Shown: in pieces, positions 1-64,000 of the stretch
Numbering within the stretch: position 1 is the first letter of the stretch
Layout: each line of letters opens with the position of its first letter
DNA from: Leucobacter sp. G161
Lineage (GTDB): Bacteria; Actinomycetota; Actinomycetes; Actinomycetales; Microbacteriaceae
Reading direction: 5' to 3'
DNA: 64,000 nt
Assembly (NCBI RefSeq): GCF_001482305.1
Contig: NZ_LOHP01000017.1
Coordinates: 62,001-126,000, forward strand
Notes under the pieces: model-generated
What the model was told of the DNA's origin: nothing
Databases searched by the model: none
What the model saw: only the letters and a program-made list of their open reading frames with translations
Position numbers and translations under genes: made by a program

Positions 1-2
1 GC

Positions 3-263
3 CTCGGCGGAGTGCTTTTGCTTGTCGTCTTCGTGCAGACGACGATCGACAGCCTCGACCCCGCGGCTGGCTCAGGAAGCAACATTGCCGGGATCGGTCT
101 GGTCGGTCTCATCGGTATCGTTATGCTGGGGCTCGGCGTGGTGCTGATGCTCATCCAGTCGCGATTCTCGCCGCGCTTCTTCAAGGGGCAGGTGCTGAGC
201 ACCACCGACGCTACGAACGACACGTCCGCACTCGAACTGTTTGACGACGGGCTCAAGGGCTAA
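3..263 (+). CDS. C-terminus of a membrane permease, probably APC-type (partial)
   Basis: The reading frame is open from the window edge to a TAA at 261-263, so the start lies outside. The visible 86 residues contain two hydrophobic stretches (about residues 1-14 and 30-50) separated by a short polar Asp/Ser/Gly loop, then an acidic cytosolic tail. Actinobacterial APC amino-acid permeases often end this way, but no diagnostic motif is visible, so the family is inferred. It is followed by a strong hairpin and then by thyA, so it is probably a separate transcription unit. Confidence 0.55.
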
Positions 264-285
264 CGTGCTGCCGCCCGGCACCGGG

Positions 286-343
286 CCAACACGCTGACTG
301 GGCCCCGCGAGCATACGCTCGCGGGGCCCAGTCAGCGTGTTGG
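286..343 (+). terminator. Perfect 27-bp hairpin after the permease gene
   Basis: Positions 286-312 and 317-343 are exact reverse complements around the 4-nt loop ATAC. No T-tract follows. It begins 22 bp after the permease stop and ends 60 bp before thyA, so it is most likely an intrinsic terminator or 3'-end stabiliser. Confidence 0.75.
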
Positions 344-391
344 GGGCCTCGCTGTCAGCGAAGCGGCTGCGTGGCTGCGCCGCACTGGCGG

Positions 392-397
392 TACGAT
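392..397 (+). promoter_or_regulatory. -10 element of thyA (leaderless)
   Basis: TACGAT ends 6 nt before the thyA ATG at 404, so transcription should begin at or next to the start codon. No convincing -35 hexamer is seen. Confidence 0.5.
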
Positions 398-403
398 GAA
401 CGC

Positions 404-1213
404 ATGACAGCATCGGCGATCCCCACCCCCTATGAGGACCTGCTTCGAGAGGTTCTTGAGCACGGAACACCAAAGTCAGATCGCACGGGAACCGGTACGA
501 GAAGCCTGTTTGGCAAGCAGCTCCGGTTCGACCTTGCGGAGTCTTTCCCGCTCATCACGACGAAGCGCGTGCACTTCAAATCCATCGCGATTGAGCTGCT
601 CTGGTTCCTCCGGGGTGAAAGCAACGTTGCGTACCTTCGGGACAACGGGGTCACAATCTGGGACGAGTGGGCTGACGAGCAGGGCGACCTCGGTCCCGTC
701 TACGGCGTTCAGTGGCGCTCCTGGCCGACGCCTGAGGGCGGACACATCGATCAGATCACCGACGTCATCGAGCAGATCAAGACGAACCCTGACTCACGTC
801 GGCTTATCGTGTCAGCTTGGAATGTCGCTGACATCCCGAACATGGCGCTTGCGCCCTGTCACGCCTTCTTCCAGTTCTACGTCGCAGACGGCAAGCTGTC
901 CTGCCAGCTGTACCAGCGTTCGGCCGACCTGTTCCTCGGTGTCCCGTTTAACATTGCGTCGTACGCGCTCCTGACCCAAATGATCGCGAAGCAGACCGGC
1001 CTTGAGCCCGGGGAGTTCGTGTGGACGGGGGGAGACTGTCACATCTACGACAACCATGTTGAACAGGTCACCACGCAGCTGAGTCGTGAACCGTTCCCGT
1101 ACCCGACGCTGGAGCTGGCGGATCGCGAGTCGATTTTCGACTACGAGTACGAAGACTTCGAGGTCGTGGGCTACGAACACCACCCCGGTATCAAAGCGCC
1201 AGTGGCGGTGTAA
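404..1213 (+). CDS. thyA: Thymidylate synthase
   Basis: Makes dTMP from dUMP using methylene-THF, which leaves dihydrofolate for the downstream folA product. At 269 aa it has the usual ThyA length. Visible hallmarks are the phosphate-binding SDRTGTGT near residue 27, the catalytic Cys152 in APCHAFFQ, then [13 protein letters not shown] and GDCHIYDNH. The start at 404 gives a normal ThyA N-terminus; an in-frame extension to 371 is open but carries no family sequence. The ATG has no Shine-Dalgarno but sits 6 nt after a -10 box, so leaderless translation is likely. Its TAA overlaps the folA ATG (TAATG), which indicates translational coupling. Confidence 0.97.
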
Positions 1214-1710
1214 TGGTGCTCGGGATGATCTGGGCGGAGGCCCGCGGGGGAGCGATCGGTCGAAACGGCGACATGCCGTGGCACCTGCCGGAGGACCTCG
1301 CGCACTTTAAGCGGTCGACGCTCGGCGCACCCGTCATCATGGGGCGTCGCACCTGGGAATCGCTTCCCGAACGGTTCCGGCCACTGCCGGGGCGTGCAAA
1401 CGTCGTCGTAACGCGAGACCCGGAGTACGCGGCCGCCGGCGCGACGACCGCCCTCTCGCTCGATGCAGCACTCGAGACGCTCGACGGTGTCGACGCCTGG
1501 ATTATGGGTGGCGGTGAGCTGTACCGCACGGCGATGCCCTACGCTTCGGACCTCCTGGTCACACGCATTGACATGGATGTCGCCGACGCCGACACTTTCG
1601 CGCCGGAGATCGGCCCTGAGTGGGTGCTCGTCGACCCGGGTGAGCCGCTCGTGGCGGCCAGCGGGCTCGGGTATCGGTTCGAACGGTATCACCGACGAGC
1701 GACCCCGTAG
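1213..1710 (+). CDS. folA: Dihydrofolate reductase
   Basis: NADPH-dependent reduction of dihydrofolate, completing the thymidylate cycle with the adjacent ThyA. The 165-aa protein has the DHFR signature IGRNGDMPWHLPEDL near residues 15-29 (substrate loop and catalytic acid), the NADPH-binding MGRRTWESLP, and WIMGGGELY near residue 97. Its ATG shares the last A of the thyA stop codon, so the pair forms a classic thyA-folA (dfrA) operon. The C-terminus is standard and nothing appears truncated. Confidence 0.96.
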   Translation: MVLGMIWAEARGGAIGRNGDMPWHLPEDLAHFKRSTLGAPVIMGRRTWESLPERFRPLPGRANVVVTRDPEYAAAGATTALSLDAALETLDGVDAWIMGGGELYRTAMPYASDLLVTRIDMDVADADTFAPEIGPEWVLVDPGEPLVAASGLGYRFERYHRRATP

Positions 1711-1755
1711 CTGACACTTTTCGACGCGCTGGCCTCGCGGGGGCGACTGATCCGG

Positions 1756-1761
1756 TAGCCT
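1756..1761 (+). promoter_or_regulatory. -10 element of dapA (leaderless)
   Basis: TAGCCT lies 6 nt before the GTG start of dapA at 1768. The spacing implies a leaderless mRNA. A good -35 is not visible. Confidence 0.5.
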
Positions 1762-1767
1762 AGAGAG

Positions 1768-2745
1768 GTGGCAAACGTAGAGAATCCTTTCGGGCAGGTG
1801 CTCGTCGCTCTCATCACCCCCTTCGATTCCGAGGGTGAGGTTGATTGGGCTGCGACCGAACAGCACATCGAAGACTGCATCGTGAGTGGGGCCGACGGCA
1901 TCGTCGTCACTGGCACCACTGGCGAGACGTCGACCCTCACTGACCCTGAAAAGCTCAAACTTGTCGAGGTCGCCAAGTCTGTCAGTAGCGGCCGCGCAAA
2001 GATCATCACGGGCGGCGGCTCCAACGAGACCGCGCACGCCATCGAGATGTACAAGGCCAGCGAGAAGGCCGGCGCAGACGGTGTCATGATCGTCACGCCG
2101 TACTACAACAAGCCGACCCAGGCGGGCCTGCTCACGCACTTCCGTATGGTTGCTGACGCGACCGATCTCCCGGTGATCCTGTACGACATTCCCGGCCGCG
2201 CCGGAGTGCCGATCAAATACGAGACGATCCTCCGCCTCGCGAAGCACCCGAACATTCTCGCCGTGAAAGACGCCAAGGGCGACTTCAGCGAGGTGAGCCG
2301 CGTGCTCAACCAGACCGACCTCATGTACTTCTCGGGCGACGACCCGAACGTGCTGCCGCACCTGTCGATTGGCGCAACCGGCCTCATCGGCGTGACCGCG
2401 AACATCGCGGCGGCCCCGTACCGCGCGATGATCGACGCGGTGAACGCCGGCGACCTGCAGACCGCACGCGCCGCACACCAGCAGCTCGAACCGCTCGTGC
2501 GCGCGGCCATGACGCACGTTCCCGGTACTGTGGCGGTAAAGTACATCCTGCACGGCCTCGGCCGTATCTCGAGCCCCCGCGTTCGGCTCCCGCTTGTCGG
2601 GCCCGAAGAGTGGGAGGCCGCGCTCATTGAAGACGACCTCGCGCTCGTTCGCGACCTGCCAGGCGTCGACCTTTCAAACTTCAGGCCGGACCGCAATGCG
2701 GCTGCCGGCGGTGCCCTGCCCAAGATTGCAGGCACCACCCGCTAA
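1768..2745 (+). CDS. dapA: 4-hydroxy-tetrahydrodipicolinate synthase
   Basis: First committed enzyme of the diaminopimelate/lysine branch: it condenses pyruvate with aspartate semialdehyde through a Schiff base. The 325-aa TIM barrel shows GTTGETSTL, YYNKP near residue 112, catalytic Tyr139 with Arg144 in YDIPGRAG, and Schiff-base Lys167 in AVKDAKGD. The start is GTG, directly after a -10 box. dapF is found at about 20 kb, so two lysine/peptidoglycan genes lie in this window. It is followed 14 bp later by the RNase J gene, a common actinobacterial order. Confidence 0.96.
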   Translation: MANVENPFGQVLVALITPFDSEGEVDWAATEQHIEDCIVSGADGIVVTGTTGETSTLTDPEKLKLVEVAKSVSSGRAKIITGGGSNETAHAIEMYKASEKAGADGVMIVTPYYNKPTQAGLLTHFRMVADATDLPVILYDIPGRAGVPIKYETILRLAKHPNILAVKDAKGDFSEVSRVLNQTDLMYFSGDDPNVLPHLSIGATGLIGVTANIAAAPYRAMIDAVNAGDLQTARAAHQQLEPLVRAAMTHVPGTVAVKYILHGLGRISSPRVRLPLVGPEEWEAALIEDDLALVRDLPGVDLSNFRPDRNAAAGGALPKIAGTTR

Positions 2746-2759
2746 TAACAGGAGGCCCA

Positions 2760-4436
2760 GTGCCCAACCCCCCTTACGCTCCGCCCAAGCTCAAAAAGGG
2801 CACGCTTCGCATTACGCCACTCGGCGGCCTCGGAGAGGTCGGCCGCAACATGACCGTCTACGAAATCGACGGCAAGTTGCTTGTGGTTGATTGTGGTGTG
2901 CTTTTCCCGGAGGAGCACCAGCCGGGTGTCGATCTCATTCTTCCCGACATCACGCTGATTGAGGATCGGCTCCAGGACATCGTCGCGGTCGTGCTCACGC
3001 ACGGCCACGAGGATCACATTGGTGGCGTTCCTTACCTGCTGAAGCGCCGCGAGGACATTCCCCTCGTTGGCTCGAAGCTGACGCTCGCGTTCATCGAGGC
3101 CAAGCTCAAGGAACACCGGATCAAGCCGAAGACGCACCTTGTCGCCGAGGACGACCGGGTGAAGTTCGGGCCGTTCGATCTTGAGTTCATCGCGGTGAAC
3201 CACTCGATTCCCGATGCGCTCGCGGTTGCGATCCGCACCGACGCAGGCATGGTGATCGGTACGGGCGACTTCAAGATGGATCAGCTGCCGCTTGACGGCC
3301 GCATCACTGACCTGCGCGCATTTGCGCGGCTCGGTGAAGAGGGCGTTGACCTCTTCATGACCGACTCGACGAACGCTGAGGTCCCCGGCTTCACCGCACT
3401 CGAGAAGGACATCGGGCCCGTGCTCGAACGCGTCATTGAGAAGTCGACCGGCAAGGTCGTGGTCGCGAGCTTCTCGAGCCACGTGCACCGTGTCCAGCAG
3501 GTGCTCGATGCTGCCTCGAAGAACGGCCGCCGCGTCGTGCTGCTCGGCCGCTCGATGGTGCGGAACATGAAGATCGCCTCTGATCTCGGATTCCTCAACG
3601 TGCCGGAAGGCGTGCTCGTCGATCTGAAGAAGAGCGCCGACATTCCCGACCACCGCATCGTCTACATGTCGACGGGATCGCAGGGCGAGCCGATGGCCGT
3701 GCTCAGCCGCATGGTGAACAAGGAGCACCAGGTCGAGGTGGGGGAGGGCGACACCGTCATCCTCGCGTCGAGCCTGATTCCCGGCAACGAGAACTCGGTC
3801 TTCCGCATCATCAACGGCCTCATGAAGCTCGGCGCAAACGTCGTGCACAAGGGCAACGCGAACGTGCACGTCTCGGGCCACGCTTCGGCGGGTGAGCTCA
3901 TGTACTGCTACAACATCGTGCGCCCGAAGAACGTTATGCCGATCCACGGCGAGTACCGCCACCTCATCGCGAACGCAGGCGTTGCGATCGAGACCGGTGT
4001 ACCGCAGAACCGCACAATTATCGCCGAGAACGGCACCGTTGTGGATCTCAGTGATGGCGTCGCTCGCGAGGTCGGCCAGCTGAAGATCGACTTTATCTAC
4101 GTTGACGGTAAGAGCGTCGGCAAGGTCACGGACGACGATCTTCGTGACCGTCGTACGCTCGCTGAAGAGGGCTTCATCTCGGTCATCACCGTCGTGGAGA
4201 CCACGCTCGGCCAGATCGTGTCAGGCCCCGAGATCCACGCGAAGGGCGTCGCCGAGGCCGATCATGTCTTCGACAAGATTAAGCCGCAGGTCGCCGACGC
4301 GATCGAGAAGGCCATGAAGGAGGGCGTCACCGACTCGCACGCGCTCCAGCAGGTTGTCCGTCGCACCGTTGGCCGCTGGGTCGGCACGAAGCTGCGCCGC
4401 AAGGCGATGATCGTTCCTGTCGTGGTGGTGGTATAG
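2760..4436 (+). CDS. rnj: Ribonuclease J
   Basis: Metallo-beta-lactamase/beta-CASP ribonuclease (endo and 5'-3' exo) for mRNA decay and rRNA maturation. The zinc motif HGHEDH is at residues 81-86, the beta-CASP region and HVSGHAS follow, and the 558-aa length matches single-copy actinobacterial RNase J. The GTG start at 2760 is supported by AGGAGG at 2750-2755. It lies downstream of dapA with a short gap and is followed 2 bp later by the FemAB gene, so co-transcription is likely. Confidence 0.95.
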   Translation: MPNPPYAPPKLKKGTLRITPLGGLGEVGRNMTVYEIDGKLLVVDCGVLFPEEHQPGVDLILPDITLIEDRLQDIVAVVLTHGHEDHIGGVPYLLKRREDIPLVGSKLTLAFIEAKLKEHRIKPKTHLVAEDDRVKFGPFDLEFIAVNHSIPDALAVAIRTDAGMVIGTGDFKMDQLPLDGRITDLRAFARLGEEGVDLFMTDSTNAEVPGFTALEKDIGPVLERVIEKSTGKVVVASFSSHVHRVQQVLDAASKNGRRVVLLGRSMVRNMKIASDLGFLNVPEGVLVDLKKSADIPDHRIVYMSTGSQGEPMAVLSRMVNKEHQVEVGEGDTVILASSLIPGNENSVFRIINGLMKLGANVVHKGNANVHVSGHASAGELMYCYNIVRPKNVMPIHGEYRHLIANAGVAIETGVPQNRTIIAENGTVVDLSDGVAREVGQLKIDFIYVDGKSVGKVTDDDLRDRRTLAEEGFISVITVVETTLGQIVSGPEIHAKGVAEADHVFDKIKPQVADAIEKAMKEGVTDSHALQQVVRRTVGRWVGTKLRRKAMIVPVVVVV

Positions 4437-4438
4437 CG

Positions 4439-5509
4439 GTGGATCAACTCCGCTTCGCTTCCGCGGATGAAATCGCACGCTGGGACGAGCTCGTTGAGCT
4501 CGCTCCCGGCGGCGGTGAAATCTGGCAGAGTCGCGAGTACGGCGAGGTCAAGCGCCACCAGCGCTACACGCCGCGGTACATCTGCGGGGAGAATTTTCCC
4601 GCAACGCTCGTGCTTGAAAAGCGAATCCCGCTGCTCGGCCGGTTCTGGTACGTACCTGGCGGCCCCGACGCGTCAACTGACGCAAGTGGTGCTTCGATAA
4701 GCACAACCGAATTCGTGGCGCGTGGGCAGCGACTCGCAGATTTCGCGCGCGCTGAGGGCGTGTTCCTATTGAAGGTTGAGCCCCGGCTCCTCGCGAGTGA
4801 CGAGACATTCGACACGCTGCGAGCAGCCGGCTACGATCCAGCCCCGCATGTGCTGCCGCATGTCTCCACGATCATCCTCGACATCTCGGGTGATGAAGAC
4901 GCCATTATGGCGGGCTTCTCGGCGAGTACGCGCACGAAAATTCGCAAGGCCGACCGCGAGGGATTCGACGTGCGTCGCGTCGAGGCGAACGAGGCGAACT
5001 GCCGGATCATGTTTGACTTGCTCTCCGGCACTGCCGAAGACAAGTTCGAACTGCGCCCGTACGAGTACTTCCGTGACTTCTGGCAGGGATTCCAGGCCGC
5101 TGGGCGCGGGCAGCTCGTGATCGGCTACGACGGAGACGTTCCCGTGGCCGGGATGTTCGCGACCGCGCTCGGCCAGACGAGCGGCTACAAGGACGGCGCC
5201 TCCGCGAAGGCGAAGCTTCCGACCGGGGCAATGTACCGGATGCAACTCGAACTCATTCGCTGGGGCAAAGAGCAGGGCGCGACCCGGCACGACCTCATCG
5301 GGACGCCGCCGAGCGACCGCCTCGATGACAAAGAACACCGGCTCTACGGGGTCGGCCAATACAAGCTCCGGCTCTCAAAAGACGTGACTGACTTTGTCGG
5401 CACACTCGACCTTGCGCTCAAGCCAGGCAAAGCGAAGATCTGGCGCACGCTGGGTGACCGCGTCGCGCGGCGCTACACGCTCGCGACCCGCAAGGACGTG
5501 TTCTACTAA
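4439..5509 (+). CDS. FemA/FemB-type aminoacyltransferase (peptidoglycan bridge)
   Basis: 356-aa protein with the double-GNAT layout of Fem/MurM transferases: an N-terminal IWQSREYGEVK motif, a Rossmann-like GFSASTRTKIRKADREGF segment around residue 160, and a C-terminal GTPPSDRLDDKEHRLYGVGQYK segment typical of the family. Such enzymes add an amino acid from aminoacyl-tRNA to the lipid-II stem peptide. Its GTG start is 2 bp after rnj and its stop overlaps the start of the MurJ gene (TAATGG), which supports a role in lipid-II processing. The amino acid transferred cannot be read from sequence. Confidence 0.85.
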   Translation: MDQLRFASADEIARWDELVELAPGGGEIWQSREYGEVKRHQRYTPRYICGENFPATLVLEKRIPLLGRFWYVPGGPDASTDASGASISTTEFVARGQRLADFARAEGVFLLKVEPRLLASDETFDTLRAAGYDPAPHVLPHVSTIILDISGDEDAIMAGFSASTRTKIRKADREGFDVRRVEANEANCRIMFDLLSGTAEDKFELRPYEYFRDFWQGFQAAGRGQLVIGYDGDVPVAGMFATALGQTSGYKDGASAKAKLPTGAMYRMQLELIRWGKEQGATRHDLIGTPPSDRLDDKEHRLYGVGQYKLRLSKDVTDFVGTLDLALKPGKAKIWRTLGDRVARRYTLATRKDVFY

Positions 5510-7101
5510 TGGCCTCAGCCCTGCAGCGCGCGAGCGCGATCATGGCCTCGGGCACGATGGTTTCGCGCATCCTCGGATTTGTGAAGACCGCGCTGCTGGG
5601 TGTCGCTATCGGGCAGTTGTCCCGCTCGGCGGATGCGTTTGCGAACGGCAACATCCTGCCGAACACGCTGTATATGCTGCTTGCCGGCGGCATGCTCAAC
5701 GCGATTCTCGTGCCGCAGATCGTCAAGTCTGTGCAGCATGCAGACGGCGGCAAGGCATACCTCAACAAAGTGCTCACGCTGGTGTCGGTCGCGCTGTTCG
5801 CGGTCACGGCGCTCGCGATGCTCGGTGCGCCGTTGATTCTGCAGCTGCTCACGCCGGGATGGCCCGAACCGCAGCGGGTTCTCGCGATCGCCTTCGCCTA
5901 CTGGTGCATCCCACAGATCATGTTTTATGGCTGGTACACGGTACTGGGCGAAGCTCTCAACGCGAAGAATGTCTTCGGGCCGTTCACATGGGCGCCAGCG
6001 ATCGCAAACGTCGTAGCAATCGGCGGCATCATCGTGTACATCGTGCTGTTCGGCACAAGCAATAACCCGCCCATTGAGCATTGGACTCCGCTGTCCATCG
6101 GGATCCTTGGGGGGAGCGCGACGCTCGGCATCGCGGCGCAAGCGCTCATCCTCATCGTGCCCTGGCGTAAGGCCGGGCTCTCGTTCCGCCCCGACTTCAA
6201 GTGGCGCGGCGTTGGGCTCAGACAGACCGGCCGGACCGCGTTTTGGGCGCTGCTGACCGCGACGCTCATGACCATCGGTGGTCTCGTCGCGACGCCCATT
6301 ATGAATATGGCGTCAGGGGAGGGGCCGGCGACAGCCGCGCTGCAGAACATCTGGTTGGTGTTCATGCTGCCGCACTCGGTGATTGCGGTGTCGCTCGTCA
6401 CGGCTTACTTCACGAGGATGTCCGAACTCGGCCAGACCGGAAACATCCCCGAGTTCCGCGAGGCCTACCGGGCGGCCGCGAAACAGGTCACCATGCTCAT
6501 GCTGTTTGCTGCGACACTGATGTTCATGGCGGCACCGTTTGTCACCCGTGTGCTGTGGCCGACAGGAACCGCAGAGGGCATCGAAGCTATGGCGCTCGTG
6601 ATGCGTGTGTACTCGATCGGCCTTGCCGCCTACAGCCTCATGTTCACCACGCAGCGCGCGTTCTTCGCGCTGTCTGATGCACGCACACCCTTCGCCTTCA
6701 TTACGGCGCAGCTCATCGCGCTCATTGTCGGGCTGTTGATTGCGGTGAACTTCGTCGACGCCGCGCACATCGGCGTGACCTATGCAGCGATCTGGACGGC
6801 TTCGACGATCGGGCAGGCACTGCTCGCGCTGTGGCTCCTGCGCCGACGGCTTGGGAGCATCGGTGGACGTGATCTTGCAGGGAGTATGGGGCGCTATGCG
6901 ATCGCCGCGGTGCCGACGCTTATTGTCGGCATGCTGTTGTTCGGCCTTGCAACCGGGTTGGCGCCCGACTACGGCCTGATGCTTGCCGTGGTATTTGCGC
7001 TGGCAATCTCCGCGGTGATGGGGGTTGTCTACCTCACGATGCTCATGGTGCTGCGGGTGCCGGAGGCACAGGCGATCCTGCGGCGCGTCCTGAGACGCTA
7101 A
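5509..7101 (+). CDS. murJ: MurJ-family lipid II flippase
   Basis: 530-aa polytopic membrane protein, about 14 hydrophobic segments, with the MurJ/MviN N-terminus (MASGTMVSRILGFVK) and the Arg/Asp-containing QLSRSADAFANGNILPN segment near residue 40. It would move lipid II across the membrane. It lacks the large C-terminal extensions of the mycobacterial form, as is usual in Microbacteriaceae. It overlaps the preceding FemAB-type gene by one base, linking bridge synthesis and export. Confidence 0.88.
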   Translation: MASALQRASAIMASGTMVSRILGFVKTALLGVAIGQLSRSADAFANGNILPNTLYMLLAGGMLNAILVPQIVKSVQHADGGKAYLNKVLTLVSVALFAVTALAMLGAPLILQLLTPGWPEPQRVLAIAFAYWCIPQIMFYGWYTVLGEALNAKNVFGPFTWAPAIANVVAIGGIIVYIVLFGTSNNPPIEHWTPLSIGILGGSATLGIAAQALILIVPWRKAGLSFRPDFKWRGVGLRQTGRTAFWALLTATLMTIGGLVATPIMNMASGEGPATAALQNIWLVFMLPHSVIAVSLVTAYFTRMSELGQTGNIPEFREAYRAAAKQVTMLMLFAATLMFMAAPFVTRVLWPTGTAEGIEAMALVMRVYSIGLAAYSLMFTTQRAFFALSDARTPFAFITAQLIALIVGLLIAVNFVDAAHIGVTYAAIWTASTIGQALLALWLLRRRLGSIGGRDLAGSMGRYAIAAVPTLIVGMLLFGLATGLAPDYGLMLAVVFALAISAVMGVVYLTMLMVLRVPEAQAILRRVLRR

Positions 7102-7154
7102 CCAACACCCGGCAGTTTTCTGAGAGGCGCTCCTAGAAACCTTGAAGCTCAACT

Positions 7155-7165
7155 GGTAAGTTACC
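7155..7165. promoter_or_regulatory. Small palindrome upstream of the M23 peptidase gene
   Basis: GGTAA-G-TTACC is a perfect 11-bp palindrome about 60 bp before the start at 7227, in the 125-bp gap after murJ. It could be a regulator site. No partner is known. Confidence 0.3.
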
Positions 7166-7226
7166 GACGATAGCTGTTTGCCTCACACAGCGGCAGCACC
7201 CACGTACAAGGGAGCGAGATCTCACG

Positions 7227-8600
7227 ATGACGAGTAAGCCACAGTCACGACTGCGTCGCAGAGCGGGGCTCGCACTCGGAATTGCCGCCGCTGGCGCTGT
7301 TCTGCTGAGCGGCATCGGGGTGGGCCCCGTATCTCCGGCGTCTGCCATCGTCTCTGATCTGCCGACCTGGCAGGACGTTGAGAAGGCAAAGCAGAACGAA
7401 TCGGCAGCAGCGGGCAAGGTCAAGGAGATTAAGGACCTGCTCGTACGCGTGGAGCAGGAAGTCGAGCGCACCCGAGCCGAGTCCGAGGCTGCCTCGGTGA
7501 AGTACGATCAAGCAGCGAGCCAGCTCCGTGATGCACAGGCGCGACTCGAAGCCCTTGAGACGCAGGCGAAATCAAGTGAGGCCGAGGCCACACAGGCTTC
7601 CGAGCAGGCTGCAGCTCTGGTCTCCCAGATCTACCGTTCCGGCGGTGTCGACAGGAACCTCAGTCTGTTCCTCGAATCCGATGGCAGCACTGCTGACGCA
7701 CTTCTCGATCGCCTTGCGCAGACCGAGAAGGCGACAGAGCGCAACACGACGATCTGGCAAAATGCCGAGCGCGCGATGAACTCAGCGCAGACCCTCAGCG
7801 AGCAGGCTGACTCCGCTCGTGAAGAGCGCGACAAGCTTGCGAAGGAAGCCGAAGAGAACCAGCAGAAGGCAGCGGAGATCGCAAATGCTGCCCGCTCCGA
7901 GCAGCTCGAGCAAGAGAAGCAGCAGAAACAGCTTGTGCAGCAACTCGCAGCTCTCGAGGACAAGACGACGTCGACGACCAAGGGCTACGAGGAGCGCCTG
8001 GTGCTCGAGGAACAGGAACGTCAGCGTCAAGAAGCTGCGCGTCTCGAGGCCATCCGCAAGGCTCAGGAAGAAGCGGCAGCGAACGCCAACAACGGTGGCG
8101 GCAATAACGGTGGCGGCAATCCCGGCGGCGGCAACCCCGGTGGCGGAGGCGGCGGTGGCAACACCGGAGGCGGGAACCCCGGTGGCGGCGGCGGTGGCGT
8201 CACCACGTCAGGCTGGACGAACCCCCTCCCGCGCGGATACTGGGTGTCGACCGAATGGTGGGGATACTACGGTCACACCGGTATCGATCTTGCTATTGGG
8301 CAGGGTACCCCCGTGTACGCTGCCGCGAGCGGCACTGTCTCCTTCTCCGGATGGGCTGGCGAGTTCAGCTATGGCAACATGGCGCGTATCGATCACGGCG
8401 GCGGCGTCTCCACGCTCTACGGACACATGCAGTTCACGCCCTCCGTTGGGCTAGGACAGCCGGTGAGCGCAGGCCAGATCATCGGCCTCGTCGGCAGCAC
8501 GGGTAACTCGACGGGACCGCACCTCCACTTTGAGACCCTTGTTGGCGGCGTCCCGCAGGATCCGCGGCCGTTCATGGCGAACCGAGGCGTCGGCTTCTAA
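7227..8600 (+). CDS. Secreted M23 peptidoglycan endopeptidase with coiled coil (NlpD/EnvC-like)
   Basis: 457-aa exported protein. Residues 1-38 are a Sec signal peptide (Arg-rich start, Ala/Leu core, SPASA cleavage site). Residues about 45-290 form a long Glu/Gln/Lys coiled coil with a helical break, followed by a Gly/Asn/Pro-rich linker (about 290-330) and a C-terminal M23 domain. Zinc ligands are visible in HTGIDLA and HLHFE, so the peptidase looks catalytically complete. The architecture is that of division-associated hydrolases controlled through their coiled coils (EnvC, PcsB, RipC), and its place between murJ and ftsK fits that. A GGGAG lies about 12 nt before the ATG. Confidence 0.9.
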   Translation: MTSKPQSRLRRRAGLALGIAAAGAVLLSGIGVGPVSPASAIVSDLPTWQDVEKAKQNESAAAGKVKEIKDLLVRVEQEVERTRAESEAASVKYDQAASQLRDAQARLEALETQAKSSEAEATQASEQAAALVSQIYRSGGVDRNLSLFLESDGSTADALLDRLAQTEKATERNTTIWQNAERAMNSAQTLSEQADSAREERDKLAKEAEENQQKAAEIANAARSEQLEQEKQQKQLVQQLAALEDKTTSTTKGYEERLVLEEQERQRQEAARLEAIRKAQEEAAANANNGGGNNGGGNPGGGNPGGGGGGGNTGGGNPGGGGGGVTTSGWTNPLPRGYWVSTEWWGYYGHTGIDLAIGQGTPVYAAASGTVSFSGWAGEFSYGNMARIDHGGGVSTLYGHMQFTPSVGLGQPVSAGQIIGLVGSTGNSTGPHLHFETLVGGVPQDPRPFMANRGVGF

Positions 8601-8612
8601 GCCGCGGCAGCG

Positions 8613-8674
8613 AAGCCGCCGCAACCGAGTCTGGGGCGCGCCGCCAGTCGTCCCGGCAATGTCAGCGGCGGCTT
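8613..8674. repeat. 10-bp inverted repeat between the M23 gene and ftsK
   Basis: AAGCCGCCGC at 8613-8622 and its exact complement GCGGCGGCTT at 8665-8674 enclose 42 bp. It ends just before the ftsK -10 box and may act as a terminator or regulatory stem. Confidence 0.35.
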
Positions 8675-8675
8675 G

Positions 8676-8681
8676 TACCGT
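8676..8681 (+). promoter_or_regulatory. -10 element of ftsK (leaderless)
   Basis: TACCGT lies 6 nt before ATG 8688. No Shine-Dalgarno precedes the ATG. Confidence 0.4.
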
Positions 8682-8687
8682 ATTCAC

Positions 8688-11564
8688 ATGGCCAAAAACG
8701 CTTCGTCGCGCGGGGGCTCGAGTCGATCCACCGGATCGCAGAGCACCCGTTCGAAGGGTGCCCAAACACCCGCATCGGCTCCGAAAGGGTCGACCCGCAC
8801 TTCGGCGACGACGAAAGTGATCATGGCTGAGGAGCCGACCGAGAGCATCGTGGTGCGCGCCTGGCGAGGCCTGTCGCATGCCGTTGGCGCTGGTGCAAGA
8901 GCGTTCAGGTCGGAGCCGCTCGAGCCTGAGGCGCGGCGCGATGGATTCCCGATGCTGCTGGTGCTGCTCGCCCTCGTTGGTGCGGTGATTGAGTGGTTCC
9001 TCATCGGCAACAGCGTCGCCACGCAGCTCGACACCTGGACATTCGGGGCCCTGTTCGGCAGGATCGCGTTTGGCCTGCCGATCATCATGGGCGGCTTCGC
9101 GCTCTGGCTCTTCAACAACCCATCCACGGTGAATGACAATCGCCGGATTGCAATTGGGCTCTTCCTCGCACTTGCGAGCGCATCCGGGCTTGCGCACGTG
9201 CTGGGCGACGCTCCCAAGCCGCGAGACGGCATGCCGGGGCTCGCCGAGGCAGGAGGGCTACTCGGCTGGCTCATCGGTGCCCCGCTCAACCTGGCAACCA
9301 TCTGGGTCGCCGTGCCCGTCCTCAGCCTGCTGCTGGGGTTCTCCGTGCTCATTATTACGAAGACCCCACCGAGTCGCATCGGCCACCGGCTGCGTGAGGG
9401 CTATGCCTACCTCTTCGGGGCGCCGGTGCCTGAGCCACGGGACCGCGACAGCGAGAGCCCCAAGGCGACTGCGTCGGATAAGACGGCCGAGCTGTTCGAC
9501 CACTCGGACGAGAAGGCTGAAGCTCTGCCCTGGTGGCGCCGCAACGCCACGGGCCGCGAAGAAGACCCCAACTACCTGCCTGACCCGGCTGCAATCGACG
9601 AGGTGCTCGCCCCAAGCGACGCAGCACCGGTCGGGGCATTCGAGTCAGCTCTCGCAGAAGAGCCGACAACCGACCTGTTGCCGACTGACGTGTTCTCCGG
9701 GCTTGAGGGCGTCGAACAAGCGGCGGCAGGTACACGGCGAGGGTCTGGCCTGGGAGACGACTCGTTCGACAGTTTCGCCGAGCCTGCGCGTGAACCCGAG
9801 CCGGAGATCGAGGAGCGCGAGTTCGCGGTCGCGCCACCACACGCCCCAGCAGCGCAGGCAGACTACGCACTTCCCGAGCAGGCGCTCCTCTCTGCCGGCC
9901 CGCCGCCGAAGACCCACAGTGAAGCCAACGAGCAGATCATGGCAGCCGTCGCTCGGGTGTTCGAGGAATTTAAGGTCGACGCAGTCGTGACCGGTTTCTC
10001 GCGTGGCCCGACGGTGACGCAGTACGAAGTCGAGCTCGGGCCGGGCGTGAAGGTCGAGAAGGTGACGGCTCTGTCGCGCAACCTCTCGTATGCGGTTGCC
10101 TCCAACGAGGTGCGCATCCTGTCGCCCATCCCTGGCAAGAGCGCCATCGGTATCGAGATCCCGAATAAGGACCGCGAGAACGTTGCACTGGGAGACGTGC
10201 TGCGTTCGGCGAAGGCCCAGCGCAACGCGCATCCGATGACGATCGGCGTCGGTAAAGACGTGAAGGGTGAGTTCGTGCTCGCCAACCTCGCGAAGATGCC
10301 CCACCTGCTTGTCGCGGGCGCGACCGGCTCGGGCAAGTCGAGCTTCATCAACTCGATGATTACGAGCTTGCTCATGCGGGCGACCCCGGCCGAGGTGCGC
10401 ATGGTGCTGGTCGATCCGAAGCGCGTCGAACTCACGGTGTATCAGGGTGTCCCGCACCTCATCACCCCCATCATTACCGCCCCGAAGAAAGCTGCTGAGG
10501 CGCTGCAGTGGGTCGTCAAAGAGATGGACATGCGCTACGACGATCTGGCGTCGTTCGGCTACCGACACATCGATGACTTCAATGCTGCCGTTCGCGACGG
10601 TTCGATCGTGTTGCCTGAGGGGAGCCAGCGTCAGCTGAAGCCCTATCCCTACCTGCTCGTCGTCGTTGACGAGCTTGCCGATCTCATGCTCGTCGCCCCG
10701 CGCGACGTGGAGGATTCAATCCAGCGCATCACCCAGCTCGCGCGCGCGGCGGGTATTCACCTCGTGCTCGCGACGCAGCGCCCGTCAGTGAACGTCGTCA
10801 CCGGCGTGATTAAGTCGAACGTGCCGAGCCGGTATGCGTTCGCCGTGGCATCTGGCACGGACTCCCGAGTGATCCTCGACGAGGTCGGTGCGGAACGCCT
10901 CATCGGGCAGGGCGATGGCTTGCTGCTGCTCAACGGCGAATCGAGCCCGATCCGCGTGCAGGGTGCCTGGGTTGATGAGAGCGAGATCGCGCGTGTCGTC
11001 AAACACGTGAAGGAGCAGGCGACTCCTGAGTACCGCCCCGACGTTGCCCAGGTTGCCGAGAAGAAAGAGATCGACGCAGACATCGGCGACGATCTTGAGG
11101 TTCTCGTTGCGGCGATTGAGCTCGTGGTCACCTCACAGTTCGGATCGACATCGATGCTGCAGCGGAAGCTGCGCGTCGGCTTCGCGAAGGCGGGGCGGCT
11201 CATGGACCTCATGGAGTCCCGCGACATTGTCGGCCCGTCTGAGGGGTCGAAGGCCCGCGACGTGCTCGTCGCCCCGGAACAGCTCGGGGAAGTCCTCAAC
11301 AGGATTCAGGGCGGTGGCCCTCCCGCCGCAGCCGCGCCGCCCGCAGCGGCTCCGTCGTACGCGACTCCGCCCGCACCACCCGCTGCCGAAGCGGAAACCG
11401 CGGTGATCGGGCAGGTCACTGGCGAATCCTCCTACGAGGCCGACAGCCGGTACGACGATCCGCTTGCGCAGCGAGAGGCAGCGGCACCCGAAGCCTTCGA
11501 TTATGGCGACAGTGACGACGACGAGGGCTCGGAAGACGCGTGGCACCTGACCGGTCGTGACTAG
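8688..11564 (+). CDS. ftsK: DNA translocase FtsK/SpoIIIE
   Basis: Septal double-stranded-DNA translocase for chromosome segregation. The 958-aa protein has a basic, Ser/Thr-rich N-terminus, about four membrane segments (residues 85-230), an acidic variable linker, the alpha/beta motor with Walker A GATGSGKS at 544-551 and Walker [11 protein letters not shown], and a C-terminal gamma winged-helix domain ([20 protein letters not shown]) that reads polar KOPS-type sites. A Pro/Ala and acidic tail of about 80 residues follows the gamma domain, which is longer than usual. ATG 8688 (MAKNASSR) was chosen over an in-frame TTG at 8673 because it sits 6 nt after a -10 box. Confidence 0.95.
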
Positions 11565-11606
11565 CCCGACGGCCGCGGGCGCCGGTATTCCCGCGGTCAG
11601 CCGCAG

Positions 11607-11612
11607 TAGAGT
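11607..11612 (+). promoter_or_regulatory. -10 element of pgsA (leaderless)
   Basis: TAGAGT lies 6 nt before ATG 11619 with no ribosome-binding site between them. Confidence 0.5.
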
Positions 11613-11618
11613 GGGCGC

Positions 11619-12224
11619 ATGAGTAATCAAGCCGTTGACAGCGTGAAGCCGAGCAACTGGAACGCTCCAAACATCATCACTGCTGCCCGTATCGTTGCGA
11701 CACCGTTTTTCCTGTGGCTGCTGCTCGCCTCCGGGGAGAGCGTCGCGATGCGGTGGGGAGCCGCGGCGTTCTTTGTTGTCGCAATCGCGAGCGATGCCCT
11801 CGACGGCTACCTCGCGCGCTCCCGGGGATTGATTACCGACCTCGGAAAGCTGCTCGATCCCATCGCCGATAAGGCACTCACTGGCGCGGCATTTGTTGGC
11901 CTCGCGATCCTGGGTGAGCTGCCCTGGTGGATCGTTATTCTCGTGCTCGTCCGCGAGGTGGGCATCACGATCCATCGGCTCATGATCGTCAGCGACGTGG
12001 TCGTTGCCGCAGACTGGATGGGCAAGCTGAAAACGGTGGCGCAGGCGGTCGCGATCACGCTCGCGCTCACTCCGCTCGCACAGCTTGCCGGGACCGCAGG
12101 CACGGTGTTCACCTGGGTGAATATTGTCACGATGACGATCGCGGTCCTGCTCACGCTCGCGAGCGGCGTCGACTACATCATCGCGTTCGTTCGTGGGCGG
12201 GGAGCAGCCACCCGACATGCGTGA
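11619..12224 (+). CDS. pgsA: CDP-diacylglycerol-glycerol-3-phosphate phosphatidyltransferase
   Basis: 201-aa integral membrane CDP-alcohol phosphatidyltransferase making phosphatidylglycerol phosphate. The family signature D-x2-DG-x2-AR-x8-G-x3-D-x3-D is intact from SDALDGYLARS to LLDPIADK (about residues 64-90), and several membrane helices are visible. The pair with cinA and the next gene clgR mirrors the mycobacterial pgsA3-clgR order. The 3' end overlaps the cinA start. Confidence 0.92.
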   Translation: MSNQAVDSVKPSNWNAPNIITAARIVATPFFLWLLLASGESVAMRWGAAAFFVVAIASDALDGYLARSRGLITDLGKLLDPIADKALTGAAFVGLAILGELPWWIVILVLVREVGITIHRLMIVSDVVVAADWMGKLKTVAQAVAITLALTPLAQLAGTAGTVFTWVNIVTMTIAVLLTLASGVDYIIAFVRGRGAATRHA

Positions 12225-12774
12225 TCGTGACGCGCTGGCCGCGGAGATCGTTGAGCGTGCGGCAAAGCTCGGGCTGCGCATCGCAGCGGCAGAATCGCTC
12301 ACCGGCGGCATGCTCGCCGCGGCGATAGTGTCCGTTCCCGGAGCATCCGCGGTCTTCACTGGCGGCGTCGTGGCCTACGACACTGCACTCAAGGCCTCGC
12401 TGCTCGGGGTGGATCGAGCCGTGTTGGACGTCCGTGGGCCCGTCGATGGCGAAGTCGCAAGGCAGATGGCTGTCGGCGTGCGCCACGCCTGTGCGGTCGA
12501 AGCCGCAGACGGCTCACGCCGTGTCGCGGATCTCGGGATCGCAACGACAGGAGTCGCCGGGCCAACGCCGGATGCCCAGACAGGGCAGCCGTCCGGGACT
12601 GTGTGGATCGGCGTGAGCTCGGCAGCGGGGGAGGAAGCCGTGCTTCTTCCCGTGATTGCGGGTGGCCGGCAAGCCATTCGAGAGCGGGCTGTCGATGCTG
12701 CGCTTGAGCTGGTCGTCGAAGCGCTCCGGGCGCAGGAAGCGGCACCAGCACAGCGATTTCCTGGAAAAGCCTGA
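12217..12774 (+). CDS. cinA: CinA C-terminal domain protein (nicotinamide-nucleotide amidohydrolase type)
   Basis: 185-aa stand-alone CinA C-terminal (PncC) domain, without the N-terminal MoaB-like half of full CinA. The domain shows AAAESLTGGMLAAAI near residue 20, GGVVAYDTALKASLLGV and ATTGVAGP. PncC-type proteins deamidate NMN to NaMN for pyridine-nucleotide recycling. ATG 12217, inside the end of pgsA, is preceded by GGGGAG; an in-frame GTG at 12193 is the alternative. The neighbourhood pgsA-cinA-clgR-recA is conserved in actinobacteria. Confidence 0.88.
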   Translation: MRDRDALAAEIVERAAKLGLRIAAAESLTGGMLAAAIVSVPGASAVFTGGVVAYDTALKASLLGVDRAVLDVRGPVDGEVARQMAVGVRHACAVEAADGSRRVADLGIATTGVAGPTPDAQTGQPSGTVWIGVSSAAGEEAVLLPVIAGGRQAIRERAVDAALELVVEALRAQEAAPAQRFPGKA

Positions 12775-12910
12775 GAATTTCGATAGACCTGAGTGCACTC
12801 CGCTCAAGTTCAGGAAGTTCCGGGAATAGACCGGGTAGTCTCTTGGTTGTTCCCAGTGTCACGATAAGTGGCGGTGGATGCCGAATCGGCTTCCGCCGGG
12901 TAAAGTAACA

Positions 12911-12932
12911 TGCACGACCCGATGGTCGTGCA
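12911..12932 (+). promoter_or_regulatory. 5'-leader hairpin of clgR
   Basis: TGCACGACC and GGTCGTGCA form a perfect 9-bp stem with loop CGAT. It lies between a TAAAGT -10-like box (12901-12906) and the AAGGAGG ribosome-binding site (12938-12944). The transcript would therefore start with or just before this hairpin, which could protect the mRNA or be a protein-binding palindrome. Confidence 0.5.
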
Positions 12933-12950
12933 GATTCAAGGAGGTTGCAC

Positions 12951-13274
12951 ATGCTGCTAGTACGTCAAGAAATTGGTGATGTGCTTCGCGACTTCCGTCT
13001 GCAGAAGGGGCGTACGCTCCGACAGGTTGCTGGAGATGCCAGCGTCGCGCTCGGATACCTCAGTGAGGTCGAGCGCGGGCAGAAGGAAGCCTCGAGCGAG
13101 ATTCTTGCCGCTGTCGCAGACGCGTTGGACACCCCGCTCTCGGTCATCCTCGGTGAGGTGAGCGAACGTCTAGCGATCGTTGAGGGGCTCTCGCTTCCTA
13201 TGCCGAGCCGGGTTCCCGACACGGTACCGGTCGATCTCGTTTCCGGTTACGGTTCCGAGCTTATTTCCCGCTAG
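12951..13274 (+). CDS. clgR: XRE-family regulator ClgR
   Basis: 107-aa protein with an N-terminal helix-turn-helix ([22 protein letters not shown], two helices around residues 23-45) and the strongly conserved [16 protein letters not shown] segment of ClgR/Rv2745c. ClgR activates Clp protease and some repair genes in corynebacteria, mycobacteria and streptomycetes. The start at 12951 follows a strong AAGGAGG at 12938-12944. Gene order with pgsA, recA and recX supports the assignment. No clear ClgR box was recognised in its own promoter. Confidence 0.87.
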
Positions 13275-13280
13275 CGGTCG

Positions 13281-13505
13281 ATGCGGCATCGCGCGTTCCG
13301 CACTGCGGTAGCCGAGGAGTTCGGGGAGGCCCATTCGGGGGTTCTGCTGCGCGACTATTGGCTCGCCACACTGGGTTCGACACCCGATGAGGCGCTCGCG
13401 CGGGGAGTGTCCCCGCGCGATGTCTGGGAGGCGCTCTGCGCCGAATTCGAAGTACCTGAGGCCCGCCGCCATGGGCGCGGCCTCAGTGATCCGCAAGAAG
13501 ATTGA
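13281..13505 (+). CDS. DUF3046 family protein
   Basis: 74-aa protein of unknown function with the DUF3046 pattern: an N-terminal FRTAVAEEFGEAHSGVLLRDYWLATLG-like block, the motif DEALARGVSPRDVWEALC, and the ending EARRHGRG. It is typically encoded just before recA in actinobacteria, as here, 6 bp after clgR. It is cytosolic, with no membrane segment. Function is unknown; placement suggests a link to recA expression or stress response, but that is inference. Confidence 0.85.
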   Translation: MRHRAFRTAVAEEFGEAHSGVLLRDYWLATLGSTPDEALARGVSPRDVWEALCAEFEVPEARRHGRGLSDPQED

Positions 13506-13536
13506 CTCCATTGCGCGACACGCCGTCGCGCTGTAT

Positions 13537-13552
13537 TCGAAGATGTGTTCGA
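13537..13552 (+). promoter_or_regulatory. SOS (LexA) box of recA
   Basis: TCGAAGATGTGTTCGA matches the actinobacterial SOS consensus TCGAAC-N4-GTTCGA at 11 of 12 fixed positions. It lies about 200 bp before recA in its 247-bp upstream gap, and lexA is present in this window. Confidence 0.8.
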
Positions 13553-13752
13553 AGAGTGTTATCTTCGTCCACAGGTAGTGAACTGGTGTGATCGATCCAC
13601 AGATCGGTGTCTCCGGCAGTGAATGTCGGAGGCCCGGTCTAGGGTCTGAAGCTAGGGAACTACCCAGCCTTGTCAGCACCGAGAAGCGGTGCCGTGACAG
13701 TCGGTAGGCGGCAGATCAGCGGAACATCCGCGCGAATACGAAGGAAGTCATC

Positions 13753-14874
13753 ATGGCAGCACCAAAGGACCGCGAGAAGGCACTCGAGTCGGCACTCGCC
13801 CTCATTGATCGCCAGTTTGGCAAGGGCGCAGTGATGCGCATGGGTAGCCAGGAGCGGCAGGCTGTCGAGGTGATTCCGACGGGTTCGGTCGCGCTCGACG
13901 TCGCGCTCGGCATTGGAGGGCTCCCTCGCGGACGTATCGTGGAAATCTACGGCCCGGAGTCCTCGGGAAAGACCACGCTGACGCTCCACGCAATCGCCAA
14001 CGCGCAGCGTGCGGGCGGCATTGCGGCCTTCATTGACGCGGAGCACGCGCTTGATCCCGAATACGCAAAGAAGCTTGGCGTTGATATTGACGCGCTGCTT
14101 GTTGCGCAGCCCGACACCGGTGAACAGGCGCTAGAGATCGCTGACATGCTCATCCGCTCCGGCTCGGTAGACCTTGTGGTCATCGACTCGGTCGCGGCGC
14201 TCGTACCGAAGGCAGAAATCGATGGCGATATGGGAGACAGCCACGTTGGCCTCCAGGCGCGCCTCATGTCGCAGGCGCTTCGGAAGATCACGGGTAGCCT
14301 GAGCTCGACGAAGACGACCGCGATTTTCATTAACCAGCTGCGCGAGAAGATTGGTGTGTTCTTCGGTAGCCCGGAAACGACGTCCGGCGGTAAAGCACTG
14401 AAGTTCTACGCATCGGTGCGACTCGATATTCGCCGCATTCAGACCCTCAAGGACGGCCAGGACGCGGTGGGTAACCGTACCCGCGTAAAGGTCGTGAAGA
14501 ACAAGATGGCCCCGCCCTTCAAGCAGGCCGAGTTCGACATTCTCTACGGCGTTGGCATTTCCCGCGAGGGTTCGCTCATCGACTACGGCGTCGAGCAGGG
14601 GCTCGTGAAGAAGAGCGGTGCGTGGTACACCTACGACGGCGATCAGCTTGGCCAGGGCATGGAGAACGCTCGCCGCTACCTCATCGCGAACCCGGATACC
14701 GCGCTCGAGATCGAAGAGAAGATCCTCACCAAGCTCGGGGTCAATGGGCGAACTGAGGAGGCCCCAGCGGAGGCAGCAGAGGCGCCTGCGAAGGCAGAGG
14801 CTCCCGCGAAGGGAGCTGCTGCAGCAAAGGCCGCCACGCCTGCGAAGGGCGACGAACTCGCAGCGAGTGCGTAA
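13753..14874 (+). CDS. recA: Recombinase RecA
   Basis: Strand-exchange ATPase and SOS co-protease. The 373-aa protein has Walker [10 protein letters not shown] at residues 67-75, the DNA-binding loop with [18 protein letters not shown], and the RecA signature [14 protein letters not shown]. After the core, the last 35 or so residues are an Ala/Pro/Glu/Lys-rich tail, longer and more repetitive than the E. coli acidic tail. AAGGAAG precedes the ATG. An SOS box lies upstream and recX follows 2 bp after the stop. Confidence 0.98.
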
Positions 14875-14876
14875 CC

Positions 14877-15713
14877 GTGGCTGTTAGGTTCCTGCCGCCC
14901 CCCGAGGAGCGGCCGAAGCCGCCTCGGGAGGAAACCGGAGACCTTGCTGAGGTCATCGAGTTCCGAAGTAAGCTGCGCAGACCTGAGCCGCAGAACGCCC
15001 CGGCGCAGCCGCCCGCATCAGAGACGGATCCGGAGACCACCGCTGCGTGGGCTCCGGCTCCCGTTGCGGTGGACTCCGAGGGCGACGTGAGTGGAAACGA
15101 TGACGCCCCGGAGCCCGAGGGTGCGCCGCCGGCCAGCTGGCCTCGGCTTGTTGCGGCGCCCTTCGAGCGTCCTGACGGCCTGAACGCCCCAGACGTGCCC
15201 GAGGAGACCCTCGACGAGGGGCCGACGGCATACGAAACTGCGGTGAAGTTGCTTGCGCGACGTGCGCAGTCGAGCGGTGAACTTCAGCGTGCGCTCGTCG
15301 CGGCGGGTCATCCCGACCTCGACGCGGAGGCAGCCGTCTCGAAGTGCCAGGAATCGCTTTACCTCGACGACGCCGACCTGGCGTGCTCCGTTGCGGCGAA
15401 GCTGCGAGATTCCAAGGGCGAAAGTAAAGCGCGGATTCGGCAGAAGCTCCGCGAACGCTATCTTCCTGACGCTGCGATCGAGGCGGCGCTTGAGGGGCTT
15501 GACGACGAGGCTGAGTTTGAGTTGCTCAAACAGACCGCGATCGACCGGGCCCGGCGCATGGCGGGCCTCGACCGGCAAACGGCTGAGCGTCGCTTGCTCG
15601 GGTTTCTTGCGAGGCGTGGCTGGTCAGGCGAACGGGCTTCGCGCGCCGCGCGCGAAGCGCTTGACGGTGCCGGTCCGAGCGGCAGCGGGCGTGGAACCGT
15701 CCGCTTTCGCTAG
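14877..15713 (+). CDS. recX: Regulatory protein RecX with long N-terminal extension
   Basis: Modulator that caps or limits RecA filaments. The RecX three-helix repeats occupy about residues 120-270 (ETAVKLLARRAQSSGELQRAL, RQKLRERYLPDAAI, RRLLGFLARRGWSGE). Before them is a 110-residue Pro/Glu/Ala-rich, probably disordered segment, roughly doubling the usual 150-170 aa size. The GTG start is 2 bp after recA, so expression is coupled to recA and SOS induction. Confidence 0.92.
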   Translation: MAVRFLPPPEERPKPPREETGDLAEVIEFRSKLRRPEPQNAPAQPPASETDPETTAAWAPAPVAVDSEGDVSGNDDAPEPEGAPPASWPRLVAAPFERPDGLNAPDVPEETLDEGPTAYETAVKLLARRAQSSGELQRALVAAGHPDLDAEAAVSKCQESLYLDDADLACSVAAKLRDSKGESKARIRQKLRERYLPDAAIEAALEGLDDEAEFELLKQTAIDRARRMAGLDRQTAERRLLGFLARRGWSGERASRAAREALDGAGPSGSGRGTVRFR

Positions 15714-15726
15714 GCTGGCTGCGTTC

Positions 15727-15753
15727 TTGACCTTGGGCGGCCCCGGGTAGAAT
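15727..15753 (+). promoter_or_regulatory. Promoter of miaB (leaderless)
   Basis: TTGACC (15727-15732) and TAGAAT (15748-15753) with a short 15-bp spacer. TAGAAT lies 7 nt before ATG 15761, so the transcript would start at the initiation codon. Confidence 0.55.
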
Positions 15754-15760
15754 TGTGGGT

Positions 15761-17305
15761 ATGTCTACCGTCGAAGCAGTGAAGATCGAGTCGTCGCCAG
15801 CAGCGATCCGCCCGGACGGGACACCCCGCAGCTATACGGTGCGCACGCTCGGCTGTCAGATGAACGTGCACGACTCCGAGCGGATGTCGGGCTCGCTTGA
15901 GGCGGCGGGTTACGTGCCAGCCGACCGTGCCGACGAAGCAGACGTATACGTGATCAACACGTGTGCGGTGCGCGAGAACGCGGCGAACAAACTCTATGGC
16001 AACCTCGGCATGCTCGCCCAGGTGAAGCGCGAGCGCGAAGGGATGCAGATCGCCGTGGGCGGCTGCCTCGCTCAAAAGGACCAGGGTGACATCGTCGAGA
16101 AGGCCCCCTGGGTGGACGTCGTCTTCGGCACTCACAACATGGGGTCACTGCCGACGCTGCTTGAGCGCGCCCGCCACAACGAGGAGGCGCAGGTCGAGAT
16201 CCTCGAGTCGCTCGAAGTATTCCCGTCGACGCTCCCGACCAAGCGCGACTCTGCGTCGAGTGGCTGGGTGTCGATCTCTGTCGGGTGCAACAACACCTGC
16301 ACCTTCTGCATCGTGCCCTCGCTGCGGGGCAAGGAAAAGGATCGCCGCCCCGGCGACATCCTCGCCGAGGTGCAGGCACTCGTCGACGACGGCGCGATCG
16401 AGGTCACGCTGCTCGGGCAAAACGTCAACACCTACGGCGTCGAGTTCGGCGACCGGCAGGCGTTCGGCAAGCTGCTGCGCGCCATGGGCGAGATCGAGGG
16501 CCTGGAGCGGGTGCGCTTCACGAGCCCGCACCCCGCGGCCTTCACTGACGACGTCATCGCGGCGATGGCCGAGACGCCGAACGTGATGCCCTCCCTGCAC
16601 ATGCCGCTGCAGTCGGGCTCAGACACGATCCTCAAGGCGATGCGCCGCTCGTACCGCTCCAAGAAGTTCCTCGGGATCCTCGACGACGTGCGCGCACGCA
16701 TCCCTGGCGCCGCGATCACGACCGACATCATCGTCGGATTCCCAGGCGAAACAGAAGAAGACTTCGCCGAGACCATGCGGGTCGTCGAAGAGTCACGCTT
16801 CGCGAGCGCATTCACGTTCCAGTACTCGATCCGCCCAGGCACCCCGGCGGCAACGATGGAAGACCAGATCCCCAAGGAGGTCGTGCAGGAGCGCTTCGAG
16901 CGGCTCGCAGCCCTCCAAGACCGGATGTCGCTCGCCGAGAATGAGGCGCTCATCGGCAACACCGTCGAGATTCTCGTCGCCGCGAGCGAGGGGCGCAAAG
17001 ACGGCGAGACGCACCGGCTCTCGGGCCGTGCGCCCGACAACCGGCTCGTGCACTTCACGGTTCCGGAGGGGGCCGAGACGCCTCGGCCCGGCGACATGGC
17101 CACAGCCACGATCACCAGTGCTGGCTCGTTCTTCGTGGTGGCCGACGACACCTCGACGTATGCCGTGCGCCGCACGCGCGCGGGGGATGCGTGGGATCGC
17201 CGCCAGGCCGAGAGCTGCGGCGTGCCCGCCCCGGCGAGCGCCGGCGCTACCGGGGCAGGCCGCGCGGTCAACCTCGGGCTCCCCACGCTCCGCATCGGCG
17301 AATAG
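15761..17305 (+). CDS. miaB: tRNA-2-methylthio-N6-dimethylallyladenosine synthase MiaB
   Basis: Radical-SAM methylthiotransferase acting on i6A37 of tRNA. The N-terminal UPF0004 domain carries three cluster cysteines ([22 protein letters not shown]), the radical-SAM CxxxCxxC is in [12 protein letters not shown], and a C-terminal TRAM domain follows. A tail of about 60 residues extends past TRAM. ATG 15761 is favoured over the in-frame GTG at 15755 because it is 7 nt after TAGAAT. It overlaps miaA, which makes its substrate. Confidence 0.95.
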
Positions 17306-18243
17306 TGGCGACGCTCTGGGCGATCGTCGGCGCGACCGGCACTGGCAAGTCCGAGGCCTCGCTCGACCTTGCCGAGCGCCGCGCGGCGATCACGGGCGCA
17401 CAGCCCGAGATTGTGAACGCCGACGCCATGCAGCTCTACCGTGGAATGAACATCGGCACCGCGAAGCTTCCTGTGGGGGAGCGTCGGGGGATCCCACACC
17501 ACCTGTTCGACGCATTCGACCCGCGGGAAGAAGCGGCCGTGGCGGCGTACCAGCCGGCCGCGCGAGAGCGCATCTCAGAGATTCTCGCGGGCGGCGCTGA
17601 CGCGATCCTCGTCGGTGGATCGGGCCTCTACGTCTCAAGCGTCATCTTCGACTTCCAGTTTCCGCCGCGCGACGACACGGTGCGGGCAGGGCTCGAGGCC
17701 GACCTCGAATCGCGCGGCGTAGCCTCCCTCGTGAATCGCCTTCGTGAACTCGCGCCAGACGTGGCTGAGGCCGTCGACCGGCGTAACCCGCGGCGCGTCG
17801 TGCGGGCGCTCGAGGTCGCGCTGCTCGGCGGCGACGCGCGGGTGACCCTCCCGAGCGAGCCCGAGTACTGGAGTGCGGGGGAGTCGCACGATGCGACCCG
17901 CATCATCGGGATCTCCTGCGAGCGCGAGGTGCTCACGGAGCGCCTCGATCGCAGGGTCGAGCGGATGTGGGCTGACGGCATGCTCGACGAGGTTCGTGGC
18001 CTGATCCCGCACGGCCTCGAACAAGGCAAGACCGCGAGCCGCGCGATCGGCTATGCGCAGGCCCTCGCCGAGCTCCGGGGCGATATGAGCGAGGCCGAAG
18101 CCATTGCCGAGACGCAGGCGCTCACGCGCCGCTACGCGCGCAGGCAGGTGAGCTGGTTCAAACGGTATCCCGGCGTGCAGTGGATCGACCAGACCGCGGG
18201 GCGGGATCTTGCCGCGCTCGATGCCGTCGCGGCCGCGCGGTAG
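17305..18243 (+). CDS. miaA: tRNA dimethylallyltransferase MiaA
   Basis: Transfers dimethylallyl from DMAPP to A37 of tRNA, supplying MiaB. The 312-aa protein opens with the P-loop VGATGTGKSEASLDLA and has NADAMQLYRGMNIGTAK, VGGSGLYVSS and the C-terminal RYARRQVSWFKR motif. The GTG at 17305 shares the G of the miaB TAG, so the two are translationally coupled. An open extension to 17191 is only the shadow of the miaB 3' end. Confidence 0.95.
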   Translation: MATLWAIVGATGTGKSEASLDLAERRAAITGAQPEIVNADAMQLYRGMNIGTAKLPVGERRGIPHHLFDAFDPREEAAVAAYQPAARERISEILAGGADAILVGGSGLYVSSVIFDFQFPPRDDTVRAGLEADLESRGVASLVNRLRELAPDVAEAVDRRNPRRVVRALEVALLGGDARVTLPSEPEYWSAGESHDATRIIGISCEREVLTERLDRRVERMWADGMLDEVRGLIPHGLEQGKTASRAIGYAQALAELRGDMSEAEAIAETQALTRRYARRQVSWFKRYPGVQWIDQTAGRDLAALDAVAAAR

Positions 18244-18311
18244 CTGCGCGGGAGCTGCCAAGTTGCCGCCAGGTGGCTGCCCGCGAGCTGCGCGGGAGCT
18301 GCCCGCGAGCT
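18242..18311. repeat. GC-rich direct repeats after miaA
   Basis: AGCTGCGCGGGAGCTGCC occurs exactly at 18242-18259 and 18286-18303. GCTGCCCGCGAGCT recurs with a 22-bp period at 18276 and 18298. The rest of this 235-bp gap has a nested inverted repeat (CTGTGATC with GATCACAG, 18.34-18.40 kb) and no gene. Confidence 0.5.
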
Positions 18312-18478
18312 CCCCGGCCCGCTTCGTGACCGTACACCTGTGATCTGCCGAAGCTATGCCGCTTGCCTCGAAATTGGGCAGATGTGTGGTGGATCACAGA
18401 TCTTGCGACGGCGCGCAGCCGGGGAATCCGTTTGCGCCCGCGCGAGAGCGGGGTTCCCGCGGCGAACGCTGTGAGGCC

Positions 18479-19606
18479 CTAGCGTCGCGCCTTGCGGTAC
18501 GACTCCAGCGAGCCGAACCCGGCCGCGATGACACCGAACAGCACACCGGCGATCGGCCAGATGATCCACGAGTCGCCCCACGCATCCCAAAGGAAGCTCC
18601 ACGCGAGGTAGCCGAGGGTCACGATCGGCCAGTAGAAGCTCGCGATCACGCCCACCACGCTGCGCTCGTCATCGCCGTCTGCGGCCCCGAAGCCTCCGGT
18701 CGCCGCCGCGCCTGTACGCTGCGTGAGCACGCCGGCGGTCTCCTCAGCCCAGTTCGCGGGGAGGAACACGAGCAGTCCGGCCGCGACGATGAGGAGTGAC
18801 ATCGCGACCGCGGCACCGCTCCAACCGCTCGGGAGGACGATCGTTGACATGACGGGGATGATGGCGAGGATCCAGAGCCCAATCGCGGCCTGCAGGCGCC
18901 CGTTGCGGCGGCGCGCGTACTGCTGGGAGAGGGCGTTGGCCCAGCTTGTGACCTCGGGTGAGACGCTGAACTGGCCGTGCTCAATCCGAGCGAAGGCCTT
19001 GAGCTGCTGCGACCGGCCGACGAGCAGCAGCACGCCGACCGCGACGCAGAAGAGCAGCGCGAGGATCCCGACGAAGCTCCCGATGCGCTGCTCGCCGCTC
19101 GGCCAGAGCGTCGTGAGCGCAACCAGCAGGGCGGGGCCGCACACGAACAGTGCGACCGCGCTGCCGAGCCTCGGGGCGGTCTGCTGGCGCAGCTGCGCGT
19201 AAGCCTTCGCCTCCGCAAGGGGAAGCGGCGGGTACGCCGGGGACGGCGGAGTTGGCAGCGGCTGCGCAGGCGGCTGCGAGTACCCGGAGGGTCGGGCGCC
19301 GGCCGCGCCTGGCGTCGCCGATCCTGGCAGCCCTGTGGCCGTCGCCGCAGGCGGCGCGACCTGGCCCGTAGCCTGATCCTGCGGGTGGATCTCGCGGGAG
19401 ATCCCGAGCACGGGGGCGAGCTCGTCGAGATTGCCGAACTCCGTGATGACTTTGCCGACTGCCTCGTTTTCAGACAGGCCGTCGGCGATGGCCGCGGCGT
19501 AGGCATCCTCCATCATGGCCTGGAGCTCCGCGCGCGCCTCGCTCATGCGCGGACTGGCCGGGTAGGCTCCGAACATGGTTTCGAGGTAAGCGATGATGAC
19601 GTTCAC
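18479..19606 (-). CDS. HAAS-domain (DUF1700-type) membrane protein
   Basis: 375-aa protein. The N-terminal 70 residues resemble the HAAS domain ([37 protein letters not shown]), which is typically encoded beside PadR regulators. A Pro/Ala/Gly-rich linker of about 50 residues follows, then about six membrane segments. The GTG start overlaps the padR TGA and follows AAGGAG, so both are one operon. HAAS domains are thought to interact with PadR proteins or couple membrane state to them; the actual function is unknown. Confidence 0.75.
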
Positions 19607-19935
19607 GAGGATGCTCCTTCGACAAAGCGGTCGACGACAGACTTGGTGATTTCCCACTCGGCGAGTTTCTCGGCGAGGTGGGAAAGCCCCAGGGCGGTAA
19701 TTTGGTAGTAGGTTCGCGGCTTGCCCGAGTCAGAGGCCCCGGGGAACGAGGTGACCAGCGCCGAAGTCTCGAGCCGCTTCACCGCCGAGTACAGGGTGGT
19801 CTGCTTGATGGCGTACTCGTTGCCAGCCACCGCGCTGATTTGCTGCGCGAGGTCGTAGGCGTACGAGGGGCGCCTTCGCAGCAGGGACAGCACCATGAGG
19901 TCGACGTACCCCCGTATGGCATCGGCACCGATCAC
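19603..19935 (-). CDS. PadR-family transcriptional regulator
   Basis: 110-aa winged-helix protein with the PadR N-terminus ([19 protein letters not shown]), [11 protein letters not shown], the recognition helix region [13 protein letters not shown] and the wing [13 protein letters not shown] 19935 is chosen because it yields the conserved MIGADAIRG start and is preceded by AGAGAG; a TTG six codons upstream is also open. It probably represses its own operon through the palindrome that overlaps its promoter. Confidence 0.88.
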
Positions 19936-19992
19936 GTGATTCTCTCTTCGCAATTGAAATGTGGGTGCGCTCGCCGCAACTCACTGCGTTCA

Positions 19993-20017
19993 ACGTACTA
20001 TGTGAGGCGTAGTACGT
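19993..20017 (-). promoter_or_regulatory. PadR operator overlapping the padR promoter
   Basis: ACGTACTA and TAGTACGT form a perfect 8-bp inverted repeat with a 9-bp spacer. On the minus strand, TTGACG (20020-20015) and TACGTT (19997-19992) with a 17-bp spacer overlay this palindrome. A bound dimer would block the promoter, which fits autorepression. Confidence 0.65.
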
Positions 20018-20091
20018 CAAGCGAATCCGAGGGTGGCGTGCTGTACCGTAACAGAGAACACCGCGCCGTACCCCACCCGAAGGAGTCGCCC

Positions 20092-20967
20092 ATGACCACG
20101 ATCACATTCACCAAGGGACACGGCACAGGCAATGACTTTGTGCTCATCACTGACCCCGACGGCGCGCTCGACCTCACCCCCGACATCGTTCGATTCCTGT
20201 GTGATCGCCGTTTTGGGGTCGGAGCCGACGGGGTGATTCGGGCGGTGCGCTCGAACGCGATCGGCGAGGGAGCTGCAATTCTCGCCGAGGAGCCCGAAGC
20301 CGAGTGGTTCATGGACTACCGCAACGCCGATGGCTCTACCGCAGAAATGTGTGGCAATGGCATCCGCGTGTACGCGCACTACCTCATTTCCGAGGGCCTG
20401 GTCTCACCCGAGCGAAATGACACGCTGCCCATCGGTACCCGCGCGGGCGTCCGCGATGTGCTTGTTGGCGCCGCCGGTTACACCGTTGACCTCGGGCGGT
20501 GGCGCCTGGGCAAGGAGCGGCTCGTTGCTGCCACAGGGCTCGAGGTCGCTCGTCCTGGACTCGGGATCGAGGTCGGTAACCCGCATGTGGTGACGGTGCT
20601 TGCTGACGAGACGGAGCTCGATGGGCTGCAGCTCGAGAGCACACCGACATTTGAACCCGTGCCCGAAGACGGCGCGAACGCCGAATTCGTCGTCCCGGCG
20701 GATCCGTTCCTCAAGAACGGTGTCGCCCACATTCGGATGCGCGTATTCGAGCGCGGAGTCGGGGAGACGCAGTCGTGCGGCACAGGCGCGGCCGCTTCGG
20801 CGCTGGCCTTCCGCCACTGGGGTGGGGAACAGATGCCCAATAGCTGGAGCGTAACGGTGCCAGGCGGTCGCCTCGGGGTCCGGATGTTCGCGACAGAGGA
20901 AGGTGAGCACGTGTCTCTCTCAGGCCCAGCCGAGCTCGTCTATCGCGGCGAGATTGAGCTGCCCTAG
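20092..20967 (+). CDS. dapF: Diaminopimelate epimerase
   Basis: Converts LL- to meso-diaminopimelate for lysine and peptidoglycan. The 291-aa protein has the two catalytic cysteines in [15 protein letters not shown] and [11 protein letters not shown], plus the N-terminal [10 protein letters not shown]. The ATG at 20092 follows AAGGAG at 20080-20085; a longer open frame reaches back across the padR promoter and is not used. The gene is divergent from padR and convergent with the methyltransferase 6 bp away. Confidence 0.96.
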
Positions 20968-20973
20968 CTCGGG

Positions 20974-21603
20974 TTAGTCCCGTCGGGCTGCGCGGATCAC
21001 GTGGAAGCCCTTCTTTCGTGCGGCGCGGTCAACAGTGAGATCGGGAAATGTGTCGCCGATCCACCGCTGCAGCGAGTCGGCCCCGAGATGCTTCGCGACC
21101 ACGAGGTATGCGCTCGCGCCGGGAGCGAGCCGGGGCAGCCAAGTCTCGAGGATGCCGTGGAGAACCTCCTTGCCGACACGGATCGGTGGGTTCGAACGAA
21201 TCTCGGCGAACACAATGTCAGTCGGTACGTCCTCGGGTGCGGCAACCCGCACGTTCGTGAGGGCGAGCCGCTCGGCGTTGCGCACGGTGAGTTCGCGCGA
21301 GCGCTCGTTCACGTCGATCGCCCAGACCTCGCGGCCCGGGTGCGCGAGCGCTGCATCGAGCGCGATCGGGCCCCAACCCGAGCCGATGTCGAGGATCGGG
21401 CCAGCGCCGGTGTCTTCCGCTGATGACAGCTGGGAGAGGTCGCCCAGCGCGTCGAGCAGGATGGCGGTGCCCTGGTCGAGGTGCTCAGGGCTGAAGACGC
21501 CGCCAGCGGTGAGTACGCTGTGGCTGCCTCCGGCGAGTGTGACTGCGATCTCGCGTGGGGTGAAGTCGCCCGCGGGGGACTCGGAAAAGTAGTGCTGGTT
21601 CAC
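20974..21603 (-). CDS. Class I SAM-dependent methyltransferase (RsmC/MTS type)
   Basis: 209-aa methyltransferase with the small-domain MTS fold: motif I LDIGSGWGPIAL, acidic motif II WAIDVNERS and the N-P-P motif IRSNPPIRVG, typical of enzymes that methylate the exocyclic amine of G or A. RsmC-like 16S rRNA methylation is the closest assignment, but the substrate is unproven. The GTG start (MNQHYFSESPAG) gives the family N-terminus and follows a GATACT box and GGAG; the open frame continues to 21684. Confidence 0.8.
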   Translation of the reverse strand: MNQHYFSESPAGDFTPREIAVTLAGGSHSVLTAGGVFSPEHLDQGTAILLDALGDLSQLSSAEDTGAGPILDIGSGWGPIALDAALAHPGREVWAIDVNERSRELTVRNAERLALTNVRVAAPEDVPTDIVFAEIRSNPPIRVGKEVLHGILETWLPRLAPGASAYLVVAKHLGADSLQRWIGDTFPDLTVDRAARKKGFHVIRAARRD

Positions 21604-21679
21604 GTGCTCCAGTATCTCAGGGAGGAACGTATCGGGCGTGCCCGAAGCGAACATCCGTGTGCGAAGCGTCCCAGGCCCG

Positions 21680-21685
21680 TACACT
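21680..21685 (+). promoter_or_regulatory. -10 element of hflX
   Basis: TACACT lies 10 nt before ATG 21696, with AGGAAG in between, giving a leader of only a few nucleotides. Confidence 0.45.
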
Positions 21686-21695
21686 TAGGAAGCAC

Positions 21696-23306
21696 ATGAG
21701 TGATTTCATTGAAGACCAGACTGATGAGACCGTGACCGGCGACGCCGCCGTCTCGAAAACACCCGCGCCTGATACCGCCACGGAATCCGCGGACACAACT
21801 AATGACCCGCTTGAGCGGGTGCTTCGCCGCGCCTCCGGCGTAGGCGCTTCCGTCATCCGTGACCTCTCTGAGGCACAAGCACTCGGCAGCTCGACGCACG
21901 ACGAGCTCGACGCTGACGATCACGGGATCCAAATGGATCGCGAGGATCGTGCGTCACTGACTCGCGTCGCCGGCCTCTCTACCGAGCTGGAAGACGTTAC
22001 CGACGTTGAGTACCGTCAGCTGCGCCTCGAAAACGTCGTGCTGATCGGCATCTACTCGTCGTCGCGTACGCAATCCGCGCAGGACGCGCTCGAAGAAGCG
22101 GAGAACTCGCTGCGCGAGCTCGCGGCCCTCGCTGAGACCGCGGGGGCGACTGTGCTCGACGGTGTGCTCCAGCGCCGCGCAAACCCGGACCCTGCCACCT
22201 ACCTCGGCAAGGGCAAGGCGCAGGAGCTCGCCGAGCTCGTGCAGGCGCTCGGCGCGGACACGGTGATCGCTGATGACGAGCTCGGGCCCAGCCAGCGGCG
22301 TGTGCTCGAGGACGTCGTGAACGCGAAGGTCATCGACCGCACCACCGTGATCCTTGACATTTTCAGCCAGCACGCGAAGAGCCGTGAGGGCAAGGCGCAG
22401 GTTGAGCTCGCGCAGCTCGAATACCTGCTGCCCAGGCTCCGCGGCTGGGGCGAGTCGATGTCGCGTCAGGCGGGTGGCCAGGTGGGCGCTGCCGGCGCGG
22501 GCATGGGCTCGCGCGGCCCCGGTGAGACGAAGATCGAGCTCGACCGCCGGCGCATCAATACCCGGATGGCCAGGCTGCGCAAGCAGATCGCTGAGTTCGC
22601 TCCCGCCCGCGAAGCGAAGCGTGCGAACCGCAAGCGTGGCGAGGTGCCGTCGGTTGCGATCGCCGGCTACACGAACGCTGGCAAGTCGAGCCTGCTCAAC
22701 CGGCTCACCGGCACGCAGGAGCTCGTCCAGAACCAGCTGTTCGCGACGCTTGACACCGCGGTGCGGCACGCGGAGACCACCGACGGGCGCACGTTCACGT
22801 ACGTCGACACCGTCGGCTTCGTTCGCAACCTCCCGCACCAGCTGGTCGAGGCCTTCCGCTCGACCTTCGAAGAGGTGGGCGACGCAGATGTGATTCTCCA
22901 CGTCGTCGACGGCTCGCACCCGGACCCGGAGGCGCAGCTCGCGACCGTGCGCGAGGTCATCGCAGAGGTTGACGCGCAGGCGATCCCCGAGGTCGTGGTG
23001 TTCAACAAGGCCGACCTCATCGACGATTCGCGGCGGATGCTGCTCCACGGGCTCGCGCCCGACGGGGTCTTCGTGTCAGCGCGCACGGGAGAGGGCATCG
23101 AGGAGCTCAAGGCTCGGATCGACGCCGCCCTCCCGACGCCCGACCGCGAGGTCACCGTTGTGGTGCCGTACGACAGGGGAGACCTCGTCGCCGAGCTACA
23201 CGAGCGCAATCGCATTCTTGAGTTGGACTATGTCGAGGAGGGCACGCGCGTGCGCGCGCTCGTCACCCCCGAGATGTTCTCGAAACTCGACGACTTCCTC
23301 GTCTAG
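21696..23306 (+). CDS. hflX: GTPase HflX
   Basis: Ribosome-associated GTPase that splits stalled ribosomes. The 536-aa protein has an acidic N-terminal extension of about 100 residues, the HflX domain with NPDPATYLGKGKAQEL, a glycine-rich GRGxxG-type segment (GMGSRGPGETKIELDRRRI), G1 GYTNAGKS at residues 324-331, G3 DTVGF and NKAD. The ATG at 21696 has AGGAAG upstream. It is divergent from the methyltransferase gene. Confidence 0.94.
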   Translation: MSDFIEDQTDETVTGDAAVSKTPAPDTATESADTTNDPLERVLRRASGVGASVIRDLSEAQALGSSTHDELDADDHGIQMDREDRASLTRVAGLSTELEDVTDVEYRQLRLENVVLIGIYSSSRTQSAQDALEEAENSLRELAALAETAGATVLDGVLQRRANPDPATYLGKGKAQELAELVQALGADTVIADDELGPSQRRVLEDVVNAKVIDRTTVILDIFSQHAKSREGKAQVELAQLEYLLPRLRGWGESMSRQAGGQVGAAGAGMGSRGPGETKIELDRRRINTRMARLRKQIAEFAPAREAKRANRKRGEVPSVAIAGYTNAGKSSLLNRLTGTQELVQNQLFATLDTAVRHAETTDGRTFTYVDTVGFVRNLPHQLVEAFRSTFEEVGDADVILHVVDGSHPDPEAQLATVREVIAEVDAQAIPEVVVFNKADLIDDSRRMLLHGLAPDGVFVSARTGEGIEELKARIDAALPTPDREVTVVVPYDRGDLVAELHERNRILELDYVEEGTRVRALVTPEMFSKLDDFLV

Positions 23307-23388
23307 CGCGCACGGGGCAGGGCACCTCAGTGGTGGCTCGGCCCCGGGCTGCGCCCTGCCCCACCGCATCGCGCCCTGCCCCACCCCG

Positions 23389-23439
23389 CTGCACCTCACT
23401 GCGCCCGCGCTGCACCTCACTGCGCCCGCGCTGCACCCC
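23389..23439. repeat. 21-bp tandem repeat
   Basis: Exact copies at 23389-23409 and 23410-23430 (unit begins CTGCACCTCACTGCG), with a partial third copy to 23439. It is flanked by related GCGCCCTGCCCCAC units. Confidence 0.8.
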
Positions 23440-23501
23440 ACCGCGCCCTGCCCCACCCCGCCGCACCGCATCGCGCCCGTTCCTCTGTGATCGACGAACC
23501 G

Positions 23502-23529
23502 TATGCCCGTTCCCGAGGGTTCGGGCATA
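23502..23529 (+). promoter_or_regulatory. Inverted repeat upstream of metE
   Basis: TATGCCCG and CGGGCATA form a perfect 8-bp stem with a 12-nt loop, about 175 bp before metE. It may be an operator or leader hairpin. The regulator is unknown. Confidence 0.4.
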
Positions 23530-23704
23530 TCTTCGGGTAATCGCAGGCGCACGGTCGCGGTCTAGAGGTGTAACACTTCGTCGCACGCGGTAACAGGGCG
23601 AAACTCAGGCACGCGAGCCCCCGCCTTCCAGGTACTTTTGCTGCACACGGGCACTCTGAACGGCCCGTCTCACGCAACGCACTGCACCTGACGGAGGGCC
23701 CACC

Positions 23705-26029
23705 ATGACCGCTGCACCACTTCCCAACGCCACGATCCTCGGCTACCCGCGGATCGGCCGCCGCCGCGAGCTCAAGCGCGCGGTCGAGTCGTTCTGGGCG
23801 GGGCGCATCACCGAGACCGAGCTCACCGAGACCGCGAGCCAGCTGCGCGCCGCCACCCGCGCACGCCTCGTCGAGCTCGGCCTGCCAGCGGCGGGTGGCG
23901 CGGTTCCCGAGAGCTTCAGCTTCTACGACCAGGTGCTCGACGCGACGCTCGCGCTCGGCGCGATCCCTGAGCGCTTCGACGCGAGCGGCTCAGACCTCGA
24001 TACGTACTTCACGCTCGCCCGCGGTAACGCTGAGCATCAGCCGCTCGAGATGACCAAGTGGTTCGACACGAACTACCACTACAGCGTGCCTGAGATCGAC
24101 GAGCGCACTCCGTTCGCCGCGAACCCAGCGCAGCTCGTCACCCAGGTCGCGGAGGCCGCAGCGCAGGGGATCGAATCCCGCCCCGTGCTCGTCGGCCCCG
24201 TCACCTACCTGCTGCTCGCGAAGGCGGCAGACGGCGCGCCTGCGGGCTTCGACCCCATCGACCGACTTGACGAGGTCACCGCGGTCTACGCTGAGCTGCT
24301 CGAGGCGCTCGCCGCAGCCGGCGCCACCTGGGTGCAGCTTGACGAGCCCGCGCTCGTGTCCGACTCGCTCCGCACCTCACGCGACGAAACGCTCGCCCTC
24401 GTTGAGCGCGCATACGGCGTGCTCGGATCCGCCGCGGCCGGGACCGCCCGCCCGCGGATCCTGCTCACCGCCCCATACGGCGACGCGTCCCGCGCGCTCG
24501 TGCGGCTCGGCGCGCTCCCGGTGGAAGCCGTGCAGACGGACCTTGTGCGCGGCACGCTCCCCGCGGCTGCCCTTGCCGACGGCTCCCTCGCGCAGGCCTT
24601 CGCCGGCACCCAGCTCGTCGCGGGCGTCATCGACGGCCGCAACATTTGGCGCACCGACCTCCGGGCGGCATTCGCGACGCTTCGTGCGCTCGCCGAGGCG
24701 GGCATCGATGTCGCTGTCGGCACCTCGAACAGCCTGCAGCACGTGCCGCACGACGTTGCCGACGAGCAGCAGCTCGACGCGCTGCTGAAGTCGTGGCTGG
24801 CGTTTGCCGACCAGAAGGTCGAACAGGTCGCACTGCTTGCCCGCGGCCTCAGCGAAGGCGCCGCCGCGATCGAGGCCGAGCTCGCCGAGGTGGACCGGGT
24901 GCTCGCAGACCGCGACGAAGCTCCCGGCGTCCACGTCCCCGCGATCCGCGACAGGGCTACGGCCGCGGGCGAGGCCGACCGCAACCGAGCTGCCGAAGCA
25001 GATCGCCGCAGCGCGCAGCGTGGCCTGAACATCCCGCAGTTGGCAACGACGACGATCGGCTCGTTCCCGCAGACCGGCGAGATCCGGAAGGCGCGCTCGG
25101 CCTTCGTGAAGGGCGAAATTGATGAGGCAGCGTACGAAGGCTTCCTGCGCGAGGAGATCGAGCGGGTGATCCGCCTGCAGGAGGAGATCGGGCTCGACGT
25201 GCTCGTACACGGCGAGGCCGAGCGCAACGACATGGTGCAGTACTTCGCCGAGCTGCTCGACGGCTTCGCGGTCACCGAGCACGGCTGGGTGCAGTCGTAC
25301 GGGAGCCGGGCGACGAGGCCGTCGATCCTCTGGGGCGATGTCTCGCGCCCCGCGCCGATGACGGTGCGCTGGTCGGCGTTCGCCCAGTCCCTCACCGACC
25401 GGCCCGTGAAGGGCATGCTCACGGGCCCGGTCACGATCCTCGCCTGGTCGTTCGTGCGCGACGACCAGCCGCTGGGCGAGACCGCCTCGCAGGTGGCGCT
25501 CGCGCTCCGCGACGAGATCGCTGACCTCGTTGACGCGGGCATCACGATCGTGCAGGTCGACGAGCCGGCGCTGCGTGAGCTGCTGCCGCTCGACCGCGAG
25601 CGCCAGGCGGAGTACCTCGATTGGTCGGTCGGATCGTTCCGACTCGCGACCGGTGGGGCCGCGCCCGAGGTGCAGATCCACACGCACCTCTGTTATTCGG
25701 AGTTCGGCGAGATCATCGACGCGGTCGACGGGCTCGACGCCGACGTGACGTCGATCGAGGCAGCGCGCAGCCGCATGGACGTCGTGGCGCCCCTCGGCGA
25801 TCACGGCTACTCGCGCGGCATCGGCCCGGGCGTCTACGACATTCACTCGCCCCGCGTGCCGGGCGTCGACGAGCAGACGGAGCTCATCCGCATCGCCGCC
25901 GCGCGCATTCCCGGCGAGCAGCTCTGGGTGAACCCCGACTGCGGGCTGAAGACGCGCGGCTACGACGAGACTGTCGCGAGCCTCACGAACCTTGTGCTGG
26001 CCGCGAAGGCCGTTCGCGCGGGCGCATAG
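23705..26029 (+). CDS. metE: Cobalamin-independent methionine synthase
   Basis: Transfers methyl from 5-methyl-THF-polyglutamate to homocysteine. The 774-aa protein has both barrels: an N-terminal GYPRIGRRRELKRAVE half and a C-terminal catalytic half with TTTIGSFPQT, HGEAERNDMVQYFAE, the zinc ligands His/Cys in IHTHLCYSEF and Cys in NPDCGLKTR. The ATG follows GACGGAGG. The GTG of the next gene overlaps its stop, starting a three-gene methionine operon that ends with metF. Confidence 0.97.
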   Translation: MTAAPLPNATILGYPRIGRRRELKRAVESFWAGRITETELTETASQLRAATRARLVELGLPAAGGAVPESFSFYDQVLDATLALGAIPERFDASGSDLDTYFTLARGNAEHQPLEMTKWFDTNYHYSVPEIDERTPFAANPAQLVTQVAEAAAQGIESRPVLVGPVTYLLLAKAADGAPAGFDPIDRLDEVTAVYAELLEALAAAGATWVQLDEPALVSDSLRTSRDETLALVERAYGVLGSAAAGTARPRILLTAPYGDASRALVRLGALPVEAVQTDLVRGTLPAAALADGSLAQAFAGTQLVAGVIDGRNIWRTDLRAAFATLRALAEAGIDVAVGTSNSLQHVPHDVADEQQLDALLKSWLAFADQKVEQVALLARGLSEGAAAIEAELAEVDRVLADRDEAPGVHVPAIRDRATAAGEADRNRAAEADRRSAQRGLNIPQLATTTIGSFPQTGEIRKARSAFVKGEIDEAAYEGFLREEIERVIRLQEEIGLDVLVHGEAERNDMVQYFAELLDGFAVTEHGWVQSYGSRATRPSILWGDVSRPAPMTVRWSAFAQSLTDRPVKGMLTGPVTILAWSFVRDDQPLGETASQVALALRDEIADLVDAGITIVQVDEPALRELLPLDRERQAEYLDWSVGSFRLATGGAAPEVQIHTHLCYSEFGEIIDAVDGLDADVTSIEAARSRMDVVAPLGDHGYSRGIGPGVYDIHSPRVPGVDEQTELIRIAAARIPGEQLWVNPDCGLKTRGYDETVASLTNLVLAAKAVRAGA

Positions 26030-27231
26030 TGTCCGCCGATGCAGTGGGGAGTGGCACCGCGGGGAACGGCCTCGCTGGGAGCGGCGTCGCAGGGAGCGGC
26101 CTCGCCTGGCCGGTGGGCGAGCTGCCCACCGAGCAGGTCGGGTCGCTCCCGCGGCCGGGGCGGCTGCAGCGTGCGGTGCTCGACGCGGAGATCGGCGCGA
26201 TCTCCGAGGAGGAGCTCGCGAGCGAGCAGGATCTCGCGGTGCGCGCGACGCTCGACCGCCTCGCGGAGACCGGCTCGCCGATCGTGAGTGACGGCGAGCA
26301 GCGCAGGCAGAGCTTCGCGAGCTACCCGCTCGCGGGCGGAGACGTGACGGCGGGGCCCGTGTTCGCGGTGTTCGCCGACGGGCACCACCGGGTCGTGCCC
26401 CGGCTTGCCACGGCACCGTTTCGGTTCAGCTCGTGGGCGGCGTCCGACGTGACGCTCGCCCGAGCCCACACGACCCTGCCGCTCAAGCAGGCCGTGATCT
26501 CGCCGTCGATGCTGTCGCTCACCGTGCCAGCGGAGGGGCTCGGCGGGTACACGCGCTCGGAGTTCCTCGAAGACGTGGTCGCGGGCTGCGTCGAGGACAT
26601 TAGGAGGTCGTTCGCTGCCGGCGCGAGCCGCGTCTCGATCGACTTCACCGAGGGGCGGCTTGCGCTGCGGCGCGACGTGCCGGCACCCTGGGCGGGCCCG
26701 CGCGCGCTCGGCGGGTTCATCGACCTCATCAACCGGGTACTCGGCGAGCTCACTGACTCCGAGCGCCAGGCCGTCGGCGTGCACACGTGTCCGGGCAATG
26801 ACAATGATTCCGCGCACAGCGCCGACGTCGATTACGCGGAGCTGTTGCCCGAACTGTTCCAGATTGAGGCGGGGTACTTCCTCGTGCAGGCGGCGGGGGA
26901 GCCCGACCAGGATCGGGTCGCCCGGCTCATCGGTCGGGAGATCGCTGCGCTGCGCGCGGCGGGCCGGGAAGCTCCGCGCGTGCTACTCGGCGTGACCAAC
27001 CCGACGAACCCGAAGCTTGAGACCGCTGAACAGGTGCGCGACCAGCTCGTGCGCGCGGCACGGTTCGTGCCGCCGGAGCTGCTCGGATCCACCGATGACT
27101 GCGGCTTCTCGCCCTACCTCATTGACGAGAAACCCAGGCACGGCTCCCCAGACCACGCGCGCGATGTCGCCTTCGCGAAGATCGCGGCCCGCGTGCGCGG
27201 GACCCAGCTCGCGTCGGAGGTGCTCGCGTGA
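26029..27231 (+). CDS. Short MetE-like methyltransferase (catalytic barrel only)
   Basis: 400-aa protein homologous to the C-terminal catalytic barrel of MetE. Zinc-ligand candidates are His/Cys in GVHTCPGND and Cys in TDDCGFSPY, with SDGEQRRQSF and VGSLPRP matching the substrate loops. It lacks the N-terminal barrel. Stand-alone core MetE proteins include B. subtilis YxjG/YxjH-type enzymes and others that take methyl from donors other than polyglutamyl-methyl-THF. The GTG overlaps the metE stop and its own stop overlaps the metF start, so all three are coupled. A Gly/Ser/Ala repeat forms residues 7-26. The methyl donor is unknown. Confidence 0.8.
   Translation: MSADAVGSGTAGNGLAGSGVAGSGLAWPVGELPTEQVGSLPRPGRLQRAVLDAEIGAISEEELASEQDLAVRATLDRLAETGSPIVSDGEQRRQSFASYPLAGGDVTAGPVFAVFADGHHRVVPRLATAPFRFSSWAASDVTLARAHTTLPLKQAVISPSMLSLTVPAEGLGGYTRSEFLEDVVAGCVEDIRRSFAAGASRVSIDFTEGRLALRRDVPAPWAGPRALGGFIDLINRVLGELTDSERQAVGVHTCPGNDNDSAHSADVDYAELLPELFQIEAGYFLVQAAGEPDQDRVARLIGREIAALRAAGREAPRVLLGVTNPTNPKLETAEQVRDQLVRAARFVPPELLGSTDDCGFSPYLIDEKPRHGSPDHARDVAFAKIAARVRGTQLASEVLA
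26047..26106 (+). repeat. Intragenic 15-bp tandem repeat (4 copies)
   Basis: Four consecutive 15-bp units (26047, 26062, 26077 and 26092) encode Gly-[Ser/Asn]-Gly-x-Ala at the N-terminus of the MetE-like protein. The last two are nearly identical (GGGAGCGGC core), so copy-number change would stay in frame. Confidence 0.8.
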
Positions 27232-28118
27232 ACGCCACCCTGCTGACCGGGAGCGCGCCAACGCGCGCCCGCTTCTCGTTCGAGGTGTTCCCCGCCAGGT
27301 CGGGGGCGGCGGCGCTCGCCCTCGGGAACTCGGTGCAGCACCTGTCAGCCGCGGGCCCCGACTTTATCTCCGTGACCTACGGGGCAAACGGTTCGCACCG
27401 CGACGCATCGCTCGACCTGCTCGCCTACCTCCGCGACCACACGGACGCCCTCCCGCTCGCGCACCTCACGACCGTTGGCGAGTCGCGGGAGGTGATCCGC
27501 GAGACGATCCACCGCATCCTCGACGCGGGGATTCACGACTTCCTCGCGCTCCGAGGAGACCCGCCGCGCGGCTCAGACGAGGCGAGTCCGCTCGTTGCGG
27601 GGTCGCTGAGCGCGCTCGAACTCACCGAGCTCATTTCGGAGGCGCGAGCCGAGCGGCCGGCATTCACGAGCGTGGGCCGCACCGCGGTTGCTGCGTACCC
27701 GAACGGGCACCCGCTGTCGCAGGGACAGTCGGCCGACATTGACTGGTTACTCGCGAAGGAGGCCGCTGGCGCGCAGTTTGCGATCACCCAGCTGTTCTTC
27801 CGTGCTGAGGAATACCTGTCGTTCGCCGACGCTGCCCGCACAGCGGGGCTGAGGATGCCGCTGCTGCCCGGGCTCATGCCGGTATCGACGAGCGGGCAGC
27901 TGCGGAAGGTCGCCTCGCTCGCCGGGCGGCCTGCGCCAGTGCTGCTTGAACGGTCCTTGGAGGAAGCGGGCGGATACGCGCCCGAGCTTGGGGTGGAGCA
28001 CACGATCTCGCTCGCGCGGGAGCTCCTCGCGGGCGGTGCCCCGTCGATCCACCTCTACACCTTCAACAGGCACGAGCAGGTGCTCGCGGTGCTCGGGGAG
28101 CTCGACCTGCTGGGGTAG
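27228..28118 (+). CDS. metF: Methylenetetrahydrofolate reductase
   Basis: Flavin-dependent reduction of methylene-THF to methyl-THF, the methyl donor for MetE. The 296-aa barrel has the N-terminal RFSFEVFPARSG (catalytic Glu), DFISVTYGANGS, FLALRGDPPRG and QFAITQLFF motifs. The GTG at 27228 overlaps the TGA of the MetE-like gene. Co-transcription with metE provides donor and acceptor enzymes together. It ends before a C-rich stretch and a long hairpin. Confidence 0.95.
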   Translation: MNATLLTGSAPTRARFSFEVFPARSGAAALALGNSVQHLSAAGPDFISVTYGANGSHRDASLDLLAYLRDHTDALPLAHLTTVGESREVIRETIHRILDAGIHDFLALRGDPPRGSDEASPLVAGSLSALELTELISEARAERPAFTSVGRTAVAAYPNGHPLSQGQSADIDWLLAKEAAGAQFAITQLFFRAEEYLSFADAARTAGLRMPLLPGLMPVSTSGQLRKVASLAGRPAPVLLERSLEEAGGYAPELGVEHTISLARELLAGGAPSIHLYTFNRHEQVLAVLGELDLLG

Positions 28119-28206
28119 CGCCCGTGGGCGCGGGCGTGCTGCTCTGCCCCTGCCCCCGACCTGCCCCCACCTGCCCCACCCGCCCCACAGCGCTCAGGTC
28201 ATGTAT

Positions 28207-28259
28207 TTTCAGCGAGGTCATGCCTTTTTGGCTGCGGATCAGGCATGACCTCGCTGAAA
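28207..28259. terminator. Perfect 19-bp hairpin between convergent metF and lipA
   Basis: Positions 28207-28225 and 28241-28259 are exact complements around a 15-nt loop that starts TTTT. CATG occurs just outside both arms. It could serve as a bidirectional terminator. The upstream 60 bp is C-rich low complexity. Confidence 0.65.
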
Positions 28260-28331
28260 GCATGTCTTCTCGGCGCTGGTGGAGGGAGGGGCGGAGAACT
28301 TGTGGAGGGAGGGGCAGCGGGCAGCGGGTGC

Positions 28332-29375
28332 TCAGACTGCGGCGACGGCCTGCGGGAAGTCCGCACCAGCCTCTGCTCCCGCGGCCTGCTCAGCCAGGTG
28401 CCTGAGATGCTCCGGCACCTCGATACCCTTGCGTGCCATCGTGTGCGCCCACAGACGACCAGCGCGGTAGGAGGACCGCACGAGGGGGCCCGCGAGCACC
28501 CCGTCGAACCCGAGCGCGTCTGCCTCAGCTTTGAGCTCGACGAACTCCTCGGGCCGCACCCAGCGGTCGATCGGGTGGTGCAGCTTCGACGGACGGAGGT
28601 ACTGGGTGAGTGTGAGGATGTCGCAGCCAGCGTCGCGCAGCTCCCGCATCGTTTCGATGATCTCAGCTCGGGTCTCACCCATGCCGAGGATGAGGTTCGA
28701 CTTCGTGATCATGCCGGCGTCGCGGGCCTCGGTGAGTACTTCCAGCGACCGTTCGTAGCGGAAGCCTGGGCGGATCCGCTTGAAGATGCGCGGCACGGTC
28801 TCGAGGTTGTGCGCGAAGACCTCGGGCGCGGCCTCAAAGACCTGCGCGAGGTCCTCCGAACGGCCGCCAAGGTCGTCGGCGAGGACCTCGACCCCGGAAC
28901 CCGGGTTGAGGGCGTGGATCTGCCGGATGGTCTCAGCGTAGAGCCATGCCCCGGTGTCGGGGAGGTCGTCGCGCGTCACGCCGGTGATGGTGGCATAGCG
29001 GAGCCCCATGGTGCGCACGGACTCCGCAACGCGGCGTGGCTCGTCGAGGTCGAGGGGGAGCGGCTTGCCTGAGGTGATCATGCAGAAGTCGCATCGGCGG
29101 GTGCAGATGGAACCGCCGATGAGGAAGGTCGCTTCGCGATCCTCCCAGCACTCGTAGATGTTCGGGCAGCCGGCCTCCTTGCAGACGGTGTGGAGCCCCT
29201 CACTCGTGACGAGCGACTGTACCGCTTGGTACTCGGGGCCGGTGCGGGCCCGCGTCTTGATCCACTCGGGCTTGCGCTCGATGGGTGTTTCAGCGTTCTT
29301 CGCTTCCACGCGCAGGAGGCGACGTTCCTCCGGCTCAGGGCGGGTGCCGCTCGACGGGAGAATCTTGACGGTCAT
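28332..29375 (-). CDS. lipA: Lipoyl synthase
   Basis: Radical-SAM enzyme inserting two sulfurs into octanoyl-E2/H-protein. The 347-aa protein has the auxiliary cluster C-x4-C-x5-C in [12 protein letters not shown] and the radical-SAM CxxxCxxC in CTRRCDFC, as required for LipA. The ATG at 29375 overlaps the lipB TGA, so octanoyl transfer and sulfur insertion are coupled. An open upstream extension is lipB sequence in another frame. Confidence 0.96.
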
Positions 29376-30091
29376 GCAGAGAGCCTTTCGAGTGCGGGGG
29401 CGAGGTGGTATTGCAGTATCGGTGCGGCGTCGGCGGGGGTGATCGTCCGCCCGGCGCGCTCGCTGAGCGTGGTGACGCCCCCATCGCTGATGCCACATGG
29501 CACGAAGCTGGCGAACGGTGCGAGGTCGTTACTGCAGTTCAGCGAGATGCCGTGGGTGACGATCCGGCGGCTGACGTGAATGCCGATCTGCGCGAGCTTG
29601 TCTGGGGGCGTTCCCGGGGGTGCGTCGCGCGGCGGATCGGTCCATACCCCCGTGCGTCCCTCGATGCGATAGCTGGGAACGCCTAGGTCCGCGATCGTGG
29701 CGATGAGCGCCTTCTCGAGCGCGTGCACCAGGTTCACCCCGCCCAGGCCGTCGGCGAGCCTGATGACGGGGTAAGCGATGAGCTGACCAGGACCGTGCCA
29801 GGTCACCTTGCCGCCGCGGTTGACGGGCACAACCGGGGTCCCGTCATTCGGGTACTCGTGTGGCTCGGAGCGGCGGCCTGCGGTGTACACAGGGTCGTGT
29901 TCGAGGACGAGGACTGTCCCGCGTGTGGCCCCGGAGGAGAGAGCCGCTGCCGCGTCCTGCTGCGCCTCAAGACCGCGTTGGTAGTCCACGAAGTCTGGGG
30001 CAAAGCCGAGGACGGTGAACGTTGGCGCAGCCGGGGATCGGAGTGGATTGGCGGAGGGGAGGACAGTGCGAACTTCGGCGGTGGAGCGCAT
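29372..30091 (-). CDS. lipB: Octanoyltransferase
   Basis: Transfers octanoyl from ACP to lipoyl domains. The 239-aa protein shows the LipB signature [16 protein letters not shown] and catalytic residues Cys in FVPCGI and Lys in [11 protein letters not shown]. Its C-terminal 20 residues are ordinary for the family. The ATG at 30091 is 6 nt after a TAGTAT -10, implying a leaderless lipB-lipA mRNA controlled by a palindrome within the promoter spacer. Confidence 0.95.
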
Positions 30092-30097
30092 GCGGCA

Positions 30098-30127
30098 ATA
30101 CTAGATGGACTCAGTCCAAGAAGGCAA
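30098..30127 (-). promoter_or_regulatory. lipB promoter with an operator-like palindrome in the spacer
   Basis: On the minus strand, TTGCCT (30127-30122), an 18-bp spacer and TAGTAT (30103-30098), 6 nt before the lipB ATG. The spacer holds the perfect 13-bp palindrome TGGACTGAGTCCA (30118-30106), a probable repressor site. Confidence 0.6.
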
Positions 30128-30144
30128 GATGGTGGCGCGAGAGG

Positions 30145-30187
30145 CAAGAAGCCCCGCCTCGGAAAGTGTCCGAGGCGGGGCTTCTTG
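30145..30187 (-). terminator. lexA terminator
   Basis: Perfect 19-bp stem (30145-30163 with 30169-30187) and loop AAGTG, 22 bp beyond the lexA stop and just before the lipB promoter. The core is GCCCCGCCTCGG; on the minus strand the stem ends in CTTCTTG. Confidence 0.8.
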
Positions 30188-30209
30188 GGGTCGGGGTGCG
30201 GCTGTGTGG

Positions 30210-30872
30210 CTATACCGAGCGGAAGACGGCCACGACCTTGCCGAGCACCTCTGCGTGATCGCCAAGGATCGGCTCGAACGCACTGTTGCGTGGCAGGAGC
30301 CAGGTGTGTCCGTCGCGTCGGCGGAATACCTTGACCGTTGCCTCGCCGTCAAGCATGGCTGCAACGATGTCGCCATTGTCGGCCTCGCGCTGCTGGCGGA
30401 CAACCACGAAGTCGCCGTCGCAGATGGCGGCATCGATCATGGACTCGCCGACAACCTTGAGCATGAAGAGCTGTCCGTCTCCCACGAGTTGACGGGGGAG
30501 GGGGACGATTTCCTCGACCTGCTGGTCGGCGGTGATGGGCACGCCGGCCGCGATCTGGCCGACGAGCGGCACGAAGGCGGTCTCTTGCGCCTGTGTCGCG
30601 GGAGCGTCGGCCAGGGCGCTGCTCGTAACCGCGAGCTCGACGAGGATCTCGAGTGCCCGCGGGCGGTTGGGGTCGCGGCGAATATAGCCCCCGAGTTCCA
30701 GTCTGCTGAGCTGGTGTGTCACGCTCGAGAGTGAGGAGAGGCCGACAGCGTCGCCAATCTCTCGCATGCTCGGCGGGTATCCCCGGGACTCAACTGATCG
30801 GGCGATGAACTCAAGGATCGCCTGCTGTTTCTCGGTCAGCGGCTTCCGTGGTGTTGCGGCCAGTTCGCTCAT
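30210..30872 (-). CDS. lexA: SOS repressor LexA
   Basis: 220-aa repressor-protease. The N-terminal winged helix includes [14 protein letters not shown] and the recognition segment [15 protein letters not shown]. The autocleavage bond is Ala109-Gly110 in QIAAGVP, and the catalytic dyad is Ser144 (GESMID) and Lys181 (GEATVKVF). ATG 30872 gives the standard N-terminus; the frame is open far upstream but that part is non-coding. SOS-like sites lie between it and the divergent LysM gene, consistent with autorepression. Confidence 0.97.
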
Positions 30873-31010
30873 CGCTCGTCCTCTCGGTGGGGTGCTCGTG
30901 GCGCAGGGGGCTGGAAGTTCCGCGGAAATCCGCCAGTTGCCGTGAATGTCGGAGGTCCCTGATTGGGTGACCTCATTGTTCGAAACCCTAGCCCCTGTGT
31001 TCGAGGCGAG

Positions 31011-31026
31011 GCAAACATTCGTTCGA
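31011..31026. promoter_or_regulatory. SOS-like box on the lexA side
   Basis: GCAAACATTCGTTCGA matches TCGAAC-N4-GTTCGA at 10 of 12 positions, with a perfect right half. It is 139 bp upstream of lexA in the lexA-LysM intergenic region. Confidence 0.55.
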
Positions 31027-31083
31027 GTGTCGCTTGAAAAGAGGCGATATTCATTCGAATACGGCGCTTGCGGTTTCGATCTA

Positions 31084-31099
31084 TCGAAGATATATTCGA
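31084..31099. promoter_or_regulatory. SOS-like box on the LysM-gene side
   Basis: TCGAAGATATATTCGA matches the SOS consensus at 10 of 12 fixed positions, 57 bp before the LysM gene. It lies among several other TTCGAA palindromes. Confidence 0.6.
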
Positions 31100-31155
31100 A
31101 AGAGATGTTCGAAGAAGCGAAAGTGCTTCGAACACTCTCGAGAGAGGAACCCCTC

Positions 31156-31593
31156 ATGACTGCTACTGCAAACGTCACCCAGTTCAGCCCCCGCATTGGT
31201 GCGGCACGCGGAGAAACTGGCGTCGCTTCCGCCTCTGGGGCGCATGCTCCGGTGAAGCTCCGTCTGACGCGCAGGGGTCGACTCGTGTTCGGTGGGCTCG
31301 CGACGGTGTTGATTGCTGGAGCGCTCGGTTTCGCCGCATCCTTCGCGGCTCCAGGCGCGATTGCGAACGGCGCCGAGGGCGTGCAGGGCTTCCCGTACGT
31401 GGTCGCCCAGTCGGGTGACTCGCTCTGGAGTATCGCCACAGACCTCGAGCCCGCAGCTGATCCTCGCGATGTGGTTGCCGAGATTCAGCGCCTGAACCAG
31501 ATGCAGGCGTCTGAGTTGCGGGCCGGCGAGGCGGTCGCCGTGCCGCTGCGATTCGAGGGCAACGACCTCACGTTCCAGGCTTCGGGTCTCTAA
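31156..31593 (+). CDS. LysM membrane protein, probable SOS cell-division inhibitor
   Basis: 145-aa protein with a 40-residue basic cytosolic N-terminus, one membrane segment (about 43-63) and an extracytoplasmic LysM domain (about 81-131, [14 protein letters not shown]). Size, topology and position divergent from lexA match the SOS division suppressors of Gram-positive bacteria (YneA; mycobacterial Rv2719c/ChiZ; corynebacterial DivS). ATG 31156 has GAGAGG upstream; the longer open frame would run through the SOS boxes. No hydrolase domain is visible. Confidence 0.82.
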
Positions 31594-31689
31594 GCCTGGC
31601 TGTTCGCGGCCCGCAGGACACGACCGCGCCCTGTGTCCGGTTCCAGGGCACTCGTGGGAGTGGTGGCTACCGGGGACAGAAGTGCTGAG

Positions 31690-31695
31690 TAGACT
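31690..31695 (+). promoter_or_regulatory. -10 element of hisC (leaderless)
   Basis: TAGACT is 6 nt before the GTG start at 31702. Confidence 0.5.
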
Positions 31696-31701
31696 GAAGC
31701 T

Positions 31702-32787
31702 GTGGCTGAATTGAGCGATCTTCCCCTCCGTGACAACCTCGTCGGCAAGACCCCCTACGGGGCTCCGCAAGCGGCAGTGCCCGTGAGCCTGAACGTCAAC
31801 GAGAACACGCATCCGCTTCCCGAGGCGTTCATCGCCGAAGCCACGGAAGCGTTGGCAGCGGCCCTCCGCGGAGTGAACCGCTACCCTGATCGCGAGTTCA
31901 TGGGCCTCCGTGAAGCGCTCGCCGGGTACCTCGGGTACGGCCTCACCCCTGAGCAGGTCTGGGCAGCCAACGGATCCAACGAGGTGCTCCAGCAGATCCT
32001 CCAGGCCTTCGGCGGGCCAGGGCGCACGCTCATGAGCTTTACGCCGACCTACTCGATGTATCCGCTCCTTGCCGATGGCACCGACACCGGTTGGATCGGT
32101 GTGCCACGGGACGCCGATTTTCGGGTGACACCGGAGCTAGCCGTCGCGGCAATTCGAGAGCACCAGCCAGACATCGTGGTGCTCTGTGCTCCGAACAACC
32201 CGACGGGGACGCCGATGTCCCTGGAAACGGTCATTGCCGCCTACGACGCATTCGACGGCATACTCGTCGTTGACGAGGCTTACAAGGAGTTCGACACCGC
32301 CACAGAGTCAGCGATTTCGCTCCTTCCCGGTAGGCACCGCCTGATCGTGAGTCGCACCATGAGCAAGGCGTTCGCGTTTGCCGGGGTGCGACTGGGCTAC
32401 CTTGCTGCGGACAGCGCCGTAGTCGACGCCCTCCGGCTCGTCCGGCTGCCCTACCACCTGTCGGGCCTCACGCAGGCGGCAGCGGTGACGGCAGTGAAGC
32501 ACTCGGAGGCCATGCTTGCGACAGTCGGCGAGATTCGCGCGCAGCGAGACCGGCTCGGTGTGGCGCTCGCGGAGCGCGGGTACACCGTGCACGAATCCGG
32601 GGCGAATTTTCTTTTGGTTGGCGGCTTCGCTGACCCTGGCGCGGTGTTTGAGCGGCTGCGTGCGCAGGGGATTCTCGTGCGTGATCTCGGTATTGCCGGG
32701 CACGTTCGGATCACCGCGGGCACCGAGTCTGAGACCTCCACCGTTATTTCGGCGATCGAGGAGTTCGGGGCCGCCGGGAGCGTGTAA
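31702..32787 (+). CDS. hisC: Histidinol-phosphate aminotransferase
   Basis: PLP aminotransferase converting imidazole-acetol phosphate to histidinol phosphate. The 361-aa fold-type I enzyme has LNVNENTHP, GSNEVLQQIL, APNNPTGTP, the PLP-binding Asp/Tyr in VVDEAYKEF and the Schiff-base Lys in SRTMSKAFAFAGVRLGY. It begins with GTG 6 nt after TAGACT. Histidine genes hisB, hisH and hisA follow after an interposed thiol-redox pair. hisD, hisF and hisG are not in this window. Confidence 0.94.
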   Translation: MAELSDLPLRDNLVGKTPYGAPQAAVPVSLNVNENTHPLPEAFIAEATEALAAALRGVNRYPDREFMGLREALAGYLGYGLTPEQVWAANGSNEVLQQILQAFGGPGRTLMSFTPTYSMYPLLADGTDTGWIGVPRDADFRVTPELAVAAIREHQPDIVVLCAPNNPTGTPMSLETVIAAYDAFDGILVVDEAYKEFDTATESAISLLPGRHRLIVSRTMSKAFAFAGVRLGYLAADSAVVDALRLVRLPYHLSGLTQAAAVTAVKHSEAMLATVGEIRAQRDRLGVALAERGYTVHESGANFLLVGGFADPGAVFERLRAQGILVRDLGIAGHVRITAGTESETSTVISAIEEFGAAGSV

Positions 32788-32869
32788 CGGGTCGGCTCGA
32801 GCCGCGCGTGGTCGAAGCGTGAGTTTCGTCTACGAAGTGTTCCTGTGCCAAGGCCTCAAGGAAAGCCGT

Positions 32870-32875
32870 TAGGCT
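32870..32875 (+). promoter_or_regulatory. -10 element of the DsbA-like gene (leaderless)
   Basis: TAGGCT is 7 nt before ATG 32883 with no Shine-Dalgarno. Confidence 0.5.
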
Positions 32876-32882
32876 CAAATAC

Positions 32883-33671
32883 ATGCCGAAGCCGATAGAA
32901 GCTCTCGACCGCCCGACTCTCGAACGCAGATACCGGCGGATGCGCCTCGCCACCGTGATTCTCGCGGCTGTCTCACTGCTGCTTGTCGCAGCGCTGGGAA
33001 CGCAGAGCCTGCAGGACGCAGCGACAGGGCCTGACAGCAGCGGCGCAAGCTCCTCCTCTGGCGCCGAAGGTGACACGACTGACGCGACGGCAGCCAGTTG
33101 CCCGGTGGTCGACCGTCTCGACGCTGACGACCCGCGTGCACTCGGTGACATCGACGCTCCCGTCGTGTTGCACGAGTGGACTGACTTCCGCTGCCCGTAC
33201 TGCGGCTCGTTCTCGCGAGATACCCTTCCGGTGCTGATTGAGGAGTACGTCGAGACCGGTAAGGTACGGCTCGAGATCCACGATGCAGCCCTCGTGGGTG
33301 GCGAGAACTCGATTCTTATCGCAGCAGCATCGCGTGCCGCCGGCGAGCAGGGCAAGTACTTCGAGTTCTATGACGAGGTGTACCACGCACCCGAAGATGC
33401 GCAGAACGCGAATGGCGAGTTCGATCTCGCGGCACTGACGAAGTTTGCGAAGAGCGCTGGTGTCGCTGACATCGCGAAGTTCACGGCAGCGGTCGAGAGC
33501 GGCAAGTTCGAGGACGCCGTGCGCGAGGACACCGCGGAGGCGCAGCGGATCGGAGTGACGGGCGTGCCATTCTTCGCAACCACCGGTTGCGGCCAGGTGA
33601 TGTCTGGTGCGCAGCCCGTTGACACGTTCCGCCAGCAGCTCGACGCGGCAGTGGCCGCCGCGGAGCAGTAA
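32883..33671 (+). CDS. Membrane-anchored DsbA-like thioredoxin-fold protein
   Basis: 262-aa protein with a basic N-terminus, one membrane segment (22-40), a Ser/Gly/Asp-rich linker and a DsbA-family domain. The active-site motif is Cys104-Pro-Tyr-Cys107 in DFRCPYCGSFS, and the cis-Pro region is GVTGVPFFA. It should act outside the membrane as a thiol oxidase or disulfide isomerase. An extra Cys pair (ASCPVV, TTGCGQV) may form a structural disulfide. The CcdA gene 8 bp downstream would supply reductant or exchange electrons across the membrane. Confidence 0.9.
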   Translation: MPKPIEALDRPTLERRYRRMRLATVILAAVSLLLVAALGTQSLQDAATGPDSSGASSSSGAEGDTTDATAASCPVVDRLDADDPRALGDIDAPVVLHEWTDFRCPYCGSFSRDTLPVLIEEYVETGKVRLEIHDAALVGGENSILIAAASRAAGEQGKYFEFYDEVYHAPEDAQNANGEFDLAALTKFAKSAGVADIAKFTAAVESGKFEDAVREDTAEAQRIGVTGVPFFATTGCGQVMSGAQPVDTFRQQLDAAVAAAEQ

Positions 33672-33679
33672 CGCGGCGT

Positions 33680-34360
33680 ATGGATCTCAGTCTGCTGGGA
33701 GCCTTTCTCGGTGGCGCACTCGCGCTGCTGAGCCCGTGCTCGGTGATGGTGCTTCCGGCGTTCTTTGCCTACGCGTTCCACAGTCCGAGCGACCTGTTTT
33801 CGCGCACCGGCGCATTCTTCCTGGGGCTCGCAACGACGCTCGTGCCGCTCGGCCTTCTCGCTGGCACGCTCGGCGCTTGGGTCGCTGCCAACCGCAGCGG
33901 GCTCATGACCGTCGTGCTTGTCCTCGTCATTGTGCTCGGCCTGGTGATGCTGCTGGGTATTCCGCTGCCCGCGCTCACGAAGCAGCAGAGCGCGAAGGGG
34001 ACCTCGATTGCGTCGGTGTACGCGCTCGGAGCGGTCTATGGGCTTGCCGGCGGTTGTGCCGGGCCGGTCTTTGGTGCGGTGCTGGCGATGGCTGCGTTCG
34101 GTGGCAATGCGCTCATGGGCGGCCTCACGATGCTCTTGTATGCGGCCGGGATGACCCTGCCCTTGCTTCTGCTTGCGCTGCTGTGGAACCGGATTCCGGG
34201 GATCCGCACACTCATGCGCCCGCGCGAACTCGTGATTGGTCGGTGGCGCAACGCGTGGTCAAACATCATCGGCGGACTCATCACCATTGCCGTCGGGGTC
34301 TTCATGCTCGTGACTGACGGTGCCGAACGCTTCAGCGGGGTGCTCGACGCGAGCAAGTAG
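33680..34360 (+). CDS. CcdA/DsbD-type transmembrane thiol-electron carrier
   Basis: 226-aa polytopic protein with six hydrophobic segments and the two conserved membrane cysteines of CcdA (ALLSPCSVMVLP and GLAGGCAGPVFG). It relays reducing power from cytosolic thioredoxin to extracytoplasmic partners, here presumably the adjacent DsbA-like protein. Both interrupt the histidine genes. No ResB/ResC cytochrome-maturation genes are adjacent, so a role in general thiol homeostasis is as likely as cytochrome c biogenesis. Confidence 0.88.
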   Translation: MDLSLLGAFLGGALALLSPCSVMVLPAFFAYAFHSPSDLFSRTGAFFLGLATTLVPLGLLAGTLGAWVAANRSGLMTVVLVLVIVLGLVMLLGIPLPALTKQQSAKGTSIASVYALGAVYGLAGGCAGPVFGAVLAMAAFGGNALMGGLTMLLYAAGMTLPLLLLALLWNRIPGIRTLMRPRELVIGRWRNAWSNIIGGLITIAVGVFMLVTDGAERFSGVLDASK

Positions 34361-34381
34361 GCCGAACTTGAGGCCGGGGTG

Positions 34382-34504
34382 ATGCGCGCGACATCGGGCG
34401 TCTCGAACCTGATCGTGCTGGGTCTCGCAGCAGCAGTGCTTCTGGCTGTCTGGTTGTTCGCTCGGCGGCGGGCACGACTGCGCGCCACTGACACCGCGCG
34501 GTAG
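34382..34504 (+). CDS. Small single-span membrane protein (40 aa, hypothetical)
   Basis: A short frame from ATG 34382 (or GTG 34379) to TAG 34504 encodes a neutral start (MRATSGVSN), a 15-residue hydrophobic helix ([15 protein letters not shown]) and a basic Arg-rich tail, the normal charge pattern of an inserted single-span protein. TTGAGG precedes it and it fills the 154-bp gap between ccdA and hisB. Its stop codon coincides with the hisB -10 box. No family is recognised; it may be an accessory of the redox pair or a chance frame. Confidence 0.4.
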
Positions 34505-34507
34505 GAT
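34502..34507 (+). promoter_or_regulatory. -10 element of hisB
   Basis: TAGGAT is 7 nt before ATG 34515; GAGAG lies between them, so either leaderless or normal initiation is possible. Confidence 0.45.
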
Positions 34508-34514
34508 CGAGAGC

Positions 34515-35123
34515 ATGACCGAAGCTGCACGCATCGCGACGCTTGAGCGCGCCACAAGTGAGTCCACCATTCGCCTGAGCCTGAACCTCGACGGAACCGG
34601 TGAGGCGGACATCGAAACAGGGGTGCCCTTCTTCGACCACATGCTGACGGCGTTCGCACGTCACTCGCTCACTGATCTCACGATCCGTGCCGAGGGTGAC
34701 GTTCATATCGATGTGCACCACACGGTGGAGGACACAGGGATCCTGCTCGGCCAGGCCATCCTCGAGGCGCTCGGTGACAAGCGAGGCATCTCGCGCTACG
34801 GTGACGCCATGGTGCCCCTTGATGAGGCGCTGGCGCAGGCCGTCATAGATATCTCGGGCCGGCCGTATCTCGTGCACTCGGGTGAGCCCGCGGGCTTCGA
34901 GTTCCACCTCATTGGTGGCCACTACACCGGGTCGATGGTGCGGCACTTCTTCGAGGCGCTGACGCTCAACGCTCGCCTGTCGGTGCACCTGAAGCTCATT
35001 GAGGGTCGCGATCCGCACCACATCGCCGAGGCAGAATTCAAGGCGTTCGCGCGCGCGTTCCGCACCGCGAAGGCTAAGGATCCGCTCGTGACTGGCATTC
35101 CCTCCACTAAGGGAGCACTGTGA
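34515..35123 (+). CDS. hisB: Imidazoleglycerol-phosphate dehydratase
   Basis: 202-aa monofunctional HisB. The manganese-binding histidine motifs are complete: [31 protein letters not shown] and [13 protein letters not shown]. The C-terminus ends in the conserved PSTKGAL. There is no phosphatase domain, as expected outside enterobacteria. The hisH GTG overlaps its stop, so hisB-hisH-hisA are coupled. Confidence 0.96.
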
Positions 35124-35785
35124 GCGGAAGCGATGCTCCTCGCGTCGCAGTGCTCGACTACGGCTCGGGCAACGTTCACTCGGCGGTGAAGGCACTCGCC
35201 CACGCGGGAGCTGCCGTCGCACTCACGCGCGATCCGAGCGAGGTGCTCGACGCCGATGGGCTGTTCGTGCCCGGCGTCGGTGCCTTCGACGCAGTGATTG
35301 CGCAGCTCCGCGCGATCCAGGGACACGAGCTCATCGGTCGCCGACTCGCTGGCGGCCGCCCGGTGCTCGGCGTCTGCGTCGGCCTGCAGGTGATGTTCGA
35401 AGAGGGCATTGAGCGTGGCGTCACTACCGAGGGACTCGGCGAGTGGCCGGGAACGGTGCGCGAGCTTGCGGCCCCCGTGCTTCCGCACATGGGCTGGAAT
35501 ACCGTGAACGTGCCTGCGGGGTCCGCGCTGTTCAACGGCATCGAAGACGAACGCTTCTACTTCGTGCACAGCAACGCCGCCACAGAATGGACCCTCGAAG
35601 GGCGCACGCCCGCGCTCGCACCGAAGGTCACCTGGTCTGAATATGGCGAACCGTTTGTAGCGGCAGTCGAGAACGGGCCGCTCACCGCGACACAGTTTCA
35701 TCCCGAGAAATCGGGGGAGGCGGGAATTCAGTTGCTGCGCAATTGGATCGCTTCACTCACACCCACCACCAAGGAGAACCGATGA
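35120..35785 (+). CDS. hisH: Imidazole glycerol phosphate synthase glutaminase subunit
   Basis: Class I glutamine amidotransferase feeding ammonia to HisF. The 221-aa protein has the nucleophile Cys in [11 protein letters not shown], the oxyanion region VPGVGAFDA and the His-Glu pair in [10 protein letters not shown]. The GTG start overlaps the hisB TGA and its own TGA overlaps the hisA ATG. The partner hisF is not encoded in this window. Confidence 0.95.
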
Positions 35786-36531
35786 CCGAGCTCGCCACGA
35801 GCCCGAAACTGCAGCTGCTGCCCGCCATCGACATGGTCGATGGCAAGGCCGTACGGCTTACGCAGGGTGCCGCCGGCACCGAGACCAACTACGGTAGCCC
35901 CGTCGACGCGGCTATGGACTGGATCGAGCAGGGCGCCGAGTGGATCCACCTCGTCGACCTCGACGCGGCATTCGGTCGCGGCTCGAATGTCGGCATCGCG
36001 CGCAAGATCATTGCGCGCGCCGGAAACCGGGTGAAGATCGAGTTCTCGGGCGGGATCCGCGACGACAAGAGCCTCGAAGCCGCACTCGAAATGGGTGCGG
36101 CCCGCGTCAACCTTGGCACCGCGGCGCTCGAGAACCCCGAATGGACGCGCGCAGTCATCGCCCACTATGGCGAGCAGATCGCGGTGGGTCTTGACGTGCG
36201 CGGTGAGACCCTCGCAGCGCGCGGGTGGACCGAGGACGGCGGCAACCTCTGGGACGTGCTGGAACGCCTCGAAGACGCAGGCTGCCCTCGGTACGTCGTG
36301 ACCGACGTCACCAAGGACGGGATGATGGCGGGCCCGAACGTTGAGCTGCTGAAGAAGGTCTGCACACGCACCGACCGCCCCGTGATCGCCTCGGGTGGCA
36401 TCTCGAGTCTCGACGATATCGCCGCGCTCCGTGAAACGGTGTCGCACGGCGTCGAAGGCGCGATCATCGGTAAGGCGCTCTACGACGGCGCATTTACCCT
36501 GCCCGCAGCGCTCGACGTCGCCGGCAGGTAG
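35782..36531 (+). CDS. hisA: Phosphoribosyl isomerase A (HisA/PriA)
   Basis: 249-aa TIM barrel performing the ProFAR isomerase step. In actinobacteria lacking trpF the same enzyme (PriA) also serves tryptophan synthesis. Motifs include [17 protein letters not shown] (catalytic Asp), [35 protein letters not shown] (second catalytic Asp) and [10 protein letters not shown]. Whether it is bifunctional depends on a trpF search of the genome. ATG 35782 follows AAGGAG and overlaps the hisH stop. Confidence 0.94.
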
Positions 36532-36545
36532 CGACAGCGCTCGAG

Positions 36546-37430
36546 ATGGCGATCAAGAAGCTTCCGTCGACGGGGGACACCCCGAGGTCGACCGGTGTCC
36601 CTGAGAGCCTCGTCGCGGGTGGCGACGCCGACTCGGCGGGGTTCCCGTGGGCGGGCCGCACGTTTGACCACCATGAGACCGCGTTCGCGGATGATGACGG
36701 CGAGACACCTCCCGCGTTGCGGGAAGCGATCGCCACGCTGCGTGCAGCCGGGGAAAGCTACCGATCCGAGGGCGCCGACCCCGCAACGATTGAGTCACTG
36801 TCGATGCTGCGACAGGCCGTGCTCCTCGAACTCTCGCGGTGCCGCGTACTCGTTCCGCTGCTCGCTGAGGCGGGTGAGCTCGGCGAGACTCCCGACGGCA
36901 GGATCGTCGAGAAATCGCAGGAGCTTTCCATCGTGACAGTCGCGAGCCCTGATGGCCGGCGCGTGATGCCCGTCTTTTCCTCGGTCGCCGCGATGCAGGC
37001 CTGGAACCCGGGCTCACGCCCGATCCCGGTGCCGGGGCCGCAGGCGGCGGTTGCCGCGGCGCAGGAGGGCACCGACCTCATCATCGTGGATCCAGGATCT
37101 CCCGACACACAGTTCGGGGTGCGCCGGCCCGAGCTGGAATCGGTTGCGTTGGGGGAGACCCGCGCCCCCGCCTGGGCTGACGCGGACGTGCGCGCCGCGT
37201 TCCTCTCAGCGGCCGCTGGCGAGGGGCCACTTCAAGCACTCGCGCTGCTTCCTGGAGATCCCGCGGGTGACCTCACCGCGCCGGAGACCGAGGTGCACTT
37301 GCTCATTGCTGAGGGCCTCGATCGTGACGGACTCACGGAGATGCTGACCCGCTTGCAGGAGCGCTGGGCACGCGACGAGCTCATTGCCGAGCGCGTGGAC
37401 TCGATGCGTTTCGTGCCTCGTCTCGCCTGA
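36546..37430 (+). CDS. SseB-family protein
   Basis: 294-aa cytosolic protein whose middle part (about residues 95-180) fits the SseB N-terminal domain: CRVLVPLLAEAGEL, QELSIVTVASPDGRRVMPVFSSVAAMQAWNPGSRP-like order and LIIVDPGSP. SseB homologues are often encoded directly after priA in actinobacteria, as here. Function is not established. A perfect 22-bp hairpin 16 bp after the stop closes the his-sseB unit. Confidence 0.82.
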   Translation: MAIKKLPSTGDTPRSTGVPESLVAGGDADSAGFPWAGRTFDHHETAFADDDGETPPALREAIATLRAAGESYRSEGADPATIESLSMLRQAVLLELSRCRVLVPLLAEAGELGETPDGRIVEKSQELSIVTVASPDGRRVMPVFSSVAAMQAWNPGSRPIPVPGPQAAVAAAQEGTDLIIVDPGSPDTQFGVRRPELESVALGETRAPAWADADVRAAFLSAAAGEGPLQALALLPGDPAGDLTAPETEVHLLIAEGLDRDGLTEMLTRLQERWARDELIAERVDSMRFVPRLA

Positions 37431-37446
37431 GTACTGGCCTCGGGAA

Positions 37447-37494
37447 CCACAACGGGTGCCGCGCTCATGCAGATGAGCGCGGCACCCGTTGTGG
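37447..37494. terminator. Perfect 22-bp bidirectional hairpin
   Basis: 37447-37468 pairs exactly with 37473-37494 around loop GCAG. It lies between convergent sseB and the MaoC-like gene, without a T-tract on either strand, and marks the left edge of the catabolic island. Confidence 0.8.
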
Positions 37495-37500
37495 CGTGAG

Positions 37501-37956
37501 CTATCCGGCGACGAACAGCGCGATCGTGTCCGCCACGAGTGCAGGGTGCTCGGCGCCTTCGATCTCGATCGTCGTGCGGGAGCCGACGCGCCAGCCCTGG
37601 CGGCTCTCCTCCGCCGAGATCACTTCGATCCGTGCCCGCACCTTCGAACCGACCTTCACCGGCTGCAGGAAGCGAACCCGGTCGAGGCCGTAGTTGACGA
37701 CCATTGCGGCGTTGTCAACGGCCAGCAGGCCGCCCGTGAGGAACGGGATGAGTGAGAGTGTGAGGTAGCCGTGCGCGATGGTCGCGCCGAAGGGGCCAGT
37801 CGCGGCACGCTCGGCGTCGAGGTGGATCCACTGGTGATCGCCTGTCGCATCTGCGAAGGCCTGGATGCGTTCCTGATCGACCTGCAGCCATTCGCCGACG
37901 GCCGACTGGCCGATTGCCTCGGGCAGTGCGCTGGGGTGGGCTACTGAGATAGTCAT
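37501..37956 (-). CDS. MaoC-like (R)-specific enoyl-CoA hydratase
   Basis: 151-aa hot-dog protein with the hydratase-2 motif ADATGDHQWIHLD and FGATIAHGYLTLSL, holding the catalytic Asp/His. It would hydrate a trans-2-enoyl-CoA. Its ATG overlaps the stop of the upstream SDR gene, so it is the last gene of a four-gene acyl-CoA operon (dehydrogenase, thiolase, SDR, hydratase), which together can run one beta-oxidation-like cycle. Confidence 0.88.
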   Translation of the reverse strand: MTISVAHPSALPEAIGQSAVGEWLQVDQERIQAFADATGDHQWIHLDAERAATGPFGATIAHGYLTLSLIPFLTGGLLAVDNAAMVVNYGLDRVRFLQPVKVGSKVRARIEVISAEESRQGWRVGSRTTIEIEGAEHPALVADTIALFVAG

Positions 37957-38702
37957 GCGCGCGGCCCTCCTGCAACGTAGAGCACCTGGCCCGACACGAA
38001 GCTCGCGTCCTCGGAGCAGAAGAACGCTGCTGAGTTCGCGATGTCGTCCGGGGTGCCGGCCCTCCCGACAGGGACCTCCGCTGCCATGTGCTTCACAAAG
38101 TCCTCGAAGGAGAGGCCCATGCGCTCCGCGGTCGCGCGCGTCATGTCAGAGACGATGAAGCCGGGCGCGATTGCGTTCGCGGTGACACCGTAGCGGCCGA
38201 GCTCGATCGCCAGGGTCTTCGTGAGGCCCTGCATGCCAGCCTTCGCTGCCGAGTAGTTGGCCTGGCCGCGGTTGCCGAGCGCCGAGGTGCTCGACAGGTT
38301 CACGATACGACCCCAGTTGGCTTCGACCTGGTGCTTCTGCACCGCGCGGCTCATGAGGAATGCTCCGCGCAGGTGTACGCCGAGTACGGAATCCCAGTCG
38401 TCTTCGGTCATCTTGAAGAGCATGTTGTCGCGAATGATCCCCGCGTTGTTCACGAGGATGGTCGGGGCGCCGAGCTCGTCAACAACGCGAGCCACCGCGG
38501 CATCGACGGCCGCGCTGTCTGCGACGTTCGCTCCGACCGCGATCGCGCGGCCGCCTGCCTGGGTGATGGCGGTCACGGTGTCAGCACACGCAGCCTCGTC
38601 GAGGTCGAGCACGGCCACGGCGTGCCCGTCTTTCGCCAGTCGGATCGCGGTGGCTGCACCGATGCCGCGGGCCGCCCCGGTAACAATTGCAATGCGGGTC
38701 AT
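37953..38702 (-). CDS. SDR-family 3-hydroxyacyl-CoA/ACP dehydrogenase (FabG-like)
   Basis: 249-aa classical short-chain dehydrogenase: cofactor motif TGAARGIG, NNAG, catalytic Ser in NLSSTSA and Tyr-x3-Lys in NYSAAKAG, and the PGFIVSDMT segment. Asp in AVLDLDEA at the second strand end suggests NAD+ preference. Within a thiolase/hydratase operon it most likely oxidises a 3-hydroxyacyl-CoA, rather than making fatty acids. It has a 48-bp gap from the thiolase gene and an ATGA overlap with the MaoC-like gene. Confidence 0.88.
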   Translation of the reverse strand: MTRIAIVTGAARGIGAATAIRLAKDGHAVAVLDLDEAACADTVTAITQAGGRAIAVGANVADSAAVDAAVARVVDELGAPTILVNNAGIIRDNMLFKMTEDDWDSVLGVHLRGAFLMSRAVQKHQVEANWGRIVNLSSTSALGNRGQANYSAAKAGMQGLTKTLAIELGRYGVTANAIAPGFIVSDMTRATAERMGLSFEDFVKHMAAEVPVGRAGTPDDIANSAAFFCSEDASFVSGQVLYVAGGPRA

Positions 38703-38750
38703 AAGTTGAGTCCTCTCGGGAGTGATTGATACGGAGAATCGTGGGCGTGG

Positions 38751-39974
38751 TTACAGACGCTCGAGCACCATCGCCATGCCCTGGCCGCCGCCGACGCACA
38801 TGGTCTCGAGGCCGTAGCGACCGCCGGTTGCCTGGAGCCCGTTGATGAGTGTTGAGGTGATGCGTGCGCCGGTCATGCCAAACGGGTGGCCGACCGCGAT
38901 TGCGCCACCGTGGACGTTCAAGCGTTCCTCGTCGATGCCGAGTTCGCGTGCGGAGGGGATCACCTGAGCGGCGAACGCCTCGTTGATCTCGACGAGATCG
39001 ATATCGTCGATCGTGAGACCGGCCTTCGCGAGCGCACGCTGCGAGGACTCGACCGGACCGAGGCCCATGATCTCGGGGGAGAGGCCGCTGACACCCGTCG
39101 ACACGATGCGGGCGAGCGGCTGAAGCCCGAGCTCGTTGACGACCCGCTCGGAGACAACGACGAGCGCCGCGGCTCCGTCGTTGAGGGGGCAGCAGTTGCC
39201 AGCGGTGACGGTGCCGTCGGGGCGGAATACCGGGTCGAGGCCGGCGAGTGACTCGACCGTGACGCCAGCGCGCGGGCCGTCGTCGGCGGCCACGACAGTC
39301 CCGTCGGCGAGGGTCACCGGGGTAATGTCACGCTCCCAGAATCCGGAAGCGATGGCTGCTTCCGCGCGCTGCTGCGAGCGGGCCGCGAATGCGTCCTGCT
39401 CGTCGCGCGTGATCCCGTGGAGCTGCGCGACATTCTCGGCGGTTTGGCCCATCGCGATGTACGGGTCGGGGAGTGCGCCGGATTCGCGCGGGTCGGTCCA
39501 CTTCGGCGCGCCAGCGCCCTCGCGGGACAGGGAGTGCGCCATGGCGTCGGCGAAGAGCGGATTCTCGATCTCCACGCCGGGGGTGGCGTCTGCCATTCCC
39601 TGAGTGAAGCGGCTGACCATCTCGACACCAGCGGAGACGAACACGTCGCCCTCGCCAGCCTTGATCGCGTGGAAGGCCATCCGGGTGCTCTGCAGGGAGG
39701 ACGAGCAGTACCGGTTGACCGTGGTACCGGGGACGCCATCGAGGCCGAGCAGCACCGACACGATGCGGGCGATGTTGAAGCCCTGCTCGCCTGCGGGCTG
39801 ACCGCAGCCCAGGATGAGGTCTTCCACGCGGGCGGGGTCGAGCCCTGGCACCTGGTCGAGCGCTGCCTGCACCATGCGGGCTGCGAGGTCATCGCCACGC
39901 AGCGACGCGAGCGAACCCTTCCGCGCACGGCCAATCGGTGAGCGTGCGGTTGAAACGATGTATGCCTCTGGCAT
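38751..39974 (-). CDS. Acetyl-CoA acyltransferase (thiolase)
   Basis: 407-aa thiolase with the nucleophilic Cys in NRYCSSSLQ, His in [14 protein letters not shown] and the second Cys in [11 protein letters not shown], so catalytically complete. The context indicates the degradative direction: thiolytic cleavage of a 3-ketoacyl-CoA. It lies between the acyl-CoA dehydrogenase and SDR genes in the minus-strand operon. Chain-length specificity cannot be told. Confidence 0.93.
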
Positions 39975-40003
39975 CGGGTCTCCTCAGTGAGTGTTGGGTG
40001 TGG

Positions 40004-41215
40004 TTAGGTAAATGCTGCGATGCCGGTGATGGCTCGGCCGACGACGAGCGAGTTCATATCGTAGGTGCCGTCGAAGGTGTACACGGTCTCTGCGTCGGCG
40101 AAGTATCGTGCGACCCCGTAGTCGAGCTGGATCCCGTTGCCGCCGCAAATGTCGCGGCACATGGCGACGGTGTCGCGCATCCGTGCGGTGGTGAACGCCT
40201 TCACCATCGCCGCGTGCTCGTCGCTCTGTGAGCCCTCGTCCTGGAGCTGTGAGGCGCGCACGCACAGCGCCAGTGACGCGGTGATGTTCGCGAGGCTCTC
40301 TGAGAGCTTCAGCTGCACGAGCTGGAATGAGGCGATGGGTTTGCCGAATTGTTCGCGCTGCTTCGCGTAGGCCAGCGCCGCCTCGTAAGCAGCGATGGAG
40401 ACACCGACGGCCTGCCAGCCCACGCCAGCTCTGGCCTGCCGGAGCACCTCTGCAACCTCACGGAAACTCGACACATTCTGCAGCCGATCGTGCTCGGGCA
40501 CAATGACGTTGTCGAGCACAATGTCGGCGTTCTCGACGGCGCGCATGGACTGCTTGCGTTCGATCTTGGTTGCGGTGAACCCGGCGGCCGGGGTGCGGAC
40601 GATGAAACCCTTCACGTGATTGTCGGCGAGGTCTCTCGCCCAGATCACGACGAAGTCGGCGAAGACGGCGTTGCCGATCCACCGCTTTGCGCCGTTGAGT
40701 ACCCACTCGTCGCCGCGTCGTTCAGCCGTGGTCTCGAGACCCTTGGCTGTGTCGGAACCGTGGTTCGGCTCGGTGAGTCCGAAAGCGCCGATCTGCTCGC
40801 CGGTGACGAGTCTTGGCATCCACTCGGCGCGCTGCGCTTCGGAACCACCGACAGAGATCGCGCCCATCGCCAGGCCGGAGTGCACGCCAATGAGCGTTGC
40901 CGTTGAGGGATCTGCACTCGCGAGTTCCATCGCGACCCAGCCGCGGAATACTGCACTGTTTTCGAAGGGCGCGTAGTCGGGGAATGCGTGGCGGAACATG
41001 CCCATTTCTGCGGCGCGAGCGAGGAGATGCTTGGGGGGCTCTGCCCGCTCCCAATAGTCGTCTGCGAAGGGGCGAATCTCGGAGTCAAAGAACTCGCGGA
41101 GCTCGGCAAGGGCGCGCTGTTCTGTCTCCGTGAGTAGCTGCTGGAATGCGAAAAAATCAGCGGAAAGTCTGGCTGCTGGGGCGGAACCGCGTGGCGCGTC
41201 ATTGGGCGTGGTCAT
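40004..41215 (-). CDS. Acyl-CoA dehydrogenase, glutaryl-CoA-dehydrogenase-like, with Asp at the catalytic-base position
   Basis: 403-aa flavoprotein with the family elements FGLTEPNHGSDTAKG (FAD/substrate loop) and DICGGNGIQLDYGVARYFADAE. Its C-terminal motif is YTFDGTYDMNSLVVGRAITG. In glutaryl-CoA dehydrogenases and their relatives this is YEGTHD..., where the Glu is the catalytic base; here it is Asp382. The rest of the active site looks intact. ATG 41215 follows GGAGAG; a longer frame begins inside the operator region. It is the first gene of the thiolase-SDR-MaoC operon, divergent from a QsdR-like regulator. Confidence 0.85.
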   Translation of the reverse strand: MTTPNDAPRGSAPAARLSADFFAFQQLLTETEQRALAELREFFDSEIRPFADDYWERAEPPKHLLARAAEMGMFRHAFPDYAPFENSAVFRGWVAMELASADPSTATLIGVHSGLAMGAISVGGSEAQRAEWMPRLVTGEQIGAFGLTEPNHGSDTAKGLETTAERRGDEWVLNGAKRWIGNAVFADFVVIWARDLADNHVKGFIVRTPAAGFTATKIERKQSMRAVENADIVLDNVIVPEHDRLQNVSSFREVAEVLRQARAGVGWQAVGVSIAAYEAALAYAKQREQFGKPIASFQLVQLKLSESLANITASLALCVRASQLQDEGSQSDEHAAMVKAFTTARMRDTVAMCRDICGGNGIQLDYGVARYFADAETVYTFDGTYDMNSLVVGRAITGIAAFT

Positions 41216-41247
41216 GGTCTCTCCGATCGTCGGCGATCGTGACCAGT

Positions 41248-41294
41248 ATGCATCATATTTTGAAATGTGCACACTATTTCCAGAAATGTTGCAT
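41248..41294. promoter_or_regulatory. Nested operator between the acyl-CoA dehydrogenase and QsdR-like genes
   Basis: AT-rich 110-bp divergent intergenic region. Outer arms ATGCATCAT (41248-41256) and ATGTTGCAT (41286-41294) are near-perfect inverted repeats, centred on the palindrome TGTGCACA (41266-41273) that is flanked by GAAAT and ATTTC. It is a likely binding site for the divergent TetR-type regulator. Confidence 0.6.
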
Positions 41295-41313
41295 CGACCC
41301 GATAACGGGCCGA

Positions 41314-41319
41314 TAGAGT
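41314..41319 (+). promoter_or_regulatory. -10 element of the QsdR-like gene (leaderless)
   Basis: TAGAGT is 6 nt before ATG 41326. Confidence 0.5.
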
Positions 41320-41325
41320 AATCGG

Positions 41326-41961
41326 ATGAACAGCACAGTTGGCGCGCAGATCGCTCAGGTGGGCCTTGCAGCTGCCCCGTCCCTGCTGTCTGACCGGCTC
41401 GACACCCGTGACGACGCCATGCGTGCGTTCGAGGGTGCGCGTGAAGCGTTCATCGCCGGCAACCGCATCAGCATGGGCGAGCTCGCGGCAGATCTTGGGG
41501 TGGACCGGACATCGCTGTTTCGCTGGGTGGGGAACCGCGACGCGCTCCTGAGCGAGGTGCTGTGGTCACTGGCCGTGCCGACGTTTGTGCAGGGCGAGCA
41601 GGCGACGGCGCATCTCGAGGGTGCGCCGCGGCTCGCGGCGATGCTCACCAACTTTGTTGATGGTCTCATTAACGCCACCTACTTTCGGACCTTCCTCCGG
41701 CGGGAGCCCGCGCGTGCGCTCCGGCTGCTCACGACGAAGGAGAGCCCGATCCAGCGTCGCTTCCTTGCGACGGTCGAGTGGCTGGTGCGACGCGAACTCG
41801 GGGACGCCCCGCTCGGTGGCGCGATTGATCCCGCCGGGCTTGCGTACCTGCTCTCGCGGGTGTCCGAGTCATTCTCGTACGCGGATCTCATCTCGGGCGA
41901 TGAGCCCAGTGTCGAGCGGGCAAGCGCAGCGTTTCGTCTCCTGCTGCGCGTCGACGGTTAA
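41326..41961 (+). CDS. TetR-type regulator, QsdR-like
   Basis: 211-aa regulator with an HTH near residues 48-70 (SMGELAADLGVDRTSLFRWVGNRDALL) and a C-terminal ligand domain with LTTKESPIQRRFLATVEWLV and VSESFSYADLISG. This pattern fits my memory of the QsdR family, named for the Rhodococcus regulator of gamma-lactone catabolism. Divergent orientation to the acyl-CoA dehydrogenase operon and the palindrome between them suggest it controls that operon. The inducer is unknown; a lactone or hydroxyacyl-CoA is inference from the family. Confidence 0.8.
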   Translation: MNSTVGAQIAQVGLAAAPSLLSDRLDTRDDAMRAFEGAREAFIAGNRISMGELAADLGVDRTSLFRWVGNRDALLSEVLWSLAVPTFVQGEQATAHLEGAPRLAAMLTNFVDGLINATYFRTFLRREPARALRLLTTKESPIQRRFLATVEWLVRRELGDAPLGGAIDPAGLAYLLSRVSESFSYADLISGDEPSVERASAAFRLLLRVDG

Positions 41962-42135
41962 TCGAACCGGCAGGTAGCTCGCGCGCGACCCGAAAAAGCT
42001 CGCGGCGGAGCGGCCGTCGGTGGCGCTGACGTCAGTTGCTATGGCGTGTATTGCGGTGCCCTATTCGCAGACTCTGGGCACGCTGAGCGCATCGTGCGTG
42101 CGCTCGCCCGTGAAGTTGTGCCGCCCCCTCGCGCA

Positions 42136-42155
42136 CATACCGACCATCCGGTATG
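42136..42155 (+). promoter_or_regulatory. Operator A (ATACCG-N6-CGGTAT), kinase operon
   Basis: CATACCG and CGGTATG arms with 6-nt spacer ACCATC, about 45 bp before the kinase gene. It is the same 7-6-7 layout as operator C and shares the 6-bp arms of operator B. It overlaps a possible -10 (TATGCT). Confidence 0.7.
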
Positions 42156-42200
42156 CTCGGAATTGCGGCACGAAGAGGAGCCGTAGGAAGACAGGTGCAG

Positions 42201-43223
42201 ATGCCTGAGACCCCAGGCCTAGACGTTGCCGCGCTCACCACATGGTTGAGCAAGGCACACCCCGAACTCGCCGCAGGTCCGCTGCGCGCAGAGGTTATCG
42301 CAGGCGGCCGTTCGAACCTCACCTACTCGGTTGAGGGCGCACGAGTGCCGCTGGTTCTGCGCCGACCACCGCTCGGTCATGTGCTGTCGAGCGCGCACGA
42401 CATGGCTCGCGAACACCGAGTGATTTCGGCGCTCGCGGGCAGCGCGATTCCTGTCCCGACTGCAATCGACCTTGTCGACGACACCGGGGGCGACATCACC
42501 GGAACCACGTTCTTCCTCATGGAGAAGGCTCCGGGCAAGGTCGTCGTATCGCGCAAGCAGAACGATGCCTACACCAGTGATGAGATCCGCGATCTGAGCT
42601 TCGAGCTCATCCACCACCTTGCCGCACTGCATTCTGTGGATGTCGAAGCGGTCGGTTTGGAAGACTTCGGAAAACCCGTCGGCTATCTCACCAGGCAGCT
42701 TGCCACCTGGCGGCGGCAGCTCGACGCGTCGCGGTCGCGCGAAGTTCGCGTTCTCGATGAGCTCCAAGCAGCACTTGAGCAGGGCGTTCCGGAGACGACG
42801 CGCACCGGCATCGTGCACGGCGACTACCGGCTCGATAACGCTCTCGTCGACGGTAGCCCCCCGAAGATCTCGGCCATTCTCGACTGGGAGATGGCGACGC
42901 TCGGTGATCCCCTCGTCGACCTCGGGATCTTCGCGCTGTATTGGGACATCGGCAAGCTCCCCAGCGGCGGAGCGATCGCGAGCGCGGTCGATCCTGACGC
43001 CGGGTATCCCGAGTTTGAAGAACTCGCTGAATCCTACGCGGCTGAGGCAGGGATCACGCTCCCCGATCTCAGCTGGTACCGGGCATTCGCCGCGTACAAA
43101 CTCGCAGTGATCCTTGAGGGGATCCACTACCGCTATCAGGCCGGCGGCACCGTCGGCGAAGGATTTGACCGGATAGGTGAGCTCGTTGAGCCACTTGCCG
43201 AGAATGGATTGAAGGTGCTCTGA
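42201..43223 (+). CDS. APH-family kinase of the ACAD10/11-LvaA type
   Basis: 340-aa aminoglycoside-phosphotransferase-fold protein with the catalytic loop HGDYRLDN at 206-213 and the metal-binding LDWEMATLGDP. It is not a drug-resistance enzyme by context: its TGA overlaps the ATG of an acyl-CoA dehydrogenase, the same pair that is fused in eukaryotic ACAD10/ACAD11 and encoded as lvaA/lvaC in pseudomonad levulinate operons, where the kinase phosphorylates a 4-hydroxyacyl-CoA. ATG 42201 is chosen; GTG 42195 is closer to AGGAAG and also possible. Control is probably through operator A. Confidence 0.85.
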   Translation: MPETPGLDVAALTTWLSKAHPELAAGPLRAEVIAGGRSNLTYSVEGARVPLVLRRPPLGHVLSSAHDMAREHRVISALAGSAIPVPTAIDLVDDTGGDITGTTFFLMEKAPGKVVVSRKQNDAYTSDEIRDLSFELIHHLAALHSVDVEAVGLEDFGKPVGYLTRQLATWRRQLDASRSREVRVLDELQAALEQGVPETTRTGIVHGDYRLDNALVDGSPPKISAILDWEMATLGDPLVDLGIFALYWDIGKLPSGGAIASAVDPDAGYPEFEELAESYAAEAGITLPDLSWYRAFAAYKLAVILEGIHYRYQAGGTVGEGFDRIGELVEPLAENGLKVL

Positions 43224-44437
43224 TGGATTTCGCACACGACCAAAAAACACTCGAGCTCACAGCGAAGGTACGCGAGTTCCTCGACGAAAAGGTGCTCCCA
43301 GCCGAACCGATCCTCGATGAGCAGCTCGCTGCCGATCCCGATAACTGGGCGACGCAGCCCATCGTTCGCGAGCTTCAGGCTGAGGCGCGCGAGCGTGGTC
43401 TCTGGAACCTCTTCCTCCCGGGTGACCCCGCGGAGACCGGCGCAGCCGGCCTGACGAACCTGCAGTACGCTGCGGTCGCGGAGATCACCGGCTGGAGCCC
43501 GCGGCTCGCGCCTGAGGCCCTGAACTGCGCGGCACCCGACACGGGCAACATGGAGGTGCTCACCGACTTCGGCACCCCCGAACAGAAAGAGCGCTGGCTC
43601 ACGCCACTCCTGAACGCCGAGATCCGGTCGGCGTTCTGCATGACCGAGCCTGACGTCGCATCGAGCGACGCCACGAACATTGGCACGCTGATCCGCCGCG
43701 ATGGCGATGAGTACGTCATCAACGGTCGGAAGTGGTGGTCCACTGGCGCCATGAACCCCGAAGCCGAGATCTTCATCGTCATGGGGAAGACCGACCCCGA
43801 GGCAGAGCGGCACAAGCAGCAGTCAATGATTCTCGTCCCGCGGGATACGCCCGGCGTTGAAATTGTGCGTCCGCTCACCGTGTTTGGCTACAACGATCGC
43901 GACCACGGCGGGCACGCCGAGGTGCTGTTCACCGATGTGCGTGTGCCCGCCAGCAACATCATCGGCGCTGAGGGCGACGGTTTCGCCATCGCGCAGGCTC
44001 GCCTCGGTCCCGGACGTATCCACCACTGCATGCGCGCCCTCGGCATGGGGGAGCGTGCGCTGTCGCTCGCGATCGAACGCGCGAATTCCCGTCACGCGTT
44101 CGGCCGGTCGCTTTCCGAGCAGGGCGTGATCCGTGAATGGATCGCGGAGTCGCGGATCCAGCTCGACTCGCTTCGGCTGCTGGTGCTGAAGACCGCCTGG
44201 CTCATGGACACCGTCGGGAACCGGGCAGCGATGACCGAGATCCAGTCGATCAAGATCGCCGTGCCGCGCGCGGTCGCTGAGATCATCGATCGCGCGATCC
44301 AGGTGTTCGGTGGCGCAGGAGTCTGCGACGATACCCCGCTCGCCGGGCTGTACGCCGGGGTTCGCACGCTGCGGATCGCCGATGGCCCCGACGAGGTCCA
44401 CCTCAACAGCCTCGGGAGGGCACAGCTCAAGCTGTAA
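43223..44437 (+). CDS. Acyl-CoA dehydrogenase, ACAD10/11-LvaC type
   Basis: 404-aa flavoprotein with the FAD loop CMTEPDVASSDATN and WWSTGAMNP, and the subgroup-specific C-terminus QVFGGAGVCDDTPLA and LRIADGPDEVHLNSLGR. This ending is typical of ACAD10/11-related enzymes and differs from the YEGT type. In the levulinate pathway the homologue works with a kinase to convert 4-phosphohydroxyacyl-CoA to an enoyl- or 3-hydroxyacyl-CoA. Translational coupling (TGATG) to the kinase supports the same pairing. Substrate chain is unknown. Confidence 0.88.
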   Translation: MDFAHDQKTLELTAKVREFLDEKVLPAEPILDEQLAADPDNWATQPIVRELQAEARERGLWNLFLPGDPAETGAAGLTNLQYAAVAEITGWSPRLAPEALNCAAPDTGNMEVLTDFGTPEQKERWLTPLLNAEIRSAFCMTEPDVASSDATNIGTLIRRDGDEYVINGRKWWSTGAMNPEAEIFIVMGKTDPEAERHKQQSMILVPRDTPGVEIVRPLTVFGYNDRDHGGHAEVLFTDVRVPASNIIGAEGDGFAIAQARLGPGRIHHCMRALGMGERALSLAIERANSRHAFGRSLSEQGVIREWIAESRIQLDSLRLLVLKTAWLMDTVGNRAAMTEIQSIKIAVPRAVAEIIDRAIQVFGGAGVCDDTPLAGLYAGVRTLRIADGPDEVHLNSLGRAQLKL

Positions 44438-44478
44438 CCCTTCGGGCACCCGTCAGACACGTCAAAGGAGACACCACG

Positions 44479-46059
44479 ATGGCACACCCGCACGATCCCG
44501 CAGTAGACGGGAGAGGTTTCACGACGCTCTCGGTAGCGAGCATTCTCAGCGAATCGGCTGTGAGACATGCAGACCGGCCCGCCGTGTTTTATAACGACGA
44601 AGCGATCACCTACAGAGAACTGTGGGACCAATCCCGGGCCTACTCGGGCGCCCTGCGCGCCCGCGGGATCGGGCGGGGGGATCGTGTCGCGATGATGATC
44701 CCGAATGTGCCCGATTTTCCTCGCGTGTACTACGCCGTCCTCGCCCTCGGCGCGATCGTCGTGCCGATCCACCTGCTGCTCAAGGCAGAGGAGATCACGC
44801 GCACGCTGCAGGACGCCGGGGCGGATCTCTTCATCGCCTCGGCGACCTCGCTCGCCGAGGCGGCGCCTGCCGCCGCCGAAGCCGGAGTGCCGTTCATGAC
44901 CGTGCTCCTGCCTGCCGACGCACCCGGCGCGATTCCCCGGCTCGAGGCGGAGGCCGCCGCAGCAGAACCCATCACACGCATCGAACCGACCGGCCCGCTT
45001 GACGCAGCGACAATCCTGTTCACGAGCGGCACGACGGGTACGCCCAAGGGTGCTGTCGGAAGCCACCTCTCGATCATCGAGCAGGTGCATTCCGGTCTCA
45101 TCGATGGGGTTCAAGTGTCGAACCAGGACGTCACGTTCGGCGGGCTGCCGCTGTTCCACACCTTCGGGCAGACCTCGGTGCTGAACATGGCGTTCCGCGC
45201 GGGAAGCGCTGTGATCCTCATGCCGCGCTTCGACGGAGATCAAGCGCTCGAACTCATGGTCAAGCATCAGGCGACGGTGTTTGTCGGGGTGCCGACAATG
45301 TATGTCGGGTTGCTTGAGGCCGCGCGCCGCTCAGACGCGCGACCGCCGCTGAAATTCGCGAACTCCGGCGGTGCTGCCCTCCCGGTCGCGCTGCTGGAAG
45401 CGTTCGAGGAGGCCTACGGAGTTCCGCCGCATGAGGGGTACGGTCTCACTGAGACCGCACCCACCGTTACGGTGAATCGGTTCGGCGAGCCGACCGTGCC
45501 GGGCACCGTCGGGCAAACCCTCTGGGGCGTCGAGGTCGCACTCGCGGATCCGGACATCGAAGACCGCATTGAGTTTTTCGAGGGCGAGGGAGATCTTGGC
45601 GAGGTCATCGTACGTGGACACAACGTGTTCAAGGGGTACGTTGGTCGCGAGGAGGCCACGCAGGAGGCAATTGTCGATGGCTGGTTCCGCACTGGCGATC
45701 TGGGAACGTACGCCGATGGGATCCTGACCATCGTCGACCGGAAGAAGGACATGATCCTACGCTCTGGCTACAACGTCTACCCGACCGAGGTTGAAGCGGT
45801 GCTCGCACGCCATCCGAAGGTCGCTGCCTCGGCGGTGTTCGGCGTCGATGACGAGCTGCGTGGGCAAGAAATCCACGTGGCTGTGCTGCCGCTCGCCGGC
45901 ACAGAGATCGACCCGGCTGAGATCATCGAGTTCGCGAAGGAGCACGTCGCAGCCTACAAGTATCCCCGCGTCGTACACATCGTCGACGATCTCCCGTTGG
46001 GTGCGAGCGGCAAGATCCTGAAGCGCGAGCTGCAGCGGATCTACTCGCCAGCCAAGTAA
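44479..46059 (+). CDS. Acyl-CoA synthetase (AMP-forming)
   Basis: 526-aa ANL-superfamily ligase: P-loop TSGTTGTPKG at 182-191, EGYGLTETAP, GWFRTGDLG, the hinge DRKKDMILRSGYNVYPTEVE and C-terminal catalytic Lys in GASGKILKREL. It activates a carboxylic acid to its CoA ester, the entry step before the kinase and dehydrogenase encoded upstream. AAAGGAGA precedes the ATG. A perfect 23-bp hairpin ends the operon immediately after its stop. Confidence 0.93.
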   Translation: MAHPHDPAVDGRGFTTLSVASILSESAVRHADRPAVFYNDEAITYRELWDQSRAYSGALRARGIGRGDRVAMMIPNVPDFPRVYYAVLALGAIVVPIHLLLKAEEITRTLQDAGADLFIASATSLAEAAPAAAEAGVPFMTVLLPADAPGAIPRLEAEAAAAEPITRIEPTGPLDAATILFTSGTTGTPKGAVGSHLSIIEQVHSGLIDGVQVSNQDVTFGGLPLFHTFGQTSVLNMAFRAGSAVILMPRFDGDQALELMVKHQATVFVGVPTMYVGLLEAARRSDARPPLKFANSGGAALPVALLEAFEEAYGVPPHEGYGLTETAPTVTVNRFGEPTVPGTVGQTLWGVEVALADPDIEDRIEFFEGEGDLGEVIVRGHNVFKGYVGREEATQEAIVDGWFRTGDLGTYADGILTIVDRKKDMILRSGYNVYPTEVEAVLARHPKVAASAVFGVDDELRGQEIHVAVLPLAGTEIDPAEIIEFAKEHVAAYKYPRVVHIVDDLPLGASGKILKRELQRIYSPAK

Positions 46060-46110
46060 GCACATAGGTAGGGCTCCCGGGGATACACCCCGGGAGCCCT
46101 ACCTATGTGC
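46060..46110. terminator. Perfect 23-bp bidirectional hairpin
   Basis: 46060-46082 pairs exactly with 46088-46110 around loop ATACA. It starts right after the ligase TAA and ends 8 bp before the convergent binding-protein gene, so it can stop both transcripts. Confidence 0.85.
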
Positions 46111-46117
46111 GCCTGGC

Positions 46118-47401
46118 CTACGCGCCGGGAATTCCTTTCCCAACGAGCGGAACCGGATCGAGATCGATCGCCGAAACCGTATCGCCGTCGAGACGGTACG
46201 CCTTATCGACGAAGTCTTGGACGCCGTCGTTGACGATGCTGATGCCCACGCCGCGGTACGAGGAATAGTCGTCCTCGCTGAAGGACAGAGGAAGAACGCC
46301 GTTCCCGACGAGGTCGCCGGAGCGGATCGCCTCGACGATGGACTCACGCGTCGGCTGTTCACCTGCCGCAACGAGCGCCTCGGTGAAAAGGTACGCCGCG
46401 CTCATGCCGTTGAACACCGCGCCGGTAAACTCGGCGCCGCCGTTGTATTGATCATTGATCTCTTTGAACAACTGTGACCAGCCGTTGTCGGCGTCGGTCG
46501 ACTGGAGATACCCGGTCGCGACCAACCCGTCGAGCATGCCGGGGCCGGCGTCACCCAAGAGATCGAGGAGGACAGGGTAGTCGGCGCCCACCGAAGAGGT
46601 CATCCAGAGCGGCTCCCAGTCGAGACGAGCTGCGGTGGTCATCGCGAGCGCGGTGAAGCCAGGAATCGTTGACAAGATCGCGATCTCGCAGCCTGACGCC
46701 TTCATCGCACCAATCTGAGCCGTCACGTCTGGGTTTGAGGACGAGTACTGCTCGACCTGCACCAGGCCACCCTCGCCAAGCACCATCTCGGCTCCGGCGA
46801 GCATATCCTCGCCCAGGTCGTCATCCTGCCCGAGCTGGCAGACCTTCTGACCGGGATAGGTGTCTGCCGCATACTGCGCGAGTCCCGCTCCCTCAACGAC
46901 ATAGTCGGCGTTGAAGGGGAACATGTTTGGATACTCCTCGGGCTGATTCCACATGGTCGAACCCGAAGCTACGAACAGGTCGGGGACATCGTTGTCGTGC
47001 AAATAGTCGATGACGGAACTGTGTGGTGGTGTGCCAAGCCCGTTGAAGATTGCGAACACGCCCTCGTCCTGAACGAGCTCCCGCACGACCATCTGTGTGT
47101 TGGCGGGGTTGTATCCGTCATCTTTGACGATGTAATTGATGTTGCGCCCGTAGACTCCGCCGTTGTCATTGACGTATTCGAAATATGCGAGCGCAGCCGC
47201 TGATACAGACGCATAACCTGGGGCGGCCGGGCCTGTGAGCGGTGTGTGAGTGCCGATCGTCACGGTGTCGTCGGTGACACCGGGAGTCGCGGTGGTGCCG
47301 TCGCCAGAATCAGACGGCATGCTGCATCCACTGAGGACGAGCGCAGTGACTGCGGTTGCCGCTGCGAGCGCGACAGGGGTAGTGCGAATACGGGAATTCA
47401 T
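46118..47401 (-). CDS. Branched-chain-type ABC substrate-binding lipoprotein 1
   Basis: 427-aa periplasmic-binding type 1 (LivJ-like) protein. Residues 1-30 are a lipoprotein signal with lipobox LSGC, so it is membrane-anchored outside the cell. The domain begins VTDDTVTIGTHTPLTGPAAPG. It is a close paralogue of the gene upstream: long blocks such as NPANTQMVVRELVQD are identical. ATG 47401 follows AGAGGG; a longer open frame runs through the intergenic hairpin. It is the last gene of the importer operon. The ligand is unknown; it need not be an amino acid given the acyl-CoA context. Confidence 0.9.
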   Translation of the reverse strand: MNSRIRTTPVALAAATAVTALVLSGCSMPSDSGDGTTATPGVTDDTVTIGTHTPLTGPAAPGYASVSAAALAYFEYVNDNGGVYGRNINYIVKDDGYNPANTQMVVRELVQDEGVFAIFNGLGTPPHSSVIDYLHDNDVPDLFVASGSTMWNQPEEYPNMFPFNADYVVEGAGLAQYAADTYPGQKVCQLGQDDDLGEDMLAGAEMVLGEGGLVQVEQYSSSNPDVTAQIGAMKASGCEIAILSTIPGFTALAMTTAARLDWEPLWMTSSVGADYPVLLDLLGDAGPGMLDGLVATGYLQSTDADNGWSQLFKEINDQYNGGAEFTGAVFNGMSAAYLFTEALVAAGEQPTRESIVEAIRSGDLVGNGVLPLSFSEDDYSSYRGVGISIVNDGVQDFVDKAYRLDGDTVSAIDLDPVPLVGKGIPGA

Positions 47402-47429
47402 GGGTCCCTCTTCTCTGCGTGGTGGTGGA

Positions 47430-47461
47430 CCCGAGGGGCCGGCGGGAACCGGCCCCTCGGG
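47430..47461 (-). promoter_or_regulatory. Intercistronic hairpin between the two binding-protein genes
   Basis: CCCGAGGGGCCGG pairs exactly with CCGGCCCCTCGGG around a 6-nt loop. It lies in the 76-bp gap between the paralogous genes and could protect the upstream mRNA 3' end or attenuate read-through. Confidence 0.6.
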
Positions 47462-47477
47462 GCTGAACGCGCACTGA

Positions 47478-48776
47478 TTAGGAGCCGGGGATACCGCCTG
47501 GGACAAACGGAACCGGATCCATAGCCACACGGGTGGCCTTGCCGTCTTCGACGGTGTACGCGACATCGATGTAGTCCTGCTGGCCATCCTCAACCTCGAG
47601 GATTCCCACGGTGTAGTACGAACCGTGGCTCTTCGGACCGAAGGCGAGTGGAGCAATGCCGTTGCCCTTTAGCTCGCCAGAGCGAATGACGTCGAGGATC
47701 CCCTCTCGGGTTGGGTTCTCGCCGGTCTTTTCAAGCGCTTCCGTGAAGAGGTACGCGACACTCATCCCGAATACGACGTTCTCAGTAAACGGTGCGCTGC
47801 TGTTGTACGTGTCGTTGATTTCGCGGAAGAGCTCTACCCACTCGCTGTCTCCATATGCGGTGGGAAGATAGTTCACACCAACGAGCCCCTCGATCAACGC
47901 TGGGCCGGCATCCTCGCCGAGGATGTCCATCAGGGTCGTGTGGTCCAAGCCGACTGAGGTGGCAAACCACTTGGTGTCCCAGCCGATGCGGGCGGAAGTG
48001 CTGAGCGCCAGCGCCGTAAACGCCGGAATGCTGCCCAGGACGTTCACTTCGCAGCCGGCCGCCTGCATTGCGCCGATTTGCGCGGTGATGTCAGGGTTTG
48101 AGGTCGAGTATTCCTCGGCCAGTGTGATCCCATCCGCGCCGAGGGCTTCTTCGACTCCTTCAAGGATGAACCCACCGAGATCGTCATCCTGCCCAAGCAC
48201 GCACACCTTCTGGCCGGGGTACTCGTCAACGGCATACTGTGCCAGCGCTGCGCCCTCAACCGAGTAGTCAGCGTTGAACGGGAAGGTGTACGGGAACTTT
48301 TCTGGCTGATTCCAGTTCTTTGACCCGGTGGCGATGAAGAGGTCAGGAACCTGATTCTCGTTGAGGTACTCGAGCACCGATGTGTGGGCGGCTGTTCCGA
48401 TGCCGTTGAAGACGGCAAACACGTTGTCGTCCTGGACGAGTTCCCGGACGACCATTTGGGTATTCGCTGGGTTATACGCATCATCCTTGATGATGTAGTT
48501 GATTGTCCTGCCGTGAATGCCACCGTTGGCATTCACATACTCGAAGTACGCGAGCGCTGCTGCGGAAACCGACGAGTAACCGGGGGCTGCGGGGCCCGTG
48601 AGCGGAGTGTGCGTGCCGATCGTGATTGAGTCATCGGTTACCCCGGGAACCGCTGACGCGTCACCATTTCCCTGGCCATTGGGCGTACTGCAGCCTGTGA
48701 GTACGAGAGCCGCTGCCGCGGTCGCGGCGGCGATTGCAACAGCTGTGTTGCGCTTAATCATGAACATTGAAGACAT
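47478..48776 (-). CDS. Branched-chain-type ABC substrate-binding lipoprotein 2
   Basis: 432-aa LivJ-like lipoprotein with lipobox LTGC after a 28-residue signal, and VTDDSITIGTHTPLTGPAAPG at the domain start. It is very similar to the downstream paralogue over the whole length, with most differences in the second lobe, so the pair probably broadens ligand range. The ATG at 48776 lies 3 nt after the LivM-like stop; ATGs at 48767 and 48761 are alternatives. Confidence 0.9.
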   Translation of the reverse strand: MSSMFMIKRNTAVAIAAATAAAALVLTGCSTPNGQGNGDASAVPGVTDDSITIGTHTPLTGPAAPGYSSVSAAALAYFEYVNANGGIHGRTINYIIKDDAYNPANTQMVVRELVQDDNVFAVFNGIGTAAHTSVLEYLNENQVPDLFIATGSKNWNQPEKFPYTFPFNADYSVEGAALAQYAVDEYPGQKVCVLGQDDDLGGFILEGVEEALGADGITLAEEYSTSNPDITAQIGAMQAAGCEVNVLGSIPAFTALALSTSARIGWDTKWFATSVGLDHTTLMDILGEDAGPALIEGLVGVNYLPTAYGDSEWVELFREINDTYNSSAPFTENVVFGMSVAYLFTEALEKTGENPTREGILDVIRSGELKGNGIAPLAFGPKSHGSYYTVGILEVEDGQQDYIDVAYTVEDGKATRVAMDPVPFVPGGIPGS

Positions 48777-48779
48777 CTT

Positions 48780-49850
48780 TCACTCAGTGGATACAGGGTG
48801 TGCGGGTACCCCGGAAGCCTGCTCTGGCCCCCGAGACTTGGGCTTGGGGAGAAGATCGACGAGGCCACCCGGTCGCACGAGAATCGTGACGGTGAGCAGG
48901 GCGCCGAAGATCAGCACGGGCAGGTTGCCTGTGAGCCGCTGGGTCATATCTGCGGAAAGCGGAAGTACCGAGGTCGCGGTCGTGATGAGCCAGGGCAGCA
49001 TGACGACGAGTACCGAGCCGAGGGCCGCGCCTCCGATACTGCCGAGGCCTCCGAGCACGACGGCAACGACGAGTAGCAGCGAGAACGGGAGCGTGTACGC
49101 TCCGGGGCTTACCGATTGCGTGATGAAGCAGAGCACGGCCCCGCCAGCGCCGGCTGCGATGGCGCTGACGGTAAAGGCGGTGACTTTGACCCTGCCAGCG
49201 GCGACGCCGTTGAGCCGCGCCGCGGTTTCGTCGTCTCGAACGGCGCGCATGCGCAGGCCGAATGATCCGTTCCGAAGGAGCACGAGCCAGGTGACAAGCA
49301 CGCCGGCGACGAGGATCGCGACCCACGCGTGCCACTGCTCCGTAGCGATCAGGGTGCGTAGCGCTTCGGGCACGCCCTGGTACGGGCTGGGAAGGCCCTG
49401 GTCGCCGCCGAGCACCTTGAACGTCGCTGCTACCGCCGGCACGGAGACCACGAGGGCCAGCGTGATCCCTGCAAGGTACGGGCCGTGGAGCCTGGCTGCT
49501 GCGAGCCCGAGGAGCAGGCCGACGACGCCTGCGACGAGCATTGCTACGACGAGCGAAATCAGGAACCTGGGGAGTCCCGCGACATCAGCATCGGCGAGTG
49601 CATTCGCGGTGAGGGCATAACTGTAGCCGCCGGTTGCCATGAGAGCGGCGTGGCCAAGGGAGAGCTGTCCGCTCTGGCCTACGAGAAGCGTGAGCCCGGC
49701 TGTCACACAGAAGTAGGCAGCGATCGTCGCAAACTGGAAGTTGCGATATGGATCGAGGATGAATGTAGCGCCGATCGCAAGCACCGTGAGTATCGCGCCG
49801 AACACGATAATGCGGCTGCGGCCGGTCAACGAGGGCAGGACGCGGGTCAT
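48780..49850 (-). CDS. ABC permease, LivM-type
   Basis: 356-aa membrane protein with about ten hydrophobic segments and the LivM/LivH signature LVGQSGQLSLGHAALMATGG, plus the coupling-loop FGLRMRAVRDDETAARLNG. It pairs with the LivH-type subunit whose stop overlaps its ATG (ATGA at 49847-49850). The C-terminus continues past the last helix into a 25-residue Pro/Ser/Lys tail. The open frame extends upstream but only as livH shadow. Confidence 0.9.
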   Translation of the reverse strand: MTRVLPSLTGRSRIIVFGAILTVLAIGATFILDPYRNFQFATIAAYFCVTAGLTLLVGQSGQLSLGHAALMATGGYSYALTANALADADVAGLPRFLISLVVAMLVAGVVGLLLGLAAARLHGPYLAGITLALVVSVPAVAATFKVLGGDQGLPSPYQGVPEALRTLIATEQWHAWVAILVAGVLVTWLVLLRNGSFGLRMRAVRDDETAARLNGVAAGRVKVTAFTVSAIAAGAGGAVLCFITQSVSPGAYTLPFSLLLVVAVVLGGLGSIGGAALGSVLVVMLPWLITTATSVLPLSADMTQRLTGNLPVLIFGALLTVTILVRPGGLVDLLPKPKSRGPEQASGVPAHPVSTE

Positions 49851-50725
49851 GCGCTGCGCTCCTTCCGTGTCGAGAACACTCCGCCCGGCTTGACGAGCAA
49901 GACGAGTACGAGGAGTACGAGAACACCGATCGGCGCGACTGTCGCGCCGAGATATCCGGTGAGTAGGCTCATCGCGACCCCGACGGTCAGGCCGCCCAGC
50001 AGGGCACCAACAGGGGAGTCGAGGCCGCCAATGACGGCGACGGCAAACGCATAAATGAACAGCATGTCCGTGGCGTGGGGATTCAGCCCGAGCTCGGTGG
50101 GGACGAGCAGTATCGCGGCGAGGGCTGCGACGGCGCTCGAGAGCATCCACCCGATTGTTACCATGCGCGTGACCCGCACACCGAGCAGCCGGGAGACATC
50201 GGGGGCGAACGCTGATGCTCGAAGCTGCAAGCCCAGGGAAGTCTTCGTAAAGACCACCGCAAGCGCGATCATCACCACCAACGTCACGCCGATGGTGAAG
50301 AGGTCGTTGGGCGACAACAGCGGGACACCGCCGATCACGATTGCGCTGCGGTCAAACGGGGCAGCCATGGCCCGATACTGCGACCCAAAGAAGATCCCGA
50401 GGAGTGACTGCAGCACCATCACGAGGCCGATCGCTGCGAGCACACCGGTAAGCGGAGACGACTGCGGCGCAAACCGCATGACGCCACGTTCAACGATGAA
50501 GCCCATCAGCGCTCCGGTCAGGATTCCCGCAGCGAGGCCAGCAAAGTAGCTGCCCGTCGCTCCCGAGACTGCGAAAGCAACGTAGGTGGCTACGAGCGCC
50601 ATCGCTCCTTGCGCGAAGTTGATGATGCGGGTAGCGCGCCAAATGAGCACGAGTGACAGGGCGAACAGCGCGAAGATCGCTCCGCGCGCGAGCCCTGTGG
50701 CGAAGAGAAAAGCAAATCTATCCAT
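49847..50725 (-). CDS. ABC permease, LivH-type
   Basis: 292-aa membrane protein with about eight segments, the N-terminal LIWRATRIINFAQGAMALV and the coupling-helix region LGLQLRASAFAPDVSRLLGV typical of LivH. The ATG at 50725 shares one base with the stop of the upstream ATPase gene (TGATG). Together with LivM it forms the pore of the importer fed by the two lipoproteins. Confidence 0.91.
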   Translation of the reverse strand: MDRFAFLFATGLARGAIFALFALSLVLIWRATRIINFAQGAMALVATYVAFAVSGATGSYFAGLAAGILTGALMGFIVERGVMRFAPQSSPLTGVLAAIGLVMVLQSLLGIFFGSQYRAMAAPFDRSAIVIGGVPLLSPNDLFTIGVTLVVMIALAVVFTKTSLGLQLRASAFAPDVSRLLGVRVTRMVTIGWMLSSAVAALAAILLVPTELGLNPHATDMLFIYAFAVAVIGGLDSPVGALLGGLTVGVAMSLLTGYLGATVAPIGVLVLLVLVLLVKPGGVFSTRKERSA

Positions 50726-51459
50726 CAGAATCCCAAGTAGGCGTGTCGAAGAGCGGAGTCCTCGGCGAGCGTGGCTGCGTCTGCATCGACGACCACCTTG
50801 CCGAGATTGAGCACGATGCCACGGTCGGCAATCGAGAGCGCGCCGGTGACATTCTGTTCGGCGAGCAATACGGTGAGGCCTCGTTCGCGGGCGGTCTCGC
50901 GCAGCGTGCGCATGATCTGCGCGACGACAAGCGGAGCGAGCCCCAGTGAAGGCTCGTCGAGCGCGATGAGCCGTGGCTCCGCGATGAGCGCCCGGCCCAG
51001 GGCAAGCATTTGGCGCTCGCCGCCGGAGAGCTGGTGGCCGTCGGCGAGTTTTCTGCGATCGAGGGGCTCGAACATCTCGTAGATCCGCTGGATCGCTTGT
51101 TCGCGTGCCGGACCACGGTGGCGCCACAGCGCTCCGAGGCGAAGGTTCTCATCCACGGTGAGTTCGCCGACGACGCTTTGTCCGTCAGGCACCAGAGCGA
51201 GTCCGAGCCTGGCGCGATCCTCGGTGCGCATACCCCGGAGGTCCTTCCCGTCGAGCGACAGAGCTCCGCTGGTGACGGGAACTCGACCGGTGAGGGCGCC
51301 AAGCAGAGTGGTTTTCCCGGCTCCGTTCGCCCCCAACAGCGCGACGACTTCGCCGGGGCTGAGGTCGACGTTGACACCGTGGAGCACTGGCCCGCCACCG
51401 TAACCCACGGTGAGGTCTCGGATGGAGAGGGCAGCGCCAGCTAAGGGTTCGGTCGTCAC
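50725..51459 (-). CDS. ABC ATPase, LivF-type
   Basis: 244-aa nucleotide-binding subunit with Walker A GANGAGKTT, Q-loop VPDGQSVV, the complete signature LSGGERQM, Walker B LIALDEPSLGL and H/switch-region AEQNV. The switch position is Gln rather than His, which is common in LivF. It overlaps its neighbours on both sides in the minus-strand operon. Confidence 0.92.
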   Translation of the reverse strand: MTTEPLAGAALSIRDLTVGYGGGPVLHGVNVDLSPGEVVALLGANGAGKTTLLGALTGRVPVTSGALSLDGKDLRGMRTEDRARLGLALVPDGQSVVGELTVDENLRLGALWRHRGPAREQAIQRIYEMFEPLDRRKLADGHQLSGGERQMLALGRALIAEPRLIALDEPSLGLAPLVVAQIMRTLRETARERGLTVLLAEQNVTGALSIADRGIVLNLGKVVVDADAATLAEDSALRHAYLGF

Positions 51460-52211
51460 GATGCGTCTCCGTTCGCCGCGGTCACGCCAAGGTATGCCTC
51501 TTCAACCCGCGGATCGGTGCGGATCTCGTCAGGCGTTCCCCGTGCGATGACCCGTCCGAAATCGAGCACGACGATGCGGTCGGCGAGGGCCATCACGAAG
51601 TCGACGTGGTGCTCGACCAGGAGTACTGAGCGGCCGCTTGCGGCGACGTCCCGGATCGTGTCTGAGAGCGCTGCAATGTCCTCAGCTCCGAGCCCGCCAG
51701 CGGGTTCGTCAAGGAGGAGGAGCTTCGGGTCAGTCGCGAGCGACCTCGCTAGTGCCACGCGCTTGCGGTCGGGGTATGACAGCTCAGACACGAGTCGGTC
51801 TGCAAGGTGCAGCAAGTTGAGCTGCTCCAACTGGGCATCGGCCGCCGCCTCGGCTTCGCTGGTGGGGCCTCCGGCAAGGGGGAGCACCACGTTTTCGCGC
51901 ACCGTCATGCTCGAGAACAGCCCGAGGCCCTGCAGCGTCCGTGACAGCCCCAGCTTCGAGAGCTTCGGCGTCTGCCGCGGCACGGGGCTGCCGTCGATCT
52001 TAATGTCCCCTGCACAGCGCAGCAGGCTGCAGACCGCGTTGAATACGGTTGTCTTGCCCGCGCCATTCGGGCCTATCAGCGCGACAACCTCGCTCGGTTG
52101 CACATCGAAAGAAACGTCGTCTACGGCGGTCAATCCACCGAATTTTACGGTGAGTCGGTCCACTTCCAGGCGTGGAGTAACGGGAGCTGATTCCAGCGTG
52201 TGTGAATTCAT
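51456..52211 (-). CDS. ABC ATPase, LivG-type, with atypical signature motif
   Basis: 251-aa ATPase with Walker A GPNGAGKTT, Walker B LLLLDEPAGGL and switch His in LVEHH. The C-loop reads LSYPDRKRVALAR, whereas LivG proteins usually have forms such as LSYGQQRRLEIAR, so the signature Gly is missing. The LivF partner keeps LSGGE, so one of the two ATP sites may be asymmetric. ATG 52211 has AGAGG upstream; a GTG two codons earlier is possible. It is the first gene of the importer operon, behind operator B. Confidence 0.9.
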   Translation of the reverse strand: MNSHTLESAPVTPRLEVDRLTVKFGGLTAVDDVSFDVQPSEVVALIGPNGAGKTTVFNAVCSLLRCAGDIKIDGSPVPRQTPKLSKLGLSRTLQGLGLFSSMTVRENVVLPLAGGPTSEAEAAADAQLEQLNLLHLADRLVSELSYPDRKRVALARSLATDPKLLLLDEPAGGLGAEDIAALSDTIRDVAASGRSVLLVEHHVDFVMALADRIVVLDFGRVIARGTPDEIRTDPRVEEAYLGVTAANGDAS

Positions 52212-52252
52212 CGGCACCTCTTCGTGTCGTTGGTGGCGCCACCGTACCGGAA

Positions 52253-52270
52253 ATACCGACCGGACGGTAT
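52253..52270 (-). promoter_or_regulatory. Operator B (ATACCG-N6-CGGTAT), ABC operon
   Basis: ATACCGACCGGACGGTAT is an almost perfect 18-bp palindrome, 42 bp before the LivG-type gene. It shares its arms with operators A and C. Confidence 0.75.
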
Positions 52271-52341
52271 GTCTGATTCTCGATTGTGATCTATCGCGGC
52301 TCGGGGCTAGTGTCGAGACGTGTGGTCGGTGCTAAAGTATT

Positions 52342-52361
52342 CATACCGACTGGACGGTATG
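52342..52361 (+). promoter_or_regulatory. Operator C (ATACCG-N6-CGGTAT), SDR-TetR operon
   Basis: CATACCG and CGGTATG arms with spacer ACTGGA, 19 bp before ATG 52381 and just after a TAAAGTATT -10-like stretch, so a bound dimer would cover the transcription start. Confidence 0.75.
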
Positions 52362-52380
52362 TACGACGCAAGGAGGCGCC

Positions 52381-53124
52381 ATGACCACATCTCGTTTCGC
52401 TGAAACGGTCACCATTGTTACTGGAGCGAGCCGAGGTATCGGCCTCGCGATTGCCGAGCGACTCATCGCTGAGGGCGGATCGGTGATCATCACCGGGCGT
52501 AACCAGGAAGCTCTCGATGAGGCTGTCGCTGGCCTGGGTCCGAACGCCTCGGGCGTAGCGGGTCGCGCGGATGACGCGGAGCACCGTGCGGCTGTCTTCG
52601 CCCACGTGGCGGAACGTCACGGGCGACTCGACCATCTCGTGAACAACGCAGGGATCAACCCCATTTACGGACCGATCGTTGATGTCGACACCGGTGCGGC
52701 GCGCAAGATTATCGACGTGAACGTGATTGCTTCGCTGGACTGGAGCCGCGACGCGGTCGCTGCAGGCCTGAGTCGGAGCATTGTGAACATCTCCTCCGCC
52801 TCGGCGCTCGGAGCTAGCCCAGGAATTGCGTTCTACGGCATTTCGAAGGCCGCCCTCATGAACCTCACCGTGCAGCTCGCATACGAGCTTGCTCCGAAGA
52901 TTCGGGTCAACGCGGTCGCGCCAGCTGTGGTCAAGACCTCGTTCGCGCGTGCGCTGTACGAGGGACAAGAAGCTGAAGTGTCGGCGGCGTACCCGCTCGG
53001 CCGTCTCGGCGAGCCAGAAGATATCGCAGGCCCCGTTGCGTTCCTGCTGTCGCAGGACGCCGCGTGGATCACCGGGCAAACGGTGCCGATCGACGGCGGT
53101 GGGAGCATTCGTCCGATCCTGTAG
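52381..53124 (+). CDS. Short-chain dehydrogenase/reductase (SDR)
   Basis: 247-aa classical SDR with TGASRGIG, NNAG, catalytic Ser in NISSASA and Tyr-x3-Lys in FYGISKAA. The second strand ends TGRN, where Arg suggests NADP(H). AAGGAGG precedes the ATG, and operator C sits directly upstream. As first gene of the operon that also encodes the TetR regulator, it probably oxidises or reduces a hydroxy/keto group in the island's pathway. Substrate not known. Confidence 0.87.
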   Translation: MTTSRFAETVTIVTGASRGIGLAIAERLIAEGGSVIITGRNQEALDEAVAGLGPNASGVAGRADDAEHRAAVFAHVAERHGRLDHLVNNAGINPIYGPIVDVDTGAARKIIDVNVIASLDWSRDAVAAGLSRSIVNISSASALGASPGIAFYGISKAALMNLTVQLAYELAPKIRVNAVAPAVVKTSFARALYEGQEAEVSAAYPLGRLGEPEDIAGPVAFLLSQDAAWITGQTVPIDGGGSIRPIL

Positions 53125-53176
53125 CTGGCACTCTTGCAGGTTGGCGGTCCCCGGCACAGGGAAGTAATAGGGAAGA

Positions 53177-53821
53177 ATGGCTCGAATGAAACACTCTCAG
53201 GTCGCCGAAGACGTCATTCGCGCCGCGGTTCAGCTCTTTGCCTCACGGGGATACGCCAACACTAGTGTGCAGGAGATCGTCGATGCAGCAGGCGTCACCA
53301 AGGGCGCCATGTACCACTACTTCGAGTCCAAAGATGACTTGCTGTTCGGCATCTACGACACAGTGCTGTCGCTCCAAAAAACCCACCTCGACGCCATTAT
53401 TTCCGCCGGCGGAGAGGTCGACGAGGTACTTCGGGCCGTCTGCGTTGACGTGCTCGAAACCTCAATCGAGTACCTCGCAGAGGGGACCGTGTTCTTTCGA
53501 AGCATGGACATGCTCTCCGAACCGAGGCGCAAGGAAGTTGTACGCCGCCGTCGCGCGTACAACGATGAGTTCGCTGCCCTCGTCAAGCAGGGGCAGAACG
53601 AAGGGAAATACCGCGAGGACATTCCCCTCGCCGTGCTCATCGCGCACTTCTTCAGCGATGTTCACTACCTCTCCTACTGGTATTCGGAAGGGAAGCCGGA
53701 GGACAGGACGCTGGCGGCGGTGCAGATCACTGATCTATTCATGTCGAGTCTAAGGAGACCAGATGTCCACAACGGAAGTCCCGGAGACGATGCGAGCCTG
53801 GCACGTCACGACGCTCGGTGA
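53177..53821 (+). CDS. TetR-family regulator (candidate for operators A-C)
   Basis: 214-aa regulator with the classical TetR HTH (SVQEIVDAAGVTKGAMYHYFESKDDLL, residues about 29-53) and an all-helical ligand domain resembling acyl-CoA-responsive regulators. It lies in the operon preceded by operator C, so autorepression is expected, and the same sites precede the ABC and kinase operons. Its last 19 or so codons overlap the next gene by 59 bp; in the +1 frame a TAA occurs at 53751, about where homologues would end, so the tail may be an extension. Confidence 0.85.
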   Translation: MARMKHSQVAEDVIRAAVQLFASRGYANTSVQEIVDAAGVTKGAMYHYFESKDDLLFGIYDTVLSLQKTHLDAIISAGGEVDEVLRAVCVDVLETSIEYLAEGTVFFRSMDMLSEPRRKEVVRRRRAYNDEFAALVKQGQNEGKYREDIPLAVLIAHFFSDVHYLSYWYSEGKPEDRTLAAVQITDLFMSSLRRPDVHNGSPGDDASLARHDAR

Positions 53822-54767
53822 ACCAGCAGAGGCGCTGACGCTCACCACTGTTCCAACTCCACAGCCGCAGGCCGGGGAAGTGCTCATCCGCGTAGGCGCG
53901 GTTGCCGCGAACTTCCCTGATGTGCTGCTTGCGCGCGGCCAGTATCAAGTGAAGCCTGAGCTGCCGTTTACTCCCGGAGTCGAGTGCAGCGGCACCGTTG
54001 CCGCGCTCGGCGAGGGAGTGGCTGGGCTCAACGGAGGAGACCGGCTGGTCGTGCCTACGATTGGCGTTCTCGCGGAGTACGCAGTGGTGCCCGCGAACGC
54101 CGTCCAAAAGATCCCAGCATCGCTCGACGACGTGCACGCTTCGGGGCTCACCATTGCCTATCAGACAGCGTGGTTTGCGTTGCATCGCCGGGCCCGCTTG
54201 CAGACCGGGGAATGGCTCCTCGTGCACGCTGCTGCAGGCGGCGTTGGCGCGGCTGCGGTGCAGCTCGGCGTTGCCGCTGGCGCTCGCGTCATTGGTGTTG
54301 TTGGTTCCGAAGCGAAGGCGCAGGTCGCCCGCGATGCGGGGGCGGAGCATGTGATTCTGCGGAGCGACGATATTGTTGCGGAAGTGAAGCGGATCACCGA
54401 AGGACAGGGCGCTGATGTGGTGTTTGACCCTGTCGGCGGCGCAGCATTCGAGGCATCGACAAGATCTATTGCCTTCGAAGGGCGGATCGTGGTGATTGGC
54501 TTTGCCAGCGGTACGATTCCTGAGCTCGCAATGAACCGGCCGCTCATTAAGAACTACGCGATCCTTGGCCTGTACTGGGGGCTCTACCAGGAGCGCGCGC
54601 CCCATCTTGTCACCGAAGCGCACGAGGAGCTCATCAAGCTCTTCGAGGCCGGGAAGATCTCCCCGGTGGTGGACCACACGGTGCCGTTTGCGGAAGCGCC
54701 CGCGGCACTGACAGCACTCGCGACGGGCAACACGGTTGGTCGCGTCGTGATTGAGGTGACCAAATGA
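53763..54767 (+). CDS. Zinc-independent MDR-family NADPH:quinone/enoyl reductase
   Basis: 334-aa medium-chain reductase of the quinone oxidoreductase type: VGAVAANFPDVLLARGQY, PFTPGVECSGTV and the NADPH-binding HAAAGGVGAAAVQLG. The catalytic-zinc cysteines of alcohol dehydrogenases are absent. AAGGAG lies 7 nt before the ATG. Its stop overlaps the next SDR (ATGA). Homologues reduce quinones or enoyl/crotonyl-CoA-like substrates; which applies here is open. Confidence 0.88.
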   Translation: MSTTEVPETMRAWHVTTLGEPAEALTLTTVPTPQPQAGEVLIRVGAVAANFPDVLLARGQYQVKPELPFTPGVECSGTVAALGEGVAGLNGGDRLVVPTIGVLAEYAVVPANAVQKIPASLDDVHASGLTIAYQTAWFALHRRARLQTGEWLLVHAAAGGVGAAAVQLGVAAGARVIGVVGSEAKAQVARDAGAEHVILRSDDIVAEVKRITEGQGADVVFDPVGGAAFEASTRSIAFEGRIVVIGFASGTIPELAMNRPLIKNYAILGLYWGLYQERAPHLVTEAHEELIKLFEAGKISPVVDHTVPFAEAPAALTALATGNTVGRVVIEVTK

Positions 54768-55498
54768 TCTCGCTCGAGGGAAAGGTCGCCCTGGTCACAG
54801 GCGGGGCGCGGGGGATCGGTGCAGCCTACGGACGAGCGCTCCATGCTGCGGGTGCGAGCGTGATGCTCGCAGACGTGCTCACTGCCGAAGGGGAGGCGCT
54901 CGCCGCCGAACTTGGTGATCGGGCCCGGTTCGTCGAACACGACGTGCGTGACGAGGCGCAGTGGGAACAGGTTGTTGCGGCCACGGTCGCGGCGTTCGGC
55001 TCGCTCGATGTGCTCGTGAACAACGCGGGGATTGCCAATGCGGCTCCGATCGAGCACTTCACCCTGGAGAAGTGGGAAGCGGTGCTCGCCGTGAACCTCA
55101 CCGGTGTGTTTCTCGGCTGCAAGGCTGCGGTGCCAGTCATGAAAACGCAGGGGAGCGGTTCCATCATCAACATCTCCTCGGTCGAGGGGATGCGCGGCAG
55201 CCCAGGAATGCACGGGTACACCGCAGCGAAGTTCGGGGTGCGTGGGCTGTCGGCCTCACTCGCCGTTGAACTGGGCCCGTCAGGGATCCGGGTGAACTCT
55301 GTGCATCCTGGGTACATCACGACTGCGATGTCCGAGCGGATCGACCCCGAGCGGTTGGATATCCCGCTCAGGCGCCCCGGCGTTCCAGAGGACCTCGTTG
55401 GCACAATTGTGTTCCTCGCCAGTGACGCCTCCTCGTTCACGAGCGGCGCTGAATTCGTCGTGGACGGCGGCATGATCGCCGGCATTCCACACCGCTAG
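54764..55498 (+). CDS. Short-chain dehydrogenase/reductase (SDR)
   Basis: 244-aa SDR with TGGARGIG, NNAG, NISSVEG and Tyr-x3-Lys in GYTAAKFG. Asp in MLADVLT suggests NAD(H). It resembles 3-alpha/20-beta-hydroxysteroid-dehydrogenase-like and 3-oxoacyl reductases in layout. It is the last gene of the SDR-TetR-QOR-SDR operon and its TAG overlaps the convergent AzlD stop by 2-3 bp, with no room for a terminator. Confidence 0.87.
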   Translation: MISLEGKVALVTGGARGIGAAYGRALHAAGASVMLADVLTAEGEALAAELGDRARFVEHDVRDEAQWEQVVAATVAAFGSLDVLVNNAGIANAAPIEHFTLEKWEAVLAVNLTGVFLGCKAAVPVMKTQGSGSIINISSVEGMRGSPGMHGYTAAKFGVRGLSASLAVELGPSGIRVNSVHPGYITTAMSERIDPERLDIPLRRPGVPEDLVGTIVFLASDASSFTSGAEFVVDGGMIAGIPHR

Positions 55499-55815
55499 AA
55501 CAGGTTCACGAGGACGATGTAGGAGGCGGTTCCTGCCGCGATGCTGAGCAGGGTCCGCCTCCCACAGAGCAGGTGCACCCCGACTGTGACGGCTGTCGCG
55601 ATGAGCGCCATCCACCACTGATCGCCGCGGGCTGCGATCTCGTCGCGCAGTACAACAACGGCGAGGATAAGCAGGATCCCCGCTGGCATCCACTCACCGA
55701 GCGCGCGCACGAACTTGGACCGGCGCAGCGGTTTGAGCATGGCGAACGGCAGCGCGCGCAGGCCAAAAGTGATGATCCCGCCGAGCGCAATCGCCGCGAT
55801 GAGGTACCAGGTCAT
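55495..55815 (-). CDS. azlD: AzlD-family branched-chain amino acid export subunit
   Basis: 106-aa protein with about four hydrophobic helices and the AzlD pattern ITFGLRALPFAMLKPLR near residue 15. It functions with AzlC as an exporter of branched-chain amino acids and analogues. Its ATG overlaps the azlC stop. The AzlCD pair lies beside a branched-chain-type importer operon but on its own promoter. Confidence 0.87.
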   Translation of the reverse strand: MTWYLIAAIALGGIITFGLRALPFAMLKPLRRSKFVRALGEWMPAGILLILAVVVLRDEIAARGDQWWMALIATAVTVGVHLLCGRRTLLSIAAGTASYIVLVNLF

Positions 55816-56555
55816 GTGCCTTCTCCCTCGTCTGGCTCGGCGAGTCGCGCGCGCCGTGATTCGACGGCGTACCGCACGGCGAGCAGCGCGGCGAACACCA
55901 CGAGCGCGGCGAGCATGGTGTTCTCGGGGAACGCAGCGATAGCGACAGCCACCGCGAGCGCCGCCAGGAGCGCCGAGGGAATCTGGCGCCGTGACCGCAC
56001 CGCGTCGAGTGTCATCACGGTGAACGTCGCAGCGAGCGCAAACTCGAAGCCTGCAATGGGGGCCGGAAGGGCTCCCGCAATCGCAAGCCCGATGAGGCCG
56101 CCTCCGACCCAGTAGAGCTGCATCATGAGCTGGCCACTAAGGATCCGAGGGCTTGTAAGTTTGCTTGGCGGCATGAGGACGTACGTCGCGTACGCCTCGT
56201 CAACGAGCGCGTACACGGAGTAGGCCCGCGCGAGGCCAGGGCGGACGCGGCTGATCGGGAAAGACAGCGCGTAGAAGACGTGCCTGAAATTCACTGCGAA
56301 GACTGTCACCGCTATGGTGAGCAGCGGTGCGCCGGCCGCGAGCATACTCACGAGGAGGAGCTCAACGGAGCCTGCAAAGATGACGATTGAGAGCGCTGGG
56401 GCGACCCACATGGGTAGTCCCGCCTGAACAACGAGAATCCCGAGCGCGACGCCGAGCGGGAAGATGCCGATCCCGACACCGAGTGAATCCCGCACACCTT
56501 TCGCGGCCTCTGCCTTCCAAGAGCCTGCAGCTGAGATGGGGGCGACGGCGGACAT
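55812..56555 (-). CDS. azlC: AzlC-family branched-chain amino acid exporter
   Basis: 247-aa membrane protein with AzlC hallmarks GVALGILVVQAGLP, FAGSVELLLVSMLAAGAP and NFRHVFYALSF. The ATG at 56555 (MSAVAPIS) is 6 nt after CAGAAT, so leaderless. A longer open frame exists upstream but is unlikely. A cytosolic Arg-rich end is followed by the azlD overlap. Confidence 0.88.
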   Translation of the reverse strand: MSAVAPISAAGSWKAEAAKGVRDSLGVGIGIFPLGVALGILVVQAGLPMWVAPALSIVIFAGSVELLLVSMLAAGAPLLTIAVTVFAVNFRHVFYALSFPISRVRPGLARAYSVYALVDEAYATYVLMPPSKLTSPRILSGQLMMQLYWVGGGLIGLAIAGALPAPIAGFEFALAATFTVMTLDAVRSRRQIPSALLAALAVAVAIAAFPENTMLAALVVFAALLAVRYAVESRRARLAEPDEGEGT

Positions 56556-56561
56556 ACCGTC

Positions 56562-56567
56562 ATTCTG
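56562..56567 (-). promoter_or_regulatory. -10 element of azlC (weak)
   Basis: On the minus strand CAGAAT ends 6 nt before ATG 56555; the first consensus T is missing. Confidence 0.3.
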
Positions 56568-56693
56568 CCCTAGATGGACGATCTGCCGCTCGCCTGTGCC
56601 GCATTGTGACGGACGGGAGGAGCGCAGGTCGGGTAAAACACAGGAGCGCACGCGAGCGGTGTGCTGCGTGCGCTCCGAAAGCGTGCTGGGTGC

Positions 56694-57089
56694 TTAGTTC
56701 ACCGGGCCGGTGTACTTCTCGCCCGGGCCCTTGCCGATGGGGTCAGGGATCGGCGAGGCCTCACGGAAGGCGAGCTGCACCGAACGCAGACCGTCGCGGA
56801 GGCTGCGGGCGTGCATGTCGCTGATCTCGGGAGCCCCGGCGGTGATGAGGCCAGCGAGCGCGTTGATGAGCTTGCGCGCCTCGTCAAGATCGATCTGGCT
56901 TTCCGGGTCGTCGGCGAGGCCAACCTTCACCGCTGCTGCACTGAGGAGATGGACTGCAGCAGTGGTAATCACCTCGACGGCTGCGACATCGGCGATGTCG
57001 CGCACTGCCTGTGCCGCGTCATCACCCTCTGGGTAAACCGCATCGTGGTCGGTGGCCTGTGATGCTGCTTCGGCGTTCTGCTCGCTCAT
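56694..57089 (-). CDS. DUF1844 family protein
   Basis: 131-aa cytosolic protein with the DUF1844 core (AAVEVITTAAVHLLSAAAVKVGL, DLDEARKLINALAGLI) and a conserved C-terminal GPGEKYTGP. Its function is unknown. DUF1844 genes usually lie next to infC in actinobacteria; here it is divergent from infC. With sseB it brackets the island, since sseB and DUF1844 are normally neighbours. Confidence 0.88.
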   Translation of the reverse strand: MSEQNAEAASQATDHDAVYPEGDDAAQAVRDIADVAAVEVITTAAVHLLSAAAVKVGLADDPESQIDLDEARKLINALAGLITAGAPEISDMHARSLRDGLRSVQLAFREASPIPDPIGKGPGEKYTGPVN

Positions 57090-57125
57090 GTAAAGCGCCC
57101 CTGTCTTTCTGTTCGCTCAGTGTGC

Positions 57126-57337
57126 TAAGCTTCTGGAGGTTATCGGCAAACTATTGCCGGTGCTACGGAAGAGGAGATTCTCCCACCCGGCACCTCTTAA
57201 GGTTATCGGGTAGTTGGCGCCCCGTCGCATTTCATGTGACAGCTTAAGGGTGTGGGTACGCGTGCGTTCCCGATCTCATTTCCGTGAGCCTCGACACCGT
57301 CGAGCAGACTTATCACATGAGATCAGAGGAGTAGGCG
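57126..57337 (+). promoter_or_regulatory. infC promoter and long 5' leader
   Basis: An extended -10 TGC-TAAGCT ends at 57131, giving a leader of about 200 nt. The leader repeats GGTTATCGG (about 57139 and 57201) and contains short stems such as GCCGG/CCGGC. The Shine-Dalgarno AGAGGAG is at 57325-57331. Translational autocontrol or attenuation is likely for this operon, but no known leader class was recognised. Confidence 0.45.
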
Positions 57338-57940
57338 ATCAGCGAGCCCCGTACGAATGACCGAATCCGCGTTTCCGAGGTGCGACTGGTAGGACCCGGT
57401 GGCGAGCAGGTCGGTGTTGTGCCGATCGATACGGCACTGCGCCTTGCCCAGGAGGCGGATCTCGATCTCGTTGAGGTCGCTCCGAACTCAAAGCCTCCCG
57501 TTGCCAAGATCATGGACTTTGGAAAGTTCAAGTACGAGGCAGCTCAGAAGGCCAAGGAAGCGCGCCGCAACCAGGCGAACACCGTCCTCAAAGAGGTCCG
57601 TTTCCGCCTGAAGATCGACAAGCACGACTACGAGACCAAGGTCAAGCGTGCCGTCGGCTTCCTCGAGCAGGGTGACAAGGTAAAGGCAATGATCCTCTTC
57701 CGTGGCCGCGAGCAGTCGCGTCCGGAGCAGGGTGTGCGTTTGCTGCAGCAGTTCGCAGAAGGCATCGCCGAATACGGCACTGTCGAGTCCAACCCTCGGA
57801 TTGATGGCCGCAACATGGTGATGGTCATCGCCCCAGTCAAGAACAAGTCCGAGGCGAAGGCCGAGCAGAACGCTCGCCGTGCTGAGGAAAAGGCGAGCCG
57901 CCGCGCTGACAAGCCGGCAGACGACACCGCCGCCGAATAA
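57338..57940 (+). CDS. infC: Translation initiation factor IF-3 (AUC start codon)
   Basis: 200-aa IF-3 with the conserved N-terminus [20 protein letters not shown], linker [19 protein letters not shown] and C-domain [25 protein letters not shown]. The only codon that can begin this conserved sequence is ATC at 57338, because TAG at 57332-57334 is in frame just upstream. AGAGGAG lies 6 nt before it. The GTG at 57380 would delete 14 conserved residues. Rare start codons in infC allow IF-3 to repress its own translation. A Lys/Ala-rich tail of about 30 residues follows the C-domain. rpmI and rplT are downstream. Confidence 0.95.
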
Positions 57941-58028
57941 AGACCCGTGGCTGTGCGGGGATCGTGAGATCCACCGCGCGCCCATGACGCAGCCGCCCCG
58001 GCGGTGCACCACAACAAGGAGAAAACCG

Positions 58029-58223
58029 ATGCCAAAGCAGAAGACCCACTCGGGGGCCAAGAAGCGCTTTAAGGTAACTGGCTCCGGCAAGCTGATGAAG
58101 CAGCAGGCCGGCATGCGCCACAACCTTGAGGTCAAGTCCTCGCGTCGTAAGCGCCGCCTGAACGCCGACCAGGTGCTCGCTCCGGGCGATGCGAAGCAGG
58201 CGAAGAAGCTCCTCGGCCTCTAG
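58029..58223 (+). CDS. rpmI: 50S ribosomal protein L35
   Basis: 64-aa basic protein with the L35 signature [20 protein letters not shown] and [21 protein letters not shown] precedes the ATG. It lies between infC and rplT in the universal IF3-L35-L20 operon; a longer open frame from 57879 is the infC end in another frame. Confidence 0.97.
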
Positions 58224-58262
58224 GCCGGCCCCACAACTTATCTCTGTTAAGGAAGAACTGAA

Positions 58263-58649
58263 ATGGCAAGAGTAAAAAGGGCCGTCAACGCCCACAAGAA
58301 GCGTCGCGTAATTCTTGAGCGCGCCTCGGGCTACCGCGGACAGCGTTCGCGCCTGTACCGTAAGGCCAAGGAGCAGGTCACGCACTCGCTGGTCTACGCG
58401 TACAACGACCGTCGCAAGCGCAAGGGTGACTTCCGTCGCCTGTGGATCCAGCGCATCAATGCTGGTGCACGCGCCAACGGCCTGACCTACAACCGCTTCA
58501 TCCAGGGCCTCGGCCTCGCAGGTGTTGAGGTTGACCGTCGCATGCTCTCGGAGCTCGCGACCAACGACGCAGCGACGTTCGCGACGCTCGTCGAGGTTGC
58601 CAAGCAGGCTCTTCCCGAGGATACCTCGGCACCGAAGGTTGCTGCGTAA
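58263..58649 (+). CDS. rplT: 50S ribosomal protein L20
   Basis: 128-aa basic protein with [19 protein letters not shown], the [20 protein letters not shown] rRNA-binding region and [24 protein letters not shown]20 assembles early on 23S rRNA and in many bacteria feeds back on this operon. A good T-tailed terminator follows. Confidence 0.97.
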
Positions 58650-58664
58650 GTAGCGTTCTCCAAG

Positions 58665-58701
58665 AAACCCCGCCCCGCACGTTTGCGGTGGCGGGGTTTT
58701 T
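58665..58701 (+). terminator. Rho-independent terminator of infC-rpmI-rplT
   Basis: AAACCCCGCC-CCGCA stem with TGCGG-T-GGCGGGGTTT, 4-nt loop and a T5 tract (58697-58701), 16 bp after rplT. It is the only hairpin with a classical T-tract that I see in the window. Confidence 0.9.
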
Positions 58702-58725
58702 GGGTTTTTGGGGGCAGCCCACGGG

Positions 58726-58731
58726 TAGTCT
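58726..58731 (+). promoter_or_regulatory. -10 element of the rRNA methyltransferase gene (leaderless)
   Basis: TAGTCT is 6 nt before the GTG at 58738. Confidence 0.5.
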
Positions 58732-58737
58732 TGACGG

Positions 58738-59538
58738 GTGACTGAACTCATCGAGAACCCCAAGGCCCCGCGCGTGAAGCGCGTCGCATCGCTCGCTCGC
58801 AAGAAGGATCGGCTCGAGGCCGGACAGTTCCTCGTCGAGGGGCCCCAGTCGGTGCGTGAACTCCTCACCTACCGCCCCGGTCTCGCGGAGGTCGTCTACG
58901 CGACGACCGGTACCGAAGCTTGGCAGCAGGAGATTAACCGGCTCGCATCTGACGCGGGCGTGCGGATCGATCGCGTGACGCCGCAGGTGCTCGCGGCGAT
59001 GGCAGAGACCGTACAGCCGCAGGGCGTGCTCGCGGTCGCGCATATTCCTCAGATTGGCCTCGATGAGGCGCTCGCGGGCGCAAAGCTCGTCGCAGTGATG
59101 CACGAGGTGAGAGACCCCGGCAACGCGGGGACGGTGCTCCGCGCCGCGGACGCCGCTGGCGCCGACGCCGTCGTGTTCGCGGGGGAGTCGATTGACCCGT
59201 GGCACCCGAAGGTTGTGCGATCCACAACCGGTTCGATCTTCCACCTGCCCGTGGCCACCGCGGCGTCGCTCACCGAGGTCGTGGAAGCGGCCCGCGCCGC
59301 AGGGCTCGAGACCATCGCCGCCGACGTGCGCGGCGACTCGCTCGAGCAGGCGCGGGGCGAGCTCACCGGCAAGATCGCCTGGGTGTTTGGGAACGAGGCC
59401 CGCGGGCTCGACGAGGCGGAGCGAGAGATCATCGGCCGCTCGCTCAAGCTGCCGATCTATGGCGCGGCAGAGTCACTGAACCTCGCGACCGCCGCAAGCG
59501 TGCTGCTCTACGAGACTGCCTTCGCGCAGCGCGCTTAG
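58738..59538 (+). CDS. SpoU/TrmH-family RNA 2'-O-methyltransferase
   Basis: 266-aa SPOUT enzyme with an N-terminal L30e-like substrate domain (GQFLVEGPQSVRELL) and the three SpoU motifs VRDPGNAGTVLRAADA, FGNEARGLD and LPIYGAAESLNLATAASVLLYE. It methylates a 2'-OH in rRNA or tRNA; the RlmB/TsnR subgroup is likely, while the exact site is unknown. GTG start, leaderless. It commonly follows rplT in actinobacteria; pheST, often next, is not here. Confidence 0.92.
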   Translation: MTELIENPKAPRVKRVASLARKKDRLEAGQFLVEGPQSVRELLTYRPGLAEVVYATTGTEAWQQEINRLASDAGVRIDRVTPQVLAAMAETVQPQGVLAVAHIPQIGLDEALAGAKLVAVMHEVRDPGNAGTVLRAADAAGADAVVFAGESIDPWHPKVVRSTTGSIFHLPVATAASLTEVVEAARAAGLETIAADVRGDSLEQARGELTGKIAWVFGNEARGLDEAEREIIGRSLKLPIYGAAESLNLATAASVLLYETAFAQRA

Positions 59539-59936
59539 TGGGCGCGGGCTTCCGACCGCTTCGCCCAACGAACGAGCGGCTGCAGGATTGTGATGAGCTC
59601 GGCTCCTGACTCGGTGAGGCCGTAGCGGATCTGCACCGGCGTGCTCGGGATCACTGTGCGCGTGACGAGCCCCTGGGTCTCGAGCTCGCGCAGCCGCGCG
59701 GCGAGGAGACGGTCTGAGATACCGTCGACGCTCGCGTGCAGCTCAGAAAAGCGCTCTGCCCCGCGGGCAAGTGCGAGGAGGATCGCGGCCGTCCACTTGC
59801 GGCCCGCGAGCTCGGCGGCCTCTCGGAACAGCCGGCATTCGGCGTCATCGATCGCGTGCGGGCTGCCGTGGGGCGCGGAACCACCGGTGGTGCTCGGGGT
59901 GGGAACCGAGGGCGGGGGTACGACGGAGATGCTCAT
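59535..59936 (-). CDS. HxlR-family transcriptional regulator
   Basis: 133-aa winged-helix protein. The HxlR core (AGRKWTAAILLALARGAERFSELHASVDGISDRLLAARLRELE, shown here as one domain) follows a Pro/Ser-rich 25-residue start. The cysteine present is in the family position DDAECRLFREAAEL and may be redox- or ligand-sensing. It is divergent from a flavin oxidoreductase gene and flanked by a palindrome, a usual layout for redox-responsive HxlR control. Its stop overlaps the convergent methyltransferase gene by 2 bp. Confidence 0.87.
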   Translation of the reverse strand: MSISVVPPPSVPTPSTTGGSAPHGSPHAIDDAECRLFREAAELAGRKWTAAILLALARGAERFSELHASVDGISDRLLAARLRELETQGLVTRTVIPSTPVQIRYGLTESGAELITILQPLVRWAKRSEARAH

Positions 59937-59953
59937 GCTTACTAATGGTAAGC
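59937..59953. promoter_or_regulatory. HxlR operator candidate
   Basis: GCTTAC-TAATG-GTAAGC, a perfect 6-5-6 inverted repeat directly in front of the hxlR-type start, in the divergent region to the flavin oxidoreductase gene. TTAC...GTAA half-sites fit HxlR-type sites. Confidence 0.6.
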
Positions 59954-60031
59954 GACTAGCCTGGGAATTGAGTACGGCGCATGAGTGCCCGAGAGTAGGT
60001 ACTACACAGCACTACCTCGGAGGAGACCAGC

Positions 60032-61201
60032 ATGCAGCTCGGCGTCTACAGTTTCGGTAACCAGGCCGCGGATCCCGCGACCGGCAAGCTTGCGAGTACC
60101 GCGCAGGCGCAACGCGACCTCCTTGAAGCAATTGTGCTTGCTGACGAGGTGGGGCTTGAGTTCTTCGGAATCGGCGAGCACCACACCGAAGAGATGCCGG
60201 CCTCAGCAGCAGCGGTCGTGCTCGGGGCTGCCGCGTCCGCGACGAAGCGAATCCGGTTAGGCAGCGCCGTCACAGTGCTCAGCACCGATGATCCCGTGCG
60301 CGTGTTTCAGCAGTTCGCGACGCTCGACGCGCTCTCCGGCGGTCGCGCAGAGATCACCGCGGGGCGGGGATCCTCGATTGAGTCGTACCCGCTCTTCGGG
60401 TACAAGCTCGAGGACTACGACCGGCTCTACAGTGAAAAGCTCGAACTGCTGCTCAAAGTCAACGAGTCGCCGAGCGTGAGCTGGTCAGGCTCCGTGCGCC
60501 CGGCGCTAGAAGACCAGCTCGTGGTTCCTCGCCCGGATCGCGGGTCGCTGCCGATCTGGCTGGGCACCGGTGGGAGCCCGAACTCGACCGTGCGGGCAGG
60601 GCAGCTACAGCTGCCGGTGTCGTACGGGATCCTCGGCGGCGACCCGGCTCGCTTCAAGGCGCTCGCAGACCTGTATCGGCGTGCGTGGGCAGCAGGGCCG
60701 GCAACAGCGCGGCAGCCGCTCATTTCGGTCGGGAACCCCGGGTTCATCGGGGAGACTGACCGCGGGGCGCGGGACACGTTCTGGCCGACCTGGTATCGCA
60801 CGATGGCCGATATCGGGCAGCGCCGCGGCTTCGCTCCTCCGGTGCGTGAGCACTTCGAGGTCGACGCCGAGCGCGGCGCACTCTTCGTCGGCGGGCCAGA
60901 GCAGATTGCCGAGCGCATCATCCGCCTCCACGGCGCGATGGGACACTCCAGACAGTTCCTGCAGATGGACTTCCTCGGCCTGCCCCAGCGCGACCTGCTG
61001 CGCTCAATTGAGTTGCTCGGCACCCAGGTGAAACCGCTCGTCGAAGCCGAGCTTGGGGCCGAGCCCGAGGTTGTGCCGAACCCACTCGGGCCTGTGAGTG
61101 AGGCTGCTCCGGTGGATTCCGCGGCTGCGAGCGCTGCCGGTCAGGGCAGTCTGAACGGCCAACTCGGCATGAACGGCCAGCCCGAGGCGGCCTCGCTGTG
61201 A
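60032..61201 (+). CDS. Luciferase-like (LLM) flavin-dependent oxidoreductase
   Basis: 389-aa TIM-barrel flavoprotein with GLEFFGIGEHHTEEMPASA, RIRLGSAVTVLSTDDPVRVF, GGRAEITAGRGS and LPIWLGTGGSP, typical of the bacterial-luciferase superfamily using FMNH2 or F420. The last 50 residues are an Ala/Pro/Gly/Asn-rich tail without family match. GGAGGAG precedes the ATG. Its stop overlaps the next gene (GTGA). Probable regulation by the divergent HxlR protein. Substrate unknown. Confidence 0.88.
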   Translation: MQLGVYSFGNQAADPATGKLASTAQAQRDLLEAIVLADEVGLEFFGIGEHHTEEMPASAAAVVLGAAASATKRIRLGSAVTVLSTDDPVRVFQQFATLDALSGGRAEITAGRGSSIESYPLFGYKLEDYDRLYSEKLELLLKVNESPSVSWSGSVRPALEDQLVVPRPDRGSLPIWLGTGGSPNSTVRAGQLQLPVSYGILGGDPARFKALADLYRRAWAAGPATARQPLISVGNPGFIGETDRGARDTFWPTWYRTMADIGQRRGFAPPVREHFEVDAERGALFVGGPEQIAERIIRLHGAMGHSRQFLQMDFLGLPQRDLLRSIELLGTQVKPLVEAELGAEPEVVPNPLGPVSEAAPVDSAAASAAGQGSLNGQLGMNGQPEAASL

Positions 61202-61887
61202 GCAGTGTTGCTGTGAGCCGCGTTGCGATCCTCGGCGTCGGCAAGGTGGGCACCGCAATCGCCCGAGCCGCGCTGCATGCCGGACACGAGGTGACCATCG
61301 CGGGCTCCGGTGACCCTGAGCCGGTGCGGTTCATCACCGAGATCATGGCCCCCGGCGTCGCCGTTGCGACCGCGGCCGAAGCGGTCGCAGGGAGCGAGCT
61401 TGTTGTGTTGTCGATCCCGCTCCCGAAGCTCGCCTCGCTTGACCCGGAAATGCTGCGCGGGCGCATCGTCATCGATGCGATGAACCACTGGCAACCGACC
61501 GACGGCGCACTGCCGGAACTCTTCGCGGGGGTCACGAGCACGAGTGAAGCTGTGGCGCGGCACCTCGAAGGCGCGCGGGTAGTGAAAGCGCTTAACCACA
61601 TCGGATATCACGAGATGGAGTCCGATCGGCGCGAAGAGGGCGCGGCTGATAGGCGGGCGCTCGCCGCGGCCTCCGACGACCGCGAGGCCGCCGAGGCGGT
61701 CGCCGGTTTCGTGAGCAGTCTCGGCTTCGACGTGCAGCCGGTGACTCCGCTTGCCGCGGGGCGCGCACTCGAACCGGGCTCGGAGATTTTTGCGGGCTCG
61801 TTCGGTGCCGTCGACGTGGCCGAACGCTTGCGCGAGGCGACCTTAGCTCTAGAACCTGCCTCGGCCACCGCCCCAACCCCCGTTTAA
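61198..61887 (+). CDS. NADPH-dependent F420 reductase-like oxidoreductase
   Basis: 229-aa Rossmann protein: ILGVGKVGTAIARAALHAGHEV at the N-terminus, then VVLSIPLPK, VIDAMNHWQPTDG and VKALNHIGYHEME, as in F420:NADP oxidoreductases and related dinucleotide-binding proteins. It may supply reduced cofactor to the coupled luciferase-like enzyme, which is inference from the GTGA overlap. Its stop codon lies inside the first 65-bp palindromic element. Confidence 0.82.
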   Translation: MSSVAVSRVAILGVGKVGTAIARAALHAGHEVTIAGSGDPEPVRFITEIMAPGVAVATAAEAVAGSELVVLSIPLPKLASLDPEMLRGRIVIDAMNHWQPTDGALPELFAGVTSTSEAVARHLEGARVVKALNHIGYHEMESDRREEGAADRRALAAASDDREAAEAVAGFVSSLGFDVQPVTPLAAGRALEPGSEIFAGSFGAVDVAERLREATLALEPASATAPTPV

Positions 61888-61940
61888 TCTATTCCGACCC
61901 TTGCACAGGGCTAGCTGGGGTCGGAACCAATTAATGGGGT
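61876..61940. repeat. 65-bp palindromic element, left copy
   Basis: Starts ACCCCCGTTTAAT and ends TTAATGGGGT. An inner 9-bp stem TTCCGACCC/GGGTCGGAA (61892-61900, 61918-61926) has a 17-nt loop. It overlaps the preceding gene's stop. It is an inverted relative of the element at 62051-62115. Confidence 0.75.
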
Positions 61941-61977
61941 CAGACGGAATGGGGTGAGAGGCCTCGCTCGGGTCGAT

Positions 61978-62019
61978 GGGCCCTGGGCCCTGGGCCCTGA
62001 GTCCTGGGCCCTATGCCCT
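61978..62019. repeat. Six 7-bp tandem repeats (GGGCCCT type)
   Basis: Units GGGCCCT x3, GAGTCCT, GGGCCCT, ATGCCCT between the two palindromic elements; no gene is seen in 61888-62137. Confidence 0.8.
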
Positions 62020-62050
62020 GGCGCCCACGCACCCCGCGCCGTCCTCCCCG

Positions 62051-62115
62051 ACCCCATTAAACGATTCTGAGTCTTGAGAGGTGCTCGCAAGACTCAGAAT
62101 CAATTAAACGGGGGT
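62051..62115. repeat. 65-bp palindromic element, right copy (inverted)
   Basis: Starts ACCCCATTAAAC and ends ATTAAACGGGGGT. A perfect 14-bp inner stem GATTCTGAGTCTTG/CAAGACTCAGAATC (62063-62076, 62088-62101) has an 11-nt loop. Its reverse complement aligns end to end with the left copy. Confidence 0.75.
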
Positions 62116-62137
62116 GGGGCAGGGGTCAGGCGGGTGC

Positions 62138-63523
62138 CTAGCCCCTGCGCCCGGCGGGCTCGCGGCTGGGGTTGCCGGGGGAGAGGTAGCGCTCCAACGA
62201 ATCGTCGAGCTCCTCCATCCACGGGGTGTGGTGCGTTGCGGCAATTGTTCCGGTCATGACCGAGCGGTAGCAGATGTCCCGGTAGCCCAGGATGTCCTTA
62301 CGCTTGTCCTTCGTCCACCGGATGAAGATGTCACTCACCTCGTCGATATCAAACGACGGGTAGTCCGTTGCCTCCATGAGGTCGCGAACGTAGTCGGCCT
62401 GGTAGCGGATCTGGTTCTCGGCGTTGCTCGGCGTGACGCCGTAACGGTTCTGCCAGACAGCCATGGAGCGCTTACGTTCTGCGGCCGAAGGCATCTCGGT
62501 AGTGCCGAGAATGAGGTCGCGCACGTACCAGGCCTGCGTGTCGAACATGTTGAACGTGAACCACTGATCCTGCGCGCCCACGTAGAAGAGCGCCGGGTTG
62601 TCGTGCCAGACGACACCGCGGTACAGCCGCTCGGGGTAGATCGTGTTCGGTCCGTCGACGGCGAACTCCTTCGGCAGGAACGGGTACTTGTGCACGTACC
62701 CGGTGCAGAAGATCACCGCGTCAACGTGCTTCGAAGTGCCGTCCTTGAAGAACGCAGTATTGCCCTCAAACCGCTCGACGCTGTGGCGCTCCTCGAAGCC
62801 CTTTGGCCAGTCGTAGCCCATGGGTGCGGTGCGGTAGCTCGCCGTCACGGACCGCGCGCCCATCTTGTAGGCCTGGCTGCCGATGTCTTCGGCGGAGTAG
62901 CTCGAGCCGATGACCAGAACATCCTTGCCGCCCAGTGCTTCCGCTCCGCGGAAATCGTGCGCGTGCGTGATGAACCCGGTGAAGGTTTCGATGCCAGCCA
63001 CCTCCGGGGTGAACGGGAACGAGAAGTGCCCGCTCGCGACGACGACGTGGTCGAACGTCTCGGTGGTGGTCTCGCCGCTCGGGAGGTGTTCGCTCGTTAC
63101 GGTGAACAACTGGGTGTCCTCATCGAACGTGACGAGGCGCACGACGGTCGTGAACCGGATGTACTTGCGAACATCGCTCTGCTTCAGGCGGCCAGCGATG
63201 TAATCCCACAGCACCTCGCGCGGCGGGTACGACGAGATCGGGCGCCCAAAGTGCTCATCGAAGGAATAATCGGCGAACTCGAGGCCCTCCTTTGGGCCGT
63301 TCGACCACAGGTTCCGGTACATGCTCGAGTGGACGGGCTCGCCGTACTCGTCGAGGCCGGTGCGCCAGGAGTAGTTCCACTGTCCGCCCCAGTCGGCCTG
63401 CTTCTCGAAACAGACGAGCTCGGGGATATCCATGCCCTGCCGCTCGGCTGACTCGAATGCTCGGAGCTGGGCCATTCCGCTCGGGCCCGCCCCGATGATT
63501 GCTACTCTCTTCTTCTCGCTCAC
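62138..63523 (-). CDS. tmm: Flavin monooxygenase, trimethylamine monooxygenase (Tmm)-like
   Basis: 461-aa class-B FMO. FAD motif GAGPSG at 11-16, the FMO fingerprint FTGFITHAHDF (F-x-G-x3-H-x3-F), the NADPH-binding VIGSSYSAEDIG and FCTGYVHKYPFLP. Blocks such as CFEKQADWGGQWNY, SSMYRNLWSNGPKE and QDQWFTFNMFDTQAWY fit bacterial trimethylamine monooxygenase as I know it, which makes TMAO from trimethylamine. GTG 63523 with AGGAAG upstream gives the standard N-terminus. Related FMOs oxidise other amines or sulfides, so the substrate needs a test. Confidence 0.88.
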   Translation of the reverse strand: MSEKKRVAIIGAGPSGMAQLRAFESAERQGMDIPELVCFEKQADWGGQWNYSWRTGLDEYGEPVHSSMYRNLWSNGPKEGLEFADYSFDEHFGRPISSYPPREVLWDYIAGRLKQSDVRKYIRFTTVVRLVTFDEDTQLFTVTSEHLPSGETTTETFDHVVVASGHFSFPFTPEVAGIETFTGFITHAHDFRGAEALGGKDVLVIGSSYSAEDIGSQAYKMGARSVTASYRTAPMGYDWPKGFEERHSVERFEGNTAFFKDGTSKHVDAVIFCTGYVHKYPFLPKEFAVDGPNTIYPERLYRGVVWHDNPALFYVGAQDQWFTFNMFDTQAWYVRDLILGTTEMPSAAERKRSMAVWQNRYGVTPSNAENQIRYQADYVRDLMEATDYPSFDIDEVSDIFIRWTKDKRKDILGYRDICYRSVMTGTIAATHHTPWMEELDDSLERYLSPGNPSREPAGRRG

Positions 63524-63656
63524 GTCACTACACTTCCTCACTCTGTTGTGGTTCCTAGCCGTGCATGTAGGCACAGCTGTGCACCGGCGCCGATCACAGG
63601 TGACCGTGCTCTCGGGAAGCCCGTTGTGGCCTCACCGTGGTGTCCAGCGCGAATGG

Positions 63657-63672
63657 GAGATTGTCAAATCTC
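63657..63672. promoter_or_regulatory. Palindrome upstream of tmm
   Basis: GAGATT-GTCA-AATCTC, a perfect 6-4-6 inverted repeat about 135 bp before tmm. TCAACCAT occurs twice next to it. It may be the tmm operator. Otherwise this 325-bp gap (63524-63848) holds no gene. Confidence 0.45.
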
Positions 63673-63764
63673 AACCATCCGTCGGCTAGCAACCTTTCAA
63701 CCATAGCATTTGCGAAGAAGGAATGTGGGAAATGCGATGTGACCTGCGGGTTTACGCAGAAGTG

Positions 63765-63799
63765 GGGCCGCGCGTTCGCTGCATGCGGCGGCGCGGCCC
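63765..63799 (-). terminator. Hairpin after the partial membrane-protein gene
   Basis: GGGCCGCGC (63765-63773) pairs with GCGCGGCCC (63791-63799) around a 17-nt loop, 49 bp beyond the stop of the minus-strand gene. Confidence 0.5.
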
Positions 63800-63848
63800 A
63801 GTGGGGTTCGAGAGGAAAATGCGGGGATGCTGGCGCCTGTCGCGCGAC

Positions 63849-64000
63849 TTACAGGACGATGAACCACAGGGTCGCGACTGCGGCTCCCAGCAGCATGAGT
63901 ACGACATTCTTGCCGAACGGTTCATCGAGCTTCTTGTGGGCAAAGATCGCGAGGAGTTGGATCAGCGCCAGACCGATGGCAGCGATCGGGGCGAGGACGG
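63849..64000 (-). CDS. C-terminus of a membrane protein (partial)
   Basis: Minus-strand frame open from the window edge to TAA at 63851-63849. The visible 50 residues contain two hydrophobic helices (IAAIGLALIQLLAIF and VVLMLLGAAVATLWFIVL) joined by the loop AHKKLDEPFGKN, ending directly at the membrane. The start is outside. A transporter upstream of tmm would make sense for amine uptake, but the family cannot be identified from this end. Confidence 0.6.
   Translation of the reverse strand, partial: VLAPIAAIGLALIQLLAIFAHKKLDEPFGKNVVLMLLGAAVATLWFIVL

Follow-up and report, generated by a model that had tools for sequence, protein, structure and literature searches.

A putative cluster for catabolism of short 4-hydroxy or 4-oxo acids in Leucobacter sp. 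G161, with a predicted PfmR-like switch

Introduction

The locus considered here, within a 64,000-nt stretch of the genome of Leucobacter sp. G161 (the window), raises the question of which substrate is handled by a kinase and an acyl-CoA dehydrogenase encoded near a QsdR-like regulator, and whether regulator and kinase belong to the same pathway. An earlier note, confined to 41326–46059, had read both as pointing to one substrate class, with gamma-lactones opening to 4-hydroxyacids. The role of mammalian ACAD10 and ACAD11 on 4-hydroxy fatty acids was reportedly shown only recently, in papers of 2024–2025. A literature search on actinobacterial 4-hydroxyacid or gamma-valerolactone catabolism, bacterial relatives of ACAD11 and the "QsdR family" brought up no listing of such a cluster.

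The genes at 37.5–55.5 kb quite probably serve the breakdown of a short carboxylic acid with a 4-hydroxy and/or 4-oxo group; they would comprise a regulon of a PfmR-like TetR protein and an arm with a separate QsdR-like switch. The gene set, residues, operators and co-occurrence were obtained directly; every reaction, the substrate and the pairing of proteins with operators are what we infer. The cluster runs to 55498 (SDR-TetR-QOR-SDR), well past the segment first described, and its arrangement is more than chance: within the stretches fetched, these modules are found again in congeners and in Microbacterium, Agromyces and Promicromonospora.

The Kinase and Dehydrogenase Pair

The predicted 4-hydroxyacyl-CoA kinase of the LvaA/ACAD10-11 type (42201–43223, + strand) and the predicted 4-phosphoacyl-CoA dehydroxylase of the LvaC/ACAD11 type (43223–44437, +) share a TGATG stop/start overlap at 43223, which upholds the coupling of an APH-fold kinase to an ACAD10/11-type dehydrogenase that had been proposed. 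The open reading frame listed for the kinase starts at 42153, but homology and a purine-rich stretch favor 42201. Among solved structures, the kinase matches 9o56 (E 1e-53), 3dxp (E 7e-52) and, third, ACAD11 (E 1e-43). The dehydrogenase is nearer to ACAD11 than to other solved acyl-CoA dehydrogenases (ACADs), with E-values of 5e-136 to 4e-134 for the ACAD11 chains, 6e-122 for 4hr3 and 1.5e-42 for an ordinary SCAD, or, in bits, 457 for ACAD11 and 149.5 for the top-scoring ordinary ACAD.

PMC12440821 names the mouse ACAD11 residues R626, R631, H634, R637 and D753, together with D220, N225, R176 and R86 of the kinase; eight of these nine could be placed by alignment, the ACAD11 chain being numbered one lower than in that paper, and all eight are identical in the window proteins. 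Their equivalents in the dehydrogenase are R260, R265, H268, R271 and D387, so that the upstream Arg, the HCMR motif (268–271) and the catalytic Asp are all present. Those in the kinase are D207, N212 and R164, three of its four catalytic residues, mouse R86 not being placeable by numbering. The kinase also has an Arg, R69, next to the helix-C Glu. By these sequence comparisons the two proteins are a split ACAD10/11 (LvaA/LvaC-type) pair, as first suggested, which points to 4-hydroxyacyl-CoA chemistry. The active-site residues are the same as in mammalian ACAD10 and ACAD11, and no solved structure matches the dehydrogenase better than ACAD11, although the two activities are fused in mammals and encoded by split genes here. 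Kinase and ACAD-family protein are likewise separate in the lva operon of Pseudomonas putida (levulinate), whose LvaC is likened to the window's protein through residues that PMC12440821 gives as common to ACAD10/11 and LvaC. Unlike the lva operon, the window's cluster has an ABC importer, an in-cluster beta-oxidation set and a PfmR-like operator.

An antibiotic kinase can practically be dismissed. It would be suggested by the APH fold, by the generic name of the top match 9o56 (aminoglycoside phosphotransferase) and by models for APH(3') and capreomycin kinase, which match weakly. These two models, however, reach 41 bits (cut-off 205) and 31 bits (cut-off 390), the E-values for the named capreomycin, viomycin and hygromycin kinases are 4e-6 at best compared with 1e-43 for ACAD11, and the operon context also speaks against it. 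It is unlikely that phosphorylation–elimination of this kind is directed at some other hydroxyacyl-CoA (5-hydroxy, branched or with a ring) and not at a simple 4-hydroxy fatty acid. PMC12440821 describes a broad pocket for ACAD11, and a Streptomyces plasmid has the pair next to AfsA-related and ketosynthase III genes; members of the family may therefore serve other molecules. The residues which that text reports as holding the 4-phospho group are, however, conserved.

Organization of the Cluster and Proposed Pathway

Most likely, a short 4-hydroxy or 4-oxo acid is taken up, activated with CoA and dehydroxylated by the products of the cluster. Downstream of the dehydrogenase lies an acyl-CoA ligase (44479–46059, +; AMP-binding, 279 bits). 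A perfect 23-bp inverted repeat (46060–46110), a probable bidirectional terminator, then separates this operon from the convergent one. The dedicated ABC importer of the earlier note was found again as six genes (46118–52217, all on the − strand) sharing the predicted operator of the kinase operon. They encode substrate-binding protein 2 (46118–47401; Peripla_BP_6, 188 bits), substrate-binding protein 1 (47478–48776; best PDB match 4n03, E 1.4e-19), LivM-like (48780–49850) and LivH-like (49847–50725) permeases, both BPD_transp_2, and LivF-like (50725–51459; ABC_tran) and LivG-like (51456–52217; ABC_tran, BCA_ABC_TP_C) ATPases. Solved structures gave only remote matches as to the importer's substrate. 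Divergent from the importer are SDR2, carbonyl-reductase-like (52381–53124, +; best PDB match DHRS4, E 3e-50), TetR24, a PfmR-like TetR regulator with a TetR_C_24 domain (53177–53821, +), QOR, a quinone-oxidoreductase/enone-reductase-like MDR protein (53763–54767, +; ADH_zinc_N), and SDR3 (54764–55498, +; from the open reading frame list and domain search). SDR2 is a candidate for the role of LvaD (4-oxoacyl reductase), because it shares the operator and recurs near kinase–ACAD pairs. The ligase is likewise a candidate for an lva orthologue.

The divergent beta-oxidation operon also stands as described, running from 41215 down to 37501 on the − strand. It comprises ACAD1, an ordinary acyl-CoA dehydrogenase (40004–41215), a thiolase (38751–39974; NCBIfam NF005890, 723.6 bits against a cut-off of 580), SDR1, FabG-like by SDR/FabG models (37953–38702), for which a 3-hydroxyacyl-CoA dehydrogenase role is suggested, and a MaoC-type enoyl-CoA hydratase (37501–37956; Pfam MaoC_dehydratas, 87 bits), which is retained in relatives. 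Four congeners retain the other modules but have no ACAD1 in the cluster, as would be predicted for a single round that can do without an ordinary ACAD. Other ACADs occur elsewhere in these genomes and could serve longer chains. Insertion of ACAD1 in the window's lineage was considered and rejected; loss is likelier, because it adjoins the QsdR-like gene across the wider family and is missing in the four congeners.

In the proposed pathway, the importer would take up the acid, the ligase would form its CoA ester, and SDR2, perhaps with QOR and SDR3, would reduce a 4-oxo group where present. The kinase would then phosphorylate the 4-hydroxyl and the ACAD11-type enzyme would remove the phosphate, giving a 2-enoyl-CoA with no net oxidation, after which MaoC, SDR1 and the thiolase would carry out cleavage, a C5 substrate yielding acetyl-CoA and propionyl-CoA. 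A specifically levulinate (4-oxopentanoate) pathway, an actinobacterial counterpart of the lva operon, is possible but somewhat doubtful. It would agree with the operator at the importer, SDR2 and other reductases as well as at the kinase operon, with a ligase adjoining the kinase, and with a one-round beta-oxidation set that is complete and in which ACAD1 is dispensable in congeners. These data, however, do not fix chain length or 4-oxo versus 4-hydroxy entry, the SDR families are too broad, and in some relatives an alcohol dehydrogenase lies under the same operator (three read of 11 such sites, with Pfam for one).

Two Regulators and Their Predicted Operators

The regulator at 41326–41961 (+) is QsdR-like by sequence, in agreement with the earlier note: its Pfam TetR_C_36 domain scores 127.6 bits (cut-off 33.7) and its best PDB match is 4za6 (E 3.4e-12; the next is 0.043), which is QsdR according to PMC6262395. 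The inference that it shares a substrate class with the kinase did not hold. Among 299 genomes of the family, 25 carry the kinase, and in 17 of 17 genomes having the QsdR-like gene without it, that gene adjoins ACAD1. A separate operator at the QsdR-like/ACAD1 junction is common to 27 of 37 loci; of its 29 copies, 28 lie at ACAD1/QsdR and not one is close to the kinase. It is conserved in relatives and degenerate in the window, where no match was found at ≤4 mismatches and the intergenic region (41216–41325) has the half-sites TGCATCAT and AATGTTGCA.

The kinase operon tracks a different TetR protein. The palindrome ATACCG-N6-CGGTAT has three perfect copies in the 3.55-Mb genome, all within the cluster: the intergenic ATACCGACCATCCGGTAT (42137–42154), the predicted operator before the kinase, and two between the importer and SDR operons, ATACCGACCGGACGGTAT (52253–52270, 36 bp upstream of LivG) and ATACCGACTGGACGGTAT (52343–52360, ~20 bp upstream of SDR2). 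It is perfect upstream of the kinase in all five congeners having the cluster, and at ≤1 mismatch 60 sites occur in 35 scanned loci, none inside a matched gene. Within the fetched loci of the 25 kinase genomes, it is present in all 20 that have TetR24 and in none of the five that lack it, three of these five being on short contigs (4.1, 7.8 and 16.5 kb), of which the 4.1-kb one (G325) is too short to judge. Kinase and ACAD11 genes are found in 21 of 21 TetR24 genomes, the kinase of the 21st (G310) scoring below the cut-off. In more distant actinobacterial loci, where the exact palindrome is rare and a matrix scan revealed a one-base variant, 50 of 76 have a relaxed operator upstream of the kinase, and 45 of these 50 also encode a TetR24 homologue; five have the operator but no TetR24 and two the reverse. 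The matrix scan itself found the operator in 49 of 75 distant loci versus 2.6% of random stretches. TetR24 is, from this co-occurrence and its similarity to PfmR, the predicted owner of the palindromes. The palindrome was rejected as the QsdR-like protein's site: it is present in 12 of 14 kinase genomes with that gene and 8 of 11 without (P 0.62, a value that, like the other genome co-occurrence tests, ignores phylogeny), and the 332 kb of QsdR-only loci contain no copy with one mismatch or fewer. The kinase operon, importer and SDR2-TetR-QOR-SDR3 would thus form a single regulon of TetR24 acting through ATACCG-N6-CGGTAT, and the QsdR-like protein would be a separate local switch of the ACAD1–thiolase arm.

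The Gamma-Lactone Reading

The model of the earlier note, in which the QsdR-like protein senses gamma-lactones that are opened to 4-hydroxyacids for the kinase and dehydrogenase, is improbable. In its favor, QsdR of Rhodococcus erythropolis is a lactone-responsive repressor according to PMC6262395, and kinase and QsdR-like genes occur together in 14 of the 25 kinase genomes, above chance and on one contig in 13 of the 14; the two modules are therefore often neighbors. Yet PMC4640858, which contradicts PMC6262395, saw by calorimetry no interaction of QsdR with either of the two AHLs tested, the similarity to QsdR is remote (E 3e-12), the gene stands beside ACAD1 without the kinase under an operator of its own, and a neutral lactone would presumably need no solute importer. 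Nor is the gene divergent to a lactonase: its neighbor is ACAD1 in the window and the 17 QsdR-only genomes, and the thiolase in four congeners. The qsd operon of R. erythropolis (qsdR-qsdA-qsdC) is matched by a remote QsdR-like regulator and a nearby CoA ligase, but the window's cluster is without a QsdA-like gene, and its regulator is tied to ACAD1–thiolase with a different operator.

The earlier statement that no lactonase is visible was borne out, none being recognized by eye among the open reading frames listed for 34–64 kb; the cluster has no PTE-type lactonase, and the genome's single PTE homologue (E ≤ 1e-5) is 30% identical and lies on a different contig. The missing lactonase was also sought in the gene that relatives carry under the operator before SDR1, but in all three loci read of 11 such sites this gene is an alcohol dehydrogenase. 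Plasmids gave no match to the QsdR-like protein at E ≤ 1e-10. A plasmid of Tsukamurella tyrosinosolvens (NZ_LR134470.1) does carry, in one run, homologues of the thiolase (72% identical), SDR2 (60%), QOR (56%), SDR1 (75%), MaoC (54%), kinase (44%), ACAD11-like dehydrogenase (68%) and ligase (43%), with a TetR_C_24 regulator adjoining. It has in addition a HAD protein, further ACADs and a PTE-family, lactonase-like gene nearest to the solved "phosphotriesterase homology protein" 4if2, which speaks for the lactone model. In contrast to the window it has, in the 19 kb seen, an MFS transporter and no ABC importer, and no palindrome at ≤1 mismatch was found there or in four other plasmid loci. No gene-level support was found for gamma-lactone entry in Leucobacter sp. 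G161; to judge from the Tsukamurella cluster, it may be an add-on.

Relationship to the PfmR Regulon of Thermus

These patterns suggest that the cluster is switched by a relative of Thermus PfmR and not by the QsdR-like protein, the lactone sensor suspected at first. TetR24 is 27% identical to PfmR, with a PfmR-like helix-turn-helix in the alignment and a TetR_C_24 score of 63 bits (124 for PfmR). PfmR binds CCTACCGACCGGTCGG with a KD of 0.3 nM, and its deletion raises TTHB014 (phosphotransferase) by 1.86 log2 and TTHB015 (acyl-CoA dehydrogenase) by 1.68 log2; TTHB015 carries the HCMR motif and Asp loop. The measured site and the palindromes here have TACCGACCGGTCGG in common, as well as the string TACCGACC/GGTCGG, but the symmetry center differs (the selected PfmR consensus is centered on ACCG-N2-CGGT, the palindrome on ACCG-N6-CGGT) and the Thermus site scores low, with three mismatches and 14.8 bits versus at least 23.2 for training sites. 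The regulon of Thermus thermophilus HB8 (TTHB023–TTHB014, TTHA0750, TTHA0987) likewise has a TetR_C_24 regulator and TACCGACCGGTCGG sites, and its enzyme classes resemble those of the window (MaoC, SDRs, AMP-binding protein, HCMR-type ACAD, APH kinase, thiolase), the kinase being 30% and the ACAD 42% identical. It differs in having a thioesterase and DUF6285, the latter absent from the window's genome, and none of the 19 Thermus features seen is an importer. A tentative proposal, nearly balanced but leaning toward doubt, is that PfmR-family TetR repressors acting at TACCGACC/GGTCGGTA operators serve as the general switch for 4-hydroxyacyl-CoA phosphorylation–elimination, from Thermus to Streptomyces and the window's family.

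Implications

A remote QsdR label is a poor basis for naming a pathway's substrate. With its importer, regulator and predicted operator, this bacterial cluster opens substrate and inducer to experiment, and it offers components for putting levulinate or other 4-substituted acids to use in Actinobacteria. It may also prompt a re-reading of the described Thermus regulon, named for phenylacetate and fatty acids: if the general switch is real, that operon, now filed under those substrates, would be a 4-hydroxyacid pathway, and 4-hydroxy- or 4-phosphoacyl-CoA would be the likely effector of the PfmR-family switch.

The Kinase and Dehydrogenase Pair

The proposal of the earlier note that the APH-fold kinase (42201-43223) and its adjoining dehydrogenase (43223-44437) form a split ACAD10/11-type pair is borne out by comparison of both proteins with the PDB using phmmer. 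The top matches of the dehydrogenase are ACAD11 chains (2wbi, 8v3u and 8v3v, E 5e-136 to 4e-134), followed by 4hr3 at 6e-122 and then short-chain acyl-CoA dehydrogenases at 1.5e-42. The kinase is nearest to 9o56 (E 1e-53), whose PDB entry bears the generic name aminoglycoside phosphotransferase, then to 3dxp (labeled putative acyl-CoA dehydrogenase, 7e-52) and ACAD11 (1e-43), with named antibiotic kinases matching no better than 4e-6. For mouse ACAD11, the available text of PMC12440821 names dehydrogenase residues R626, R631, H634, R637 (HCMR motif) and D753, and kinase residues D220, N225, R86 and R176. Eight of these nine align to identical residues in the window proteins (dehydrogenase R260, R265, H268, R271 and D387; kinase D207, N212 and R164, counted without the initiator Met), taking chains 8v3u/8v3v as mouse ACAD11 numbered one lower; by the same numbering the ninth, R86, is a Phe of the ACAD11 chain, without placement in the window kinase. 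Among 147 tblastn matches of at least 55% identity, which come from overlapping loci and include repeats, the Arg-HCMR stretch is present in 143 and the ADGPDEVH-type loop in 144.

The whole cluster spans 37501-55498 of the window (G000:C17:62001-126000, genome size 3.55 Mb); the coordinates of the earlier note take in the QsdR-like regulator (41326-41961) and the operon of kinase, dehydrogenase and ligase (44479-46059), with the other genes lying outside them. In a search with at least 578 relatives, of which the 80 best were retained, the nearest named matches of the kinase are from Microbacterium psychrotolerans (73%), Agromyces agglutinans (64%), Cellulomonas cellasea (62%) and Promicromonospora citrea (59%). 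Within the genus, the kinase is matched in 13 of 54 genomes at a cut-off of E <= 1e-20, and close orthologues (81–96%) occur in five congeners beyond the window genome (G003, G004, G018, G019 and G038), the match in G034 being 49%. The same modules recur in the extracted stretches of these five congeners, to the extent that the stretches reach and for queries other than LivH. ACAD1, an ordinary acyl-CoA dehydrogenase (40004-41215), is missing at the locus in G003, G004, G018 and G019, where its best genome-wide match is 39%; the window genome carries that gene too, alongside ACAD1.

Several further features were observed. The ACAD1 loop reads FDGT, vs. FEGT or YEGT in 25 of 27 extracted loops, Asp occurring only in the window genome and near relative G038 (43 further matches gave no loop); we take Glu at this position to be the catalytic base. 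The ligase match of G019 (L045 8356-9929) is split into two pieces within one region, perhaps through a frameshift or sequencing error. The importer has two tandem substrate-binding proteins (46118-48776), with three consecutive such matches in G019 (L045), and the perfect 23-bp inverted repeat at 46060-46110, which separates the convergent operons of the ligase and the binding proteins, is probably a two-way terminator.

Regulation of the Kinase Operon

CATACCG-N6-CGGTATG turned up twice in a search for inverted repeats, at 42136-42155 and 52342-52361, along with a related repeat at 52250. The core palindrome, ATACCG-N6-CGGTAT, has three perfect copies in the window, the only ones genome-wide, and six copies at <=2 mismatches vs. 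0.86 expected. Genome-wide there are 84 such matches vs. 31 for the reversed pattern, so the weak matches are mostly background. A perfect copy lies upstream of the kinase in all five congeners having the cluster, and G001 and G021, without the cluster, have no perfect copy and two and three, respectively, at one mismatch. At <=1 mismatch, 60 sites were found in 35 loci, none inside matched genes; 49 precede matched genes (mostly kinase, LivG or SDR2, the last at 52381-53124 in the window) and 11 precede unmatched genes, of which all three inspected precede an alcohol dehydrogenase–SDR1 pair.

The earlier note had read the QsdR-like regulator and the kinase as pointing to one substrate class, which is not supported; the palindrome tracks TetR24, a PfmR-like TetR_C_24 regulator (53177-53821). 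An even sample of 299 genomes across the family gave QsdR-like in 31 (E <= 1e-15), a kinase orthologue in 25 (<= 1e-80) and TetR24 in 21 (<= 1e-40), the kinase co-occurring with QsdR-like in 14 and with TetR24 in 20. The 21st TetR24 genome, G310, likewise has kinase and ACAD11 matches adjoining TetR24. In the three loci aligned across the stop codons seen in some TetR24 matches, these stops fall near residue 200, where the protein naturally ends. Among the kinase genomes, the extracted locus holds the palindrome in 20/20 with TetR24 and 0/5 without (Fisher P = 1.9e-5), and in 12/14 with QsdR-like and 8/11 without (P = 0.62, no link), phylogeny being ignored in both values. It lies within 120 bp of the kinase in 18 of these 20 loci, and further upstream, before SDR1-MaoC-kinase, in G128 and G190. 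None was found in G118, G181, G302, G325 and G339, three of which are short contigs, that of G325 being only 4.1 kb and too short to judge.

The QsdR-like gene instead goes with ACAD1, its divergent neighbor in 17/17 QsdR-only genomes, in which the 332 kb surrounding it hold no palindrome at <=1 mismatch. AATGTTGCA is common to 25 of 35 ACAD1/QsdR (or thiolase/QsdR) intergenic stretches. Scanning 49 loci (906 kb) for TGCAACATT with AATGTTGCA at 5–9 spacing and <=3 mismatches gave 29 sites, every spacer being 6 bases; 28 lie at ACAD1/QsdR, in 27 of 37 QsdR-bearing loci, and one elsewhere (L202), with none in the 12 kinase loci without QsdR-like. The five congener loci also gave none, nor did the window even at <=4 mismatches, its ACAD1/QsdR region retaining only half-sites. 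In this genus, the switch formed by the QsdR-like regulator may be undergoing decay or have changed.

Possible Pathway and Wider Distribution

In the proposed mechanism, the importer would take up an acid, which would be activated with CoA, optionally reduced at a 4-oxo group and then phosphorylated; phosphate elimination would give a 2-enoyl-CoA for one round of beta-oxidation. The presence of an importer argues for a charged acid as substrate, and the dispensability of ACAD1 for a short chain, although neither is proof. A second kinase-dehydrogenase pair in the window genome (L051, contig C74, 8122-10349; 38% and 37% identical) adjoins an SDR2-like gene (59%), and its dehydrogenase retains RLGPARLTHCMR and the IYDG loop; judged by sequence, a second pathway of the same kind is likely.

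The enzyme set also recurs on a Tsukamurella plasmid (L057), whose cluster additionally includes a PTE-family gene with 4if2 as its nearest match (E 2e-109) and 2vc5-type chains at 3e-68. We take these to be M. tuberculosis PPH and SsoPox, which are known for lactonase activity. The window genome has one PTE homologue, 30% identical and on another contig. Lactone entry is thus possible in relatives and unproven here. On a plasmid of Streptomyces sp. NBC_00388 (L058 4654-18311), the kinase-ACAD11 pair adjoins AfsA-related, ketosynthase III and CoA-transferase genes, which may point to synthesis or breakdown of butyrolactone-type molecules. At <=1 mismatch, the palindrome is absent from all five plasmid loci (L057-L061).

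More widely, the loci of the 80 retained kinase relatives were examined without four close ones; the remaining 76 are mostly Streptomyces and are not independent events. QsdR-like was found in 0/76 (E <= 1e-6). A weight matrix built from family sites scored 15 bits or more upstream of the kinase in 49 of 75 loci, vs. 2.6% of 1500 random stretches, some overlapping true sites. With the operator scored by pattern and TetR24 called from 38% identity upward over 120 residues, both occurred in 45 loci, neither in 24, operator only in five and TetR24 only in two.

The best PDB match of TetR24 is 3dcf (2e-22), then 3vpr (3e-14), which we take to be PfmR of Thermus, and TetR24 shares 27% identity (E 2.5e-16) with the pTT27 TetR, TTHB023 by position. 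The Thermus PfmR operon holds SDRs, MaoC, a short AMP-binding protein, TTHB015 and TTHB014 (numbers matched by order); TTHB015 is 42% identical to the window dehydrogenase, with the Arg, HCMR and IYDG, and TTHB014 30% identical to the window kinase. The kinase gene there is overlapped by one for a DUF6285 protein (L282 695-1045), adjoining the operon, whose product is a possible kinase partner; searches of the window genome and of three relatives gave no DUF6285. According to the available text of PMC7022988, TTHB023 (PfmR) binds CCTACCGACCGGTCGG with a KD of 0.3 nM, pfmR deletion changes TTHB014 (phosphotransferase) by +1.86 log2 and TTHB015 (acyl-CoA dehydrogenase) by +1.68 log2, and the regulon includes thiolase TTHA0987. 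The selected consensus in that text centers on ACCG-N2-CGGT, whereas the window palindrome centers on ACCG-N6-CGGT, and the native Thermus site departs from the window-derived pattern at three positions and scores 14.8 matrix bits, vs. 23.2 for the lowest training site. No paper joining PfmR or TTHB014 with LvaA, ACAD10, 4-hydroxyacyl-CoA or levulinic was found in a search largely of papers outside subscription. The differing operator register and the low score of the Thermus site slightly reduce the likelihood of a further reading, which we hold to be somewhat less likely than not, that PfmR-family TetRs are a general switch of the 4-hydroxyacyl-CoA phosphorylation-elimination pathway, from Thermus to Streptomyces.
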